Shown piece by piece: positions 1-54,698 of a stretch of DNA of 54,698 bases. Location: contig CAKZJX010000134.1 of the NCBI GenBank assembly GCA_937120535.1, forward strand, positions 1 through 54,698. Direction: 5' to 3'. Both the position numbers and the translations under genes were made by a program. Within the stretch, counting starts at the first letter, position 1; each line of letters opens with the position of its first letter. The notes beneath the pieces were generated by a model. The model had not been told where the DNA came from. It saw only the letters and a program-made list of their open reading frames with translations, and did no database searches. Source of the stretch: an uncultured Anaerolineae bacterium (GTDB taxonomy: Bacteria > Chloroflexota > Anaerolineae > Anaerolineales > Villigracilaceae).

Positions 1-269
1 TGTGGTTTTGTGTTTTGGCATAAACCAAACTTACACGATCACGCTCTCTTCGTCAACTATTCATGCACCAACGCCGCGACTAGCTATAAAAAATAATCCA
101 TTCAGAAATGCATCCAACGTATTCAGCTAGTAGTGTAGGGAAATTGTGTTGGACAAAAATTAGAGAGATGTAAAAAACCTGTCAGATAGCTCCCGGGATG
201 ATTGTTTTCGAACATCCCCACACTGGTTGTGGGTGTGGAGGGATCTCCCTGCAGGGATTGCTAGGGTAT
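1..269. other. Left edge, no gene recognised
   Basis: The first 180 bases are A+T-richer than the rest of the window and contain no convincing reading frame on either strand. Around 213-243 there is an imperfect hairpin (CACAC pairing with GTGTG, flanked by ATCCC/GGGAT). I see no promoter or RNA gene that I can name. The segment ends at the stop codon of the decayed frame described next. Confidence 0.4.
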
Positions 270-618
270 TCATTGAACAAGCCCTTCTGATACTTGATGT
301 TTCAGCTCTTTGCTTCTGTTTTCCAACAGCGCTCCTAAGGCACAGCGTTTTAGGGCAGGGTTGGCGTTCAAGAGGATAGGCAAGTATCTGTCCAGGTGGG
401 CCAAGTTGGCCACATACTCGAAAAAATGTCGTCGATCGGCGACCTCGATGAGCTGATCGAACGTCTTGCCATCTTGAGATAGATCGCAATACCGCCGCTG
501 ATCGTGACGGTGACAAGCGGTTCATAAAGCAAGGGCGTTTCGCTGATCTGGCGTTGGATGCGTTGAGCGACAGAGCGGCAGACGCTGCGCACACAGTGCG
601 CTACTTCGCATAGAGACG
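270..618 (-). pseudogene. Frameshifted remnant, possibly of a GGDEF-type protein
   Basis: Two overlapping minus-strand frames read like one broken protein. The upstream part (about 618-490) contains RIQRQISETPLLYEP followed by VTVTISGGIAI, which resembles the second half of a GGDEF domain (the usual VTVSIGVA strand). A one-base shift near 485 leads to DLSQDGKTFDQLIEVADRR and an open frame that runs to a TGA at 270-272. The ADRR after a short helix also fits the GGDEF C-terminal pattern, but the last 50 residues (ending KELKHQVSEGLVQ) do not, so the family is uncertain. There is no start codon with a ribosome site. The stop codon lies in a stretch (tcattgaacaagccc) that resembles the terminal repeat of the MITE-like elements at 6084 and 16170. 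Confidence 0.35.
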
Positions 619-624
619 AGATAT

Positions 625-2994
625 CTAACTCGCTTGGGTTCTATCTTGATCCAAAGCTGCGCTGCATTCCTGCTGGTGCTTCTCCCACCAGTGGCGTAGT
701 GCTTCAAACGCCAGGGCCGGCGTGGCTTGGCCGTTGTGGCCGGTGTTCCAGGTGATGATCAGCTCGCGCCGAGCGCGGGTGATGCCCACAAACAGCAATC
801 GCAAGCGCTCGCGGGCATATTCCTGGCGGGCGGTTTGTGTGGCTATCCCCTCTTGGTACCAGGCATATTCATCGCTGCTCAGGGCGGCCTTTAGCTGTGC
901 TAGGGTTTCGGCCTGCAAGTTTAATTGACCACGCACAAACCATCGTTCGGCGGGATAGGTATCATCAGGTTGCAAGCCCGGAAAATCGTAGTTGTTCACG
1001 CTCATCAGGTACACTCGGTCCCATTCCAAGCCCTTGGACTTGTGGACAGTGGTGACCACCACTCGGCCGCGATAGGTATTAGGGTCAAAGCCGATGTCGT
1101 CGGCCGAAAAGCCCAGAAAGCGACGTTGGTTGTTGGCGATGGCATTCAATTCCTGCTTCAATTCGAGGAGACCCCATTCGGGATGGTTTTCGGCTATTGG
1201 ATGTAGGAAAATCGCCAGCTTATGGGCGAGCGCCAGATCTGCGGGATCGGTGAACAACTCTTGGGCGAGGGTCAGGATCAACTGATCGATGGGTAGGATG
1301 ACCGCTTGAAGCCAACGGCGGATCACCTCTCGAAAGGCGGTTAGCTCCTCGATGATCGGAGGCGATTCCGACTCCTGCAGGCGTGCCAGCCAATCCGCAG
1401 CAGGGTGCGGGGCGAGGAAGGTTTCTGGCTCCTCCAACTTTCGCAGCAGGTTGGCCGCTCGATCGAAAAGGTCACGGCGAGGGCGTCGTTCGGGGGGGCT
1501 GGCGCGAGGTTCGGTCGGCTGGGCCGGCCCTTGGTTCGTCCAGGACGCGGCCGGCTGAGAGGAGCGGTTGGGAAGGGAGGCAACGATTGGTTGGCGGCTT
1601 TGTCTCCAGGCCTGGTAGGTTCTGGCGAGTTTGACTGAGGAGGTGGGATCGGCTAGGTAGTCTAGGGCGTGTTCGAGCGCGCCGGCAGCGCGGCGCGTTT
1701 GGTCGGTGCTGTTCAGCAGTTCGACGAAGTCCACATGGTGGGCATTCAACACCTTGGCCAGCTTTATCCCCAGGGCGTTGGTCGGGACGAGCACGGCGAC
1801 GGTCCAATCACGATGCTCGGGCAGCCATGCTTTGAGGGACTTGACGACGGCTTCGATTTCTTGCTCGGGGGTGTATTTTTTGGGGATCAGGCGGATGGCT
1901 TGTGGGTCAGCTGGAGGGTTGGGTTGGGGATCGCTAGAATCAGTGGGTTGGATGTAGGGCGGGAGCAGGGCGTCATGGCAGATCAGAGCCGGGTGAGAGG
2001 TGGTGGTCCATTCAATCAGGTGGTTAGCCAGGTCGATCAGGCAGGGTTGGGAGCGACCGCTGACCGGCAGTTGGTTGACGAAGTCGGCCTCGTGGTCTAG
2101 GAAGGCGCGCAGCAACTTGGGATCGGCGGTGGTAAAGGTTTCATAGATGGCCTGATTGGGGTCACCCACGCGCACCCAGTTTCCATGGCCAGCCAGCAGA
2201 CGCAGAATGTTTTCTTGCATCTGGCTAGAGTCTTGCGCTTCGTCTTCCAGGATATAGGGGAAGCGGTGTTGTAAGCGGGCTAGATAGTGGGGGTCGGCCC
2301 GCAGGACCTGATAGGCCAGCATAATCAGGTCGTCGAAGTCCACAGCGCCGCGGTAGCGCAGGGCTTTTTGATAGCGGTCGTAGATCCACCAACCTATCTC
2401 GGCCAAGGGAAGGGGGGCCGGCGCAGCATCAAGGCGAGCGCGCAAGTCTTCGGGGCGCAGGCAGAGGTTCTTGCAACTGCGGATGAAGGCTGAGGCGAGA
2501 TCGTACAGCAATTCGGGCAGACGTTCCCGACGAACCCAGTCCAGGCGGTTTTCCAGCTCGAGTGCTAGCCAATCGTCTAACCCATGAGGGGAGCCGGCCA
2601 GCCAATCCTCCACAACCTGCTGACAGATCAGGCTAGCCAGACGCTCGTCCACGATCTGGAAGCGCTCTTCAAGCCCTGCCAAGCTCGGGCGCTCGCGGAC
2701 GATATCGTGGGCCAGGCCATGCAAGGTGCGGACGCGGTAGCCCAAATAGGGGATTAGGCCGCGTTGCTGGAGCATTTGTCGAATGCGGACAGTGAAGTTG
2801 TCCACTGCCGAGTTCACCAGGGTGACGATCAGCACTTCCTGATCGTCATGCAGATGGCCTTCGGCGATGAGTTGTACGGCCAAGGCACTTAGGGTAAACG
2901 TCTTGCCCGATCCCGGAACGGCAGCAACGCCTAAGCGTCCTCCGCAGTAGCGGAGGATGGCTTGCTGAGAGGGTCGGAGGAAGTCGAAGGTCAT
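625..2994 (-). CDS. UvrD/PcrA-like ATP-dependent DNA helicase
   Basis: A superfamily 1A helicase of 789 residues, expected to unwind DNA 3'-5' in repair or recombination in the cytoplasm. Helicase motifs appear in order: motif I AVPGSGKTFT near the N-terminus, motif II as EDEAQD, motif III GDPNQAIYETF, a late TTVHKSKGLEWDRVY (motif V), and motif VI as FVGITRARREL near the C-terminus. The protein is somewhat longer than PcrA because of a Pro/Arg-rich low-complexity insert in its middle (around 1430-1620). I chose the ATG at 2994 because the helicase fold begins there (TFDFLRPSQQAIL); an in-frame ATG 36 bases upstream adds only unrelated residues. It may sit in its own transcription unit: the next minus-strand gene upstream (3392-5500) is about 400 bases away across a decayed gene. 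It could also be a Rep- or HelD-like member; the UvrD family itself is clear. Confidence 0.9.
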   Translation of the reverse strand: MTFDFLRPSQQAILRYCGGRLGVAAVPGSGKTFTLSALAVQLIAEGHLHDDQEVLIVTLVNSAVDNFTVRIRQMLQQRGLIPYLGYRVRTLHGLAHDIVRERPSLAGLEERFQIVDERLASLICQQVVEDWLAGSPHGLDDWLALELENRLDWVRRERLPELLYDLASAFIRSCKNLCLRPEDLRARLDAAPAPLPLAEIGWWIYDRYQKALRYRGAVDFDDLIMLAYQVLRADPHYLARLQHRFPYILEDEAQDSSQMQENILRLLAGHGNWVRVGDPNQAIYETFTTADPKLLRAFLDHEADFVNQLPVSGRSQPCLIDLANHLIEWTTTSHPALICHDALLPPYIQPTDSSDPQPNPPADPQAIRLIPKKYTPEQEIEAVVKSLKAWLPEHRDWTVAVLVPTNALGIKLAKVLNAHHVDFVELLNSTDQTRRAAGALEHALDYLADPTSSVKLARTYQAWRQSRQPIVASLPNRSSQPAASWTNQGPAQPTEPRASPPERRPRRDLFDRAANLLRKLEEPETFLAPHPAADWLARLQESESPPIIEELTAFREVIRRWLQAVILPIDQLILTLAQELFTDPADLALAHKLAIFLHPIAENHPEWGLLELKQELNAIANNQRRFLGFSADDIGFDPNTYRGRVVVTTVHKSKGLEWDRVYLMSVNNYDFPGLQPDDTYPAERWFVRGQLNLQAETLAQLKAALSSDEYAWYQEGIATQTARQEYARERLRLLFVGITRARRELIITWNTGHNGQATPALAFEALRHWWEKHQQECSAALDQDRTQAS

Positions 2995-3088
2995 GTATCG
3001 AAAGGCTAGGGCCGGCGAGGGTATAAACACAGAGATGATTCTATGCAGTTCCCGTTGTTCCGTCTATCCTAAAAGAGTTTGGTCATCT

Positions 3089-3375
3089 GACGGGGGACTT
3101 GGTTTGCAAGAAGTGGCGTCGTTTCTCAAGGATAATCTGCGCGAACATGACGTGGTGGAGCGATGGGGAGGTGAGGAGTTCGTGGTTGTATTGTTGGATG
3201 ACAGCGGGGATTCGGCGCGCTAGACGGCGGAACGGCTCCGAGCGGCCATCGAGCATATATACTTTCGCTGGGAGGCACAACGCGCGTTCATGACAACACA
3301 CTTCAAAGCCCATTTGACCATGCCGATCAGGCATGGTATTCTACGAAGCGCAAGGACCGCAATCGAGTGGAGTGG
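3089..3375 (+). pseudogene. Decayed GGDEF (diguanylate cyclase) domain
   Basis: On the plus strand, starting near 3089, the frame reads a typical GGDEF N-terminal helix (GLQEVASFLKDNLREHDVV) followed by the active-site signature RWGGEEFVVVLL. A TAG at 3221-3223 interrupts it, yet the same frame continues with TAERLRAAIEHI, the next expected helix. From 3313 a different frame gives DHADQAWYSTKRKDRNRVEW, which matches the usual GGDEF C-terminus (ADxALYxAKxxGRNxVE). The strand carrying the SIGVA-like motif between these pieces is lost. So there is one nonsense codon, one internal deletion with frameshift, and no N-terminal sensor domain. No functional protein is expected. It lies between the two helicase genes, on the opposite strand. 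Confidence 0.75.
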
Positions 3376-3391
3376 GCCTGGCCTGAGGGAG

Positions 3392-5500
3392 TTATTCGGA
3401 CGAGAGAGTTTCTTGCAGCAGCCGTTGAAAGGCTCGCAATAGGGTACCGCGCTGTTCGAAGCCGGTTTCGCTGAGATCGGACATGGCTAAGTAGATGCGC
3501 CGACGACAACGGGCCAACAAGCCGCCCACCAGACGCGCCAAGGTCTGGGTTTCGGTCTGGGTTTCTTCGGCTTCGGTCCACAGGCGGTCTGGTGACCAGT
3601 GGCGACTCAGGATGTATGGGTGGGTTAGAGGTTGGGCCACGCGTTCAACCCAGCCGCCGGCCCCGGGATCCAGCCAGAATTGAATTGTCACTGGCCGATT
3701 CATCACCAGGAAGGTGTGGGCCGGCGCTATCAAGACGGCTTCGGTCTCCTGAATGCTCCACCAGGATTCGAGATATTGGGCGGCGATCACGCCTTCTTGA
3801 AGGAGCGAAAGGTATTCGCGACCCAAACTCAGAGTTTCAGATACGGGTGGATCGGTGCTCTCCTGCATGACGTGGCGGAAGTTTCGGGCCGATTGAACCA
3901 GACTGGCGACTACGCGGACGGCATCCAGGTTGGTGTGAAAGCCAAAGCCAGGCTGCGAGAGCAGCTCGCCGAACAGTTTGCGTAGAAAGTGATCGAGGGG
4001 CAGGGGGGCGTTCTCTCGGTAGGTCAGCAACCAGGCTCGTAGGGCAGCGTAGCGTTCTCCTAGGGCAGGGGTGAGGCGTTTTTGGATGGCAGGCCGAATG
4101 GCTTCGAATGGAGTGAGACGCAGCTCTTTCGGCCGGTAGACGATCTCGGTCAGGAGCTTGGCGCGAACCAGATCGGTTTGTAGGACAACCAGGAAGGCGT
4201 AGGCGACTTCAAGGGGGGTGGGTTGGATCTCCCAGGCAGGATGGGCTAAGGCAGCCAGGGTGAGCAAGGCCTGCGACGCCGGCTCATCGCGCAACGAGCG
4301 CGACGGTCGGTGTGACCACCAGGGAATCCCCGCTTGCTCTAGGCGCTGGGTGAGGGCAAAGCGTAGCGAGTCAGACAGGTAAGGGGCGAGGATCACGATC
4401 TCCGAAGGGGGAAGGGATTGGTGGGTAAGCAGGTTAGTAATTTCGTTCGTGAGGGTCTCGAGCAGTTCGGGGTAGTAGCGCGTCCTGAGGATCGTGACTG
4501 ATTCAGTGATGGCGCCACGTCGTGGTTTCGGAAGGGGACGCGAAGGGGTTAGGATATGGAGCAGGGCAGAAGCAAGTTCGCTCACCGCCGGCGACATCAC
4601 CAGCGATTGGTCCATGACAATGGTCTTCTGACAGCGTTCTTCTAAGGATGCAGCCGTAAGCGGGTCGCTACCTAGGAATTGTTGGTGACCTCCGCCTTCA
4701 TCGTAGATCAGCAAGGCCGACTCGAAGTCTGGCAACCATTCTTTGAATAGGTCATGGGCGCGCGGGACGTCTTCCTCGACGTTGTCGTAGATCAGGTGGC
4801 GGTAGCTGAGGGTGAGGTAGGCGCGCACCTGCGGGTCGGGCCATAAGAAGTTGAAGAAAAGCTCGACTTGAAGCGAGAAGTCCAACAGGTTGTGTTCTAA
4901 GCAGTATTGGCGGAAGAGGTTGGCGCAGCTTTGGGCGTCAGCATAGATGCGACGTTGGGCAGGGTCGCCTGCCCAAGCGGAGGCCAGGCGCTCGCCGATC
5001 TGACGATGATCCAAGCCAATGACAGCGGCTTTGTTCAGATTGTCCAAGATCTGGGCGTAGAGGCGGTTGCGGTCAATGGTGACCGATTGAAACCAACCTT
5101 CTTCGAGTTTGAGGCGGACGATGCGAGCCATGTAGTATTGGGCGGTTTCGAGGGTGAGGAAGACAGGTGGCCGATCGGGGTGATGGAATCCGGCGCGATC
5201 TGCAATGATCGGCCAGAAGAGGTCACAAGCGCGGCGCGCCAAGCCGCCCAGGGTAGAAAAGGTGACTTGGCCGCCGGCCAGGCCGGCCTGGAGGATGGCC
5301 TCGCGATACGGCTTTTGCAGAGTCCGCTGAGGGGTGAGGATGAATAGGGTCTCGGCTGGCACGCCCGAGGTCAGGAGACGAAGCGCTCGAGCGACGGCAG
5401 CGGTGGTCTTGCCCGAGCCGGCTGGCCCGCGCACGAAGAGGCTTCCTTCCAGCGAAGCTTCTACCACGGCGCGCTGTGTGGAAGTGAGGTTGAATGTCAT
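3392..5500 (-). CDS. Divergent UvrD-like superfamily 1 helicase/ATPase
   Basis: A 702-residue protein beginning with a helicase Q-motif-like segment (TSTQRAVVEA) and a perfect Walker A, GPAGSGKTT, at about residues 25-33. The region expected for motif II reads LIYDNVEEDVP rather than DExQD, so the Walker B acidic pair is shifted or altered. The C-terminus has RRRIYLAMSDLSE where canonical helicases have motif VI (LLYVALTRA), so the arginine finger is not obvious. This recalls the degenerate partner subunits of AddAB/RecBCD-type enzymes, in which one subunit loses full helicase function, but I do not see a RecB-type nuclease motif. The ATG at 5500 is preceded by TATAAT only eight bases away, suggesting a leaderless transcript. 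The canonical helicase at 625 follows on the same strand, which makes a functional pair conceivable. Confidence 0.75.
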   Translation of the reverse strand: MTFNLTSTQRAVVEASLEGSLFVRGPAGSGKTTAAVARALRLLTSGVPAETLFILTPQRTLQKPYREAILQAGLAGGQVTFSTLGGLARRACDLFWPIIADRAGFHHPDRPPVFLTLETAQYYMARIVRLKLEEGWFQSVTIDRNRLYAQILDNLNKAAVIGLDHRQIGERLASAWAGDPAQRRIYADAQSCANLFRQYCLEHNLLDFSLQVELFFNFLWPDPQVRAYLTLSYRHLIYDNVEEDVPRAHDLFKEWLPDFESALLIYDEGGGHQQFLGSDPLTAASLEERCQKTIVMDQSLVMSPAVSELASALLHILTPSRPLPKPRRGAITESVTILRTRYYPELLETLTNEITNLLTHQSLPPSEIVILAPYLSDSLRFALTQRLEQAGIPWWSHRPSRSLRDEPASQALLTLAALAHPAWEIQPTPLEVAYAFLVVLQTDLVRAKLLTEIVYRPKELRLTPFEAIRPAIQKRLTPALGERYAALRAWLLTYRENAPLPLDHFLRKLFGELLSQPGFGFHTNLDAVRVVASLVQSARNFRHVMQESTDPPVSETLSLGREYLSLLQEGVIAAQYLESWWSIQETEAVLIAPAHTFLVMNRPVTIQFWLDPGAGGWVERVAQPLTHPYILSRHWSPDRLWTEAEETQTETQTLARLVGGLLARCRRRIYLAMSDLSETGFEQRGTLLRAFQRLLQETLSSE

Positions 5501-5508
5501 GGGAAGAA

Positions 5509-5514
5509 ATTATA
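5509..5514 (-). promoter_or_regulatory. -10 box of the 3392-5500 helicase (leaderless)
   Basis: The minus strand reads TATAAT followed by eight bases and then the ATG at 5500. Transcription starting about seven bases after the box would begin at or next to the start codon. There is no Shine-Dalgarno sequence in between. I see no good -35 box. Confidence 0.5.
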
Positions 5515-5519
5515 AACGC

Positions 5520-5548
5520 TTGTATACTATTCGGTTTTGTTGTATAGT
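5520..5548 (+). promoter_or_regulatory. Sigma-70-type promoter of the 5579 gene
   Basis: TTGTAT (5520-5525) and TATAGT (5543-5548) are separated by exactly 17 bases, close to a housekeeping promoter. The predicted start would be near 5555, giving a leader of about 25 bases that carries the ribosome site AGGAGG (5567-5572), six bases before the ATG. It is divergent from, and nearly overlaps, the -10 box of the minus-strand helicase, so the two may interfere. Confidence 0.6.
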
Positions 5549-5578
5549 AAGCAAAATTTTCTTCGTAGGAGGATCTTT

Positions 5579-6040
5579 ATGCCCACTTCAGGTGCAAAAA
5601 GAGATGCCGCCGCAGCTAAGGCGGGAACGTATACTCGTTTCTCTTCTAGATTGACTGGGTCGTTGGAGCAGATCAGCAAGATGATCGAAGACAATGCCCG
5701 AATGATCGACTCGATCCAAGAGGTGGCGTTGGAATTGACCAATTCGATCGGCACGTTGCATGCCCTGATGGTGAAGTATGCCGGCATTGCGAATCAGGTG
5801 TTGGATTTGTTGTTGCCGATCATGCAAAAAGTGCCGTTCATCCCGCCCAAGCTGACCGAGTTTGCGACCGATTTGGAGCGGCTCACCCAGAAGATCATCG
5901 ATGGCCAGGCGACGACCGGCAAGGTGATCGAGGATGTGCGCCTGGGCCTTCAAAGCGGCGATGTGACCAAATTGCAGACGCATGCCGGCGAACTGCAGAA
6001 ATTGACCAGGATGATGCGGGATATGCTGCCAGGGAAATAA
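5579..6040 (+). CDS. Small alpha-helical protein of unknown function
   Basis: A 153-residue protein that I do not recognise. After an Ala/Lys-rich N-terminus (about 25 residues) it is almost entirely predicted helix with heptad-like spacing of Ile, Leu and Val (LEQISKMIEDNARMIDSIQEV and onward). A more hydrophobic middle (about 80-100, LDLLLPIMQKVPFIPPKL) is too polar at its ends to be a clear membrane span. The C-terminal half looks like a coiled coil ending in a basic MLPGK. There is no cysteine and no signal peptide. The start is set by a strong AGGAGG and a good promoter, and the codon usage looks like that of a real gene. It is monocistronic; the next features downstream are the MITE-like element and a transposase fragment. 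A structural or scaffold role is possible but not shown. Confidence 0.75.
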   Translation: MPTSGAKRDAAAAKAGTYTRFSSRLTGSLEQISKMIEDNARMIDSIQEVALELTNSIGTLHALMVKYAGIANQVLDLLLPIMQKVPFIPPKLTEFATDLERLTQKIIDGQATTGKVIEDVRLGLQSGDVTKLQTHAGELQKLTRMMRDMLPGK

Positions 6041-6083
6041 CGCCTCAGTGTGGTGATATTTTTCAAATACTCTCTGCAGGGCT

Positions 6084-6247
6084 GGCCTTGTTCAATAAGT
6101 CTCTTTGGACGGTACGAACTCTCTCTAGAAGAGCCATAAGAAGGCCGTTTGACCCTTGAATCGGCGACTGATTCCATCGCTGATCCCCTCCCATGCCTGC
6201 CCTACCAGGCTATCCTTTTGCGTCAAGGGTGCTTATTGAACAAGGCC
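6084..6247. mobile_element. MITE-like element, copy A
   Basis: A 164-bp non-coding element bounded by perfect 16-base terminal inverted repeats, GGCCTTGTTCAATAAG at the left and its complement at the right. A copy in the opposite orientation lies at 16170-16336. The two align over their full length at about 85 percent identity by eye, with conserved internal blocks such as ATTCCATCGCTGAT and CTCCCATGCCTGC. There is no coding capacity, so movement would need a transposase from elsewhere. I cannot identify a target-site duplication. The right end runs directly into a transposase fragment, so this may be a deletion derivative of that insertion sequence or an insertion into it. Confidence 0.8.
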
Positions 6248-6477
6248 AGCAACGCGAGAACGGACGGGTCGTAGGAACCGCATTGCGTGTTGTCTTGGGT
6301 AACTGGGAAGATCTGGTGTATAGCCTGGCTCGACCGCTCAACACACTGCGTTTGAAGGTTGATACCCCCGGTCGCCGTTGGCTACTGCGCTCACCGGCCA
6401 TGGCAGATGGACTGACCGACCCTATTTGGTCGATCAAAGAGCTGCTAACAACCGTTGTGTTTCCCGTCAATCCTTAA
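6248..6477 (+). pseudogene. Transposase C-terminal fragment
   Basis: The open frame leaving the right end of the MITE-like element reads about 76 residues to a TAA at 6475-6477. It contains NWEDLVYSLARPLNTLRL, then SPAMADGLTDPIWSIKELL near the end. The pattern (x)PAMAxGLTDxxWxxxELL is the C-terminal signature of DDE-type transposases that I know from many bacteria, though I will not name the IS family. The catalytic domain is missing: upstream the frame runs into the non-coding element. It is a dead fragment. The 60 bases after it up to 6541 hold nothing I can identify. Confidence 0.65.
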
Positions 6478-6541
6478 CAGGAAGACCGTCTATCGCTAAT
6501 ATCATGCTTGTCTTTGCAACAGGGCAATTTTTTGTGAAAAC

Positions 6542-7723
6542 TTATGGTACTCGGAATGCATCAAACACCACCCCGCTGCCTCTGGAATTGGGGTGATGTT
6601 CGCCGAGCACGACGATACGAACGGTGTGAGGACCAGGGCCAAGACGAGTGAAGGGAATGGGATGTTGCCAGGTCCGAGTAGGTGCATACAGGTCGATTGT
6701 GGCAATCAGGCGATCGTCTACGTAAACGGCAGCTTTGCCGTAATCTGGGCCGCGAGCCGTGATCCAGTGAAAAGAGCGACCGGGGATTCTAAACGTCAAT
6801 GAGGCGTTTGGTTGGTCGGTAATGCGATAAGTGCCGTTGGAGGCGCGGTGGTTCGATGCCCCACGCCAAGGGCCATATTGAGCGCTGGCGTGAAATTCGT
6901 CCAGGAATTGTCCATCTGCCCGAAAACCGTCCAGGCATACTCGATAGCCGCCAGAGACAGGACGTTTTTGACGCAACACGATCACTTTGACCGTGTGCTG
7001 CTCACGCCCACTGGCAGGAAGCTCATAGGATCGCTCGAAGCCGTATTGGGGTTGGGCCCGGTAGAGATCAAGGGTTTCGATCGGGACGTCGTTGATGTAA
7101 ATTTCGGCCTTGCCTTGGTCAGGGCCTCGGTAAAAGATCAAGCTAACGGTTGTCGCAGAGAGGGGAGAGTGAAAAAGCATGGTCTCGTTGCGTCTGGTCG
7201 AGCAGCGCATGGTCTTGCCCAGAGCACGATCGTCTGAAACGCCTTTCCAGGAGGAGTAGGTGATGGCTGGATGGCTGTCTTGATAGGTGATTCCTGGGGG
7301 TGGAGAGGTGGGGGTGCGGGTAGGCGTGTTTGTTGGGGTTCGGGTTGGGGTGGGTATGGGAGTGCGAGTGCGAGTGGGAGTAGGAGTGAAGGTAGGTCGT
7401 GGGGTGTTGGTGCGGGTGGGTAGAGGAGTGGGCGAGGGTAAGATCACAATGGTCGCTGTGGGGGAAGCGGTGGGTTGGATGATCGGGGTGGAACTGGGGG
7501 TTGGCGACGGGACGGTCGGGGTAGGCGTGTGGGTCGGTGAGGCGGTTTGGGTGAATGTGGCGGTAGGTTGGGGCAGGAAGGGCAAAGGGGTGCTGTTGAG
7601 GTAGGCAATTGTGCCGTACATGATCAGGCAGAGCAATACCAACATGACGGCACTCAAGCAGCTCATAAGTGCTAGAGGGCGGTAGTTAATGGGCGGGGAA
7701 GGCGATCCAAGGGTCTCGGTCAT
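6542..7723 (-). CDS. Membrane-anchored surface protein with Thr/Pro linker and two tandem beta domains
   Basis: A 393-residue protein with a short cytoplasmic N-terminus, one membrane span at about 17-42, then a roughly 100-residue linker made of Thr/Pro repeats (PTPTRTRTPIPTPTR and similar), typical of Chloroflexota exported proteins. Two related domains of about 125 residues follow (about 150-270 and 275-393). They share WxGxSxxRAxG, RGPDxGKAxxYxxD and TIDLY/TLDLY, then HTVKVIVL or HTVRIVVL, then a terminal xDxFR. This looks like a tandem beta-sandwich of a carbohydrate-binding or adhesive type, but I cannot assign a ligand. It is the last gene of a likely operon beginning at 10679, with a 73-base gap to the preceding amidohydrolase. 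It is probably a display protein on the outer face of the membrane. Confidence 0.75.
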   Translation of the reverse strand: MTETLGSPSPPINYRPLALMSCLSAVMLVLLCLIMYGTIAYLNSTPLPFLPQPTATFTQTASPTHTPTPTVPSPTPSSTPIIQPTASPTATIVILPSPTPLPTRTNTPRPTFTPTPTRTRTPIPTPTRTPTNTPTRTPTSPPPGITYQDSHPAITYSSWKGVSDDRALGKTMRCSTRRNETMLFHSPLSATTVSLIFYRGPDQGKAEIYINDVPIETLDLYRAQPQYGFERSYELPASGREQHTVKVIVLRQKRPVSGGYRVCLDGFRADGQFLDEFHASAQYGPWRGASNHRASNGTYRITDQPNASLTFRIPGRSFHWITARGPDYGKAAVYVDDRLIATIDLYAPTRTWQHPIPFTRLGPGPHTVRIVVLGEHHPNSRGSGVVFDAFRVP

Positions 7724-7796
7724 AGTGGTTTGTTAATGGGACGCCTGGGCGGGCTAAAACGTTCCCAAATGCCTGGCATGGGCAGCAATATCTGGC

Positions 7797-8987
7797 TTAT
7801 TGCAACATCTCGGCTGCAGCGGCTGCCATCAATGCCGCGCCCCGCACCAACGCTTCCTCGTCGAAGTCGAATTTGGGGTGATGATGTCCGTAGATCAAAT
7901 TGCGCTCTCGATTGGCCGAGCCGATCAGGAAGTAGCAGCCGGGGATTTGCTCGAGAATGAATCCCATATCCTCAGAGCCCATGGTGACGAATGGGGAAGT
8001 GTTTAGTTCTGAATCGGGGAAAAGGCGGGCCGCAACCTGCTGGACACGTTCGGCCACCTTGGCGTCGTTGAGCGTGGCTGGCGTTACCCGCATGACCTCG
8101 ATCTGGGCTGCACACCCCAAGCTGTGAGCTACGCCCTGGGTGATCTCGTCAAAGCGTTGGATTACACGTTCCCGCACATCTGGGGCAAAGGTGCGGATGG
8201 TGCCGCGCATCTCTACTTCTTGGGGGATGACGTTAAACGCTTCGCCGCCATGGATGGCAGTGACGCTGACGACGGCGGTCTCTAGGGGCGCAACGTTGCG
8301 AGAGACAATGCTTTGTAGGGCGCTAACGATCTGGGCGGCTGCCACGATCGGGTCAACGGTGAGGTGGGGAGCAGCGCCGTGACCACCTTTGCCACGCAGG
8401 CGAACGGTGAACATTTCGGCGCCCGCCATGATCGGGCCGGCGGCCACGTTGATCCAGCCTAGGGGTTGTTCGTTCCATAGGTGAAGGGCCAAGGCGAAGT
8501 CCGGTTTGGGGTTTTCGAGAATGCCGTCGCGAATCATCATTTGGGCGCCGCCCATCTCCTCGCCACACCGGCCCTCTTCGGCCGGCTGAAAGATAAATTT
8601 CACTGTTCCGCGCAGGCGATCTCGATGAGCATGAAGCAAGCGAGCAACAGTGAGGCCGATGGCGGTGTGACCGTCGTGTCCACAGGCATGCATCACTCCT
8701 GGGGTTTGTGAGGCGTATTCAGCACCGGTTTCTTCGTGGATGGGGAGGGCGTCCATGTCAAAGCGCAGCAGGACGGTTGGGCCGGGGTAGGCACCTTCTA
8801 GCAAGGCTACGACGCCAGTTTTGGCGATTCCCTTGGTCGCCTCCAAGCCGAGCGCTTGCAGTTCTTGGACCACGATGCCGCCGGTGCGGACTTCGCGGAA
8901 GCCGAGTTCAGGGTGACGGTGAAAGTCGCGGCGTAGCGTTTGGGTGTACGGAAAGAGTTCTCTAGCTTGAGCAAGAAAGTCAACCAT
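7797..8987 (-). CDS. M20-family amidohydrolase (N-acyl amino acid hydrolase type)
   Basis: A 396-residue cytoplasmic metalloenzyme that should cleave an N-acyl group from an amino acid or related amide with two bound metal ions. Family signatures are intact: DFHRHPELGFRE near residue 20, RFDMDALPIHEETGAEY near 75, the metal motif HACGHDGHT near 100, and FQPAEEGRCGEEMGGA near 135 with the catalytic Glu pair. The dimerisation insert contains GKGGHGAAPH, and YGHHHPKFDFDE near the C-terminus supplies the last metal ligand. Length and motifs fit hippurate hydrolase/aminoacylase/IAA-amino acid hydrolase relatives; the true substrate cannot be read from sequence. It starts 15 bases after the stop codon of the LmbE-like gene, so the two are co-transcribed. 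An N-acetyl deacetylase next to an amidohydrolase suggests turnover of acylated amines. Confidence 0.92.
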   Translation of the reverse strand: MVDFLAQARELFPYTQTLRRDFHRHPELGFREVRTGGIVVQELQALGLEATKGIAKTGVVALLEGAYPGPTVLLRFDMDALPIHEETGAEYASQTPGVMHACGHDGHTAIGLTVARLLHAHRDRLRGTVKFIFQPAEEGRCGEEMGGAQMMIRDGILENPKPDFALALHLWNEQPLGWINVAAGPIMAGAEMFTVRLRGKGGHGAAPHLTVDPIVAAAQIVSALQSIVSRNVAPLETAVVSVTAIHGGEAFNVIPQEVEMRGTIRTFAPDVRERVIQRFDEITQGVAHSLGCAAQIEVMRVTPATLNDAKVAERVQQVAARLFPDSELNTSPFVTMGSEDMGFILEQIPGCYFLIGSANRERNLIYGHHHPKFDFDEEALVRGAALMAAAAAEMLQ

Positions 8988-9002
8988 GGGGGAACATCCT
9001 GA

Positions 9003-9731
9003 TTAGACGTATTTGACAACCCGAAATTTCTCTTCGTAGCGTGGCCGGTCATCGGTGCTGTCTTTGGTATGGCGAGAGCGCATGCGTTGTTTGAACGCTT
9101 CTACATCGCCAATTTGAGATTTGTGACAGAGGAGAGCCTCAAGTTTGATTGGCCACGTGTCGGTGATATCGAGCACCACGTTGGGTTGGTTGGTGAGAGA
9201 GCACCACACTTCTTTGGGCATGTGAGGTTCAAGTCCTTCTTGGAGCAGTTCTGGAAAGTAGGCAGGGTTGCCAGCGGCTGGAAAGACAGCGTCGAGCACG
9301 GCTTGACCGACAGCACGATGATCGGGGTGATTGATCCCGTAGAGGGCGAACAGATTCTGTGGGTCGCAGGTGACTAGGATGTCAGGTTTTCCGCGCCGAA
9401 TGATGCGGACCATCTCGCGGCGAAGGTTTAGATCGGGGATCAGGTAGCCGTCCTCGAAATCCAAGAAGTAAACCGCTTGGGCGCCAATGACTCGTGCAGC
9501 GGCGCGTTGTTCTTCGTGGCGTAGGGCGCATAGAGCGGTTGGGGTCAGGTTGTTGGGCTCGGTGGAGGCGTTGAAGCCTTTGTCGCCGCAGGTCAACAGG
9601 TAATAGGTGATGCGATGGCCGGCGCGCGCCCAACGGGCCAAGGTGGCCCCACAGAAGAATTCTGGATCGTCGGGATGGGCGAGGATGACCAGGATATGCT
9701 GAGGGGAATCCCAGGAATCAGGTTCGTTCAT
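9003..9731 (-). CDS. LmbE/PIG-L family zinc deacetylase
   Basis: A 242-residue member of the GlcNAc-PI de-N-acetylase family, which removes an acetyl group from N-acetylglucosamine-type or related substrates using one zinc ion. The zinc and catalytic motif AHPDDPEFFCG is at about residues 18-28, the TCGDKG strand is near 48, and the third ligand motif NHPDHRAVG is near 134. The length matches BshB and MshB-like enzymes, but the window does not contain the other bacillithiol or mycothiol genes, so that pathway is only one option. It lies 21 bases after ricT and 15 bases before the M20 amidohydrolase in one run of minus-strand genes. Confidence 0.9.
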   Translation of the reverse strand: MNEPDSWDSPQHILVILAHPDDPEFFCGATLARWARAGHRITYYLLTCGDKGFNASTEPNNLTPTALCALRHEEQRAAARVIGAQAVYFLDFEDGYLIPDLNLRREMVRIIRRGKPDILVTCDPQNLFALYGINHPDHRAVGQAVLDAVFPAAGNPAYFPELLQEGLEPHMPKEVWCSLTNQPNVVLDITDTWPIKLEALLCHKSQIGDVEAFKQRMRSRHTKDSTDDRPRYEEKFRVVKYV

Positions 9732-9752
9732 AGTGCTTTGCTTGTGAGAGGA

Positions 9753-10679
9753 TCAGGATGAGGGTTGGGATGAGGATCGGCCACAGGCGCAACCGCCTTC
9801 GTGTTGGCCGCAGGGGTTTTCGGCTTTGCGGCGTAGGGCTTCAAGCTCATCCCAGGGTTGAATGTCATCGCGATGGAAGGCGACTGGCACACCACGAGGG
9901 TCGTTATCTAAGAGGACAAGCACGGTTTGAGTGAGAGGCATAACGTCTGTCACTTTGCCTTCACCGCGCGGGGTCATCACGCGCTTGTTACGCTTTGGCA
10001 GTTCTTTGCGTGCCGCAACGTATTGTTCGTATTCGTAGATCAGGCAGCAGCGCAAGCGTCCGCACATGCCGATGATTTCGTTGGGCGTTAGGGAAATGCC
10101 CTGCTCTTTGGCCATTTTGATGGAGATGGGGCTAAATTCGGTCAGGAAACGAGAGCAGCAGCGCGTTTCGAGGCCGCAGGCGCCCATGCCGCCCAGGAGT
10201 TTGGCTACATCGCGCGAGCCAATCTGGCGCATTTCCACTTGGGCCGACGAGAATTTTTTCTGCATGTCGCGCTTTAGGGTCTTGAGATCGACTTTGTCTT
10301 CGGTTTCAGCGCTGAAGAAGAAGTCAAGCCGTGAGCCGTCGAAGTTGTATTCTGCTGCGATGATCTTGATGCCTTTTAGGTCCAGTTCAGCGGCGCGAGC
10401 GCGACATTCAATTAGGGCTTCGATTTGTTTTTGGGCCCAGTATTGTTTGAGCACCAGGTCGCGCGGGGTAGCTAAGCGCTCGATGCGCCGCCAACCTTCA
10501 GGAGGAGGGGGTGGCGGTTCCTTGAGACGGTTGACAACTTCGCCTAGGTTTTTGCCGCGCGCTGTGTCCACGATGACATAATCGCCTACTTGAACGTCAG
10601 GCACTGCATTGCCATCGAAGTGGTAGATTTTTCCGACTTTGGAGAAGCGAACACCGATAATGGGTGGGTGAGTCGTCAT
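9753..10679 (-). CDS. ricT: RicT/PSP1 domain protein
   Basis: A 308-residue protein of the PSP1 C-terminal domain family (YaaT/RicT). In Bacillus it works with two partners to bind iron-sulphur clusters and influence RNase Y and phosphorelay activity; in other bacteria the role is less clear. The sequence has the family's N-terminal VGVRF-type strand (IIGVRFSKVGKIYHFDG), a central AEYNFDGSRLDFFFSAE, and a cysteine-rich core (GACGLETRCCSRFL, then MCGRLRCCLIYE). It ends in an unusual Cys/Gly-rich tail (CGQHEGGCACGRSSS) that may be a further metal site. The start is the ATG at 10679, because the upstream extension in frame is unrelated and because TATAAT ends seven bases before this ATG, pointing to a leaderless message. 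It heads the operon running down to 6542. Confidence 0.88.
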   Translation of the reverse strand: MTTHPPIIGVRFSKVGKIYHFDGNAVPDVQVGDYVIVDTARGKNLGEVVNRLKEPPPPPPEGWRRIERLATPRDLVLKQYWAQKQIEALIECRARAAELDLKGIKIIAAEYNFDGSRLDFFFSAETEDKVDLKTLKRDMQKKFSSAQVEMRQIGSRDVAKLLGGMGACGLETRCCSRFLTEFSPISIKMAKEQGISLTPNEIIGMCGRLRCCLIYEYEQYVAARKELPKRNKRVMTPRGEGKVTDVMPLTQTVLVLLDNDPRGVPVAFHRDDIQPWDELEALRRKAENPCGQHEGGCACGRSSSQPSS

Positions 10680-10686
10680 GGGAAAA

Positions 10687-10692
10687 ATTATA
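10687..10692 (-). promoter_or_regulatory. -10 box of ricT (leaderless)
   Basis: The minus strand has TATAAT, seven bases, then the ricT ATG at 10679. The layout is almost the same as for the helicase at 5500, including the C-rich stretch (TTTTTCCC versus TTCTTCCC) before the ATG. No Shine-Dalgarno sequence is present. Confidence 0.5.
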
Positions 10693-10882
10693 CTCGTGAT
10701 AAAGTTTGGAGATAGGGTGTTGTTGCTGGTCGAACGACGCCTTGCGCTTGGGTGACTCTCCTGGGTCGTTTGCAACTGTTGTTTCCAATTCTATAGGTGG
10801 AACGCAAGCCGCGCTTTTCTCAGGCCGTTGTTTGTGCTGTCGTCGGGAATTGCCGGCCAGGGTTGGTTGGTGCAAGGAATGA

Positions 10883-10914
10883 TTCGCCCCTCTCCATCTT
10901 GGACGAGGGGCGAA
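10883..10914 (-). terminator. Hairpin downstream of mrp
   Basis: A perfect 10-base-pair stem (TTCGCCCCTC with GAGGGGCGAA) around a 12-base loop begins about 20 bases after the mrp stop codon. There is no run of T after it, so it may act as an RNA 3'-end stabiliser or a weak terminator. The rest of the 10693-10935 spacer holds nothing else I recognise. Confidence 0.5.
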
Positions 10915-10935
10915 AGGATGCTGGAGAGGCGCAGG

Positions 10936-12018
10936 TTAATCCACGATTTGGATCGGAATGTGAGTGCCACCTTGCAGAGCCGTCACCGAGATTTGAGCAG
11001 CCAGCCGCTCGGCAATGCCTCGCAACGCTTTGGCCACGGGCGAATCAGGGTAGGCCACCACTACCGGCTTTCCGCTGTCGCCGCCGATGCGGACGTTGGG
11101 GTCGATGGGTATTTGACCGAGGAAGGGCACCTGAGCCCCTGTAGCTAGTTGTAGGCCTCCCCCGGAACCAAAGATGTCCATACGCGTTCCGTCTGGCAGT
11201 TCTAGGTAGGACATGTTCTCGATCACGCCCAGGAGCGGGACTTCCAGTTGGCGGAACATATTAAGGCCACGGCTTGCATCTTCTAGTGAAACCAGTTGTG
11301 GCAAGGTGACAATGATGGCGCCGGTTAGAGGTAGCGCCTGAGCTAGCGATAGAGCGGCATCGCCTGTACCAGGGGGTAAATCCACGATCAGGTAGTCTAG
11401 GTCGCTCCATTCAACGTCACTCAGGAATTGACGGATGGCGGAGTTGAGCATGGGGCCGCGCCAGATCAGAGGTTGGCCGGGGCGCACGAGTAGGCCCATG
11501 GAGATGACTTCGACGCCGTAGGCTTTGGCCGGCGGGATTTTGTTGTTGCGGGAGGGGGGCGGCAAACGGTCGATCCCCATCATGGTCGGGATGTTGGGAC
11601 CGTAAATGTCGGCATCCATCAGGCCGACCTGTGCGCCGCTTTGGGCCAGCGCTACAGCGATGTTGACGGCCACGGTGCTCTTGCCGACGCCGCCCTTGCC
11701 TGATCCAACGGCAATGGCATTTTTGATGGTGGTTTCGACCAGGCCGCGCATTCGTCCATCGTTGGGCACTTCGGAGGTCATCTTGATTTCTACGTTTTGC
11801 ACCCCAGCAATGGCTAGAACGGCTTGTCTGGCCTCTTTTTCGATCTGGCTGCGCAGCGGACAGGCCGGGGTTGTCAGCACAATATTGAATTTGACGTTTC
11901 CGCCCTCTACGGTGAGGTTGCGGATCATGTTCAGAGTAACCAGATCGCGATGGAGTTCCGGTTCCTGCACTTTCGAGAGGGCCGCTAAGATAGCTTCTCG
12001 GGTAGGTTGATTGGTCAT
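10936..12018 (-). CDS. mrp: Mrp/NBP35-type iron-sulphur carrier ATPase
   Basis: A 360-residue cytoplasmic P-loop protein thought to carry and hand over [4Fe-4S] clusters. Residues 1-95 form a MIP18/DUF59 domain ([20 protein letters not shown]). The ATPase follows with the deviant Walker [16 protein letters not shown] near 108, then [13 protein letters not shown], and [10 protein letters not shown]. The usual CxxC after the NMS motif is replaced: the sequence reads [23 protein letters not shown], with no cysteine there, so cluster binding at the dimer interface would have to differ. The start is set by GAGGAAAAAACG before the ATG. It lies 81 bases after nuoI in the same direction, so it probably belongs to the nuo unit and may serve cluster insertion into complex I. 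Confidence 0.9.
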
Positions 12019-12099
12019 CGTTTTTTCCTCATAACCTGTAAAGTAAGGATGTCTCAAGTATACCCTGAAATGATGTGGATGATGCCACCCCAGGCCGGC

Positions 12100-12726
12100 T
12101 TAGGCCGCTTTGGCTTCGGCTTTAGCGGCTTTGCTGGCTAGTTTGGCTTTGCGTGCTTCTTCTTCTCGTGCAGCGTTCAGGGGGCGAATGCTGGCGTAGT
12201 AGGAGGCCGGCTTAAGCAAGCGATCTAGATTGAGCAGAGTACGGGTGTAAGATGCCATCTCATAGTCGTGATCCATCTTGATCGCGTCGAACGGACAGAA
12301 TTCAGCACATAAACCGCAATTCATGCAGATATCAGCGTCAATGTAGAATTCTGCCGGTTGTGGCCGCGGGCGCCCAGTTGCCGGATCGGTGCTGCGAACA
12401 ATCCAAATGCACTGCGGTGGGCAGACTTTGGCGCAGATGCCGCATGATGTACAGCGAATTTCCTTTGTCCCGTCAAGGCCCTCGTCATAAACCAGGAAGG
12501 GGAGGTAACGAAACTCTTCGGGGACGGGTAGTTTTTCTTCTGGATATTGTACCGTAAAGATGCCGCGCGCTTCTTTGCTGGATCGGTGGGCGATCCCCTC
12601 GGGGGAATAGTAACGCCGTTTGCCTTTGGTGATGCGTCTCCAGAACCAGACCAAATCGTCCCAGTAGGTGTAAAAGAAGCGGGAGAGCGTGACGCTCAGA
12701 CCTTTCAATAACCCTTTTCCGTACAT
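12100..12726 (-). CDS. nuoI: NADH-quinone oxidoreductase subunit I (two [4Fe-4S] ferredoxin domain)
   Basis: A 208-residue peripheral-arm subunit of respiratory complex I that passes electrons through two [4Fe-4S] clusters towards NuoB. Both binding motifs are complete: CTSCGICAKVCPPQC at about residues 87-101 and CMNCGLCAEFCPFDA at about 134-148. The N-terminal helix (LKGLSVTLSRFFYTYW) is the usual membrane-associated segment. The C-terminus adds an Ala/Lys-rich tail (AKLASKAAKAEAKAA) not found in most homologues. It follows nuoCD by 64 bases. The neighbours nuoH and nuoJ, which usually flank nuoI, are absent here. Confidence 0.92.
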   Translation of the reverse strand: MYGKGLLKGLSVTLSRFFYTYWDDLVWFWRRITKGKRRYYSPEGIAHRSSKEARGIFTVQYPEEKLPVPEEFRYLPFLVYDEGLDGTKEIRCTSCGICAKVCPPQCIWIVRSTDPATGRPRPQPAEFYIDADICMNCGLCAEFCPFDAIKMDHDYEMASYTRTLLNLDRLLKPASYYASIRPLNAAREEEARKAKLASKAAKAEAKAA

Positions 12727-12790
12727 AGTCGGTTCTCCTAGTCAGTTTGGGTCGAGTATCGTTGGCATGGAAAGAGAGCTATCTGGTCCG

Positions 12791-14533
12791 TTATCGGTCC
12801 AATTCACCTAGCACGATGTCCACAGCGCCCAAAATAGCGACAAAGTCGGCGATCTTTTCGCCAATGCACATCATCTCCAGGGATGTCAGGTTGATCAGCG
12901 ATGGAGCACGAACGTGGTAGCGCCATGGATTGGGTTGGCCGTTTGAGACGATGTAGAATCCTAATTCTCCCTTTGGAGCTTCGACGCGACCATATGCTTC
13001 TCCCGGCGGGACTTTGATCTGATACGACGGCTTGACACTCATGATGGGTCCCTGGGGGATCTGCTTCAGGGCTTGTTTGATGATTTTGATCGACTCGCGT
13101 ACCTCGTCCATACGCACCTGATAGCGGGCGTACATATCGCCCTCTGGGTGACAGGCTACATCGAATTCAAAGCGATCGTAGATCGAGTACGGATCTGCGC
13201 GGCGAATGTCGTAGGGAACACCCGAAGCGCGCAACATTGGTCCAGTCATTGACGTTCGGATGGCATCCTCTGCGCTCAGATAGCCAATCCCTTTGAGGCG
13301 TGAGACCAGCACCTCGTTTTCGGTGAGTAGGCGATCCATCTCGTCTATTTTGCGAGGTAGACGGTCGTGGACCAGGTCATGGATTTTGCGAAGAGTGTCT
13401 TCGCTGACATCGCGTGCTACACCGCCGAAACGGAAGTAATTGCACATCATGCGTGAGCCGGCTGTAGCCTCGAAGATATCTAGGATAAGTTCGCGTTCTT
13501 CAAAGGCATACAGGGCCGGCGTATACATGGCGCCCAAATCGTTCAGCATCATGCCGAACCAAACCAAGTGGTTCTGAATACGGCTGAGCTCGGCCATGAT
13601 GACTCGTATGTATTCGGCGCGCTCTGCCACAGGGATGCCCATCAGCTTTTCCACAGCCAGCGCATAACCGAAGTTGTTGCTCATCGAGTTGAAGTAGTCC
13701 AAGCGATCGGTGTACGGCATGTTTTGCAAAAAGGTGTTGCGCTCGCCGATTTTTTCATGATTGCGGTGTAGATATCCCACGATGGGCTTGAGGCCGATAA
13801 TCGTTTCGCCGTCGAGCATGACCGCAGCGCGGAACACACCATGAGTGGATGGATGCTGAGGCCCCATGTTGATGATGATGACATCGGTCTGGATGCCGTC
13901 CTCGTCGGTCGGGCGATGCTGACGCCGCAATGCTTCGTAAGCAGCTTGATCGGGGTCTTGGAAGGAGAAGGCTTCGGGATCAAACCCAGGAGGGAAAAAT
14001 AGATTATCCTGCAAAGGGGTGCGCATTTCTGCCGGGAGGTGTTTGCCCTCTGGCCAGCGGCTTTTGAAAGGTTTGACATCTTCTTCGTAGAAAGGTTCTT
14101 TCCAATCCTTGCGCAAGGGATGTCCAGCGAATCCTTCCCACATAAAGATGCGGCGCAGATCGGGATGGCCTTCGAAGCGAATGCCCAAGAGATCCCAAGC
14201 CTCACGCTCCTGAAGTTCAGCACCTTTCCAGATAGGGGTAACCGAAGGGACGACGGGATTGTGGCGCGGGATTTGAACTTTGAATACGAGTGCCGGCCCG
14301 CCGGTGGTGCGATAAGCATGATAGACCACTTCCATCTTGTCTGGGTAGTAGTCTACACCGGTGACAGAGGAGAGCAGATCGTAGCTGAACTCATTGCGGA
14401 TGGCTGTAGCCACTTCGGTTAGGTGAGCCGGGTCCACGATCCAGCCGCTGTAGCCAGGACGCGTATCGGGAGTCACTACGCTCGGGAATCGGGCAACCAG
14501 GTCGATCGTTGTGGTGGAATCGGGGGCAATCAT
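12791..14533 (-). CDS. nuoCD: NADH-quinone oxidoreductase fused subunits C and D
   Basis: A 580-residue fusion of the 30-kDa and 49-kDa subunits of complex I. Residues 1-190 are NuoC-like, with [12 protein letters not shown] and the signature [21 protein letters not shown]. Residues about 210-580 are NuoD-like, with [14 protein letters not shown] and the quinone-site region [12 protein letters not shown], and a C-terminal DIVLGELDR. The quinone-site His of HPSTHG is present. The fusion itself is known from several phyla, including enterobacteria, so it is not unique, but it fixes the gene order here as B-CD-I. It starts nine bases after the nuoB stop, with GGAGG ahead of the ATG. Confidence 0.94.
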
Positions 14534-14542
14534 GGGACCTCC

Positions 14543-15187
14543 TTAGGATTGATCGTCCGTTTTAGAGGTTGAGGATAGCGTATGAGCTTTGATGTCGGGA
14601 ATGCGTCGGGTGTCGATCAGGTCGGGGCCAAGAACAGGAATCGGGATCGCTACGCTATCGGGGCCTTTGCGATACCATCTGACTTGTTTGATGGATTCTT
14701 TGTCGATCTTTTTCTGGAGTAAGATCAGACCATTGATGAGGGCCTGTGGGGTGGGGGGGCAACCCGGGACATAGACGTCTACAGGGAGGAATTTGTCGAT
14801 GCCGGCAACGACATTGTAGCCTTCTTTGAAGGGGCCGCCGCTGGAAGCGCAGGCGCCCATGGCCAGCACATATTTGGGTTCAGGCATTTGGTTGTAGAGC
14901 CGAACGATGGCCGGCACCATCTTTTTGGTCACTGTGCCGGCGACAATCATCAGGTCGGCTTGGCGCGGTGTGGGGCGCATGACTTCCATGCCAAAACGAG
15001 CCAGATCGTAACGCGCAGCCTGGGTGGCGATCATCTCAATCGCACAACAGGCTAGACCAAACATAAGGGGCCATACGGACGATCGTCGTCCCCAGTTGTA
15101 CAGGCGATCTAGGGCGGTGATGGCTATAACATGCTTGAGTTCTTCAGGGATCTCGTAGCCGGGTAGATTGATGTCCTTGGGGTTCAT
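14543..15187 (-). CDS. nuoB: NADH-quinone oxidoreductase subunit B
   Basis: A 214-residue subunit that carries cluster N2, the last electron donor before quinone. Cluster ligands are visible in GLACCAIEM (two cysteines), [11 protein letters not shown], and [11 protein letters not shown], and the family strand [14 protein letters not shown] precedes the third. The C-terminal 60 residues (after [10 protein letters not shown]) are longer than in E. coli NuoB and of no known role. The ATG at 15187 is preceded by CAGGAGAG, and the upstream in-frame extension is unrelated. It is the first gene of the nuo unit, 282 bases from the divergent regulator. No nuoA lies before it, although nuoA normally does. 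Confidence 0.94.
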
Positions 15188-15357
15188 GGATTCTCTCCTG
15201 AGCGAAGCTCTGCGGTAGCGTGAGTGAGAGGTGGAGGTTAGTCTATAGTTTTCGTAGGAAGGTTTTCCACAAAGTTGTAGCAAGCACGGAGGGTGGGCAT
15301 CTCATCACGGAGAGCACAGGTTTCTGAGGGTGTTTGGAAGAAGCATAAGCAACGGCG

Positions 15358-15384
15358 ATTATATCACCCAGGAAAGAAAGTCAA
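15358..15384 (-). promoter_or_regulatory. Promoter of the nuoB-nuoCD-nuoI-mrp unit
   Basis: The minus strand reads TTGACT, a 15-base spacer and TATAAT, with TG one base before the -10 box (TGATATAAT, an extended -10 element that compensates for a short spacer). Transcription would start near 15351, leaving a leader of about 160 bases before nuoB. I see no riboswitch-like fold that I can name in that leader. Confidence 0.6.
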
Positions 15385-15422
15385 TAAAATTTTACAAATA
15401 TATATTTTCAAAATCAAAGTTG

Positions 15423-15434
15423 TGATTATAATCA
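15423..15434. promoter_or_regulatory. Perfect palindrome, candidate operator of the HTH regulator
   Basis: TGATTATAATCA is a perfect 12-base palindrome. It overlaps the probable -10 box (TATAAT, 15427-15432) of the plus-strand regulator gene. It lies about 40 bases upstream of the -35 box of the nuo promoter. A dimeric winged-helix protein bound here would block its own promoter and could influence the divergent one. The region around it is strongly A+T-rich. Confidence 0.5.
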
Positions 15435-15469
15435 TAGGAACGATGTGACTTGCTCGTGCTGTTGATGGG

Positions 15470-16066
15470 TTGCCCAGAAAAAATGCCATGCGAACGCGAC
15501 AGCGGATTCTTGCTTATCTTCAGAAAGTCTCGACGGCTTCGGCGGCTGAGATGGCGCGTGCTTTGGGTTGTACGGTGGCCAATGTCAGGCATCATTTGAG
15601 CATTTTGGCCAAAGATGGGAGGGTGGTCGTTGCCTATCGGCGGGCAGAAGGTCGAGGCCGGCCGGTTCAGGTGTACAGTCTCTCACCGGCTCTGACTGGA
15701 GATAATCTGGCGGCCTTGGTTGATGCCCTGTTGGACGAACAGAGGCTCTCTCCAGAAAGGTTGGCGAAGCGCCTGCTGGAAAGCCAGACGTTGGATGGAC
15801 TATCCTATATGCATCGCCTAAGTAGACTGATAGAGCAACTGAATGCTATGCATTATCAGGCGTATTGGGAGGCCGGCGCCGAGGGTCCTCGCATTCTCTT
15901 TGGACGCTGTCCGTATGCGGCGGTTATTGAGCGACACCCGGAGTTGTGCGCAGTGGATGAGGCGATAATCCAGCAGGGATTGGGACATCCCACACGTTTG
16001 GTGAGTCGAATTGAGAGAGGCCAAGGGAAATGTGTGTTTTCGTGCGAGAGGAGAGGTCCATCATAA
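15470..16066 (+). CDS. Winged-helix regulator with C-terminal four-cysteine sensor
   Basis: A 198-residue DNA-binding protein. Residues about 5-75 form a winged helix (RILAYLQKVSTASAAEMARAL, then NVRHHLSILAKDGRVVV as the recognition helix and wing). After a helical middle, the C-terminus contains GRCPYAAVIERHPELC and later GKCVFSC, four cysteines with the spacing of a metal or iron-sulphur site. The arrangement resembles SufR-like regulators, which sense Fe-S status through C-terminal cysteines. The start is uncertain: a TTG at 15470, or an ATG at 15488 that shortens the protein by six residues. It is divergent from the nuo operon, which encodes Fe-S proteins, so sensing of cluster supply or redox state is a reasonable inference. 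It could instead be a DeoR/ArsR-type repressor. Confidence 0.82.
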   Translation: MPRKNAMRTRQRILAYLQKVSTASAAEMARALGCTVANVRHHLSILAKDGRVVVAYRRAEGRGRPVQVYSLSPALTGDNLAALVDALLDEQRLSPERLAKRLLESQTLDGLSYMHRLSRLIEQLNAMHYQAYWEAGAEGPRILFGRCPYAAVIERHPELCAVDEAIIQQGLGHPTRLVSRIERGQGKCVFSCERRGPS

Positions 16067-16169
16067 CAAGACGGTGTGACTCTCATTTGAGGAGCGAGGC
16101 GGCCGGCTGGTTAGTTTCAGCCTAGGTGTTAAGCGCAGTGTGACTGTTCCAAATTGGTAAACGATGAGC

Positions 16170-16336
16170 GGCCTGGTTCAATAAGCACCCTTGACGCGTA
16201 CAAGGAGAGTCCGGTAGTGCAGGCATGGGAGGGAAATCAGCGATGGAATCAACCGCCGATTGAAGGGTAAAACAGCCTGCTTGCGGCTCTTCTAGAGACA
16301 GTTCGCACCATCCAAAGAGACTTATTGAACAAGGCC
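16170..16336. mobile_element. MITE-like element, copy B (inverted relative to copy A)
   Basis: A 167-bp element whose reverse complement aligns along its length with 6084-6247. The terminal repeats are GGCCTGGTTCAATAAG at the left (one mismatch to the perfect form) and CTTATTGAACAAGGCC at the right. There are scattered substitutions and a 2-3 base insertion near one end (GTACGCGTC versus TTTGCGTC), so the two copies are old or came from different parents. It sits between the four-cysteine regulator and the tRNA-Met gene; its right end is only eight bases before the -35 box of the tRNA promoter. The remaining bases 16067-16169 hold nothing I recognise. Confidence 0.8.
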
Positions 16337-16344
16337 GATTTTCC

Positions 16345-16373
16345 TTGACAGCCTCTAGGGTCGTTGATAAAAT
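16345..16373 (+). promoter_or_regulatory. Promoter of the tRNA-Met gene
   Basis: A consensus TTGACA (16345-16350), a 17-base spacer and TAAAAT (16368-16373) with an extended TG before the -10 box. The predicted start near 16380 is about 12 bases before the mature tRNA. It is the best-matching promoter in the window, as expected for a stable RNA. Confidence 0.75.
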
Positions 16374-16391
16374 CTAAAGACCGAAAAACGA

Positions 16392-16463
16392 TGCGGGGTG
16401 GAGCAGAGGCAGCTCGTCAGGCTCATAACCTGAAGGTCGCAGGTTCGAGTCCTGCCCCCGCTA
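16392..16463 (+). tRNA. Initiator tRNA-Met (CAT anticodon)
   Basis: The sequence folds into a cloverleaf: acceptor GCGGGG pairing with CCCCGC (six pairs), D stem GAGC/GCTC, anticodon stem TCAGG/CCTGA around CTCATAA, and T arm with GGTTCGAGTCC. The anticodon is CAT. The first base of the acceptor does not pair (T at position 1 opposite T at 72), and an unpaired 1-72 position is the hallmark of the bacterial initiator. Two of the three G-C pairs typical of the initiator anticodon stem are present; the third is an A-T pair. The CCA end is not encoded (ACCT follows). It has its own promoter and terminator. Confidence 0.9.
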
Positions 16464-16472
16464 CCTGTCCAG

Positions 16473-16496
16473 AAGACGCCGCTGCGGCGTCTTTTT
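16473..16496 (+). terminator. Rho-independent terminator after tRNA-Met
   Basis: An eight-base-pair stem (AAGACGCC with GGCGTCTT) around a GCTGC loop is followed by a run of T (TTTTT at 16492-16496). It ends four bases before the stop codon of the converging pbpC gene, so it may also cap transcripts from that side, though the T run is weak there. Confidence 0.8.
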
Positions 16497-16499
16497 GGT

Positions 16500-18950
16500 T
16501 TAATCGGCAACCGTGATGGTAATCGGATCGGTGGAGATCGATTGGCCGTCGGTGCTGATGGCAGTCGCCCAGATGCGGTGGCTGCCCGGGGTCAGTGGCC
16601 ACCAAACCCGATAGGGCGGTTGATGGAGGGTGATCAGGGGCCGTTCGTCCAGCCAGATGGTGATGGGCAATAGGCCGGCCTCGGCAGCGACTTCGATCAG
16701 GAGCTGTTGTGCTTCGGGGGGGAAGGTGGGGTCGAGGCGATAGGTGGCGTTGGGGGGTGGGGAGAGCAGTTGGAGAGGCGGGTGAGCAGCAGCCCGGATC
16801 GGCGATGGAAGATCGGCAAGCAACGGCAGGCGGTTGGCGCGAGCCCAGGCATGGGCGGCCGGCGGCAGGTCGAGCACCAGGCGCGGCAGGCGTCGCTCTG
16901 GCGGGGTGGAATCATCGGCTCGGGCGCCAGTGAGGACATCCACCATCACTTGCTGGTATACGTTGTCGTAGGCAGTGGGCTCGGCGCCGGCGATGAACCA
17001 CTCGCGACGGGTGTGATCGCACAAGGGGGTAGGGAGCAATCCCGATAGCAGGCATACTTCAACTTGAACCAGACCTGGGGGACGCAGGAAGGGCCGCTTG
17101 GAACGACCTGCCAGGGCCTTGCGGATCACTTCGTGCCAGATGGGAGCGGCACCGGTCAGGCCGGTGACGTCCTTCATAGGGCGGTAGTCGCTGTTGCCGA
17201 CCCAGACGCCGACGACCAAGTCGGGGGTGTAGCCGATGGTCCAATTGTCGTGGAAGTTGGAGGTGGTGCCGGTCTTGACGGCAGCTGGGCGATCGATTTG
17301 CAGGGTGGAGTGCCGGCCAAAGCCAAGGGCGCGGGCTTGATCGTCGGCGAGGATGTCGCTGATGAGCCAGGCCAGGCGCGGGTCCAGGACTTGAACCGCC
17401 GGAGAGGGTTCGGGCTGGTAGAGCAGATCGCCTTCGGGGGTGCGAATCTCTAGGATCAGGCGGCGTTCGGTCTTGTATCCTCCGTTGGCTAGCACGGCAT
17501 AGGCGCCGGTCAGTTCGAGCAGGGACATCTGTCCGCCGCCAAGGGCTAGAGAAAGGTCGTATTGGTTGGGATCGCCTAGGGTGGTGATTCCGAGGCGACG
17601 GGCGAAGGAGAGGGTGTTGGCGATACCGACTCGATGTAGGGTGAGCACGGCCGGGATGTTGAGCGAGGATGCCAAGGCGTCGCGCACCGGCACCAGGCCA
17701 TGTTCGCGCCCGTCGTAGTTTTTTGGGGTGTAGGGTTTGCCGTCGTGGGTAAGAAAGGTGGTGGAGACGTCGAGCAGGGGTGTGGCTGCCGTCCAACGTA
17801 CGGGACCTTGGGGATCGAGGGCCTGGAGGTAGAGGAAAGGTTTGAAGGCCGAGCCAGGTTGGCGCGGGACCAGGGCCATGTTCACTGCGCCGGCAATGGT
17901 TTTGTCGAAATAATCGGCGCTGCCGACCAGGGCCAACACCTGACCGGTGTGTGGGTCGAGGGCGACGAGGGCAGCGTTGTTGACGTTTTTCTCCGGAGAG
18001 CGGATTTGGTATTCGCGGATTTGGCGGCGGATGGCTTCTTCGGCGATGTCTTGCAGGGAAAGGTCGAGGGTGGTGTGCACGATCAGGCTTTGTTGTTGGG
18101 AGAGGAGGCCATCGGCATAGAGGCGGTCGAGTTCGGCGCTCACCAGCCAGACGAAATGGGGGGCACGGATCGGGTAGGGAGTGTCAGCATAGTGCAGGGT
18201 GGTTTCCTCGGCCAGGGCGCGCTCTTCGGGGGTGATGAAGTCGTTCTTCTCCATCAGGCTCAACACCACGCGTTGGCGTTGACGCGCCGCTTCGGGATCG
18301 GTGAAGGGATTGTAGAGGGCGGGGGCTTGGGGCAGGCCGGCCAGCAAGGCGCATTCAGGCAGAGTGAGGTCGCTGGCCGATTTGCCGAAGAAGGTCTGGG
18401 CGGCCGCTTCTACGCCGTAGGACAGGCCGCCGTAGTAGGTTTGGTTAAGGTAGAGGGCCAGGACCTGGTCTTTAGAGAGGCGACGCGAGAGCTGCCAGGC
18501 CAGGATCATCTCGCGCAATTTGCGGCGCAGGGATCGATCTCCGCTCTCGTCGTTTAGGAGCAGGTTGCGCACTACCTGCTGGGTGATGGTGCTGCCGCCA
18601 GCCACGATTTCGCCTTGGCGCAGGTTGATCCACAAGGCGCGCAGCAGGCCGATCAGATCTACGCCCGGGTGATGATAGAAGTTGCGATCTTCCACGGCAA
18701 TGGTAGCGTCTTTCAGGCATTGGGGGATGGCATGTGAGGCAAGGACCGTGTGGCGTCCTCCGTCGGAGGGAAGGCGTTCGTAAAGCAGGCGGCCATAACG
18801 GTCGGTAAAGCGCACCGACGGCGCCAGCAGGCGGGCCGGCAGCGCATCGGGGCTGGGCAGGTCATGGAAGAGGAGAAGCCAAATGGCCAGAACGCCGCCG
18901 ACTGTTGCCAACAGAAGCATCAGCAGGCAGGTCAAGCGGAGACGATTCAT
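16500..18950 (-). CDS. pbpC: Penicillin-binding protein 1C (bifunctional transglycosylase/transpeptidase)
   Basis: An 816-residue class A penicillin-binding protein that polymerises and cross-links peptidoglycan outside the membrane. A signal anchor occupies about residues 5-28. The GT51 domain shows AVEDRNFYHHPGVD with the catalytic Glu at 87 and AGGSTITQQVVRNLL near 117-131. The transpeptidase has the active-site serine in PGSAFKPF (S367, K370), the SxN motif as S429-L-N431, and KTGTTSNFHD at 559. The last roughly 90 residues (from LLSPPPNATYRLDP) match the beta-sandwich tail of PbpC-type enzymes. It is the last gene of a unit that begins with the kinase at 21782, ten bases after the small membrane protein. 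Confidence 0.93.
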   Translation of the reverse strand: MNRLRLTCLLMLLLATVGGVLAIWLLLFHDLPSPDALPARLLAPSVRFTDRYGRLLYERLPSDGGRHTVLASHAIPQCLKDATIAVEDRNFYHHPGVDLIGLLRALWINLRQGEIVAGGSTITQQVVRNLLLNDESGDRSLRRKLREMILAWQLSRRLSKDQVLALYLNQTYYGGLSYGVEAAAQTFFGKSASDLTLPECALLAGLPQAPALYNPFTDPEAARQRQRVVLSLMEKNDFITPEERALAEETTLHYADTPYPIRAPHFVWLVSAELDRLYADGLLSQQQSLIVHTTLDLSLQDIAEEAIRRQIREYQIRSPEKNVNNAALVALDPHTGQVLALVGSADYFDKTIAGAVNMALVPRQPGSAFKPFLYLQALDPQGPVRWTAATPLLDVSTTFLTHDGKPYTPKNYDGREHGLVPVRDALASSLNIPAVLTLHRVGIANTLSFARRLGITTLGDPNQYDLSLALGGGQMSLLELTGAYAVLANGGYKTERRLILEIRTPEGDLLYQPEPSPAVQVLDPRLAWLISDILADDQARALGFGRHSTLQIDRPAAVKTGTTSNFHDNWTIGYTPDLVVGVWVGNSDYRPMKDVTGLTGAAPIWHEVIRKALAGRSKRPFLRPPGLVQVEVCLLSGLLPTPLCDHTRREWFIAGAEPTAYDNVYQQVMVDVLTGARADDSTPPERRLPRLVLDLPPAAHAWARANRLPLLADLPSPIRAAAHPPLQLLSPPPNATYRLDPTFPPEAQQLLIEVAAEAGLLPITIWLDERPLITLHQPPYRVWWPLTPGSHRIWATAISTDGQSISTDPITITVAD

Positions 18951-18960
18951 AGGGCAGAAC

Positions 18961-19173
18961 TCATAGCGCCCATGCCAGCATCAGTCCAAAGATGGCAAGG
19001 ATCACCCCAATGTGCAGGAAGAGATGGCTATCGCGCACCCAGCCCGGCGGCAAGAGAAATTGTAGGATCAGATTGAGCAGGATGAAGAGCAGGCCGATCA
19101 GGGGCAGCAAACCCTTGCGGTGGGCCAGGTATTCGGAAAGGCGGTCAAGGAATTTGGAAAACCAGTTGAGCAT
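18961..19173 (-). CDS. Small membrane protein with two transmembrane segments
   Basis: A 70-residue protein not assigned to a family. A charged amphipathic start (MLNWFSKFLDRLSEYLAHRKG) leads into a membrane span at about 22-42 and a second at about 50-69, with a short loop (PPGWVRDSH) between. Support for a real gene is context: it fits exactly between hflX (four bases) and pbpC (ten bases) on the same strand, and its start codon follows the hflX stop closely. A role alongside pbpC in the envelope is possible but unproven. Confidence 0.7.
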   Translation of the reverse strand: MLNWFSKFLDRLSEYLAHRKGLLPLIGLLFILLNLILQFLLPPGWVRDSHLFLHIGVILAIFGLMLAWAL

Positions 19174-19177
19174 AGGA

Positions 19178-20542
19178 TCATCCGACGTGGAGCGGCGCAG
19201 GATGTTCTTGTTCGTCGTGGGGGCTCTTCACTAGCCAAGGGGTGAACCGGGCGATCAGACGGCCGGGAATGCGTCCCTGGATCACGACGCCACCACGTCC
19301 ATGCTCAATGCGCTCCACCTGACCCATCTCATGGAACAGGGAGATCAGGGCGCCCTCTTGGTAGGGGAGCCGCACTTCGATCGGCAGGAAGAACTCGTAG
19401 AGTTCGCAGTGGATCAGGCGCAACATCTCTTCAATGCCCGTGCCTTGCAAGGCCGAGATGGCAACCGATTTAGGGACTTGACGCATGATCTCCTGGGCGG
19501 CTTGTGGTTCGCGCAGTCGGTCAATTTTGTTCAGTACGGTGATCGTGGGAATATGGCCGGCGCCGATTTCGTCCAGGGTGAGTTGGACCGCTTCGTACTG
19601 TTGCAAGGCGTTGGGGTGAGAGATGTCCACCACGTGTAGCAGCAAGTCGGCTTCGGTGATCTCCTCCAAGGTGGCGCGGAAGGCTGCCACCAACGTTGGA
19701 GGCAGCTTTTGGATGAAGCCCACCGTGTCGGTGAAGAGGGCCACTGCGCCGCCGGGCAGTTCAACTCGGCGCGTGGTGGGGTCGAGGGTAGCAAAGAGTT
19801 GGTCGGCCACATAGACGTTGGCGTTGGCTAAGCGGTTGAGCAGGGTGGATTTGCCGGCATTGGTGTAGCCGACCAAGGAAACCGTGGGAATGCGAGCACG
19901 CCGGCGCTGAGCGCGGTATCGAGAGCGGTGGGCTTTGACTTTTTCCAATTCACGCTTGAGGTGGGCGATTCGGGCACGGATGGCGCGTCGATCGACTTCG
20001 AGCTGGGTCTCGCCCGGACCTCGCAAGCCCACTCCGCCCACCGAGCCGGTTCGTCCGCCTCCACCGCCGGCCTGGCGCGCCAGGTGTGTCCAGCGGCGCG
20101 TGAGGCGCGGCAGGTAATATTCGTACTGCGCCAACTCTACCTGCAGCATGCCCTCTTTGGTGTGAGCGTGTTGGGCAAAGATATCCAGGATCAGGCCGGT
20201 GCGATCCATCACTCGCACCGCTTCGCCTAGGGCTTTCTCCAATTCACGCTGGTGACGAGGGCTGAGTTCGTCGTCGAAGATGACCAGCTGAGCCAGGGTC
20301 TCTTCGACCAGAGCTTTGAGTTCCTCCACTTTGCCAGGGCCAATAAAGGTTTCGACGTGAGGACGATCCAGTTTTTGGGTCAGCTCGCCGACCACTTCGA
20401 GGCCGGCGGTATCGGCCAGGAGGGCCAGTTCGGTCAGCGAATCCTGAAGGGATAACAGGTTTTTTTGGCCTTTCCATTCGACGCCTACCAGGAAGGCGCG
20501 TTCACGAGGAGGGAGAGTCGGTTTGGGTTTCTTTTTGGACAT
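19178..20542 (-). CDS. hflX: Ribosome-associated GTPase HflX
   Basis: A 454-residue GTPase that, in studied bacteria, splits stalled ribosomes. The N-terminal HflX domain has FLVGVEWKGQ, then DETFIGPGKVEEL-like HVETFIGPGKVEELK and FDDELSPRHQRELE. The Gly-rich linker (GGGGGRTGSVGGVGLRGPGE) is present, followed by TQLEVDRRAI. GTPase motifs are G1 GYTNAGKST, G2/G3 TLDPTTRR and DTVGFIQKLP, and G4 LNKIDR. The ATG at 20542 is preceded by AGGAGACC and lies inside the 3' end of the kinase gene (41-base overlap), so the two are translationally coupled. A Lys-rich start (SKKKPKP) is typical. Confidence 0.94.
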   Translation of the reverse strand: MSKKKPKPTLPPRERAFLVGVEWKGQKNLLSLQDSLTELALLADTAGLEVVGELTQKLDRPHVETFIGPGKVEELKALVEETLAQLVIFDDELSPRHQRELEKALGEAVRVMDRTGLILDIFAQHAHTKEGMLQVELAQYEYYLPRLTRRWTHLARQAGGGGGRTGSVGGVGLRGPGETQLEVDRRAIRARIAHLKRELEKVKAHRSRYRAQRRRARIPTVSLVGYTNAGKSTLLNRLANANVYVADQLFATLDPTTRRVELPGGAVALFTDTVGFIQKLPPTLVAAFRATLEEITEADLLLHVVDISHPNALQQYEAVQLTLDEIGAGHIPTITVLNKIDRLREPQAAQEIMRQVPKSVAISALQGTGIEEMLRLIHCELYEFFLPIEVRLPYQEGALISLFHEMGQVERIEHGRGGVVIQGRIPGRLIARFTPWLVKSPHDEQEHPAPLHVG

Positions 20543-21782
20543 CGGTCTCCTGATTTGTAGGATCGGGTTCCTGGAACAATTTGACCAGGCGCGAATCAAC
20601 GGCTTCGTTGCGCAGTGGCAAGAGGATATGGAAGGTGGAACCTGGACAGCGCACTTCATCGTACCCCTCTGATTCTACCCAAATTGTGCCACCGTGAGCT
20701 TCGATGATTCCCCTGGTGATGGAGAGCCCCAGGCCTGGACCGCCGCCCTTGAATTTGAGTTTGCTGCTGGAGTGCAGGTCGGCGCGCCCCAGACGGCCGA
20801 ATTTCTCGAAGATGAGTTCCTGATCTTCGGGGGAGATGCCGATGCCGGTGTCGGTAATCGTGACTTCGACGAAGCCGGGCAGCGAACGTCCGTCAATCAC
20901 GATTGAACCACCGTCGGGGGTATATTTGATGGCGTTGGTCAGCACGTTGTAAAAGGCTTGGTAGAGCCGCTCTGGGTCCCCGTAGAGACGAGTTTTGCTG
21001 CCGAGGAATTCGCGAATCTCCAGGGTGAGGTGACGGGATTCAACGGTCTCTAGCAAGTTTTTGCGCAAGAGTTCTAGGATGTAGCCGATCCAGAGCGGTT
21101 GCAGGTTGAGGGAGAGCATGTTGTTGTCAATCAGAGAGATGTCGATCATGTCGTCCACGATCTGTTGCAGCCGTTCGCTCCCGATCCGTATCCCTCGGAG
21201 GAGCGTATGAACGTGGGCGTCGGTGCCGGCGGCTGAGATGACGTCACCCAGCATGGCCGTATAGCCCTCGATCAGCGTCAGCGGGGTCTTCAATTCGTGG
21301 GCGGCAACCGAGATGAAGTTGGATTTGCTACGGTCGAGGCGTTCAAGTTGTTGCCGCACGTTGGCGATCTCGTTGGTGAAATAAGTGAGGCGGTTTTCCA
21401 GCTCCAGGCGGGCGGCCTTGTCGAGGGCGTAGGTAAAGTAGGGTTGGACAGTCAGGATCAAGTCGAGAGCCTCGCCTTTGGCGAGGGTGTCGCGAGCGGT
21501 TTCGCTGGTAGCGGTGAATAAGGCGGTGATCAGCAAGCTGGCGTTCTTATGCCCTTCTTCCAGGTCGGTCTGGGTGGCGGAATTCACCCAGTCGTAGATG
21601 ATTGAGTCCAACCAAGCCGGATCGCCGCTGGAGAGCGCTTGATCGAGCAGAACGAAGAAGCGATTCAATTGTCCCTCGAAGCTGGCGCGTACGTCTACAC
21701 CACGGGCGAATTCTCCCAGCACGCGGCGGATCACTTTTTTTCGAATCTTGTGGACAGGAGACGGTAGGCTAGCGCGGCTCAT
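20502..21782 (-). CDS. Soluble sensor histidine kinase
   Basis: A 426-residue cytoplasmic kinase with no membrane span. The first 125 residues are helical and of no family I know (they include WLDSIIYDWVNSATQTDLEEG). A coiled coil then leads into the dimerisation domain with the phospho-acceptor His162 in AAHELKTPLT. The ATPase domain shows an N box (NVLTNAIKYTPDGGS), the G1 box DTGIGISPED, and a G2 box GGGPGLGLSIT. No response regulator gene adjoins it, so its partner is elsewhere. It is the first gene of the kinase-hflX-small protein-pbpC unit, linking the unit to stress or envelope sensing by context only. The start codon at 21782 has a weak -10-like TAAACT six bases before it. Confidence 0.9.
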   Translation of the reverse strand: MSRASLPSPVHKIRKKVIRRVLGEFARGVDVRASFEGQLNRFFVLLDQALSSGDPAWLDSIIYDWVNSATQTDLEEGHKNASLLITALFTATSETARDTLAKGEALDLILTVQPYFTYALDKAARLELENRLTYFTNEIANVRQQLERLDRSKSNFISVAAHELKTPLTLIEGYTAMLGDVISAAGTDAHVHTLLRGIRIGSERLQQIVDDMIDISLIDNNMLSLNLQPLWIGYILELLRKNLLETVESRHLTLEIREFLGSKTRLYGDPERLYQAFYNVLTNAIKYTPDGGSIVIDGRSLPGFVEVTITDTGIGISPEDQELIFEKFGRLGRADLHSSSKLKFKGGGPGLGLSITRGIIEAHGGTIWVESEGYDEVRCPGSTFHILLPLRNEAVDSRLVKLFQEPDPTNQETDVQKETQTDSPSS

Positions 21783-21855
21783 GGATATAGTTTATCCTGA
21801 TTGAGCGCAACCTAAGCTTTCAGGACAATTACGGATTTGATAGGTTGAAAGTCGC

Positions 21856-22773
21856 TCAGCGTTGTTGTTCTAGCCAAGCTTGCAATGTCGAGCCAACGAT
21901 GCCCAGGCTTTGAGGCGAGACCTTGTCGGCTGTGTCGTATGAGGTGTGCCAGTAGCGGTATTCGATGTCGATGATCAGGGCGGCAGCCAAATTGGCCCTT
22001 AGGAAGGGCAGGTGATCGTTATGGATGGCGTATTTGGCCGTCTCAAGGAAGTATTCCTGATAGCCTAGGCGATGGGCAATCGACCAGATCTCGCTCACCA
22101 AACGTTTGTTAGATTGCCGTTCGGGCAGGATTTTTAAGTTGTAATCGCCGACCATGTCCACTACTACGACAGCATCGGGCTTGATGGCCAGTTCTTCCAC
22201 AAAGGCACGAGAACCCAGCGCCCAGTCTTGCCAGCCGGGGATGCTTCCCTGGTCTTCTGCGTCGAAGAAGACCAACCAAATCGGCGGGGTATCGGCGGGC
22301 AGGACGCGCGCCAGCTCTAGCAGGACGGCTACCCCCGAGGCGCCATCATTGGCCCCTGGAACGGGTTGGGTTTGTTTGATCGGGTCTGGGTCGCGCTCGG
22401 CCATTAAACGACTATCGTAGTGTGTACCGAGCAGTATGCGCGGCGGCACGTCGGAGCGGCGGGCGATGATGTTGCGGATGATCTGTTGCACCGTTTGGCC
22501 GCTCTCATCGCTCACCGTTACCGTTGCAGTTTGGATGAGCACTTCCCAATTGGCTTTTTGTAATTGATTGCGAATGTATTCGATGGCCTGACGATGAGCG
22601 TCGCTGCCCGGGGTGCGGGGTCCGAGATGGGTGAGGGATACGACATCTTGGTAGGCGCGTTCGGCTTTGAAGGCCTGGGGACGCAGCGGACGGCGGAAGT
22701 TCTTCCATAGGGTCTGGCCACTCCATAGGAGGAGGATCAGGATGGTCAGGGCGAGCAAGTATCGTTTAAGCAT
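21856..22773 (-). CDS. M28-family zinc peptidase or glutaminyl-cyclase-like enzyme, membrane-anchored
   Basis: A 305-residue protein with an N-terminal hydrophobic anchor (about 3-20, [13 protein letters not shown]), so the enzyme faces outside. The catalytic region shows GTHYDSR (metal ligand), [17 protein letters not shown] (Asp ligand), FFDAEDQGS (catalytic Glu) and [10 protein letters not shown] near the C-terminus (His ligand). The set fits both M28 aminopeptidases and secreted glutaminyl-peptide cyclotransferases, and the segment [10 protein letters not shown] resembles the latter (usual W-x-DSLYGS). I lean to the cyclase-like branch with moderate confidence. The ATG at 22773 overlaps the trmFO stop by eight bases, so the two are coupled. 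Confidence 0.8.
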
Positions 22774-24103
22774 AGTCAAGGATGGTCTCGAGGGCGGTTA
22801 GGGAGCGTTCGACGTAGGCACGAGCGCGATCTCGACCTTTGAGTCGTTGGGTGGTTTCGAAGGGTGGCAGGATGCCGAAGTTGGCTTTCATGGGCTGGAA
22901 GTGGCGCAGGTCGGCATGGGTGATGTAGTGGCAGAGCGCGCCCAGCATGGTGACGCGCGGCAGTTCGATAGGGGGTTCGCCTTTTAGCAAGTGTGCGGCG
23001 TTCCAGCCGGCCAATAGGCCGGTGGCGATATTGCCCATGTAGCCTTCTACGCCGGTGATCTGGCCGGCAAAGAACAGATCGTCGCGGCGCACGTGCTGCA
23101 GAGTGGGGCGCAAAACTTTGGGCGAGGCGATGAAGGTGTTGCGGTGCATCTGGCCATAGCGGACGAATTCGGCGTTTTCTAGGCCTGGGATCATGCGGAA
23201 GACTCGCCGCTGCTCGGGGAAGGTTAGGTTGGTTTGGAAGCCCACTAGGTTGTATAGGTCGCCGGCCAGGTTGTCCTGCCGTAGTTGGACGACGGCATAG
23301 GGGCGCCGGCCGGTACGCGGGTCAATCAAGCCGACCGGTCGCATCGGGCCGAAAGCCAGGGTCTCCATGCCGCGCTCGGCCAGGATTTCCACAGGCAAAC
23401 AGCTCTCAAAGAAGGCCCCAGCTTTCACGCCTTGTTTGATGGCTTCTTCAAAAGGCCGCAAGGGGATGCGCTCGGCTGGACGCAAGGCCAGGACGAAGGC
23501 TTCGTATTGGTCTTTGGTCAGCGGGCAGTTGATGTAATCGCCCTCCTCCTGCTCGCCGACCCCGTGGCGGGAGGCGCGAAAGGCAACGTCCATGTTGATG
23601 GACTCGGCAGTGACGATAGGAGCTATGGCATCAAAGAAGTACAGGTGCTCAGCGCCGTTGAGGTCGGCCAAGGCTTGGGAAAGACTGGGGGAGGTGAGCG
23701 GTCCGGAAGCGACGATCGTGGGGAGATCGGGGATATGGGGCATTTCCTGGCGAACCAGGCGAATGCGGGGGTGGCTTTCCATACGCTCAGTGACCAAGCG
23801 GGCAAACAGGCGTCGGTCCACAGCCAGGGCATTGCCGGCCGGCAAGGCCGCCCGTTCGGCGCACTCGAGCAGCATGGATCCCAAGCGGCGGCATTCTTCT
23901 TGGAGCAAGCCAGAGGCCCGATCGGGTAGTTTGGAGCCTAGCGAGTTGGAGCATACCAGCTCGGCCAGATCGCCGGTCTGGTGGGCGCCGGTGGAAAGGT
24001 GAGGGCGCATTTCGTAGAGGGTCACCTGCAGGCCGAGCTCGGCTGCTTGCCATGCCGCTTCGCTGCCGGCCAACCCTCCGCCGATCACGATCAAGTCGGT
24101 CAT
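22766..24103 (-). CDS. trmFO: Folate-dependent tRNA uridine-54 methyltransferase TrmFO
   Basis: A 445-residue flavoprotein that makes ribothymidine at position 54 of tRNA with methylenetetrahydrofolate. The FAD-binding start is [20 protein letters not shown]. Family-specific motifs are [37 protein letters not shown], and ADRRLF-type [14 protein letters not shown] later [20 protein letters not shown] is the C-terminal FAD-binding loop. TrmFO replaces TrmA in many Gram-positive-like and deep-branching bacteria. A TACAAT box ends seven bases before the ATG, suggesting leaderless transcription. It is divergent from the three-gene phosphorelay. Confidence 0.95.
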
Positions 24104-24110
24104 ATTTGAA

Positions 24111-24116
24111 ATTGTA
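24111..24116 (-). promoter_or_regulatory. -10 box of trmFO (leaderless)
   Basis: TACAAT on the minus strand, then seven bases and the trmFO ATG (24103). No ribosome site can fit. The 148 bases between the trmFO and the divergent kinase starts hold the promoters of both. Confidence 0.45.
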
Positions 24117-24239
24117 CCACTCTTGTAGAGACCGCTAGTTCGGCTGGCCCACAGGTTTACAGGAGCCAGCGGGGCTGGTTTGGAAGATCGCGCCTGATGG
24201 GAAACGCCTTGGGCAAGCCTTGGCTAGGTGAGCATGGGA

Positions 24240-24245
24240 TATAAT
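24240..24245 (+). promoter_or_regulatory. -10 box of the 24252 kinase gene (leaderless, GTG start)
   Basis: TATAAT ends six bases before a GTG at 24252, which is in frame with the kinase. Transcription would start right on the GTG. This argues against a longer start at 24228, where the codon lies upstream of the -10 box and would not be in the message from this promoter. No convincing -35 box is visible at 17 bases. Confidence 0.5.
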
Positions 24246-24251
24246 AGCATC

Positions 24252-26852
24252 GTGGCTTTGGAATATTCGTTTTTGAAGGATGCTTGCCGGATTACAGGGG
24301 CAAAGTGGGCCGCATTAGCCGAACGCGATGGAGCAGGCTGGCAGATGCGCGCTGCCTATCAGATCAGCCGGCCGATGCAAGAAGCTTTAATGAGCTATCT
24401 TGCTCAGCCGGCCGTGGATGCTTGGATGTGTGGGGCGATCAACATGGGTCGCTCACGGGCTCGAATGACGGTTCCGGACCTGGACCGCCTCTCGATTTTT
24501 GTGTTTCCAATCGCCAATTCCTTTTCGGTGTTGGTGGTGGGCGCCGAGCAAGCCGATGCCCACTTTCGCCAGGTTTGGAAGCTGGTGGCAACCATGCTTG
24601 GGGAGAGGGAGGATGAGGAGGGGATCACGTTTCTTCAATCGGAATTGCTCTTGCCCAATTTGCAAGCCGAATCGCCCTATGACATCTCGCGCTTGTTCGG
24701 CCGCATTTTGCGGATGTTTGTGAAGCGATCGCGGGCTGTGGGGGGATGGTTGGCATTGACCCAGGCCGGCCAATTGGAGGTGCAGGCCCAGTGGAACAGC
24801 ACGTTGCCGGTCGGGACCACCTTCTCGATCGATGACAATCTGCTGTGGCGGCGAGTCAACATTTCGCTGCGGCCACTTTTGGTGGATGCAGAGCAGGAGG
24901 AATGGGAGCAAGTGCCGCGTGAGGCGATGCGTAGCAGCGCTCGAGCCTGGGGATGTTTTCCTTTGTTAATCGGCCAGCGGATGATTGGAGCCATCACCCT
25001 GTGGTGCCAGCGCCTGTTCACCGAGGAGCAGGTCTTGGCCTTAGACAATCTTTCAGCCCAGGTGGCCCCTGTGATCGAGATCGTGATGACGTTCAGCGCT
25101 ATGGCCGATCATCTGCGCCGCCTGGCTGTGCTCAATGATTTTGCCCTAACGGTTGCTTCGGCCCAGAATCTGGATCAGATCATCCGTCGCGTGTTTGCCT
25201 TGCTGGCGCGCATCTTTCGCACCGAGCGCATTGCTTTGTATCTGCTCTCGGTGGATGAGAGCATGTTGCGCGAGTACAGCAGCCGTGACGGCAAGCTCCA
25301 TTTGATCACGGAAAACGCGCGGGGGCATCGTCTGGCAGCCTTGTTGGAGAGCGGCAAAACTGTGCGCCTGTCCGATGCGATTGCAGCTGGATTCTCGCCG
25401 GTGTATCCCGAGTCGGGTTCGGCGTTGTTCACGCCGCTGCGCTATCGAGGACGGACGATCGGTGCTTTGATCTTGGAGAGCGCCCGATCCAATGCCTTCA
25501 GCGTGTATGATGAGCATTTATTGGTGGTGATGGCCTCGCACCTGGCCGGCTTGGTGGAGTATGGCCGGCTGCGCGAGGAAGCCGAGATGCGAGCGCGCAA
25601 TCTGGGACTGATCCACGAGGTTGTGCAGCAGGTGGTTGGCCTGACCGATAAACGCGAGATCGCCCAGATCACCGCTGATTTGCTCACCCAGTATTTCTCC
25701 TACGAGTTGGCTGTGGTCTTATTGGTGGACCGTGAGTCTCAACCTATCGTTTGTGGATTGGGTGGGAAGAACGCCGGCAGTGCAGAACGCGCTTTCGCTC
25801 GAAATCCACAGTGGATCCTTGAGGGGTTGTTTGGCAGGTTGGTGCGGAACGGGGAAAACGTCTTGATCAACGATGTCTCGGCCGAGGTGGAGTATCGTCC
25901 GTTGGCCGGTAGCATCCCCGGCTCGTTGATGTGCGTTGCGCTGCGCGAGGGGGGACAGACGTTGGGGTTGATAGAAGTGGAGCGGCAGGAGAAGAATGCT
26001 TTTCGCCATAACGATCTGCTCGATCTGGAATCGCTAGCTGGGATTCTGGCCGGCGTTGTCATAGCGGCCGATCAGCATCAGCATTTACAAGACACGATTC
26101 ATCAGTTGCGCGCTGCGCAGGAGGAGTTGAAGGAGCGCGTTCAGGCTCAACGTTTGGCCGAAGCCCGCCTCATTCAAGCTGCTAAGATGGCTGCCTTGGG
26201 AGAGATGGCAGCCGGCGTGGCCCATGAGCTGAACAATCCCCTTACCACAGTAACCGGCTTTGTCGAGTTGGTGCTGAGCGAACTGCCGGCCGATGCTCCG
26301 TTCCGGACGGACCTGGAATTGGTGCTACGCGAAGCGCACCGCGCGCGAGATGTGGTGCGCCGCCTGTTGGACTTCGCCCGTCAAACGGAGATGGTACGTG
26401 CTCGCGCCGACCTGAACGAAGTCATTGAGGATGTGATCGCCCTCACCCACCACTTGATCCACACCAGTGGCGTGATCCTCTTGAAGGAGTTGAGCCCGGC
26501 TTTGCCTTGGGTGATGATGGATCGCAATCAAATGAAGCAAGTGTTCCTGAACTTGATTCACAACGCCTTGCAAGCCATGCCGGGTGGGGGAAAATTGATC
26601 TTGCGATCGCGGCGCGTGGTTCGCGAGGGGCGCGAGTGGGTCACGGCTACCGTGCGCGATACCGGCTATGGTATCCCTCCAGAACTTCGCGATCGTATTT
26701 TTGAGCCGTTTTTTACCACCAAGGCGGATCGCGGAGGAACCGGCTTGGGACTCTCAGTGACGTATGGGATCGTCACCGATCACGGTGGGATAATCGAGGT
26801 CGAAAGCCAGCCCGGAAAGGGATCGAGCTTCACAGTTTGGTTGCCTGTCTGA
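24252..26852 (+). CDS. Soluble multi-GAF sensor histidine kinase
   Basis: An approximately 866-residue cytoplasmic kinase with no membrane span. It contains one partial GAF-like region (about 12-117), then three GAF-type domains (about 147-282, 292-437 and 452-607), a coiled coil (about 610-640), a dimerisation domain with the phospho-acceptor His658 in GVAHELNNPLTTV, and an ATPase domain with an N box (NLIHNALQAMPGGG), DTGYGIPPELRD and GGTGLGLSVTYGIV. The HELNNPL form is that of NtrB-like kinases. The start is chosen as the GTG at 24252 (see the promoter entry); an in-frame start 24 bases upstream is possible. Its stop codon overlaps the next start by one base (TGATG). With the next two genes it forms a phosphorelay-like operon. 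Confidence 0.9.
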   Translation: MALEYSFLKDACRITGAKWAALAERDGAGWQMRAAYQISRPMQEALMSYLAQPAVDAWMCGAINMGRSRARMTVPDLDRLSIFVFPIANSFSVLVVGAEQADAHFRQVWKLVATMLGEREDEEGITFLQSELLLPNLQAESPYDISRLFGRILRMFVKRSRAVGGWLALTQAGQLEVQAQWNSTLPVGTTFSIDDNLLWRRVNISLRPLLVDAEQEEWEQVPREAMRSSARAWGCFPLLIGQRMIGAITLWCQRLFTEEQVLALDNLSAQVAPVIEIVMTFSAMADHLRRLAVLNDFALTVASAQNLDQIIRRVFALLARIFRTERIALYLLSVDESMLREYSSRDGKLHLITENARGHRLAALLESGKTVRLSDAIAAGFSPVYPESGSALFTPLRYRGRTIGALILESARSNAFSVYDEHLLVVMASHLAGLVEYGRLREEAEMRARNLGLIHEVVQQVVGLTDKREIAQITADLLTQYFSYELAVVLLVDRESQPIVCGLGGKNAGSAERAFARNPQWILEGLFGRLVRNGENVLINDVSAEVEYRPLAGSIPGSLMCVALREGGQTLGLIEVERQEKNAFRHNDLLDLESLAGILAGVVIAADQHQHLQDTIHQLRAAQEELKERVQAQRLAEARLIQAAKMAALGEMAAGVAHELNNPLTTVTGFVELVLSELPADAPFRTDLELVLREAHRARDVVRRLLDFARQTEMVRARADLNEVIEDVIALTHHLIHTSGVILLKELSPALPWVMMDRNQMKQVFLNLIHNALQAMPGGGKLILRSRRVVREGREWVTATVRDTGYGIPPELRDRIFEPFFTTKADRGGTGLGLSVTYGIVTDHGGIIEVESQPGKGSSFTVWLPV

Positions 26853-28450
26853 TGGATACGCCGCTTGTTCTGGTCTTGGACGATGAGCCTGGTATCACGC
26901 TGCTGTGTCAGCGCCTGTTGACGCGACATGGTTTTGAGGTGGTTTCGTATAACCAGCCGCGCCAAGCGATGGAGGCGCTGAATAGCCAGCGCTTTGACTT
27001 GTTATTGGTGGATATTCGTCTGCCAGAGATTGATGGTTTTGATGTGATCGCTCACGCTCAGCGCGTGCAGCCAGACCTGGCAGTGTTGGTGATGACCGGC
27101 TTTGGCACTGTGGAGACGGCCATCCGCGCCTTACGGCAGGGGGTGGATGGGTTGATTCTGAAACCGTTTGAGAGCGGGGAGGAGCTGGTGCAAGCAGCGC
27201 GCCAGGCATTGATGGATAAGCAGAGCAAACGCGATGCGGCTCGAATTCAGACGTTACGCCCGCTGTTCACGTTGGCCGAGGCGCTGTTCTCGGAGACTGA
27301 TCCGAGACGTTTGCTGGAGTTGATCGTCTCGGCTATTTGTGGGCATTTGCAATGCCAACGGGCAGCCTATTATCAAGCTGATCCCACTGCGGGGGGGTGG
27401 AAATGCTTGAGTGGGCGCGGCACGCCGTTCTTGGATCTGGAAGCGCTGGGGGAATTGCTCGGGGAGCCGCAACCGTTCTTTCAGACGTCGGTCATGATCC
27501 ATGCCGATGGACCCGGCCCTGCAGCGCTCCGGGGTTGGTTGAGGCAGCATGGGTTGGCGTCGATCCTGCTTGTGCCGGTAACGCGGCTGGAGTTGCGCAG
27601 TCTGGTGCTTGCTGGCCGGGAGAGCGGTTCTCCTCCCTTTGGCGAAGCCGATCGAGAGTTGTTGCAGATCTTGGCCCGTCAAGCGGCGGCAGCTGTGGAT
27701 AACGCCCGGCTGTATGCAGAGCTGCGCAATTATGTGCGCCGACTGGAGGAATCTCAACAAGCGCTGATCCAGGCTGAAAAGATGGCTGCTGTGGGGCGGC
27801 TTACGGCATCGATCGCCCATGAGATCAATAACCCTCTTCAGGCGGTGCAAAATTGCCTGCACTTGGCCGGCCGGGAGGATCTGCCTATGGAACAGCAGCA
27901 GGAGTATTTGCGCCTAGCTCAATCTGAACTCGATCGCCTGCAGTTAACGGTGAAACGGATGCTGGATTTTTATCGCCCGAATAGGGTCGCTTCGCAGGCG
28001 GTTGATGTGGTCGATCTGTTGCAGCATGTTTTGGGGCTGGTGGCGAAGCAGTTGGAGGAGCGCAGGATCCAAGTGTGTGCTGAATGGCGTGATGACTTGC
28101 CGCCGGTTCGGGCGGTGAGCAGCCAGATTCAGCAGGTGTTTTTGAATTTGATCTTGAACGCCTATGATGCCATGCCGGCAGGTGGAGAGCTGCGGATCAC
28201 TGTGCGCCGTGCTCGAGAGATGATCGAGATCTTGTTTGCCGATACCGGACCTGGGATCCCGCCTGGCTACGAGCAACAGATTTTCGATCCGTTTTTCAGC
28301 ACGAAGGAAGGGGGCACGGGTTTGGGCCTAACAGTGAGTTACAATATTCTCACCGCTCATGGTGGCCGATTGGAGGTGGTTTCTACCTCTGGTCCGGGGG
28401 CCTGTTTTCGTGTAGCACTTCCGATCTCGGGAGGAAGCCATGATGGTTAG
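26852..28450 (+). CDS. Receiver-GAF-histidine kinase
   Basis: A 532-residue cytoplasmic protein in which the receiver comes first: acid pair D10/D11 in VLVLDDEPG, phospho-acceptor D54 in LLLVDIRLPEIDG, and LKPFESGEEL near 103. A GAF-type domain (about 135-290) and a coiled coil follow, then His323 in AHEINNPLQAVQN and an ATPase domain with NLILNAYDAMPAGGE, DTGPGIPPGYE and GGTGLGLTVSYNIL. A receiver before a kinase in one protein suits an intermediate in a relay: it can be phosphorylated by the first kinase and then phosphorylate the next regulator. The start overlaps the first kinase's stop (TGATG), and its own 3' end overlaps the regulator by 11 bases. Confidence 0.9.
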   Translation: MDTPLVLVLDDEPGITLLCQRLLTRHGFEVVSYNQPRQAMEALNSQRFDLLLVDIRLPEIDGFDVIAHAQRVQPDLAVLVMTGFGTVETAIRALRQGVDGLILKPFESGEELVQAARQALMDKQSKRDAARIQTLRPLFTLAEALFSETDPRRLLELIVSAICGHLQCQRAAYYQADPTAGGWKCLSGRGTPFLDLEALGELLGEPQPFFQTSVMIHADGPGPAALRGWLRQHGLASILLVPVTRLELRSLVLAGRESGSPPFGEADRELLQILARQAAAAVDNARLYAELRNYVRRLEESQQALIQAEKMAAVGRLTASIAHEINNPLQAVQNCLHLAGREDLPMEQQQEYLRLAQSELDRLQLTVKRMLDFYRPNRVASQAVDVVDLLQHVLGLVAKQLEERRIQVCAEWRDDLPPVRAVSSQIQQVFLNLILNAYDAMPAGGELRITVRRAREMIEILFADTGPGIPPGYEQQIFDPFFSTKEGGTGLGLTVSYNILTAHGGRLEVVSTSGPGACFRVALPISGGSHDG

Positions 28451-29180
28451 ACCGCTGATTTTGATCGTCGATGACGAGCAGGTTGCTCGCCAATCGCTTT
28501 CGGATATTTTGCGGTTGGAGGGGTTCCGCGTTCATGCTGTGCCGAATGGCCAGGCGGCTGTGGAATATGTGCGCACCAACGCCGTGGATTTGATGATCGT
28601 GGATTTGAAGATGCCCGGCATGGATGGTCTGGAGGTGACTCAAGTCGTCAATCAGATCTCCCCTGAAACGGAGGTGATTCTGTTAACGGCGCATGCTTCG
28701 GTGGAGAGCGCTGTACAGGCTTTGCGTTTGCGTATTCACGATTATCTGATCAAGCCGGCCCAACCCTCGCAGATCGTTTTGAGCGTCAGGAAGGGATTGG
28801 CACGTCGTGAGGCGCGTTTGAAGAGACAAACAGCTCCCGGACGGTTAGGCGATGATGACGTCATTGCGGAGTTTCGTTTTGAAGACGGTACATTGGTGGA
28901 CCTGGCACGCCGTGTGATTCGCAGAAACCACAAGCAGATTCACCTTACGCCGGCTGAGGGGCGCCTGCTGCGGGTGCTGTTGGAGAATCCAGGGCGAGTG
29001 TTTTCGCATCGTGAGTTGGTGTTGCTGGTGCAAGGCTATGATACTTCTCCCCAAGAGGCGCCGGAAGTGCTGCGCCCGCTGGTGAGCCGATTGCGTCATA
29101 AGTTGGAGGAGTTTCCGGACTTAATGCGATGCATTGTGAGCGTGCGCGGGACAGGGTATGTATATGAAAAGAGTCCCTAG
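28440..29180 (+). CDS. OmpR/PhoB-type response regulator
   Basis: A 246-residue DNA-binding regulator. The receiver (about 1-120) has the acid pair in ILIVDDEQVARQS, the acceptor Asp in LMIVDLKMPGMDG, TAH for the switch Thr, and IKPAQ for the conserved Lys. The C-terminal winged helix (about 150-246) shows HLTPAEGRLLRVLLENPGRVFSH, the PLVSRLRHKLEE recognition helix and the final IVSVRGTGYVYE, all typical of the OmpR class. The ATG at 28440 follows GGGAGGAAGCC; a second ATG comes immediately after. It is the output gene of the three-gene relay. Its stop is eight bases from the converging DMT transporter gene. Confidence 0.93.
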   Translation: MMVRPLILIVDDEQVARQSLSDILRLEGFRVHAVPNGQAAVEYVRTNAVDLMIVDLKMPGMDGLEVTQVVNQISPETEVILLTAHASVESAVQALRLRIHDYLIKPAQPSQIVLSVRKGLARREARLKRQTAPGRLGDDDVIAEFRFEDGTLVDLARRVIRRNHKQIHLTPAEGRLLRVLLENPGRVFSHRELVLLVQGYDTSPQEAPEVLRPLVSRLRHKLEEFPDLMRCIVSVRGTGYVYEKSP

Positions 29181-29188
29181 GTCTGGAG

Positions 29189-30136
29189 TTATTCGTGGGG
29201 ACCCCATGGGGCGTTGGGAGGGACGTTGGGGGGACGGATCCAATGAAGCCAACCGCTACGTGGACCCCGTCGCACGGCAGGGATCTGATCCTTTCCGACA
29301 AGCAGTAGGCTGATGACTAGGCCGATAGCGCCAAGCCACTGGGTTAGGCTCAGACTTTCTCCAAGCCACCAGTGGCTGAAGATGACGGCCACCAGCAATT
29401 CGCTCAGGCCCAGCAGGGCGGTTTGCATGCCTCCGATGTGTTTGACGCCGAGAAACAGGCTCAGACGGGCAAAGAAGGTCACCAAGGTCAGGCCGATCAC
29501 CGGCCACCAGGGCGCATCGCCGCTTGGTAATTCGGGAGCGAACAGCAGGTAGGCTGGCAACACCACGGCGCTCATGGCCAGCAAGGTGTAGAGAGTCACT
29601 GTCGGCGCCGGCACGTCGTAGAGCACACGTTGGTTGATGGGGAGGTGGAAGGCGTAGAGCAGAGAGCCAATCAGCATCATTAGAACGCCGAGTAGGTCCA
29701 CCTCGCCATTGAGGCCCCCGGTGAGCAGGATCACGGCTAAGATGGCTAGGATCATGCGCAAGATGGTCATCCGGCTGATCGGATGGTGATCGAGAACCAG
29801 CGAGATGGCCAGGAAGAGCGGGTAGAGCGAGTAGAGCATCTGGCCGATGGAGGCCGGCAGGCGGGCCAAAGCCATGTAGTAGAACAGGGAACCGATGCCA
29901 TTGATCACGCCGGCCAGAGTGCAACCGATCAGACCCAGTGAGTAGATGTACAGAAAAGGACGCCTGAAGAGGGCGACGATCAGAAACAAGAGTGCTGTGG
30001 CAAAGACGGTGCGCAGGGCCACTACAGCTAGGGGAGAGAAACCGAACAGGATCGCTTGCCTGCCCAAGACGGGCGCTAACCCTAAGAAGAGCGCCGAGAT
30101 CAGCGCAGCCTGGATGCCTTTATTGCGGTGGTGCAT
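29189..30136 (-). CDS. DMT-superfamily (EamA-type) transporter
   Basis: A 315-residue integral membrane protein with ten predicted spans in two similar halves, the standard EamA pattern. The first half begins AALISALFLGLAPVLGRQA and contains ALARLPASIGQMLYSLYPLF; the second has LTLVTFFARLSLFLGVKHIGG followed by LGLSELLVAVIFSHWWLGE, the usual end-of-repeat motif. These carriers export or import amino acids and other metabolites; the substrate cannot be read from sequence. A hydrophilic C-terminal tail rich in Pro and Arg extends past the last span. It starts 13 bases after the threonine synthase-receiver gene, so it is probably the last gene of the sensory array operon and could export an amino acid linked to that enzyme. 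Confidence 0.88.
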   Translation of the reverse strand: MHHRNKGIQAALISALFLGLAPVLGRQAILFGFSPLAVVALRTVFATALLFLIVALFRRPFLYIYSLGLIGCTLAGVINGIGSLFYYMALARLPASIGQMLYSLYPLFLAISLVLDHHPISRMTILRMILAILAVILLTGGLNGEVDLLGVLMMLIGSLLYAFHLPINQRVLYDVPAPTVTLYTLLAMSAVVLPAYLLFAPELPSGDAPWWPVIGLTLVTFFARLSLFLGVKHIGGMQTALLGLSELLVAVIFSHWWLGESLSLTQWLGAIGLVISLLLVGKDQIPAVRRGPRSGWLHWIRPPNVPPNAPWGPHE

Positions 30137-30149
30137 GATTGTCCCGCTG

Positions 30150-31814
30150 TCATTTGATCAATGAGCGTACTTCTTCTAGAAATTCATCGTTGAGAAAGTC
30201 CCCTTTTTGCATGAGGCTTTGAATGCGGCCGGCCAGTTTGCTTTTCTCGTCAGGGGTGAGTTCTTTGGCCGAAGCGACGATCACCGGAATTTGAGCCGTT
30301 TCTGGATTGGCCTTGAGGTGATCGAGTACGGCAAAGCCATCCATTTCAGGCATCATCAGGTCCAGGATGATCAGATCGGGCAATTCCTGCTGGATCAGCG
30401 CCAACCCGCTCTGGCCGTCTGGGGTTTCGAGGATCCGAAAGTCGCCCTGAGATTGCAGGATGCGGCGGATCAGGCGACGGGAGTCGGCGCTGTCGTCCAC
30501 GATGACGATGGAGCGGAAGCGTTCGGGGGCGATGTTGGTCAGGGCCGCCAGCAACCCTTCTTGAGGTTTTTCTTCGCTGCGTGAAGGGAGCACCACGCTG
30601 CGTGCCCAGTTTTCGCCGAGTACGAAGGGTTCCGTGGGCATGGTATGTCCGGTGCAGTTCACGACGATCACATCGTCGGATTTGATGATGCCGGCCCGGA
30701 CCAGCTTGAACAGGCCGGCAAAGGCCACGGCGGCTGCCGGCTCGGCAGAGATGCCCTCCATTTTGGCCAACACATGCATGGCCCGATAGGTTTCCTCATC
30801 GGAGACGCTCTCAAACACGCCCCCTGTAGCCTTGACTTGATTGCGAAGGATGGTGTAGGCACGCCCGGGGTTGCCGGTGGCTAAGGTCTCGATGTGAGTG
30901 CGTGGGGTGAGTACGGGTTCAGCTTCTTCCAGGCCTTTTTTCCAGGAGTTGACCATCGGGGCGCAACCCTCGGCCTGGATGGGCGCCAGGGCCGGCATGC
31001 GGTCAATCCAACCCATGCCTTTCAATTCGTAGAAGCCTTTGTATACCCCCATAGGACCCATGCCGCCGCTGATGGCTTGGATGTACCAATCGGGTGCGCG
31101 CAAGCGCAGTCCGTCATCTCGGGCCGGCGGCCCGACGAGAGCAGTCAACTGTTCACTGATCTCAAAGGCGATGGTTTTCATGGATTCGATGGAAGTGATT
31201 GCCCGTGCCCCCAGGTCAAAGTATAACCCTCGTTGGCGCGCAAATTCGGCGGCCAGCAATTTGGCCTGATCGTAAGAGGCCGTAACCTTAACAACTTGGC
31301 TGCCGTATAAGGCGATCTCGCGCATCTTCACCGCCGGCACCAGACTGGTGACGAATGCCCACAACTTGATCCCAGCGCGCGCAGCATAGGCGGAATAGGC
31401 AATGGCTACATTACCCGTTGAGGCCACGACAATCTCATTAATGCCGGCTTCTTTCAAGGCGGCGATGGTGATGACTGCCTGGCGATCTTTGAAGGAAGCT
31501 GTTGGCCCTTGCCGTTCATCTTTGATGTACAGGTGAGGGGTACCCAACATCATGCCTAGGTTGACGGCACGAATGAGCGGAGTGCCGCCTTCGCCCAAGC
31601 TGAGATGAGGGATGGGATTACGAACCGGTAAAAGTTCGCGATAGCGCCACAGGTCGAAGGGGCGCCTTGGCAAGAGAGAGGGCAGGATCTTCGCAATGGT
31701 TTCGTAGTCGTATTCAGCTTCTCGCCATTGGCTGTTGCAGCGTGGGCACTGGGTAGCGACTGGAGAGTAGGGAGCGGTATATCTACAATCAAGACATCGG
31801 ACAGAGAAAGGCAT
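30150..31814 (-). CDS. Threonine synthase-like PLP enzyme fused to a receiver domain
   Basis: A 554-residue protein. Residues 1-35 form a zinc ribbon (C7xxC10 and C23xxC26). Residues about 55-405 are a PLP-dependent enzyme of the threonine synthase class: lysine 109 in PTASFKDRQAV is the PLP Schiff-base residue, STGNVAIAYSA binds the phosphate, and ISGGMGPMGVYKG and NCTGHTMPTEPF follow. This class makes threonine from phosphohomoserine. Residues about 434-554 are a complete receiver: IVIVDDSADSRR (acid pair D440/D441), D485 in LIILDLMMPEMDG, and the Lys in QKGDF. The enzyme motifs are intact, so activity is expected. I know of no standard threonine synthase with a receiver. The reading frame is continuous across the joint, so this is a true fusion and not two genes. 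It follows the giant kinase by 21 bases. Confidence 0.9.
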   Translation of the reverse strand: MPFSVRCLDCRYTAPYSPVATQCPRCNSQWREAEYDYETIAKILPSLLPRRPFDLWRYRELLPVRNPIPHLSLGEGGTPLIRAVNLGMMLGTPHLYIKDERQGPTASFKDRQAVITIAALKEAGINEIVVASTGNVAIAYSAYAARAGIKLWAFVTSLVPAVKMREIALYGSQVVKVTASYDQAKLLAAEFARQRGLYFDLGARAITSIESMKTIAFEISEQLTALVGPPARDDGLRLRAPDWYIQAISGGMGPMGVYKGFYELKGMGWIDRMPALAPIQAEGCAPMVNSWKKGLEEAEPVLTPRTHIETLATGNPGRAYTILRNQVKATGGVFESVSDEETYRAMHVLAKMEGISAEPAAAVAFAGLFKLVRAGIIKSDDVIVVNCTGHTMPTEPFVLGENWARSVVLPSRSEEKPQEGLLAALTNIAPERFRSIVIVDDSADSRRLIRRILQSQGDFRILETPDGQSGLALIQQELPDLIILDLMMPEMDGFAVLDHLKANPETAQIPVIVASAKELTPDEKSKLAGRIQSLMQKGDFLNDEFLEEVRSLIK

Positions 31815-31835
31815 GTATACTTCCTAAAGAACGTT

Positions 31836-34800
31836 CTAGGGGCGAACGCGCCTGAGGGTGCGCTCTAGAGTAGAAATGAGTTGTTGCTCGTTCAAGGCGC
31901 TTTTTTGCAATAAGCGCTGACCGAATTCGCGCAATCGTTGTTCTTGTTCGGGGGTGAGATCGCCGCCGGTGATGGTCAACACTGGAATATCGCGCAAGGT
32001 TTCTGAGGCGCGCATCTTTTCAAGGATGGTAAAGCCATCCATATCCGGCATGAACAGATCTAGAACCACCGCGTGAGGGGGATTGGATTGAATCACTTTC
32101 CACCCCTCGCTTCCGCCCTCAACCAAAATCGGGCGATAGCGACGACTCTGAGAGATCATTTGTCCCATCAGGCGCAGATCGTCTGGATTATCATCCACAA
32201 TCAGCACATCCTGAATGCTTCCATCGCCGTTCAAGCGATCGAGGGCGTTCAGCAGGTCATCTTCTAGGATCGGTTTGACCAGGTAATCAGCCGCCCCTAG
32301 GCTAAATCCCTTTTCCTGCTCTTCGACGATGCTGCAAATGATAACCGGGATGGCGCGCGTCTCTTCGTTAGCCTTCAGTTCACGCAACACACGCCAGCCA
32401 TCGTAGCCGGGCATCATAATGTCTAGAGTGATGGCATAGGGCTTGAGCTGGCGGGCTCGTTCTACGGCACGAGCGGGTTCACTGAGAGGGATGACGTCAT
32501 AGCCTTGGGGTTGCAGGTAACGCTCGTAGAGGCTGATCACGTTCGGGTCGTCATCAATGGCGAGGATCACCTTGCGGGAGGTTGATCCTTTGAATTCGGT
32601 GTGCATGCGGAAGACCGGCAGGGTGAAGAAGAAATCGCTCCCTTGGCCGGGGGTGCTGTTGACGCCGATTCGCCCACCATGCATTTGCACCATATGGTTG
32701 CAGATGGACAATCCCAGACCTGATCCACCGGTCTTTCGGGAGGGCGATGCATCCACTTGGGAGAAGGGTTGGAAGAGTTTCTTCTGATCTTCTAAGGCGA
32801 TCCCAGGTCCGGTATCTTTGACGTGCACGATCACTTCAGGGTGACCGTTGGGGCCTTTGGCGACTTCGGCAGTAACGGTGATCGAGCCTTCGTCGGTGAA
32901 TTTGGCGGCGTTCGAGAGCAGGTTGAGCAACACCTGGCGGATGCGCATGGCGTCGGCGCGAACGGTTGGTAGGTCAGCCGGGATTTGACGGTGTAGGGTG
33001 ATTGGCTTGTCTTTCACCAGACCGACCGCCGTAGACATGACGCTGTTGATCAGGTCAGCCAGGTTGACTTCGTCGAAGGTCAGTTCCATCTTGCCGGCTT
33101 CGATGCGAGACAGGTCAAGGATGTCGTTGATCAAACCCAAGAGGTGTTGGCCGGCGTTGTGAATGGCTTGCAAGTCTTGTCGTTGCAACTCGGTAATTGG
33201 GCCGTCGATTCCCTTCAAGATCACCCGTGAGAAACCGATGATGGAATTAAGAGGTGTGCGAAGCTCATGACTCATATTGGCCAGGAATTGGCTCTTAAGC
33301 CGATCGGCTTCACGCATCTCTTTCATAGCTTGCAGGGAGAGCTGATAGGAGCGGGCGTTGTCAATCGCGATCGCCACCTGATCAGCCAGGATTTGTAACA
33401 CGGCAATGTCGTCTTCGGTAAAGGCATTGGGGATGGTGGATTGGATATCCAGAGCACCGATTGTGCGCATGCCTACCCGCAAGGGCAAGGCGGCTTCGGC
33501 GCGCGTCTCTGGCAGCAAGGGATTGAATTTGTGAATGTCACTGCTTGTGGTATCGTTGACCACGATAGGCTGGCCGGTTTCGGCGACCTGTCCCACGATA
33601 GATTTGGATCCAACCGGCAGGCTATGCTTGCGGCGTAACATCTCCTCGCCGGCTTCTCCGGTAGCGGCCTGTAATACAGCGTTGAATCCGGTCTCTTCCA
33701 CCACAAACAGGCCGGCATGGTAGAAGCCAAATCGATCGCGTACTAGATTCACGGTCTGGCGGAAGACAGTTGGCAGATCCATGGTTGAAGTTACCAACTG
33801 GGCGATTTCTGCAGTGGCCGAGAGGTACTCGTTGCGGCGACGCAGAGCTTCTTCGGCGCGCTTGCGATCGGTAATGTCATAGGCCAGCCAGAACACTTCG
33901 TTCTCGCTCAGCTTGGATACGCTTGCATCAAACCAGTATTCCTGGCCGTTGATGGTCAACGGGTATTCAAGCTTTTGTACCTGTCCGGTGTCCAAAGCTC
34001 GTGCGATAGTGTCTAGGAAAGGTTGGTGAAGCGCAGCAGGCAGGATCTCGGTGAGTCGCTTTCCCAACATCTCGTCGCTTGGGTGGAACAAACGCGAGGG
34101 ATTGGTCGGCGCAATGTGTACATAGCGTCCGTCGCGATCGTAAACAATGATCACGTCGGTCATGGCTGAGAACAGGGCGCGCAGTTCCGCCTCAGAACGC
34201 CGCGTTTCTTCAAATAGGCGGACGTTCTCCAGCACCAAACCGATCTGGGTTCCGATCGAATGTGCCAGTTGAAGCATGCGAGGCGAGACGACTTTCGCTT
34301 CCTGGCTAAACAGACATAATGTGCCGATCACGCGTCCTTTGGATTCGATTGGAGTTCCAAAGTAAGAGAGGATCTTCTGAGCGATCAATCCTTGCACATC
34401 AACCGGCGCCCCTTCGCGCAGGTCGTGGATAGTCATGATGGTTTTCTGGTGATACACCTGCTCGCAAAGGGTGTTGGAAAAACCTACGTTCTCAAGTTGG
34501 AGACGAAGGGGTTCGGGCAAGTTATGGTGGCTGACCAACGTCAGTCTGTTTTGACGTTCATCGTAGAGAGAGACTAGCCCTCCGCTGAAACCAAAGATCT
34601 GGATAGCCTCGAGGAGAATGTTCTCCAAAATCGGCTCAACAGCCATGAATTGGCTGGCAGCCGAAGCAATTCGGTTGAGGGTAGCGAGTTCCTCGGCGCG
34701 CTGTTGCGTTTCCTCGAACAGGCGGGCATTTTCCAAGGCTACCGCCAGTTGCGAAGCTACGCTTTGCAAGACGTTAAAGTCGTCCACGGTGAAGGCGTTT

Positions 34801-36611
34801 TTCTGTTCGGACTCGACGATCAGCAGACCAAGCACTCTTTCGCCGAGCTTGATTGGGACGTCCACTTCACTGCTCATTCCTTTGGCTCCGGGCAAATAGG
34901 CCGGATCTTTGGAAACGTCTGGGCAGTAGAAAAGTTCACCACGCTCGATCGCTCGCCAGGAGATGCCCTGGCCGGGTGGAATGCGCCAATCGGCCGGGGC
35001 GTCCTCCCAGCCGTGTTGAGCAATCAAAACCCGATCGCCGCTTGTCGAGTCAATCAGAAAGATGCCCGAGAAGGGATATCCTAAAATCTCTCCGAGCGCG
35101 CTTACCGTTACTTCGCAGATCTGTTTTTGTCCTTGAGCGCGCGTCAGGGCATGGCTAAGGTGATAGAGAGCCTCTTGTTGTTGGGCACGCTTGTGCGTTT
35201 CTTCGAAGAGGCGCGCGTTTTGAATGGCGATGGCTGCCTGGCCGGCAATGGCTTGCAGGAGTTCTAGGTCATGTTGATCGTACACGTTCTCTTCGCGGTG
35301 CGATTGAGCGGCCATCACGCCGATGGCCTGATCGCCTGACATCAGCGGAACGCCGATCCAAGATTTGGCTGGCTCGCCGATCGGTTCGATGCCTAGGAGC
35401 TGCAACGTCGCTTGAACGTCTTTGGGTAGGAAGAGCGGTTGACGGGTTCGGAGGATATAACCGCTCATGCCTTGATCGGCCGGAATGGCGATCACCTGTT
35501 TATCGAGCTTGGACTCGGTGATATTTAGTGAAAAGGTGATCTCGTGCCGATCGGCATCGTATAAGCCAATGAAGAAATTCTCAACGTTGATTAGGCGGCG
35601 AGCCCCCTCGTAGATCTCTTGGAGCACTTGCTGGACATTCAATTGTGCTGAGAGTTGCTGATTCAGCTCATTAAGGACGTTCAGCTCTTCGGCGCGTTGG
35701 CGGCTCTCTTCGAGTGAGCGGGCGTTCTGAATGGCGATGGCAGTTTGGCCGGCAATGGCGATCAATAAGTCGAGATGATGCTCGGTGTACAGATTGGCCG
35801 TCTCAGTGCTCTGGACGGCAATTACGCCTAAGATGGAATCGCCAGCCAGCAAAGGCGCTCCCATCCAGGATTTGGCCGGCCGGCTGTCACCCAGGGGGAT
35901 AAAGTCAATGCCCAGCGCCTTCATCCGGCTGGGAACGTCGTCTGGCAGGTACAGCGGCTGTCGCGTTCGCAGGATGAAGTCGGTTAGGCCATGACCCAGC
36001 GGGCGCGGGGAAACGTCGATTCGTTTGTGATCGTTCACGACGAAGATCGGGCGCACTTCTTGCCGCGTTGGATCATAGAGAGAGATAAACAGATTGGTCG
36101 TGTCCATCAAGCGGCTGGCAGAGCGATAGACAGTCTCTGCAATAGCGTCTACACTCAATTTGGAGGCCAGCTCACGCCCGAATTCGTTGAGAATGCTCAG
36201 CTCCTCGGCTCGCAGGCGGGTTTCTTGAAACAAGCGGGCATTTTCCAACGCCTGAGCGAGTTGATCCGTCACTTGCCGAACGAGCAACTGCTCGTTGGGG
36301 CCCCACTCCCGAGCGCCAGATTCGTCCACTACTTGCAGGGTAGCCCAATTGCGATCGTCCAGGCGAAATCCCAAAGAGAGACTGGAGGTGCTCCCTCCTT
36401 GGCCTTGGCGAGCAAAGATGGCCGGTTCCTCCATGGGCGCAAAAGCCGATTGTGGCAAAGCGCGGCCGGCCGGTTTGGTTGGCATATCGGCGGCTTTCTT
36501 GGTCGGCGGGCGACCGACTGCCTTTTGGTCCTCCTCGGGCGGCTGGGCCGCTTCTGGAGAGAGGTTCTGGAATAGCTCCTCAAGCCGTTTGATAGGTCGT
36601 TTCTTTGACAT
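31836..36611 (-). CDS. Giant GAF/PAS hybrid histidine kinase with two receivers
   Basis: A 1591-residue soluble kinase and the only histidine kinase of the array. Domains in order: a Pro/Lys-rich leader (1-70); the C-terminal half of a GAF domain (about 78-128); four full GAF domains (150-300, 325-468, 490-632, 655-802); a PAS domain (810-920); a fifth GAF (945-1085); dimerisation domain with H1115 in ANMSHELRTPLN; ATPase with NLLSNAAKFTDEGS, DTGPGIALEDQ and GGSGLGLSI; receiver 1 (1347-1460, D1397) and receiver 2 (1468-1590, D1518). There is no membrane span, so it must hear signals from soluble ligands or partner proteins. GAF2, GAF3 and the neighbouring linkers repeat the same ENARLFEET type helix. 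The ATG at 36611 follows GAGGAG and overlaps the parA gene by 32 bases. The second receiver's tail (LTPEQEQRL, then LLQKSALNE) resembles that of the receiver in the enzyme fusion. Confidence 0.93.
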   Translation of the reverse strand: MSKKRPIKRLEELFQNLSPEAAQPPEEDQKAVGRPPTKKAADMPTKPAGRALPQSAFAPMEEPAIFARQGQGGSTSSLSLGFRLDDRNWATLQVVDESGAREWGPNEQLLVRQVTDQLAQALENARLFQETRLRAEELSILNEFGRELASKLSVDAIAETVYRSASRLMDTTNLFISLYDPTRQEVRPIFVVNDHKRIDVSPRPLGHGLTDFILRTRQPLYLPDDVPSRMKALGIDFIPLGDSRPAKSWMGAPLLAGDSILGVIAVQSTETANLYTEHHLDLLIAIAGQTAIAIQNARSLEESRQRAEELNVLNELNQQLSAQLNVQQVLQEIYEGARRLINVENFFIGLYDADRHEITFSLNITESKLDKQVIAIPADQGMSGYILRTRQPLFLPKDVQATLQLLGIEPIGEPAKSWIGVPLMSGDQAIGVMAAQSHREENVYDQHDLELLQAIAGQAAIAIQNARLFEETHKRAQQQEALYHLSHALTRAQGQKQICEVTVSALGEILGYPFSGIFLIDSTSGDRVLIAQHGWEDAPADWRIPPGQGISWRAIERGELFYCPDVSKDPAYLPGAKGMSSEVDVPIKLGERVLGLLIVESEQKNAFTVDDFNVLQSVASQLAVALENARLFEETQQRAEELATLNRIASAASQFMAVEPILENILLEAIQIFGFSGGLVSLYDERQNRLTLVSHHNLPEPLRLQLENVGFSNTLCEQVYHQKTIMTIHDLREGAPVDVQGLIAQKILSYFGTPIESKGRVIGTLCLFSQEAKVVSPRMLQLAHSIGTQIGLVLENVRLFEETRRSEAELRALFSAMTDVIIVYDRDGRYVHIAPTNPSRLFHPSDEMLGKRLTEILPAALHQPFLDTIARALDTGQVQKLEYPLTINGQEYWFDASVSKLSENEVFWLAYDITDRKRAEEALRRRNEYLSATAEIAQLVTSTMDLPTVFRQTVNLVRDRFGFYHAGLFVVEETGFNAVLQAATGEAGEEMLRRKHSLPVGSKSIVGQVAETGQPIVVNDTTSSDIHKFNPLLPETRAEAALPLRVGMRTIGALDIQSTIPNAFTEDDIAVLQILADQVAIAIDNARSYQLSLQAMKEMREADRLKSQFLANMSHELRTPLNSIIGFSRVILKGIDGPITELQRQDLQAIHNAGQHLLGLINDILDLSRIEAGKMELTFDEVNLADLINSVMSTAVGLVKDKPITLHRQIPADLPTVRADAMRIRQVLLNLLSNAAKFTDEGSITVTAEVAKGPNGHPEVIVHVKDTGPGIALEDQKKLFQPFSQVDASPSRKTGGSGLGLSICNHMVQMHGGRIGVNSTPGQGSDFFFTLPVFRMHTEFKGSTSRKVILAIDDDPNVISLYERYLQPQGYDVIPLSEPARAVERARQLKPYAITLDIMMPGYDGWRVLRELKANEETRAIPVIICSIVEEQEKGFSLGAADYLVKPILEDDLLNALDRLNGDGSIQDVLIVDDNPDDLRLMGQMISQSRRYRPILVEGGSEGWKVIQSNPPHAVVLDLFMPDMDGFTILEKMRASETLRDIPVLTITGGDLTPEQEQRLREFGQRLLQKSALNEQQLISTLERTLRRVRP

Positions 36612-37365
36612 ACTGAATCAACTCCTCGGCTAAGATCCGGTATTGGATCGAGCCGCGGCTGGTTGGCATATAACGGGTAATTGGTTGTCCGGCGATAGGA
36701 CTTTCGCGTAGCTTAGTGTCAATCTCGATCACGGTTTCAAACATGCCTTCGCCAAAAGTATTCAGTAACTGCTCATAGATGTTGCGATGGGTGCGGTTAC
36801 GACGGTCCATTAATGTTACTAGGATCCGATACGCCAAGTTCGGATTGGCTTCCCTTCGGATACGGCGAACCACGCCCATCATATTTCGCAGGGCATAAGC
36901 AGAGAAATACTCTGGTTGAGTGGGGATGATCAGCAGATCGGCTGCCGCCAGAGCGTTTAGGGTGATCGTTCCCAGGGAAGGAGGGCAATCGAAGAGAATG
37001 TACTCGTAAGGCAATGGGCCGGCCAGTTCCAGCGCGGTGCGCATGGTCCTTAAATAATTGGCGCGCACCGGCAAGAACTGCTCGGCGCTCTCAATGCGCG
37101 GATTGCAAGGCGCCAGGTCCAGGCGCTCGAAACCGGTTTTACGAATAGCACTCTGCAGCGGCGCCGCCTCGATCAACACATGAGCGATCGTTCGAGTGGC
37201 TTCGTTGGGTTCCAGCCCCAGCGCTAGCGTCAAGTTCGCTTGGGGGTCCATATCAATCAAGAGCGTACGATACCCCAGATCGGCCAAAGCACCCCCCAGC
37301 GAGAGCGTAGTTGTCGTCTTTGCCACACCGCCTTTTTCGTTGGAGATAGCGATTTTATAGATCAT
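36580..37365 (-). CDS. ParA/Soj-family ATPase
   Basis: A 261-residue ATPase of the ParA/MinD family that moves or positions cargo (DNA or protein assemblies) inside the cell by ATP-dependent dimerisation. The deviant Walker A is KGGVAKTTTTLS (the signature Lys is present), with LLIDMDPQANLTLAL next and YILFDCPPSLGTITLNAL as Walker B region. There is no ParB gene or centromere-like repeat nearby, so a plasmid- or chromosome-partition role is unlikely. I chose the ATG at 37365 because GGAGGAAGT stands just before it and the family fold starts there (IYKIAISNEKGGV). An alternative ATG at 37386 would overlap the preceding receptor by four bases. Its 3' end overlaps the giant kinase by 32 bases, so both are made together. 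Confidence 0.9.
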   Translation of the reverse strand: MIYKIAISNEKGGVAKTTTTLSLGGALADLGYRTLLIDMDPQANLTLALGLEPNEATRTIAHVLIEAAPLQSAIRKTGFERLDLAPCNPRIESAEQFLPVRANYLRTMRTALELAGPLPYEYILFDCPPSLGTITLNALAAADLLIIPTQPEYFSAYALRNMMGVVRRIRREANPNLAYRILVTLMDRRNRTHRNIYEQLLNTFGEGMFETVIEIDTKLRESPIAGQPITRYMPTSRGSIQYRILAEELIQYVKETTYQTA

Positions 37366-37382
37366 ACTTCCTCCAAACTCCA

Positions 37383-39908
37383 TCATTCGTTTTGCTGCCC
37401 ATCGCTCCCTCGCCCCGGCAGGTGGGTTGCAACAGCATGGGGGATAATTTCCACGCGAGATACGTTTAATACGCGTTGCAACTCCTCAATGGCAATGCGA
37501 ATCATGGCTTGTGGATCGTTGGTGCTGCGGATCTTTGTCGTAATCTCGGCCACTGCCTGTTCGCGAGCAGCGCGGGTGTAGGTCTCCTCAAATAGGCGGG
37601 CATTTTCTAAGGCCAGACTAAGGCGTTCGGCCACGGCTTCAACGATAGCGATCTCGTCCTGTCTCCAGGAGCGGTCTGGGTGTGGGGAACGTACTTCCAG
37701 CACCCCAATCGCTTGATTCTGAAGCCGGATCGGGACAGCAATTATTGGGCCCAGCTCGCTCTCTTCCCAAATCACCGTTCGCCCGCTCTCCAACGCTGTG
37801 CGAATCTCTTGGCGGTCCAGCGTATCGAAGATGGGCGCGCCGCTGCCGCCGCTATACCAATAGCCGATTGGGGCATGAGCGGTTTTCTGTTCCCAGGCTC
37901 GCAGTGCCATCTCACCATACAGCGCTTGGGACTCGGCCAATGCTTGACGCACTTCGGATAACAGACGCGCATTCTCAATCGCAATGGCTACCTGATCGGC
38001 CAGGATACTCAAGATTTTAATGTCCTCTTGATTGAAAGCGCTCGGTTCTGTGCTCTGCACGTCGAGAACGCCGATGATCTCCTGACGCACTCGCAAGGGC
38101 AAAGCCATTTCTGAGCGCGTCTCGGGCAGGTCTGGGTTATCGAAGAAGACAGCATCCTCGCCTACATCCAGGGCAATGCGCCCTTGACCGCTTCCCGCAA
38201 CGTATCCTACAATGCCCACCTTGCCGATCGGCAACTTATGACCGCGAGCCAACATACGTTTTCCACCTGGGCTATTAGCCGCTCGTAAGACGGCATAGCC
38301 GCTCGCTCGGTCCAACAAAAACACACCCACGTGGTAGAACCCAAAGCGCTCGCTAATGACGTGGCTAACCAGCGACAGTAATTTTTCTAGTTCAGTTTCT
38401 GTGGAGATAGCACGCGCCACTTCGCTGATCACCTGCAATTGCTGAGCCCGTTTTTCACTCTGTTGCATGGTTCGTTCGAGATCGGCTGTGCGCTCGGCGA
38501 CGCGTTGCTCCAACGAGGTCACCAATTCGCGCACGCGTTGAGCCATCGTGTTGAAGGATTGGGCCAGGGTTTGGAATTCTTCGGTGATTTGTGGCGGCAC
38601 CTGCATGCTCAAATTGCCCCGGGCCAGTTGGTGAGAGAAGTCAGTGATTTGATCGAGAGGCGCAGTCAGCAGGTGAATCAAGCCACGCGTCACTAGCAAC
38701 GCTAGGAACAGGAAACCGAGCATTCCCAAACCGAGGTTAAGCAGCATGCGGCGTGTTTCTTCTTGTAGGCGCGCCTCGATGGTCAACAACTCGAACTGCG
38801 TTTCGGCGGCCGGCAAGACAATGCCGATGCTATAGCCCAGCGAAGGGATAGGCTGATACACCACGAGCTTTTCAACGCCATTTAATGTTATGACACGCAT
38901 CCCGCTCTGGAAGGTGGTCATCTTGATCAGAATTTCAAACAACTCGAGGGAAACTTTGTCGAGGATCGGTTCGAGCGCCGATCGCTCCTGGACCTCAGGC
39001 GGGGTGAGGCCAAAATCGGCATATCCCATCTCGGGCATGACGATCGGGCGTCCATCTCGATCGAGCAGGAAGGCGTATCCATTCTGCCCCAGGTGGATGC
39101 TTGAGATCAAGTCGGTGATGCGCGTCAGTTGTACATCAGCGCCGAGAACACCTCGGAATTGCCCTTTCGGGTCGAAAACAGGCACGCTGGCGGTGATCAC
39201 CCACCCGTGGCCGGCCGCGTCTAGATAGGGTGTAGACCAGACCACCTTTCGTTCAGGATTAAAGCTTGGATGTGCGCTCGCAAACCAGGGGCGATGGATG
39301 TGTCGAAAATCGGCCGGCAGCCGAGCTGCTAGGTCAATGTTGGGATAATACAGCATTGCTTCGGTGATGCTACCGAAGTAGATAGCGGTGATATCCGGCT
39401 GCTGGCGCAGGATCGACAGCGTCCAGGGATCCATTCTCTTTAGCGCGCCGATCTCGGCCAGTAAAGGCTCCGAAAGCGTCGGACGCGCCGGGATAAAAAT
39501 CGATCCGGGATCGGAGTCGGGATTATCCCAGCTCCCCTGAGGCAGTTGGGTGAGGACAACCGGGGCCGGCGATGCTTCTTGAGCAAATAATAGACGCATG
39601 GTTTCGCTTAAGGTAGCCATGCTGGTGCTGATCGATTGGAAGAACGCATCGGTTTCGAGCGCGTAGCGCAGAGCAATCGAGGTAAGTTCCTTTTCGGTTT
39701 CAGATTGAATACTGCGAGATAGGCGTTCGGTCAGAAAGGCATTAACGAGACTGGTGCGATAAAAGGTATAGAGTGCCGTGACGATCATAGCAAGCGTCAC
39801 CAAGCCGATCGCACTTACGCTTAAGCGTCGGCGGAAGGAGCGGAGCAGAAGCAGATGGCTCACGCGTTTCCAGAGAGAATCTTCACCCGGAGGAAAGTTC
39901 CCGATCAT
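37383..39908 (-). CDS. Cache-HAMP-GAF membrane receptor without output domain (receptor 6)
   Basis: An 841-residue membrane receptor. Span 1 is at about 29-48; the periplasmic region of roughly 340 residues contains a double-Cache-like fold (ITAIYFGSITEAMLYYP, then HRPWFASAHPS and a late GADVQLTRITDLI). Span 2 is at about 388-410, followed by a HAMP domain (LTAPLDQITDFSHQLARGNL) and a coiled coil. A full GAF domain (about 500-650) and a shortened GAF with a W...YWY preamble (about 665-780) follow. It ends in the common tail of this array (REQAVAEITTKIRS, then MIRIAIEELQRVL). There is no histidine-kinase, GGDEF, methyl-accepting or other output domain. It overlaps receptor 5 by four bases (ATGA). 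Confidence 0.88.
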   Translation of the reverse strand: MIGNFPPGEDSLWKRVSHLLLLRSFRRRLSVSAIGLVTLAMIVTALYTFYRTSLVNAFLTERLSRSIQSETEKELTSIALRYALETDAFFQSISTSMATLSETMRLLFAQEASPAPVVLTQLPQGSWDNPDSDPGSIFIPARPTLSEPLLAEIGALKRMDPWTLSILRQQPDITAIYFGSITEAMLYYPNIDLAARLPADFRHIHRPWFASAHPSFNPERKVVWSTPYLDAAGHGWVITASVPVFDPKGQFRGVLGADVQLTRITDLISSIHLGQNGYAFLLDRDGRPIVMPEMGYADFGLTPPEVQERSALEPILDKVSLELFEILIKMTTFQSGMRVITLNGVEKLVVYQPIPSLGYSIGIVLPAAETQFELLTIEARLQEETRRMLLNLGLGMLGFLFLALLVTRGLIHLLTAPLDQITDFSHQLARGNLSMQVPPQITEEFQTLAQSFNTMAQRVRELVTSLEQRVAERTADLERTMQQSEKRAQQLQVISEVARAISTETELEKLLSLVSHVISERFGFYHVGVFLLDRASGYAVLRAANSPGGKRMLARGHKLPIGKVGIVGYVAGSGQGRIALDVGEDAVFFDNPDLPETRSEMALPLRVRQEIIGVLDVQSTEPSAFNQEDIKILSILADQVAIAIENARLLSEVRQALAESQALYGEMALRAWEQKTAHAPIGYWYSGGSGAPIFDTLDRQEIRTALESGRTVIWEESELGPIIAVPIRLQNQAIGVLEVRSPHPDRSWRQDEIAIVEAVAERLSLALENARLFEETYTRAAREQAVAEITTKIRSTNDPQAMIRIAIEELQRVLNVSRVEIIPHAVATHLPGRGSDGQQNE

Positions 39909-41293
39909 GACTCCACCTCAAATGTCTTCTGGATCGGCTGCAACTGAATAAGGACTTCCGATCCGTTCAAGGCCTGGCTAAGTTCCTGAGCTGCGGTTTG
40001 CAAAATAGCGCGGATGCGAGTTTGTCCGCTGAGACGGGAGGTAATCTCGGCGATGATTCGCTCTCGCTCAGCGCGTCGCAAACTAGAGCGCATGAGGAGG
40101 GCGTTTTCAAGAGCAAGCGCCACGCGTTCAGCCACGACTTCTACAATGTCAATATCGTCGTCGGTCCATTTCCTCCGCGGAGCGCTGATCCGCAATAGGC
40201 CGATCGACTCGCCGTGTATCCGAAGCGGCACGTCCAGATAGGAGGTGCTGGCTTCTGTTCCAGGTTCGTAGGAACGAGGCAGGCCGCTTTCAAGTGCTTG
40301 TAGGGCAGCTGCATCGATGGGAAGGGGTTCTTGGAGAGGGACACTGATACCATTAATATAGCGATAACCAAACAAATGTTTTTCTCGCGAAGCATGCGCC
40401 CATGCCTGACGAATGCTGCTCTGTTCGACCTGAGCAAATTTTTCCGATAAGGTTCGCGCTTGTTCGAGCCGGCGCAAGTTCTCGATGGTTGGACCGAGCA
40501 AGTCGGCCAAGATAGCGTAGGGAAGGATGTCTTCGGGAGAGAAAGCCTGAAGCTCGGTGCTCTGAATGTCGAGAACGGCCAAGATGCGATCGCCTGTTTG
40601 GATCGGCAATAGGAGTTGAGCGTTAATCTCATCTGAAATCGGGAGGTGAAAGACCGCCGGGCCGAATTCCGGACGTCGAAAGGTGAATGGCATTCGGCTA
40701 AGCACTATTCGCTCCAAAAGAGCGTTTTCGCTGATCCGTTCTCGATAGGGCGACAGGAGTGCGCCTCGGTGTATGGCGTATCGTTCAGCGTACATTCCTG
40801 TTTCATCGAGAAGGTACATCGCTGTATACGGATGGCCAAACTGGTTGCACACTTCCTGCACGGTTAGGGTGAGCGCCTCGTTTACGGAGCGGGCGTTTTG
40901 TAGCGCTTCGGCCAACAGGGCGATCGAAATAAAACGATGGGTTTGATGTTCGTGCCGGGCCTGGAGCTGCTCTAAGGTGTGTTGGTGCTCCTCAATTTGC
41001 CGTTTTAGTTCGGCTTTGATGATTTCTATGTGCTGTAATGTTTGCTGAAGCTCTTGATTGGCCTGTTGTAGCGCTTGATCTCGAAGGCCAATCAGGTAAA
41101 ACGCCACACCTAGCACGAACGGTGCTGTGTCCACAATCCAGTGAACCGGATTTTGTTGCTGAACCGCCAGGGCCGAGGATACACCAAAGGGCAATCCTCT
41201 TAGCCAGATGTCCACTATTGTGGCCAGGAGCGGCGGAAATGAACCAAAGACCGCTCCTAAGAGAGTCCATCGTGCGACCAGGGGGTTCTTCAT
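39905..41293 (-). CDS. Two-span GAF receptor without output domain (receptor 5)
   Basis: A 462-residue protein, the smallest receptor of the array. Two membrane spans at about 10-33 and 50-68 bracket a short outer loop, so little ligand-binding surface is exposed. A long coiled coil (QALQQANQELQQTLQHIEII and onward) then leads to one GAF domain (about 135-270) and a shortened GAF with the AW...YRY preamble (about 290-400). The C-terminus is the shared tail (RERIIAEITSRL, then ILQTAAQELSQALNGSEVLI). No output domain is present. It follows receptor 4 by 14 bases and overlaps receptor 6 by four. Because it can sense almost nothing outside, its input may be intracellular or membrane-borne. Confidence 0.85.
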   Translation of the reverse strand: MKNPLVARWTLLGAVFGSFPPLLATIVDIWLRGLPFGVSSALAVQQQNPVHWIVDTAPFVLGVAFYLIGLRDQALQQANQELQQTLQHIEIIKAELKRQIEEHQHTLEQLQARHEHQTHRFISIALLAEALQNARSVNEALTLTVQEVCNQFGHPYTAMYLLDETGMYAERYAIHRGALLSPYRERISENALLERIVLSRMPFTFRRPEFGPAVFHLPISDEINAQLLLPIQTGDRILAVLDIQSTELQAFSPEDILPYAILADLLGPTIENLRRLEQARTLSEKFAQVEQSSIRQAWAHASREKHLFGYRYINGISVPLQEPLPIDAAALQALESGLPRSYEPGTEASTSYLDVPLRIHGESIGLLRISAPRRKWTDDDIDIVEVVAERVALALENALLMRSSLRRAERERIIAEITSRLSGQTRIRAILQTAAQELSQALNGSEVLIQLQPIQKTFEVES

Positions 41294-41307
41294 CGTATCA
41301 CCGTCCT

Positions 41308-44112
41308 TTAATGTGGCACATTATCTTCTTGCCCATGCAATTGCAAAGTGATTTCTGCGCTTCCCAGCGCGCGTCCCAATTCTTCCACAGCGATTTGCAT
41401 GATCTCGCTGATCTCAACGGTCTCGCTAATACGGGCAGAAATCTCGCGTATGGTGTGTTCTTTTACGGCTCGCCGCCGGGCTTCGTGGAACAAGCGGGCT
41501 GCGTCCAAGGCTAAACCGACTTGTTCGCAAATGGTGCTCAGGGCAGCGATCTCGTCCTCGGTCCAGGGGCCGCGCTCGGCCGGCTTATAGGTGCTCAGTA
41601 CCCCTAGAAGGGTGCCACGCACTTTGATCGGAATGTAAATTTGATGATCGCCGCTAACCGGTTGAGCTTCGTTCACGACAATCGGTTGACCGGTTTGCAG
41701 CGCCTGCCGGGCCGGCTTGGACAGGTTAGGCGAGATCGCACGTACTGTGTATCCATCGCTGCGAAACGCAAGAGTTTGACCGAGATAGCGAAAAGCGCTC
41801 TTCCATTCCAACTTGGTGCGTTCGGCATAAAGTCGCTGTAGGCTAGCTAGGGTCTCTTCACTCTGGGTGAATAGGCGGGCGTTGTCCAATGCGGTAGCGA
41901 TCTGATCGGCGAGAATTTGGAAGATGGCGAGATTATCAGGATTGAACGCATTTGGTTGAGCGCTTTGGATGCTCAGTGCACCCAAGACACGGTTGCGTGA
42001 ACGGAGTGGAAGCGCTGCCTCCGAGCGTGTCTCCGGCAACTCTGGCGTGCGCAGGCGAACTTCATCCAATTCCGCTTGTTGAGCGATACGCGCTTGAGCG
42101 TGCTGGATTGCCCATCCGATCATGCCGGTTCCAACACGGATACGGTGACCGCGCTCCAACATGCGACGACCCGCTTCGCCAGTGCCGGCCCGCAGATGGG
42201 CCCATTCGCCAGTCCCATCCAGTTCAAACAGACCGACATAATACAGGTTAAACCGTTCGCGAATGAGTTCGACCGCCTCCTGTTCCAAGATATTCGGGTC
42301 TAGGGTGGTGACCAGACGGCTACCGATTTCGGCAGTGGCTTGCAAATACGAAGAGCGTTCTTCTAAGTCGCGCGTTCGTTCGGCTACCCGCTGTTCAAGC
42401 GAAGTAATTAGGTCGCGCAATCGGTTTGCCATCGTTTGGAAGGCCTCAGCAAGCTGGCCGATCTCATCGCGGCGTCGAATGGGGATAACGATATCCAGGA
42501 TGCCTTGACGGAGCCGATCGGTTGCTTGCGTCAGTTGAAGGATAGGTGTGGTCAATGCTTGAATAAAGAAGTACGAGATGGCGCCGGTGACCAAGGCAAA
42601 CAAGACGAAGAGCAAAGAGGCTGTCTGTTGTTGACGTTGGATGGGGAGCAAAAACGTTGCACGAGATGTGGCGTAAATGACCTTCCACGGTTGGCTTTCG
42701 AGGGGAAAGATGGCTACTGCATAAAGTGTTTCCCCGGCTCCGGACAACTCGACTTCATGGATGCCTTGCCATGCTTGGGATTGTAGGACGTTTGCTAGAC
42801 GCGTTAGGTTGAGCGACGAAGTATCTTTGGGAAGGCGATGGGCCTCTTGCAGGGCGCTCAGAAGCGACGGTGAAATAGGAGCAGCGATTTTATATATTGC
42901 CGTGCTGTCAACGCCATGGGCTAGGAAAATAGAATGTTGATCTACAAGGATGGCGAACGAGTCAGCTCCGACCAAACCGCCGCTTTCTTTAATGAGAAAT
43001 TGTAAAATGGAAGCGCTATATTTGATGCGCAGTACACCGAGAATTTCTTGAGGTGCATCCGGCCGGCGTTGGCCGCGAATCGGCGCCGCAAAGTACAGGG
43101 CGTTCTCATCGGCATACACCGGGGTCACGACCGGCAGACCACTTCGCATGGCTTGTTGGAAATAATCCCGTTCGGCTTCAGAGCGGCCGACGTATTCTTG
43201 GCTCGAGTCGATTAGATTCCAACCATTGTTGTCCAAAATTCCGATGGAGAGGATATTCACCGAGTCACGCCGGCTCAAAGCCGAGAGCGTAATTTGGATA
43301 TTGTTCCATAGTTCTGCGTATTCTTGGCCGGCCGGCGGGGTGATCAAGAATTCGGCAATCTGCGGTAGCTGAGCGTAGGTGCGCACGTCCTCCAGGGAAG
43401 AAACGATCAATTCATCCACGTGGGAGGCGGTGAGTCGGGCGGCGGAGCGCAGCTGTTCGGCGGCGTTTTCACGCTGGGTGGTTTCAAGGGCACGCAGATT
43501 GGTAAATGAGAGGGCGCTCAAAGGCACCAGAGCGATGCTAAGGAAGGTGATCAGGATGCGAAGGCGCAGCTCAGTGGAACGGAGGCTCACAACCAGAACG
43601 TAAAGGATCACTATAGTTCCAAACAGCAGCGCAAAGAAATTCTGAAACGTCTCAGGCAGTCGAATACGGTAAGGGAGGGAAAACGCATCGAGGAGAATCA
43701 GTAGCAATGCGCTCAGAGCCACGCTGATCCAAGCCCAGCGCCGCTGGCTGAAAGATGGGAGAAGGAGTTGGGAGAGAATCAGGACGATCACTGAGATCGA
43801 GGTAGCAAACAGCCATCCAAACCCTTCGGTAAGCGTGCCGCCTATTATGAAGGCGATTTCTCCGCTCAACAGCGTCAACCAGGCTGCGCGCGTGAGTTGC
43901 CCATGTCGCCACCAATACGTAGAAAGCGAAAGGGCAAGGAGTAGAAGCACGGCGTTGGCCAGCATTGCCCAGTGCTGCCAGAGTGGCTGACGCCAGACCA
44001 GGAAGTGCAAGGCCGGAACGGCAGAGAACGAGCCAAGTAGGGCAATATACAGTGCAGACAAGCCAAACCGCTGCTGATCGTTAGAAGAGGGGTTGAAGGT
44101 GATCTTCGCCAT
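41308..44112 (-). CDS. Multi-span Cache-HAMP-GAF receptor without output domain (receptor 4)
   Basis: A 934-residue receptor with an unusual N-terminus: six predicted spans (about residues 17-180) before a seventh (about 187-207) that starts a Cache-type extracellular region of roughly 280 residues (contains GILDNNGWNLIDSS and LRIKYSASILQFLI). Another span (about 492-513) leads into HAMP (LTTPILQLTQATDRLRQG) and a coiled coil. Then come a GAF domain (about 590-730), a shortened GAF with a LEW...YLG preamble, and the common tail (KEHTIREISARISET, then MQIAVEELGRALGSAEIT). It lacks a kinase or other output. It is separated from the cyclase-family gene by 35 bases, the widest gap in the operon. 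Confidence 0.87.
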   Translation of the reverse strand: MAKITFNPSSNDQQRFGLSALYIALLGSFSAVPALHFLVWRQPLWQHWAMLANAVLLLLALSLSTYWWRHGQLTRAAWLTLLSGEIAFIIGGTLTEGFGWLFATSISVIVLILSQLLLPSFSQRRWAWISVALSALLLILLDAFSLPYRIRLPETFQNFFALLFGTIVILYVLVVSLRSTELRLRILITFLSIALVPLSALSFTNLRALETTQRENAAEQLRSAARLTASHVDELIVSSLEDVRTYAQLPQIAEFLITPPAGQEYAELWNNIQITLSALSRRDSVNILSIGILDNNGWNLIDSSQEYVGRSEAERDYFQQAMRSGLPVVTPVYADENALYFAAPIRGQRRPDAPQEILGVLRIKYSASILQFLIKESGGLVGADSFAILVDQHSIFLAHGVDSTAIYKIAAPISPSLLSALQEAHRLPKDTSSLNLTRLANVLQSQAWQGIHEVELSGAGETLYAVAIFPLESQPWKVIYATSRATFLLPIQRQQQTASLLFVLFALVTGAISYFFIQALTTPILQLTQATDRLRQGILDIVIPIRRRDEIGQLAEAFQTMANRLRDLITSLEQRVAERTRDLEERSSYLQATAEIGSRLVTTLDPNILEQEAVELIRERFNLYYVGLFELDGTGEWAHLRAGTGEAGRRMLERGHRIRVGTGMIGWAIQHAQARIAQQAELDEVRLRTPELPETRSEAALPLRSRNRVLGALSIQSAQPNAFNPDNLAIFQILADQIATALDNARLFTQSEETLASLQRLYAERTKLEWKSAFRYLGQTLAFRSDGYTVRAISPNLSKPARQALQTGQPIVVNEAQPVSGDHQIYIPIKVRGTLLGVLSTYKPAERGPWTEDEIAALSTICEQVGLALDAARLFHEARRRAVKEHTIREISARISETVEISEIMQIAVEELGRALGSAEITLQLHGQEDNVPH

Positions 44113-44147
44113 AGGGTCAAAAACTCGAACGTCGAGAAATCCTTAAT

Positions 44148-44939
44148 TCAAGGGAGGAAAGCCAGCACGGCGACAGGGCTACCCGAGCCGTTTTGCAGGC
44201 GTAAAACGCCTATCACCAAGGTTGCGCCGCTCGGAGGCAGTTGATCCAGCTGGGTCAGGCATTCGAGAGCGATGGCGTTGCGTTCGGCGATCAAGGTGTT
44301 CACTGCAAAAGAAGAGTCCCAGCCAGGTTCTAGGCCGTGGGTGTCGGTTCCTAGACCGGCAATCCCTCGCTGGTCCAACAGGAAACGAGCTGCTTCGGCA
44401 GAGAAACCAGGGAAATGGGGGCGGCCTGTTGAGTCTAGGTTGAGGAAGGCCTTTGGGTCGGACCAGCGATCTTGCCATCCCGTGAAGAGCAAGGCCAAGC
44501 TGTCTTGAGGGATTTGACCATGCTTTGCCTCCCAAGCCAAGATGTCGTCTACGGTGAGGGCATAATCGGGGTTCGCGCTGGCTTTGGGAAGAATGTCGAT
44601 CAAAACGGCTGGGGCTATCAAGGACTTAGGAGAGTAGGCATCTATGCTTTGGCCACCTTCCACAAAACTGCTAGAAGCATTCATGTGGGTGGCGCTGTGT
44701 TCGCCCATTCCAAAACGGCGTAAGAAGTACCCTGCTGTGGAGCGATCAGCGATCACTTGAAATTCGATCGGCGGATCGCCAGGCCACCGAGGGATGGCCT
44801 CATGGATGATGTGACTTAGGTTCACCAGGCGCGAGAAGGCAATCGCTCGCCGGCGTTGCCTTCCGGCTAGGAGGCTGCCAGCGAGCATGGCAAACCAGGA
44901 AATCACAGCGAGTTGAACCAGCGCGCGCAAACGGACCAT
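44148..44939 (-). CDS. Membrane-anchored cyclase-family (kynurenine formamidase-like) protein
   Basis: A 263-residue metal-dependent hydrolase of the cyclase family. The N-terminus has a hydrophobic anchor (about 8-27) with a following cluster of arginines, so the protein is likely held in the membrane, which is unusual for this family. The family's metal motif HxGTHxDxP is present as HSATHMNAS, with Asn in place of Asp and Ser in place of Pro; related variants exist in a subgroup, so activity cannot be excluded. The second metal region (GLGTDTHGLEPGWDSSF) looks intact, and the C-terminus has LVIGVLRLQNGSGSPV. A role in cleaving a small amide or ring compound that one of the receptors detects is possible. 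It begins ten bases after the corrected stop of the solute-binding gene. Confidence 0.78.
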   Translation of the reverse strand: MVRLRALVQLAVISWFAMLAGSLLAGRQRRRAIAFSRLVNLSHIIHEAIPRWPGDPPIEFQVIADRSTAGYFLRRFGMGEHSATHMNASSSFVEGGQSIDAYSPKSLIAPAVLIDILPKASANPDYALTVDDILAWEAKHGQIPQDSLALLFTGWQDRWSDPKAFLNLDSTGRPHFPGFSAEAARFLLDQRGIAGLGTDTHGLEPGWDSSFAVNTLIAERNAIALECLTQLDQLPPSGATLVIGVLRLQNGSGSPVAVLAFLP

Positions 44940-44949
44940 GCTTTGGACC

Positions 44950-45931
44950 CTAACGATGTTCGCTCAACCAGAAAATGAACGATGGATCGAGAATTTGATT
45001 GGCATCTGGACGGATGGCAAGATTGCCGGTTGATCAGGAATTCGATGTAAAGATTGGTCGTGTAATAAATTGACGTCGTATCGCTGCCTGGATTTTGAGA
45101 AAAGGCGGCGAGGTTGTCTTCAAGGGTGTACAGTTGAACGCCTTCAAAGGAGATCTCTTCCGGCTTCATGCCGCTCAGTTTGGCAATGCTGGCAATGGCG
45201 CGGTCGGGGTATTGCTGGGTAAATTCCACCGCTTCTAGCCAAGCGCGCAGGAAAGCGCGCACGTCCTCTGGTCGTTCACGCAGTACCTGTGTGCGCATGA
45301 CCAGCAGATCGGGGATTAGCCCTGGGGTATCGGCGCTGGAGAAGATAACTTGATGACCTTGAGCTAGCGCTCGGGAAGTGAAGGGTTCCCAGGTATGGCC
45401 GGCGTCAATCTGATCGGGGATGGCCTGCGGGACGTTTTCCGGATTGATGTTGATCAAAGTGACATCGGCGGGACGCAGGCCGGCCCTCTCTAGCATTTTA
45501 TACACAAATAGCTCGCCAAACGTACCCAGGTTCACGCCAATCCGTTTGCCCTTCAGATCGCGAAGGCTCTTGATCTCGGAGCGAGCGACAACTTGATCGG
45601 CACCGCTAGAGATATCGGTGATGAAAACAGCGCGCAGGTTATCGTTTTTGACAATCGGCACAAAGTCTCCCACGACAAAGAAGCCGGCGTCCATCTTTTC
45701 GGCTGCAAGGTCGGGCATGGCCTCTTCAAAGATCTCGTAGAGATGAGGCTCGACTCGAACACCGTGTTTCTCAAAGAAACCTTGATCCTGAGCGACAAGC
45801 AAGATCCAATCGCCCGGCCAATATATCCATTCCACGCGCAGCGGAGGACGTTCAACTGGACGCCCAGGAGCGCAAGCCGCGAGCACGACCCCGAGCAGCA
45901 CCAAGATCAACAGGCGACAACGATCTAGCAT
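44950..45931 (-). CDS. NMT1-type lipoprotein solute-binding protein with a 3' frameshift
   Basis: A lipoprotein (signal peptide ending in the lipobox LAAC, Cys at residue 20) of the NMT1/SsuA/TauA-like family that normally captures small organic molecules for an ABC importer. Family features include VAQDQGFFEKHGVRVEPH, DAGFFVVGD and KGKRIGVNLGTFGELF. The uninterrupted frame runs past FLINR into an odd Cys/Ser-rich tail that overlaps the next gene. One extra base near 45025 fixes this: after it, another frame reads NLAIRPDANQILDPSFIFWL and stops at 44950-44952, exactly as relatives end. So the gene either carries a real frameshift or the assembly does. No permease or ATPase gene is near, so the protein may feed a receptor instead of a transporter. 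It follows receptor 3 by nine bases. Confidence 0.85.
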
Positions 45932-45940
45932 AACTCCTCC

Positions 45941-47779
45941 TTACGCCTCTTCAGATGGCGGAGATGTGAGGTGAATGGTCACCTCAGAAAGGCGGAAAGC
46001 GCGTTGCACTTCAGCCGCAGCGGTGCGTAGAATCAGCTCCATATCCAGCGCTTGGTGAATGCGGGCAGAGACTTCGCTGATAGCTCTTTCTCGTTCCGCG
46101 CGGCGTTGGGACTCCTCAAACAAACGAGCGTTTTCTAGAGCCAAGCCGAGTTGCACGACGATCTTCTGGAGAGTGGCTTTTTCACGAGGCTCCCATTCCT
46201 TTTCTTGGCGCATGACGGCGATCTTGCCGATTGTCTGGTTATGAAGCACGATCGGTAGTTCGAGTTGGTGCTTGCCTGGATGGGAGGGAATCTCTCCGGG
46301 AGGCAAAAGTTGCACGCCCAGTGGGGTGTAGTGATAGGCGTAATGCTTAGCTTGGGCCGGAGCGTTCCAGGCCCGTTGGACACGCTTAGCCGCCACCCCT
46401 TCCAACTCACGCAACAGGCGATTCATTTCTTCAAAGAGGCGGGCGTTCTCGATGGCCAGAGCAATCTGATCGGCAAGACCTTGCAGGATTTCGATATCTT
46501 CTGCTGTGAACGCTTGGGGTTGCATGGATTGGATGTCAAGCACGCCGATGATCCGATCGTGCACCATGAGCGGAAGAGCAGCTTCAGATCGGGTTTGAGG
46601 GAGATCAGGGTTGTTGAATACAGCATCTGCCCCTGTATCTAGTGCGATGCGAGGCCGTTTCTGGGCGGCTACATATCCCACAATCCCCTGTTCACCGACT
46701 TTAAAGCGGTGACCTCGATTGAGCATGCGCTGTCCTCCAATCGAAGAAGCAGCCTGGAGGACGGCGTACTCATTGGCTTCATCCAGCAGGAAAATTCCAG
46801 CATGGTAAAAGCCAAATTGTTCAGAAATCAACCGCACTGCGTCGTTCAGCAGTTGAGCAACATCACGAATATCAGCTGCCTGGCGCGCTACTTGGATAGT
46901 TGCCTGGAGTTGAGCCATGCGGCGAGAGACTTCGCGGGTTCGTTCCTCCACCTGTTCTTCTAGGCGAGCTATCAGGTTTCCCAGTTCCTCAAGAGCCAAG
47001 TTGAGCGCCTGCCCCAGGAGGTTGAACTCATCGTTGGTTTGGATGAGCACTCGATGAGAGAAATCTCGTTCCGAAAGCCGCTGTGCACCCTGGGTCAGTG
47101 TGGTTAGAGGCGCCGTAAGAAGGGTGCTAATCAGATGGCTAGTCACAGCAACGATGGGAATGGAGGCAAGGAAAACCACCACGCTCAGACGAAAGGCACT
47201 CTGTTCTTGTGCCAGCACGTGGTGCGCAGCAATATCAATGCCGAGCACCGCCTCGCGCCGTCCATCGGACGTGTAGATAGGTGCATAACCGGTCAACCAG
47301 GTTCCCCAGCGGTCGGTGTAGAGATCGTCTTCTACCTGCGCGGTTTGTAGCGTGGCAAAATGAGCCTTTAGCCAATCGCTGGCATCATAATACACATCGC
47401 CCACATGCGAAACATCCTGTTCGCTCTCCTCGGCATCTACGACAAAAACAATGTTTCCTTGCTCGTCCTGACGCATGGTGTATACGAACCGGAAATCGCT
47501 CCCTGCATCACGAATGGCTTGTAGGGTTTTTTTGAGTTGTAGGTATTCCGGTGAACCTTCTTGCTCACGCGAGATCAGCCGAGCATGCAGATCCCCGTCG
47601 ACCTGCAAGGCGGCAATAGCAACCGCATCGCGCAGGCGATTGCTAATATCCTGACGCAGGATGGTTTTGGTGTTCTGATAGTGCCAATATGAAATCACGC
47701 CAATGGTTGTCAGGCTCAGGGTCATCAAGTAGAGCGTCAACTTTAAGCGTAGCGATAAAAAGCGAGCAGGTCGTTTCAT
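45941..47779 (-). CDS. Cache-HAMP-GAF membrane receptor without output domain (receptor 3)
   Basis: A 612-residue receptor. Span 1 is at about 15-33; the periplasmic part of roughly 165 residues is a single Cache-like sensor (contains FRFVYTMRQDEQGNIVFVVD and GYAPIYTSDGRREAVLGIDI). Span 2 is at about 197-217, followed by HAMP (LTAPLTTLTQGAQRLSERDF) and a coiled coil. A GAF domain (about 300-450) contains FGFYHAGIFLLD; a shortened GAF with the RAW...HYAYHY preamble follows. The end is the shared tail (RERAISEVSARIHQ, then ILRTAAAEVQRAFRLSEVTI). There is no output domain. It overlaps receptor 2 by four bases and is followed nine bases later by the solute-binding gene, its most likely periplasmic partner. 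Confidence 0.88.
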   Translation of the reverse strand: MKRPARFLSLRLKLTLYLMTLSLTTIGVISYWHYQNTKTILRQDISNRLRDAVAIAALQVDGDLHARLISREQEGSPEYLQLKKTLQAIRDAGSDFRFVYTMRQDEQGNIVFVVDAEESEQDVSHVGDVYYDASDWLKAHFATLQTAQVEDDLYTDRWGTWLTGYAPIYTSDGRREAVLGIDIAAHHVLAQEQSAFRLSVVVFLASIPIVAVTSHLISTLLTAPLTTLTQGAQRLSERDFSHRVLIQTNDEFNLLGQALNLALEELGNLIARLEEQVEERTREVSRRMAQLQATIQVARQAADIRDVAQLLNDAVRLISEQFGFYHAGIFLLDEANEYAVLQAASSIGGQRMLNRGHRFKVGEQGIVGYVAAQKRPRIALDTGADAVFNNPDLPQTRSEAALPLMVHDRIIGVLDIQSMQPQAFTAEDIEILQGLADQIALAIENARLFEEMNRLLRELEGVAAKRVQRAWNAPAQAKHYAYHYTPLGVQLLPPGEIPSHPGKHQLELPIVLHNQTIGKIAVMRQEKEWEPREKATLQKIVVQLGLALENARLFEESQRRAERERAISEVSARIHQALDMELILRTAAAEVQRAFRLSEVTIHLTSPPSEEA

Positions 47780-49707
47780 GGCTGGTTTCTCTCCTCTACT
47801 CCCAGGGCGATGATGGCCTCTGAGGCGTTTAGCGCGCGACCGATCTCGCGAGCAGCGGTTTGCAAGATGCCTTCTATTGAGCCAGCCGACCAGATGCGTG
47901 CCGTGATCTCAGAAACGATGCGATCCATGCCGGCCTCTTTTCGGCTCTCCTCCATCAGACGAGCATTTTCTAGAGCCAGCGCTACCTGAGTAGCTAACGA
48001 TTCCATCCAAGCGCGTTCTTCCTCAGTCCATTTCTGATCCCCGTCCACGCGAATAGAGCCGATTTGCTGGTTGCGCAACGTCAGCGGAATCTGCACCGTG
48101 GTCTCCCCATCTGTTCCCACCTCTTCTCCAACGCCATATTCGATACTAGAAGCAGAGGTGAGCTCAGACCAAGCGTCACGCACATATTGGCTCTGGAGGC
48201 GCTGCAGTTCTTGTAAGCGTTGTCGTAGTTCCTGGAAGAGCTGAGCGTTTTCCACGGCTATGGCAACTTGGTTGGCCATACTCTGCATAATCTCAATGTC
48301 TTCCTGTTGGAAAGCCGCTTCGCGTGTCGACTGGACATCGAGCGCTCCTAACACGCGGTCGCCGACCATCAGCGGTAGAGCAATTTCCGAGCGGGTGTAG
48401 GGAAGCAAAGGATTGCTGAAACGCGCCGGTTCCAAACCGACATCCAGAGCAATGCGGGCTCGTTTCTGACGGATGGCTGTGCCAACCATGCTTTTGCTGT
48501 CCACAGCCAGACGATGGCGCGACTCGCGCAAGATGCGGCCGGCCTCGCCGGTAGCGTGTTTGAGCTCGGCCCATTTGCCTGTCGAGTCGAGCAGGAAGAT
48601 GGCGGCATAGTAATGACCAAATCGATCGGTGATCAGGTTGACCACTTTTCCCATCAACTCGTCTGGATCAAGAATAGCGCTGATTGCGTGCCCAACTTCG
48701 ATGACGGCTGCCAATTGCGCCGTGCGATCCGCCACCTGCTTTTCCAACGAGGCTTGTAAGGTTTCCAAGCGGTCGACCATCCGGTTGAAATAAACCTCGA
48801 GTTCTCCACCTTCATCAGAAGAGAAGACGTTTGCGCGTAGATGAAGTTGCCCCTGCTCGACTCGTTGAAAGAGGTTCAACAGCTGAGTAAACGGAGCATT
48901 AAGGAGATAAGCGCTGAGAGTGGTGAATGTGGCTGCTATGACCAGGCTCAAAAAGGCAATACCCAGCGATTGGACTTGGTACGTGCGCAGGGCTTGGATG
49001 GGATCCATCCCTTCCACCACTCGCACGATCATCCGATAGCCAACAGGTGCTAGAGTTGCCAGGCCGGCGCTGACCAACGTTAGAATCAGCAATTGCAACT
49101 TCCAGAAGAGAGACACCGAGCGGATGTGAGCTGCCTGAGTCTCGAAAGAGGTCGGCAGCAACACTTGACGTACCGGCTGCATGATCCAATCCAGCAAGAT
49201 CATGGCCATGAGAACAATAATCGGAGCTGCTACTGCTCCACCGAGCAAGGTGTAAATGATCTGATCGGCGGTCAGACGCAGCGCCAGGGCTTGATAGCCG
49301 AGAAGAGGGACGATAACAACGAATATCGCTCCGGTCAATCCGATTACGCCATATCGCCGGGGAAGATTAGCGATCTCGCGCCAGGCCTGCTCCTGGTTTG
49401 TGGTGTATATCGCTAGGCTCTGTCCTCTTCGCCAGAGCTCCAAGCGGTGGAACGCATGACGACTCAACCATAGGGTCAATCCCACCACCAGTAGATTGTT
49501 GAGCGAAGTAAACACCAGAAGAAAACGCACGCTGGCGCCTAGATCGGTGGGCGAGAGCTCAGCATTGTTTTGCACCAGGATGATGGCTGGCGCAATGAAC
49601 GAATTGGTGAGCAACTGGGTGATCAAGATGCCCAGTGGCAGATAATACCCCCCGCTGCGTTGGAGCAGAGTCTCGAGAAATGAGAAAAGCCTGGAAGTGA
49701 TCGCCAT
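47776..49707 (-). CDS. Six-span HAMP-GAF membrane receptor without output domain (receptor 2)
   Basis: A 643-residue receptor with about six membrane spans (near 20-42, 62-82, 120-142, 150-175, 198-222 and 245-268) and no large periplasmic loop, so the sensor is probably the membrane bundle itself. I do not recognise the bundle family. A HAMP-like region (APFTQLLNLFQRVEQGQLHL) and a coiled coil follow, then a GAF domain (about 335-485) with FGHYYAAIFLLD and a shortened GAF with the DAW...IEY preamble. It ends in the shared tail (MDRIVSEITARIWS, then ILQTAAREIGRALNASEAII). No output domain is present. It lies 11 bases after receptor 1 and overlaps receptor 3 by four bases. Confidence 0.86.
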   Translation of the reverse strand: MAITSRLFSFLETLLQRSGGYYLPLGILITQLLTNSFIAPAIILVQNNAELSPTDLGASVRFLLVFTSLNNLLVVGLTLWLSRHAFHRLELWRRGQSLAIYTTNQEQAWREIANLPRRYGVIGLTGAIFVVIVPLLGYQALALRLTADQIIYTLLGGAVAAPIIVLMAMILLDWIMQPVRQVLLPTSFETQAAHIRSVSLFWKLQLLILTLVSAGLATLAPVGYRMIVRVVEGMDPIQALRTYQVQSLGIAFLSLVIAATFTTLSAYLLNAPFTQLLNLFQRVEQGQLHLRANVFSSDEGGELEVYFNRMVDRLETLQASLEKQVADRTAQLAAVIEVGHAISAILDPDELMGKVVNLITDRFGHYYAAIFLLDSTGKWAELKHATGEAGRILRESRHRLAVDSKSMVGTAIRQKRARIALDVGLEPARFSNPLLPYTRSEIALPLMVGDRVLGALDVQSTREAAFQQEDIEIMQSMANQVAIAVENAQLFQELRQRLQELQRLQSQYVRDAWSELTSASSIEYGVGEEVGTDGETTVQIPLTLRNQQIGSIRVDGDQKWTEEERAWMESLATQVALALENARLMEESRKEAGMDRIVSEITARIWSAGSIEGILQTAAREIGRALNASEAIIALGVEERNQP

Positions 49708-49718
49708 GCTAGTTAACC

Positions 49719-52700
49719 TTAAAATAGGTGGTCTTCCGAAGGTAGTTCGGTTTGGGGAACCTCGATCTTGATATGAACCCTTCGCGCATCTAGTGAGCGG
49801 GTCAGTTCGCTGGCTGTGGTCGCTAGGATGGTCTGGATGTCGCCGGCGCGACGGATTCTGGCGGTGACCTCGTAGAGCAAGTGCTCACGTTCGGCCTGTT
49901 GACGGATCTGAGCTAGCAGGCGAGCATTGGCAATGATGGCGGCCAGGCTGCCGGCCAGGGTTCCCAAAAGTTCCTCATCGCTTTCGGTATAGGCTGCCGC
50001 CTGTTCGCTTTCTACGTTGAGCACTCCGAGCAGTTCGTTTCTGTAGATCAAGGGGATGGCGAGCTCAGATCGGGTGTTTTCGCTAACTTGGATGTAGCGC
50101 GGGTCTTTTGAGACGTCGTCCACGCGCAACGGACGACGATGCTCAGCAGCCCAACCGGTAATGCCGGCCCCGATCGGGATGCGCAGGTTATACATCTCAT
50201 CAGAGTAACCCGCCATAGCGCGCACCTCAAGATGTTTGCGCTCACGGTCGAGCAGCAAGATCATAACCCGATCCCCACCCAAAGTCACCTGTAGGCCTTT
50301 CACTGCTGCATCCAGGGCGTCTTCCAAGGTGGAGCCTGACGCCGCCGAAGTGGTAATGTGATGCAGCAGGCGATGCTCGGCCAAATGCTCTTGCGTCTCG
50401 GCGAACAGCTCGGTGTTGATTACAGCGACTGCCAGTTGGTCAGCCAAGATCTCCAGGGTGCGTACACTGTCTTCGTCAAAAGCAAAGGGTTGAGTGCTTT
50501 GCACGTCCAAGGCGCCCAAGATGCGTTCTCCCACTTTGAGCGGGATAGCCATCTCGGCGCGCGTCTCCGGCAAGAGCGGGTTAGGGTAATATGTGGCATC
50601 CTTGAGAGTGTCATTTACGACCAACGTCTCTCCCCGACCCGTCACATAGCCGACGATCGATTTGGATCCCACGCGAAGCTTATGCCCCCTGCGCTTCAAT
50701 TGCGCCCCGGCCTCGCCAGTGGCTTCACGGATCACAGCGAATTCGCCGTGCATATCCAGCAAGAATACTGCAGCATGGTAGAAATTGAACCGCTCACGAA
50801 TCAGGTTCACGGCGCGCAACAGCAATTCGTCCAAATTCAGTGAGCCGCTGATGTCGCGCGCAATCTCGGCAGCGGTTTGCAGTTGGATGGCCGAACGACG
50901 GCTCTGTTCAAGGAGGCGCAGGCTCTGAATGGCGCCGGCCATCTGCTTGCCTAGCTCATTCAAAAAGTTTAGATCGCGTTCACTGAAGCGGCCTTCCTGT
51001 TCCAGGTCTTGGACGATCAAAGCGCCGATGGGTTGGTCATTGACCAACAGTGGAACACCCATCCACGATTTCGCAGGTTTGCCGTGAATTTTGGCGCCTA
51101 ACTGAATGGCTCGACGTTCCGTATCCTTGACTAGCAACAGAGGCTGGCGGGTGCGAATCAGGATGGAAGTCAGGCCTTCTCCCAGCGGGAAGGGTTCGAG
51201 CGTTTGGGTCTTCCCTTCCTCGTAGAGGTAGGGGACGCTGATTGAGTTTGTTCTCTCATCGAACAAGGCAACGAGAAAGCTATAGTCGCCGATCACTTGC
51301 TTGACTTGCTGTTGCAGAGCAGCACAGAACGCTTGAAGATCCAAGTTGCCGTATACGGCGCGGTTGAACGAGATCAGCGCTTCTAACTCCTTCAGGCGTT
51401 CTTGCCTGTCCTGTAGGGCGCGAATGCGAGATAGGGTGGTGCCTAACAGGGTAGTGATGCTCAAATATGGCCAGGCAGTGCGGCCGGTGAGCGGTTGTCC
51501 AGCTCGTTCCCCGATCATCAAGATAGCGACTGGTTTTCCGCTCACTAGTACCGGTAAGAAAGCTCCGCTACGGCAACCGATTTGGCGTAAGGGAGCTGCC
51601 AGCTCGCCGGGGAGTGTCTCAGCACGGCTGAGATCATTGACCAGAATAGGTGTGCGAAGCAGGCGGGTGATCGATTCGAGATCGACTCTCGAATTGGCCG
51701 GCCAGGTGGTCAAGGTTTGTGGTGGGTTGTGGATTGCTACAATCTCAGCTTGATCCTGGCGCAAATCAAGCAAGATCGATGGATGACCAGATTCGCCCAT
51801 GACGTTGCCGGCAGCGCGTATGGCCTCTCCCTCGGTTTCCGCCTGAACAATTTCAGGGATTCGTTGCTGCAATCGTTCGGCTTCTGTGGCGTCCAACCGC
51901 CCTTGTCCGCTTAGGCTGGTTTGTTGAATGGTCACGGCGATCTGATTGGCCAGGGTTTGCAAGACGATCACCATTTCCTCATCGAAGACATGGGGTTCGG
52001 TGCTCTGCACATCTAACACGCCCAGCACGACCTGACCAACAGCGATTGGGAAACCTGCTTCAGCCCGTGTCTCCGGTAAAAGAGGGTTTATGCGGTGCAC
52101 TGGGTCCTTGTCTACTTCGGCGGCCACGCGTGGTTTTACGTTTGCTGCCACCCAGCCGACGATCGAGTCGGAACCAACTTCCAATTGGTGACCGCGACGG
52201 AGCATCTCGGCGGCTGAAGGCCCCTGGGCAGCCCGCAGGATGGCATATTTGCCGCTGGGGTCAATCAGGAAAATGCCGGCGTGATAAAAGTTGAACCGCT
52301 TAACGATCAACGTTACAGTCTTGTTGAGCAATTCGTCCAGGTCGAAGAAGGTGGTCAATGCTTGAGCCACCTCGGCGGCGGTGCGGATCTGACGTGTGCG
52401 TTCGGCCACTTGCTCTTGAAGCGAGCGATACATGGCGCTCAGTTGATCGGCCATGCGGTTGAACGACGTGGCTAGCAATCCGATCTCATCGTCGCGTTGT
52501 ACGCCAGCCCGCTCCTGCCAGTTGCCTTGGGCAAATTGGCCGGTGATGGTTGCCAACGTCAAGATCGGCTCGATCATGCGGTTGGTTCCGGCCGTGATGA
52601 TCAAGATCATGACCAGGGTGGAGAGCGCCAGGAGCAGGACGGTAAAGGGAATCAGGGTGTTGAGATAGCCGAAGATCGAATCGGTCGGCACTTCGAGGAC

Positions 52701-53609
52701 CAGGGCACTGTGAAGGTCTTCTAGCCAGATGGTCTGTGCCAGCACCGGAACGCCTTGCTCGTTGGCGTAGCTGAGCGTCTGAGGGCGGCTGGGTGGGCCG
52801 GCTGTGCGCACGCTCTGGATGGCGGTGAGCAGGGAGTTGCGTTGTTGTTGGGTAGGAGTAAGGGGAATGATTTGACCAGTATACGGGTCTATGGTCAAGA
52901 AGCCGCCGTGATCCGAAATTACGTAAGCGCGCGAGGAGGGGATCAGATCAGCGAGAGAGTTTAGCCTCACCGCAATGTCGGTCTCGTCCGAAATGCCACC
53001 CAATAGGGCGATCGGGACACCGCTGTCGTCGAAGAACTGAACCATGGTGACCAAGCTCAGTTGCTCCGGATAAAAGGGGCGAAAATCGTAGATAGAAAAG
53101 GTTTGGAGATCGCTCAGAAACAGCAGTTCAAAGAAGGGCGAATTCGCTAGAGATATGCCCTCCCACTTTTTTTGGCTGGCTGCCAAGATGTTCCCCTCTC
53201 GATCGGCGATGAAGAGCGCTTGGAAAATAGGTTGATCCTGTTCGCGGTTGGCTTGGTGGAATAGAGCGATCAAGCGGTCACGCGCCGCGACAAAATCGGG
53301 TTGGTTTGGAGTGTTTTGCAGCAATGTTGATAATGTAGCAGCAAAGTCTGGCTGGCGCATCAACCGGTCCAGGCGAATTTGTTTAATTGTAGCCACATCT
53401 TGTGCAGCCTCCGCCTCTATCGTGATCAGATTTTCCATTTGGGCAAGCACTTGGCTACGCAGCGTATCTCGGGCGCGCAGATACGTACCGCTGGTCACGA
53501 GCATGAGGGGCAGAAAGGTCAGCGAGGCTAGGGTGAGGATCGCTCGACGCGCCAGTTTGCCTTGGGGCAGGAGATCACGCAGTCGGAGGAGAAACGAACG
53601 GAGAACCAT
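49719..53609 (-). CDS. Large Cache-HAMP-penta-GAF membrane receptor without output domain (receptor 1)
   Basis: A 1296-residue receptor. Span 1 is at about 20-42; a Cache-type outer region of roughly 280 residues follows (contains ALFIADREGNILAAS and AYVISDHGGFLTIDP). Span 2 is at about 318-342 and leads into HAMP (MIEPILTLATITGQFAQGNW) and a coiled coil. Then come five GAF-type domains (about 420-575, 590-730, 745-895, 910-1065 and 1075-1225); three of them carry the FNFYHAGIFLID or FNFYHAAVFLLD signature or a variant. The end is the shared tail (REHLLYEVTARIRR, then ILATTASELTRSLDARRVHI). No kinase or other output domain is present. The ATG at 53609 has GAAAGG before it; a start at 53633 is possible but overlaps the preceding gene and lacks a ribosome site. 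Confidence 0.88.
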   Translation of the reverse strand: MVLRSFLLRLRDLLPQGKLARRAILTLASLTFLPLMLVTSGTYLRARDTLRSQVLAQMENLITIEAEAAQDVATIKQIRLDRLMRQPDFAATLSTLLQNTPNQPDFVAARDRLIALFHQANREQDQPIFQALFIADREGNILAASQKKWEGISLANSPFFELLFLSDLQTFSIYDFRPFYPEQLSLVTMVQFFDDSGVPIALLGGISDETDIAVRLNSLADLIPSSRAYVISDHGGFLTIDPYTGQIIPLTPTQQQRNSLLTAIQSVRTAGPPSRPQTLSYANEQGVPVLAQTIWLEDLHSALVLEVPTDSIFGYLNTLIPFTVLLLALSTLVMILIITAGTNRMIEPILTLATITGQFAQGNWQERAGVQRDDEIGLLATSFNRMADQLSAMYRSLQEQVAERTRQIRTAAEVAQALTTFFDLDELLNKTVTLIVKRFNFYHAGIFLIDPSGKYAILRAAQGPSAAEMLRRGHQLEVGSDSIVGWVAANVKPRVAAEVDKDPVHRINPLLPETRAEAGFPIAVGQVVLGVLDVQSTEPHVFDEEMVIVLQTLANQIAVTIQQTSLSGQGRLDATEAERLQQRIPEIVQAETEGEAIRAAGNVMGESGHPSILLDLRQDQAEIVAIHNPPQTLTTWPANSRVDLESITRLLRTPILVNDLSRAETLPGELAAPLRQIGCRSGAFLPVLVSGKPVAILMIGERAGQPLTGRTAWPYLSITTLLGTTLSRIRALQDRQERLKELEALISFNRAVYGNLDLQAFCAALQQQVKQVIGDYSFLVALFDERTNSISVPYLYEEGKTQTLEPFPLGEGLTSILIRTRQPLLLVKDTERRAIQLGAKIHGKPAKSWMGVPLLVNDQPIGALIVQDLEQEGRFSERDLNFLNELGKQMAGAIQSLRLLEQSRRSAIQLQTAAEIARDISGSLNLDELLLRAVNLIRERFNFYHAAVFLLDMHGEFAVIREATGEAGAQLKRRGHKLRVGSKSIVGYVTGRGETLVVNDTLKDATYYPNPLLPETRAEMAIPLKVGERILGALDVQSTQPFAFDEDSVRTLEILADQLAVAVINTELFAETQEHLAEHRLLHHITTSAASGSTLEDALDAAVKGLQVTLGGDRVMILLLDRERKHLEVRAMAGYSDEMYNLRIPIGAGITGWAAEHRRPLRVDDVSKDPRYIQVSENTRSELAIPLIYRNELLGVLNVESEQAAAYTESDEELLGTLAGSLAAIIANARLLAQIRQQAEREHLLYEVTARIRRAGDIQTILATTASELTRSLDARRVHIKIEVPQTELPSEDHLF

Positions 53610-53617
53610 GGCGCCTT

Positions 53618-54064
53618 TCAAGAGAGTTCCCATACCGATTCGCCGTTTAGGATACGGCGGATCTGATCGGGGAAGCGATCGGGATCTAGGGGTTTCCCGA
53701 GAAAACCGTTGAAGCCGGCTTCACGAGCTTTTTTCATCTGTTCCTCGTTGGCTTCGGCAGTAACGGCAACGATCGGGATGTCTTTGAGCCGCTCGGAGGC
53801 GCGAATTTTCTTCAGCGCCCCATACCCATCTTCATACGGCAACCGGATGTCCATCAAGATCAGGTCAAGGTGGGAAAGAGTATCGGCATATTCCACCACC
53901 TCATATCCCGATGTTTTCCATTCGCAATGGATGCCCAGGTAACCCAACATCCGAGCGATCAGCACAAAATTAGACACATTATCTTCCACCACCAGCACGG
54001 TGGTATCGCTCGGGGGTTTCTGTTTACGAGTTGGTTGGGTATTGAGAGAGGGCGTCTGGGTCAT
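53618..54064 (-). CDS. Stand-alone receiver protein (second of the pair)
   Basis: A 148-residue single receiver domain preceded by a polar N-terminal tail of about 20 residues. The acid pair is in VLVVEDNVSN, the phospho-acceptor in LILMDIRLPYEDG, the switch Thr in VAVTAEA and the Lys in LGKPLDPDRF. With no DNA-binding or enzyme domain, it would act as a phosphate carrier or a CheY-like effector. The sequence resembles the receivers of hybrid kinases more than OmpR-type ones. It overlaps the first receiver by four bases (ATGA) and ends eight bases before receptor 1. Confidence 0.9.
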   Translation of the reverse strand: MTQTPSLNTQPTRKQKPPSDTTVLVVEDNVSNFVLIARMLGYLGIHCEWKTSGYEVVEYADTLSHLDLILMDIRLPYEDGYGALKKIRASERLKDIPIVAVTAEANEEQMKKAREAGFNGFLGKPLDPDRFPDQIRRILNGESVWELS

Positions 54065-54441
54065 GATTGCCTCGCCAGGAACCGTTCAAGTTGCTGAGCC
54101 AATAGGTCGATGTCGATCGGCTTTTGAATATAGCCGTCGCATCCTGCTTCGAGCGATTTCTCCCGGTCGCCGCGCATCACGTTGGCGGTGACGGCAATGA
54201 TGGGGGTGCTGGAATAGTCAGGGAGGGATTTGATCGTGCCCGTAAGCGAATAGCCATCTACGCCGGGCATACTGATGTCCATTAGGATAATATCGGGCCG
54301 TTTTTCCTGGAGTTTCTTCAAAGCCTCTTCGGCATTGGCAGCTTCGACCACTTCATACCCTTCGGCTTCCAGCACGCGGCGAACCAGAGTGCGATTTTCA
54401 CGGTTATCTTCAACATATAGAACGATACGCTTCTCGGACAT
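54061..54441 (-). CDS. Stand-alone receiver protein (first gene of the array)
   Basis: A 126-residue single receiver domain: VLYVEDNRENRTLV holds the acid pair, IILMDISMPGVDG the acceptor Asp, VTANVMRGD the switch Thr, and IQKPIDIDLL the conserved Lys. It has no output domain. The ATG at 54441 follows GGAGTGTGCCCT; a GTG nine bases upstream is possible. As the first gene of the roughly 25-kb run of minus-strand genes, it and its neighbour are positioned to be made before any receptor. A T/A-rich segment with TATAGA and TATAGC lies just upstream (about 54457-54472) and may hold the promoter, but I see no clear -35 box. Confidence 0.9.
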   Translation of the reverse strand: MSEKRIVLYVEDNRENRTLVRRVLEAEGYEVVEAANAEEALKKLQEKRPDIILMDISMPGVDGYSLTGTIKSLPDYSSTPIIAVTANVMRGDREKSLEAGCDGYIQKPIDIDLLAQQLERFLARQS

Positions 54442-54698
54442 AGGGCACACTCCGTGCTATAAATTCTATATCGTAACGATCACTTCTTTCATGTCAGCAA
54501 CCTTGCAAATAGGGACATTTCCGTAATCCATCAAACTGCTCCTATGTTACTTCACGCCTGAACTGGGGTTTAATTCTACACGAGAAACACCCTCATTACG
54601 CCTGATAGAACGAGTTGCGGGAGTGGCGAAATTTAGGTTCGATAAACTCATGAGCAGGATAGCTGGAAAAACGCTGCTTGTGCCATGGACGTCGGTTG
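54442..54698. other. Right edge, probable promoter region of the sensory array
   Basis: No convincing gene is visible in these 257 bases. The array's promoter must lie here if the array is one transcription unit: transcription would come from the minus strand and the A+T-rich stretch close to 54457-54480 is the best candidate, although I cannot fit a clean -35/-10 pair. The rest shows no repeat or RNA gene that I can name. Confidence 0.35.

Follow-up and report, generated by a model that had tools for sequence, protein, structure and literature searches.

By calling open reading frames in the window, i.e. the whole analyzed stretch of 54,698 nucleotides from an uncultured Anaerolineae bacterium, and assigning domains with Pfam at E<=0.05, we found six membrane proteins with HAMP and/or GAF domains (R1-R6) on the minus strand of the region 37383-53633. 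No HisKA, HATPase, receiver or other output domain was found in any of them by Pfam at this threshold. The genes and features of the cluster are listed below, with membrane span counts taken from a simple hydropathy script.

54061..54450, minus strand: lone receiver REC1 (Pfam Response_reg), with a GTG start and the acceptor Asp in the translation
53618..54064, minus strand: lone receiver REC2 (Pfam Response_reg)
49719..53633, minus strand: receptor R1, with 2 spans, HAMP, several GAFs and a C-terminal half-GAF tail
49761..49904, minus strand: half-GAF tail of R1
47776..49707, minus strand: receptor R2, with about 6 spans, HAMP, GAF, a short GAF without its middle and a half-GAF tail
47803..47943, minus strand: half-GAF tail of R2
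45941..47779, minus strand: receptor R3, with HAMP, GAF, short GAF and half-GAF tail
45965..46108, minus strand: half-GAF tail of R3
44903..45931, minus strand: NMT1/SsuA-like substrate-binding protein, between R3 and R4
44148..44939, minus strand: putative cyclase / arylformamidase-like protein, between R3 and R4
41308..44112, minus strand: receptor R4, with 6-7 spans, dCache_1, HAMP, GAF, short GAF and half-GAF tail
41335..41478, minus strand: half-GAF tail of R4
39905..41293, minus strand: receptor R5, with 2 spans, GAF, short GAF and half-GAF tail
39938..40078, minus strand: half-GAF tail of R5
37383..39908, minus strand: receptor R6, with dCache_1, HAMP, GAF, short GAF and half-GAF tail
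37437..37580, minus strand: half-GAF tail of R6
36580..37386, minus strand: ParA-type ATPase with the Walker A motif KGGVAKT, between R6 and the kinase
31836..36611, minus strand: soluble hybrid histidine kinase, with basic peptide, linker, half-GAF, five GAFs, PAS, HisKA, HATPase and two receivers
36552..36611, minus strand: conserved basic N-terminal peptide of the kinase, a candidate ParA-binding site
36216..36392, minus strand: half-GAF at the kinase N-terminus (last strands and last helix)
30150..31814, minus strand: threonine-synthase-like PLP enzyme-receiver fusion (Pfam and PDB matches)
29189..30136, minus strand: EamA-family exporter, which closes the conserved block

An earlier note on this DNA had described six consecutive receptors with HAMP or GAF parts and no output domain, next to one soluble hybrid kinase, two lone receivers and an enzyme-receiver fusion. 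All of these components were confirmed from the reading frames and Pfam domains, including the lack of any overlooked kinase domain in R1-R6, while the word consecutive does not apply, as the order is broken into three plus three by the two genes between R3 and R4. Among the sensory types that had been named, Cache was identified by Pfam in R4 and R6 only, and a separate single Cache was left unconfirmed; HAMP was not found in R5 (Pfam, E<=0.05). The NMT1/SsuA-like protein is a possible ligand supplier for a receptor, and similar genes occur in 34 of 143 tail loci (overlapping sets). The cyclase-like gene has no counterpart in the loci of relatives, among the matches listed, and its count across all collected sets is 1/1. 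The enzyme part of the fusion is related to threonine synthases, as indicated by PDB threonine synthase matches with E down to 2.5e-41, and stays below the curated NCBIfam threonine synthase cut-off (best 248.9 bits vs 303). We presume the fusion to be the output of the system.

The chain of each of the six receptors breaks off within a GAF domain, of which it keeps the N-terminal ~48 residues. Profile-profile comparison placed these tails at GAF columns 1-50 of 166 (E 2.3e-8), which could also be aligned from the window alone, and the six strong tail matches in the whole genome all lie in this cluster. Among complete tail proteins in two overlapping sets, 252/254 and 297/297, respectively, have the tail no more than 40 aa from the C-terminus. 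The AlphaFold model of the receptor end consists of strand, strand, a 46-aa helix and a 15-aa helix, with the terminal strand not formed, and Foldseek confirmed the GAF folds and nothing further. None of the 633 collected proteins with a C-terminal tail (overlapping sets) had a receiver match or a kinase core, a count that covers C-terminal tails, tail-like stretches inside complete GAFs having been filtered out. The tails carry no genome-specific signature, being no more alike within than between genomes, and together with the preceding half-GAF they resemble GAF-GAF junctions generally.

The kinase is a hybrid histidine kinase by its HisKA, HATPase and receiver domains (Pfam), and its start corresponds to GAF columns 114-166 of 166 (profile-profile, E 8.3e-13). 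Conservation is 0.69 in this half-GAF vs 0.47 in the corresponding part of the GAF that follows, 0.32 in the linker and 0.74 in the basic peptide. In the AlphaFold model the kinase start forms strands, a 46-aa helix and a 16-aa helix, while the linker has low confidence. The generic GAF profile proved too insensitive for classing half-domains (46/102 operon kinases, 6/69 other kinases and 104/651 receptors), and specific profiles took its place; since these were built partly from the same loci, the resulting counts, with an N-terminal half-GAF in 62/63 and 29/31 operon kinases of two near sets, gauge recurrence rather than discovery. The two exceptions in the latter set have the half-GAF on a separate protein (G031) or within a longer GAF match (G049). 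In the class/phylum set just 2 of 7 operon kinases have this start, so the tails are more widely spread than that form of the kinase. Other GAF kinases with an N-terminal half-GAF numbered 7/28, 1/21 and 0/22 in three sets. Five of the seven are operon kinases whose enzyme neighbor was missed by the table (L112, L122, L166, L173 and L191), L156 is a broken piece and L180 is unexplained. Scored with the receptor-end profile, the N-terminal junction was the best in 66/94 operon kinases and the lowest of the four junctions in the kinase of the window.

Among the 275 kinases collected, six contain intact counterparts of the two halves; all six belong to relatives at class or phylum level. In these, a complete GAF before the kinase core has a tail-like first half that scores 30-75 bits (true tails have a median of 64.7), and in five of the six the last part of the same GAF is the best match of the protein to the kinase-start profile.

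The search for similar loci that the earlier note proposed revealed the same arrangement in relatives, and the one in the window is consequently no chance event. Tails were found in 49 of the 61 genomes searched (own genome counted), mostly clustered and with up to 18 per genome among the matches listed, and the typical gene order is receivers, receptors, ParA, kinase, enzyme/receiver and exporter. A first receptor of ~1300 aa, similar to R1, was found again in many relatives. The 61 genomes were divided into those with both features, tail only, the other feature only and neither, giving 49/0/2/10 for the PALP-receiver (Fisher 7e-10) and 39/10/0/12 for the kinase start as found by BLAST (4e-7), both uncorrected for shared ancestry. 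Hence, among the 61, every tail genome also has the enzyme-receiver, and every genome with the kinase start has tails. In a wider class sample, at least 81 of 199 genomes had a tail match at E<=1e-5 and at least 49 had two or more, although several of the single weak matches are parts of complete GAFs.

Receptors of this type widely present with no kinase nearby, which would speak against a shared kinase, were mostly not seen: of 40 tail-anchored loci, 30 have a kinase catalytic core no more than 9 kb away on the same strand. Of the ten others, G024 has its core further down and eight run up to the limit of the contig or of the stretch examined, while G007, with receptors and no kinase core within 21 kb, is a real exception. 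In the ParA-anchored set (80 of 391), tail receptors occur in 77 loci, and a kinase or kinase piece with an N-terminal half-GAF in 75. The L and G locus sets share genomes (e.g. L113/G006), so their counts are not additive, and long antisense reading frames mask some genes in the ORF calling, e.g. the kinase in L160 and ParA in G020 and G033.

The ATPase upstream of the kinase fits the ParA family, with AAA_31 at E 8.4e-46, ParA/Soj chains down to E 5.2e-46 and a deviant Walker A. A published account (PMC10241942) states that the partners of ParA/MinD proteins, chemotaxis clusters included, act via positively charged disordered N-termini. The kinase at this locus offers a similar feature next to a ParA-type ATPase, namely a basic and probably disordered N-terminus, while differing from such cargo in being a histidine kinase and a predicted partner only. 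It is unlikely, though by no means negligibly so, that ParA serves an unrelated function and that the peptide has another role. Consistent with such a separation, ParA lies at the opposite end of the cluster in G104, G135 and G178, whose large kinases lack the peptide; L179 and L182 in the ParA-anchored set have ParA and no receptors; and side-cluster kinases in G168 and G233 have a variant peptide with no ParA within the stretch examined. Arguing for a connection, ParA directly follows the receptors in 31 of the 38 tail-anchored loci with more than 1.2 kb downstream, the peptide is nearly limited to half-GAF kinases and pieces of these (85/123 vs 0/81 other GAF kinases), and the genome already has a separate ParA-ParB pair elsewhere.

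Chemosensory arrays (MCP, CheW and CheA, with ParC/ParP or PpfA positioning) likewise combine many receptors with one kinase, receivers and a ParA-type ATPase; ParC and PpfA are described as such ATPases in PMC5706961 and PMC10241942. The comparison to chemoreceptors and CheA made in the earlier note holds in logic only, as MCPsignal is absent from R1-R6 (Pfam) and from the whole genome, in a search whose control was positive in 7 of 14 genomes. Furthermore, the kinase is not of the CheA type, with no HPt or CheW-like domain at E<=0.05; instead it is a HisKA-type hybrid with GAFs, HATPase and two receivers, and the coupling piece is half a GAF. Sensors acting on another kinase in trans, as we suppose for this locus, are also described for the RetS/LadS/PA1611-GacS multikinase network of Pseudomonas (PMC4866733); the sensors of that network are themselves histidine kinases, in contrast to R1-R6, which are without HisKA or HATPase (Pfam). 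The operon kinase belongs to the hybrid histidine kinases with GAF/PAS domains and is set apart from them by starting in the middle of a GAF and sitting with kinase-less receptors. The earlier note knew of no named system of this design, and in the literature searched we found no description of such a system and nothing on a split GAF domain.

From the genes, domains, shared tails, half-GAF kinase start, synteny, co-occurrence and intact GAF versions in other kinases, all present by our analysis, we infer contact in trans, kinase control, ParA binding and output. Different inputs, here through six membrane proteins, would be signaled down stalks of HAMP and GAF domains, each ending inside a GAF of which only the first two helices and the first strand are present. 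The kinase would take over with the last GAF strands and last helix, its GAF stalk leading onward into HisKA/HATPase. The truncated ends of the two proteins would come together, with a single divided GAF formed end to end as the likeliest geometry and lateral contact along the shared GAF-to-GAF helix as the alternative, and any receptor could thereby bias the single kinase. Phosphoryl groups would pass to the kinase's own receivers and to those of the operon, including the one fused to the threonine-synthase-like enzyme beside the EamA exporter, and the ParA-type ATPase may bind the basic peptide at the kinase N-terminus and in this way position or partition the complexes.

Judged from sequence, the gene content and gene order are as expected if several receptors share one kinase. 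The idea of many inputs feeding one kinase in trans is partly supported and stands as the best reading, with its genomic predictions holding and the contact itself predicted only, but its earlier version overlooked the shared half-GAF tail, the half-GAF start and basic peptide of the kinase, and ParA.

In a different arrangement, which we regard as rather improbable, the receptors act on one another, their tails pairing with the short GAFs of neighbors to build clusters, and the kinase is one client or separately controlled. Such pairing would suit the short or half-GAF that 5 of the 6 receptors here and 561/633 tail proteins (overlapping sets) have of their own, as well as the tails present where the operon kinase has a different start. 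Within receptors, couplings above Z 4 between tail and short GAF (2/2876 vs 0/8036 between full GAF and tail) also point this way, yet they do not follow the GAF contact pattern: the smoothed agreement was exceeded by 20/624 shifts and the unsmoothed by 493/624 (r -0.01). Intramolecular pairing of tail and short GAF was accordingly rejected, the slight enrichment notwithstanding. Moreover, the receptor that comes first in a cluster mostly has a tail without a short GAF, the kinase start never occurs without tails in the 61 genomes, and the intact GAFs with tail-like first halves sit in kinases. Weighing against contact between receptors and kinase, the top inter-protein couplings between tails and kinases were no higher than with shuffled kinases, a null result that is probably underpowered with 92 distinct kinase starts; the lack of a genome-specific tail signature, the junction-like tails, the half-GAFs that five of the six receptors have of their own, the class/phylum kinases with other starts and the G007 locus count on the same side. 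Still less credible is that the receptors are decoys or blockers, which lost their output and were kept as ligand traps or as dimerization partners silencing full-length GAF kinases. The receptors do resemble shortened receptor kinases, and several distant operon kinases have the same plan of GAF and short GAF; unlike decaying genes, however, the tails stay C-terminal in nearly all complete copies, reach the high copy numbers given above and keep their order with ParA and kinase in most loci.

We therefore consider it probable that this is a multi-receptor, single-kinase system, in which a single kinase receives several inputs in trans via a divided GAF, perhaps positioned by ParA. The cluster has the appearance of a receptor array that arose apart from chemotaxis. 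The full form of that proposal, with up to 18 kinase-less receptors, one kinase reached through a GAF divided between two proteins, a ParA reading the kinase peptide and an amino-acid enzyme as output, is advanced tentatively, at somewhat less than an even chance, and is judged likelier because of the intact GAFs in other kinases. If true, the wiring of many receptors to a single kinase would have evolved independently at least twice in bacteria, and the system would be widespread in a large group with few cultured members. The half-domain ends would offer an uncomplicated coupling element that lends itself to testing, and the ParA neighbor raises the question of whether receptor arrays generally recruit a positioning ATPase.

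In minus-strand gene order, the operon runs from two lone receivers (REC1, REC2) through the receptors R1, R2 and R3, a substrate-binding protein, a cyclase-like protein, R4, R5, R6 and ParA to a hybrid kinase, a threonine-synthase-like-receiver fusion (the enzyme-receiver, or PALP-receiver) and an EamA exporter; neighboring genes overlap or are separated by short junctions. Only 248 bases of the contig lie upstream of REC1, so the operon may extend past the contig end. Its principal parts are:

37383-53633, minus strand, six membrane receptors without kinase domains (R1-R6)
31836-36611, minus strand, soluble hybrid kinase (the operon kinase)

In a Pfam scan (E<=0.05), all of R1-R6 showed HAMP, GAF or both, and none an output domain. 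Their inputs differ: dCache domains were found in R4 and R6, and a hydropathy script gave about six membrane spans for R2, six or seven for R4 and two for R5. The earlier note's description of receptors lacking output domains and differing in their sensory parts is thereby upheld. A search of the window's genome for MCPsignal domains found none. Two GAF kinases and a regulator with receiver and winged-helix domains form a converging block beside the operon, here at 24228-29180, as they do in many relatives' loci. GC skew across 1-54698 ranges from 0.08 to 0.23 in the first 30 kb and from 0.02 to 0.11 thereafter.

The common denominator of the receptors is their end. Using a GAF profile built from 13 full GAFs of the window (162 positions), we found that the final ~48 residues of each of the six (the tail) match only the first third of the domain, after which the proteins stop. 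The module that precedes the tail in R2-R6 (the short GAF) matches only about the last third, and the kinase start gives a weak match to the last part. In larger sets, a tail profile of 257 sequences aligned to GAF columns 1-50 of 166, and a kinase-start profile of 28 sequences to columns 114-166. When the genome of the window was searched with the tail profile, six matches fell below E 1e-20, every one of them in this operon; elsewhere there were two weak ones (E 0.001 and 0.009). AlphaFold modeled the receptor end as a full GAF, a 52-aa helix, two strands, a 46-aa helix and a 15-aa helix (mean pLDDT 90.3), with a low-confidence end at the expected place of the first GAF strand. In the model of the kinase start (mean pLDDT 85.3), a linker of low confidence leads into three strands, helices of 46 and 16 aa and the remainder of a full GAF. 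Foldseek identified GAF folds in both models.

Of 61 genomes (the own one and 60 relatives), 49 had tails (E<=1e-4), mostly in clusters and as many as 18 in a single genome. All 49 also had the enzyme-receiver (E<=1e-100), two genomes had the enzyme only and ten neither (Fisher 7e-10, shared ancestry ignored). For tails and kinase start (BLAST, E<=1e-6), the counts were 39 with both, ten with tail only, none with kinase start only and 12 with neither (Fisher 4e-7, shared ancestry likewise ignored); in three of the ten (G041, G048 and G059) a profile detects the half-GAF at the N-terminus. In most of 40 tail loci compared (own included), receivers are followed in turn by receptors, ParA, kinase, enzyme-receiver and exporter, and ParA directly followed the last receptor in 31 of the 38 loci with >1.2 kb of downstream sequence. 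More widely, at E<=1e-5, at least one tail match was found in 81 of 199 genomes of a class sample (a single match in 32) and in 25 of 201 of a phylum sample, 17 of which belong to the same class.

A ParA-anchored search of named genomes, from which the best 80 of 391 relatives were taken, returned titles of Anaerolineales or other Chloroflexota (the latter as far as we recognize them), bar one Blastopirellula label. Among these best 80, 77 loci have tail receptors and 75 a kinase, whole or in part, that carries the half-GAF at its N-terminus. Receptors are missing from L122, which has almost no upstream sequence, and from the real exceptions L179 and L182; the kinase is missing from the latter two, from L145 (contig end), L156 (broken frames) and L160 (hidden by the ORF caller). 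In L179 and L182 a ParA of operon type stands without receptors at about 10001-10800, and the L179 genes after it resemble, in our reading, TrmFO and an M28 peptidase, families also present in the window at 21856-24103. The contigs of L166 and L140, titled Blastopirellula marina and Herpetosiphon, bear an Anaerolineales-type locus and are probably mislabeled. Second, smaller clusters of tail receptors and PALP-receiver occur in G004, G233, G036 and G168 (L210, L211, L212 and L213); three of these clusters also contain another PALP gene, and no ParA was found in the stretches fetched. The basic peptide described next stands, in variant form, at the start of the smaller-cluster kinases of G233 and G168.

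Family kinases start with the peptide M-P/S-K-K-x-K-I-x-K-R-L-D-K-L-F, followed by a low-conservation linker, the half-GAF and then full GAFs; beyond the family, what we read as a PAS-like stretch often precedes the half-GAF. Mean conservation is 0.74 in the peptide, 0.32 in the linker, 0.69 in the half-GAF, 0.42 in the next GAF and 0.47 in the last quarter of the latter. Of 72 genes that follow ParA, 67 contain the strict motif and five come close to it. Among all collected proteins, a wider motif occurred in 85 of 123 half-GAF kinases, 8 of 29 further proteins with GAFs (largely fragments of half-GAF kinases) and 3 of 651 tail proteins (two of them membrane helices, the third a G031 protein with kinase-like start), and was absent from the remaining classes. 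That G031 protein (L081; contig C69, 85785-89033) is soluble, carries peptide and half-GAF at its start and a receptor tail at its end, and lies directly before the kinase gene, making it a possible adapter. The genome's own ParB, adjoining a second ParA, carries MPQRSGLGKGLDALIP near its start, similar in kind to the kinase peptide. In L148 (10761-14068) the kinase occupies two ORFs, broken inside a GAF; the cause may be a frameshift or a genuine division of the gene.

Counting against coupling, coevolution analysis of tail and kinase start gave no detectable signal, and no genome-specificity of tails was found. With a receptor-end profile, the N-terminal junction of the window's kinase scored lowest of its four junctions, though among 94 operon kinases the N-terminal junction came out best in 66. 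G007 has four receptors with no kinase core within 21 kb, and its enzyme-receiver is on another contig.

As to origin, the large operon kinases of several more distant genomes (G066, G079, G135 and G261) are themselves membrane-bound and combine GAF, short GAF and additional GAF domains with HisKA. The half-GAF start is missing in five of seven operon kinases of the more distant set, so that, judged by domain plan, the receptors resemble truncated receptor kinases. Among 275 kinases collected, six have a tail-like first half (30-75 bits, versus a median of 64.7 for true tails) running into a complete GAF, with the kinase core later. All six come from relatives in the class or phylum, at loci fetched for a tail match; in five, all but that of G070, the last part of the same GAF is the protein's best match to the kinase-start profile. 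In L234 (G143) and L235 (G116), such a GAF has a first half that reaches the score of a true receptor tail and a last part similar to the operon kinase start. These intact GAFs look like the undivided form of the domain that is split here between receptor and kinase. Their tail-like first half and kinase-start-like end favor end-to-end docking of tail and kinase start, with side-by-side docking as a possible alternative.

Searches of an open-access library returned no description of such a system. The recurring synteny, the tails and the half-GAF kinase start fit the earlier note's idea of many receptors feeding one kinase in trans, and the whole is best described as a real, conserved system of kinase-less GAF receptors with one common kinase. 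The enzyme of the enzyme-receiver matches PDB threonine synthases (to E 2.5e-41), scores below the NCBIfam cut-offs and has three other homologs in the genome. Its receiver, together with the EamA neighbor, suggests that the output of the system is control of amino-acid metabolism or export.
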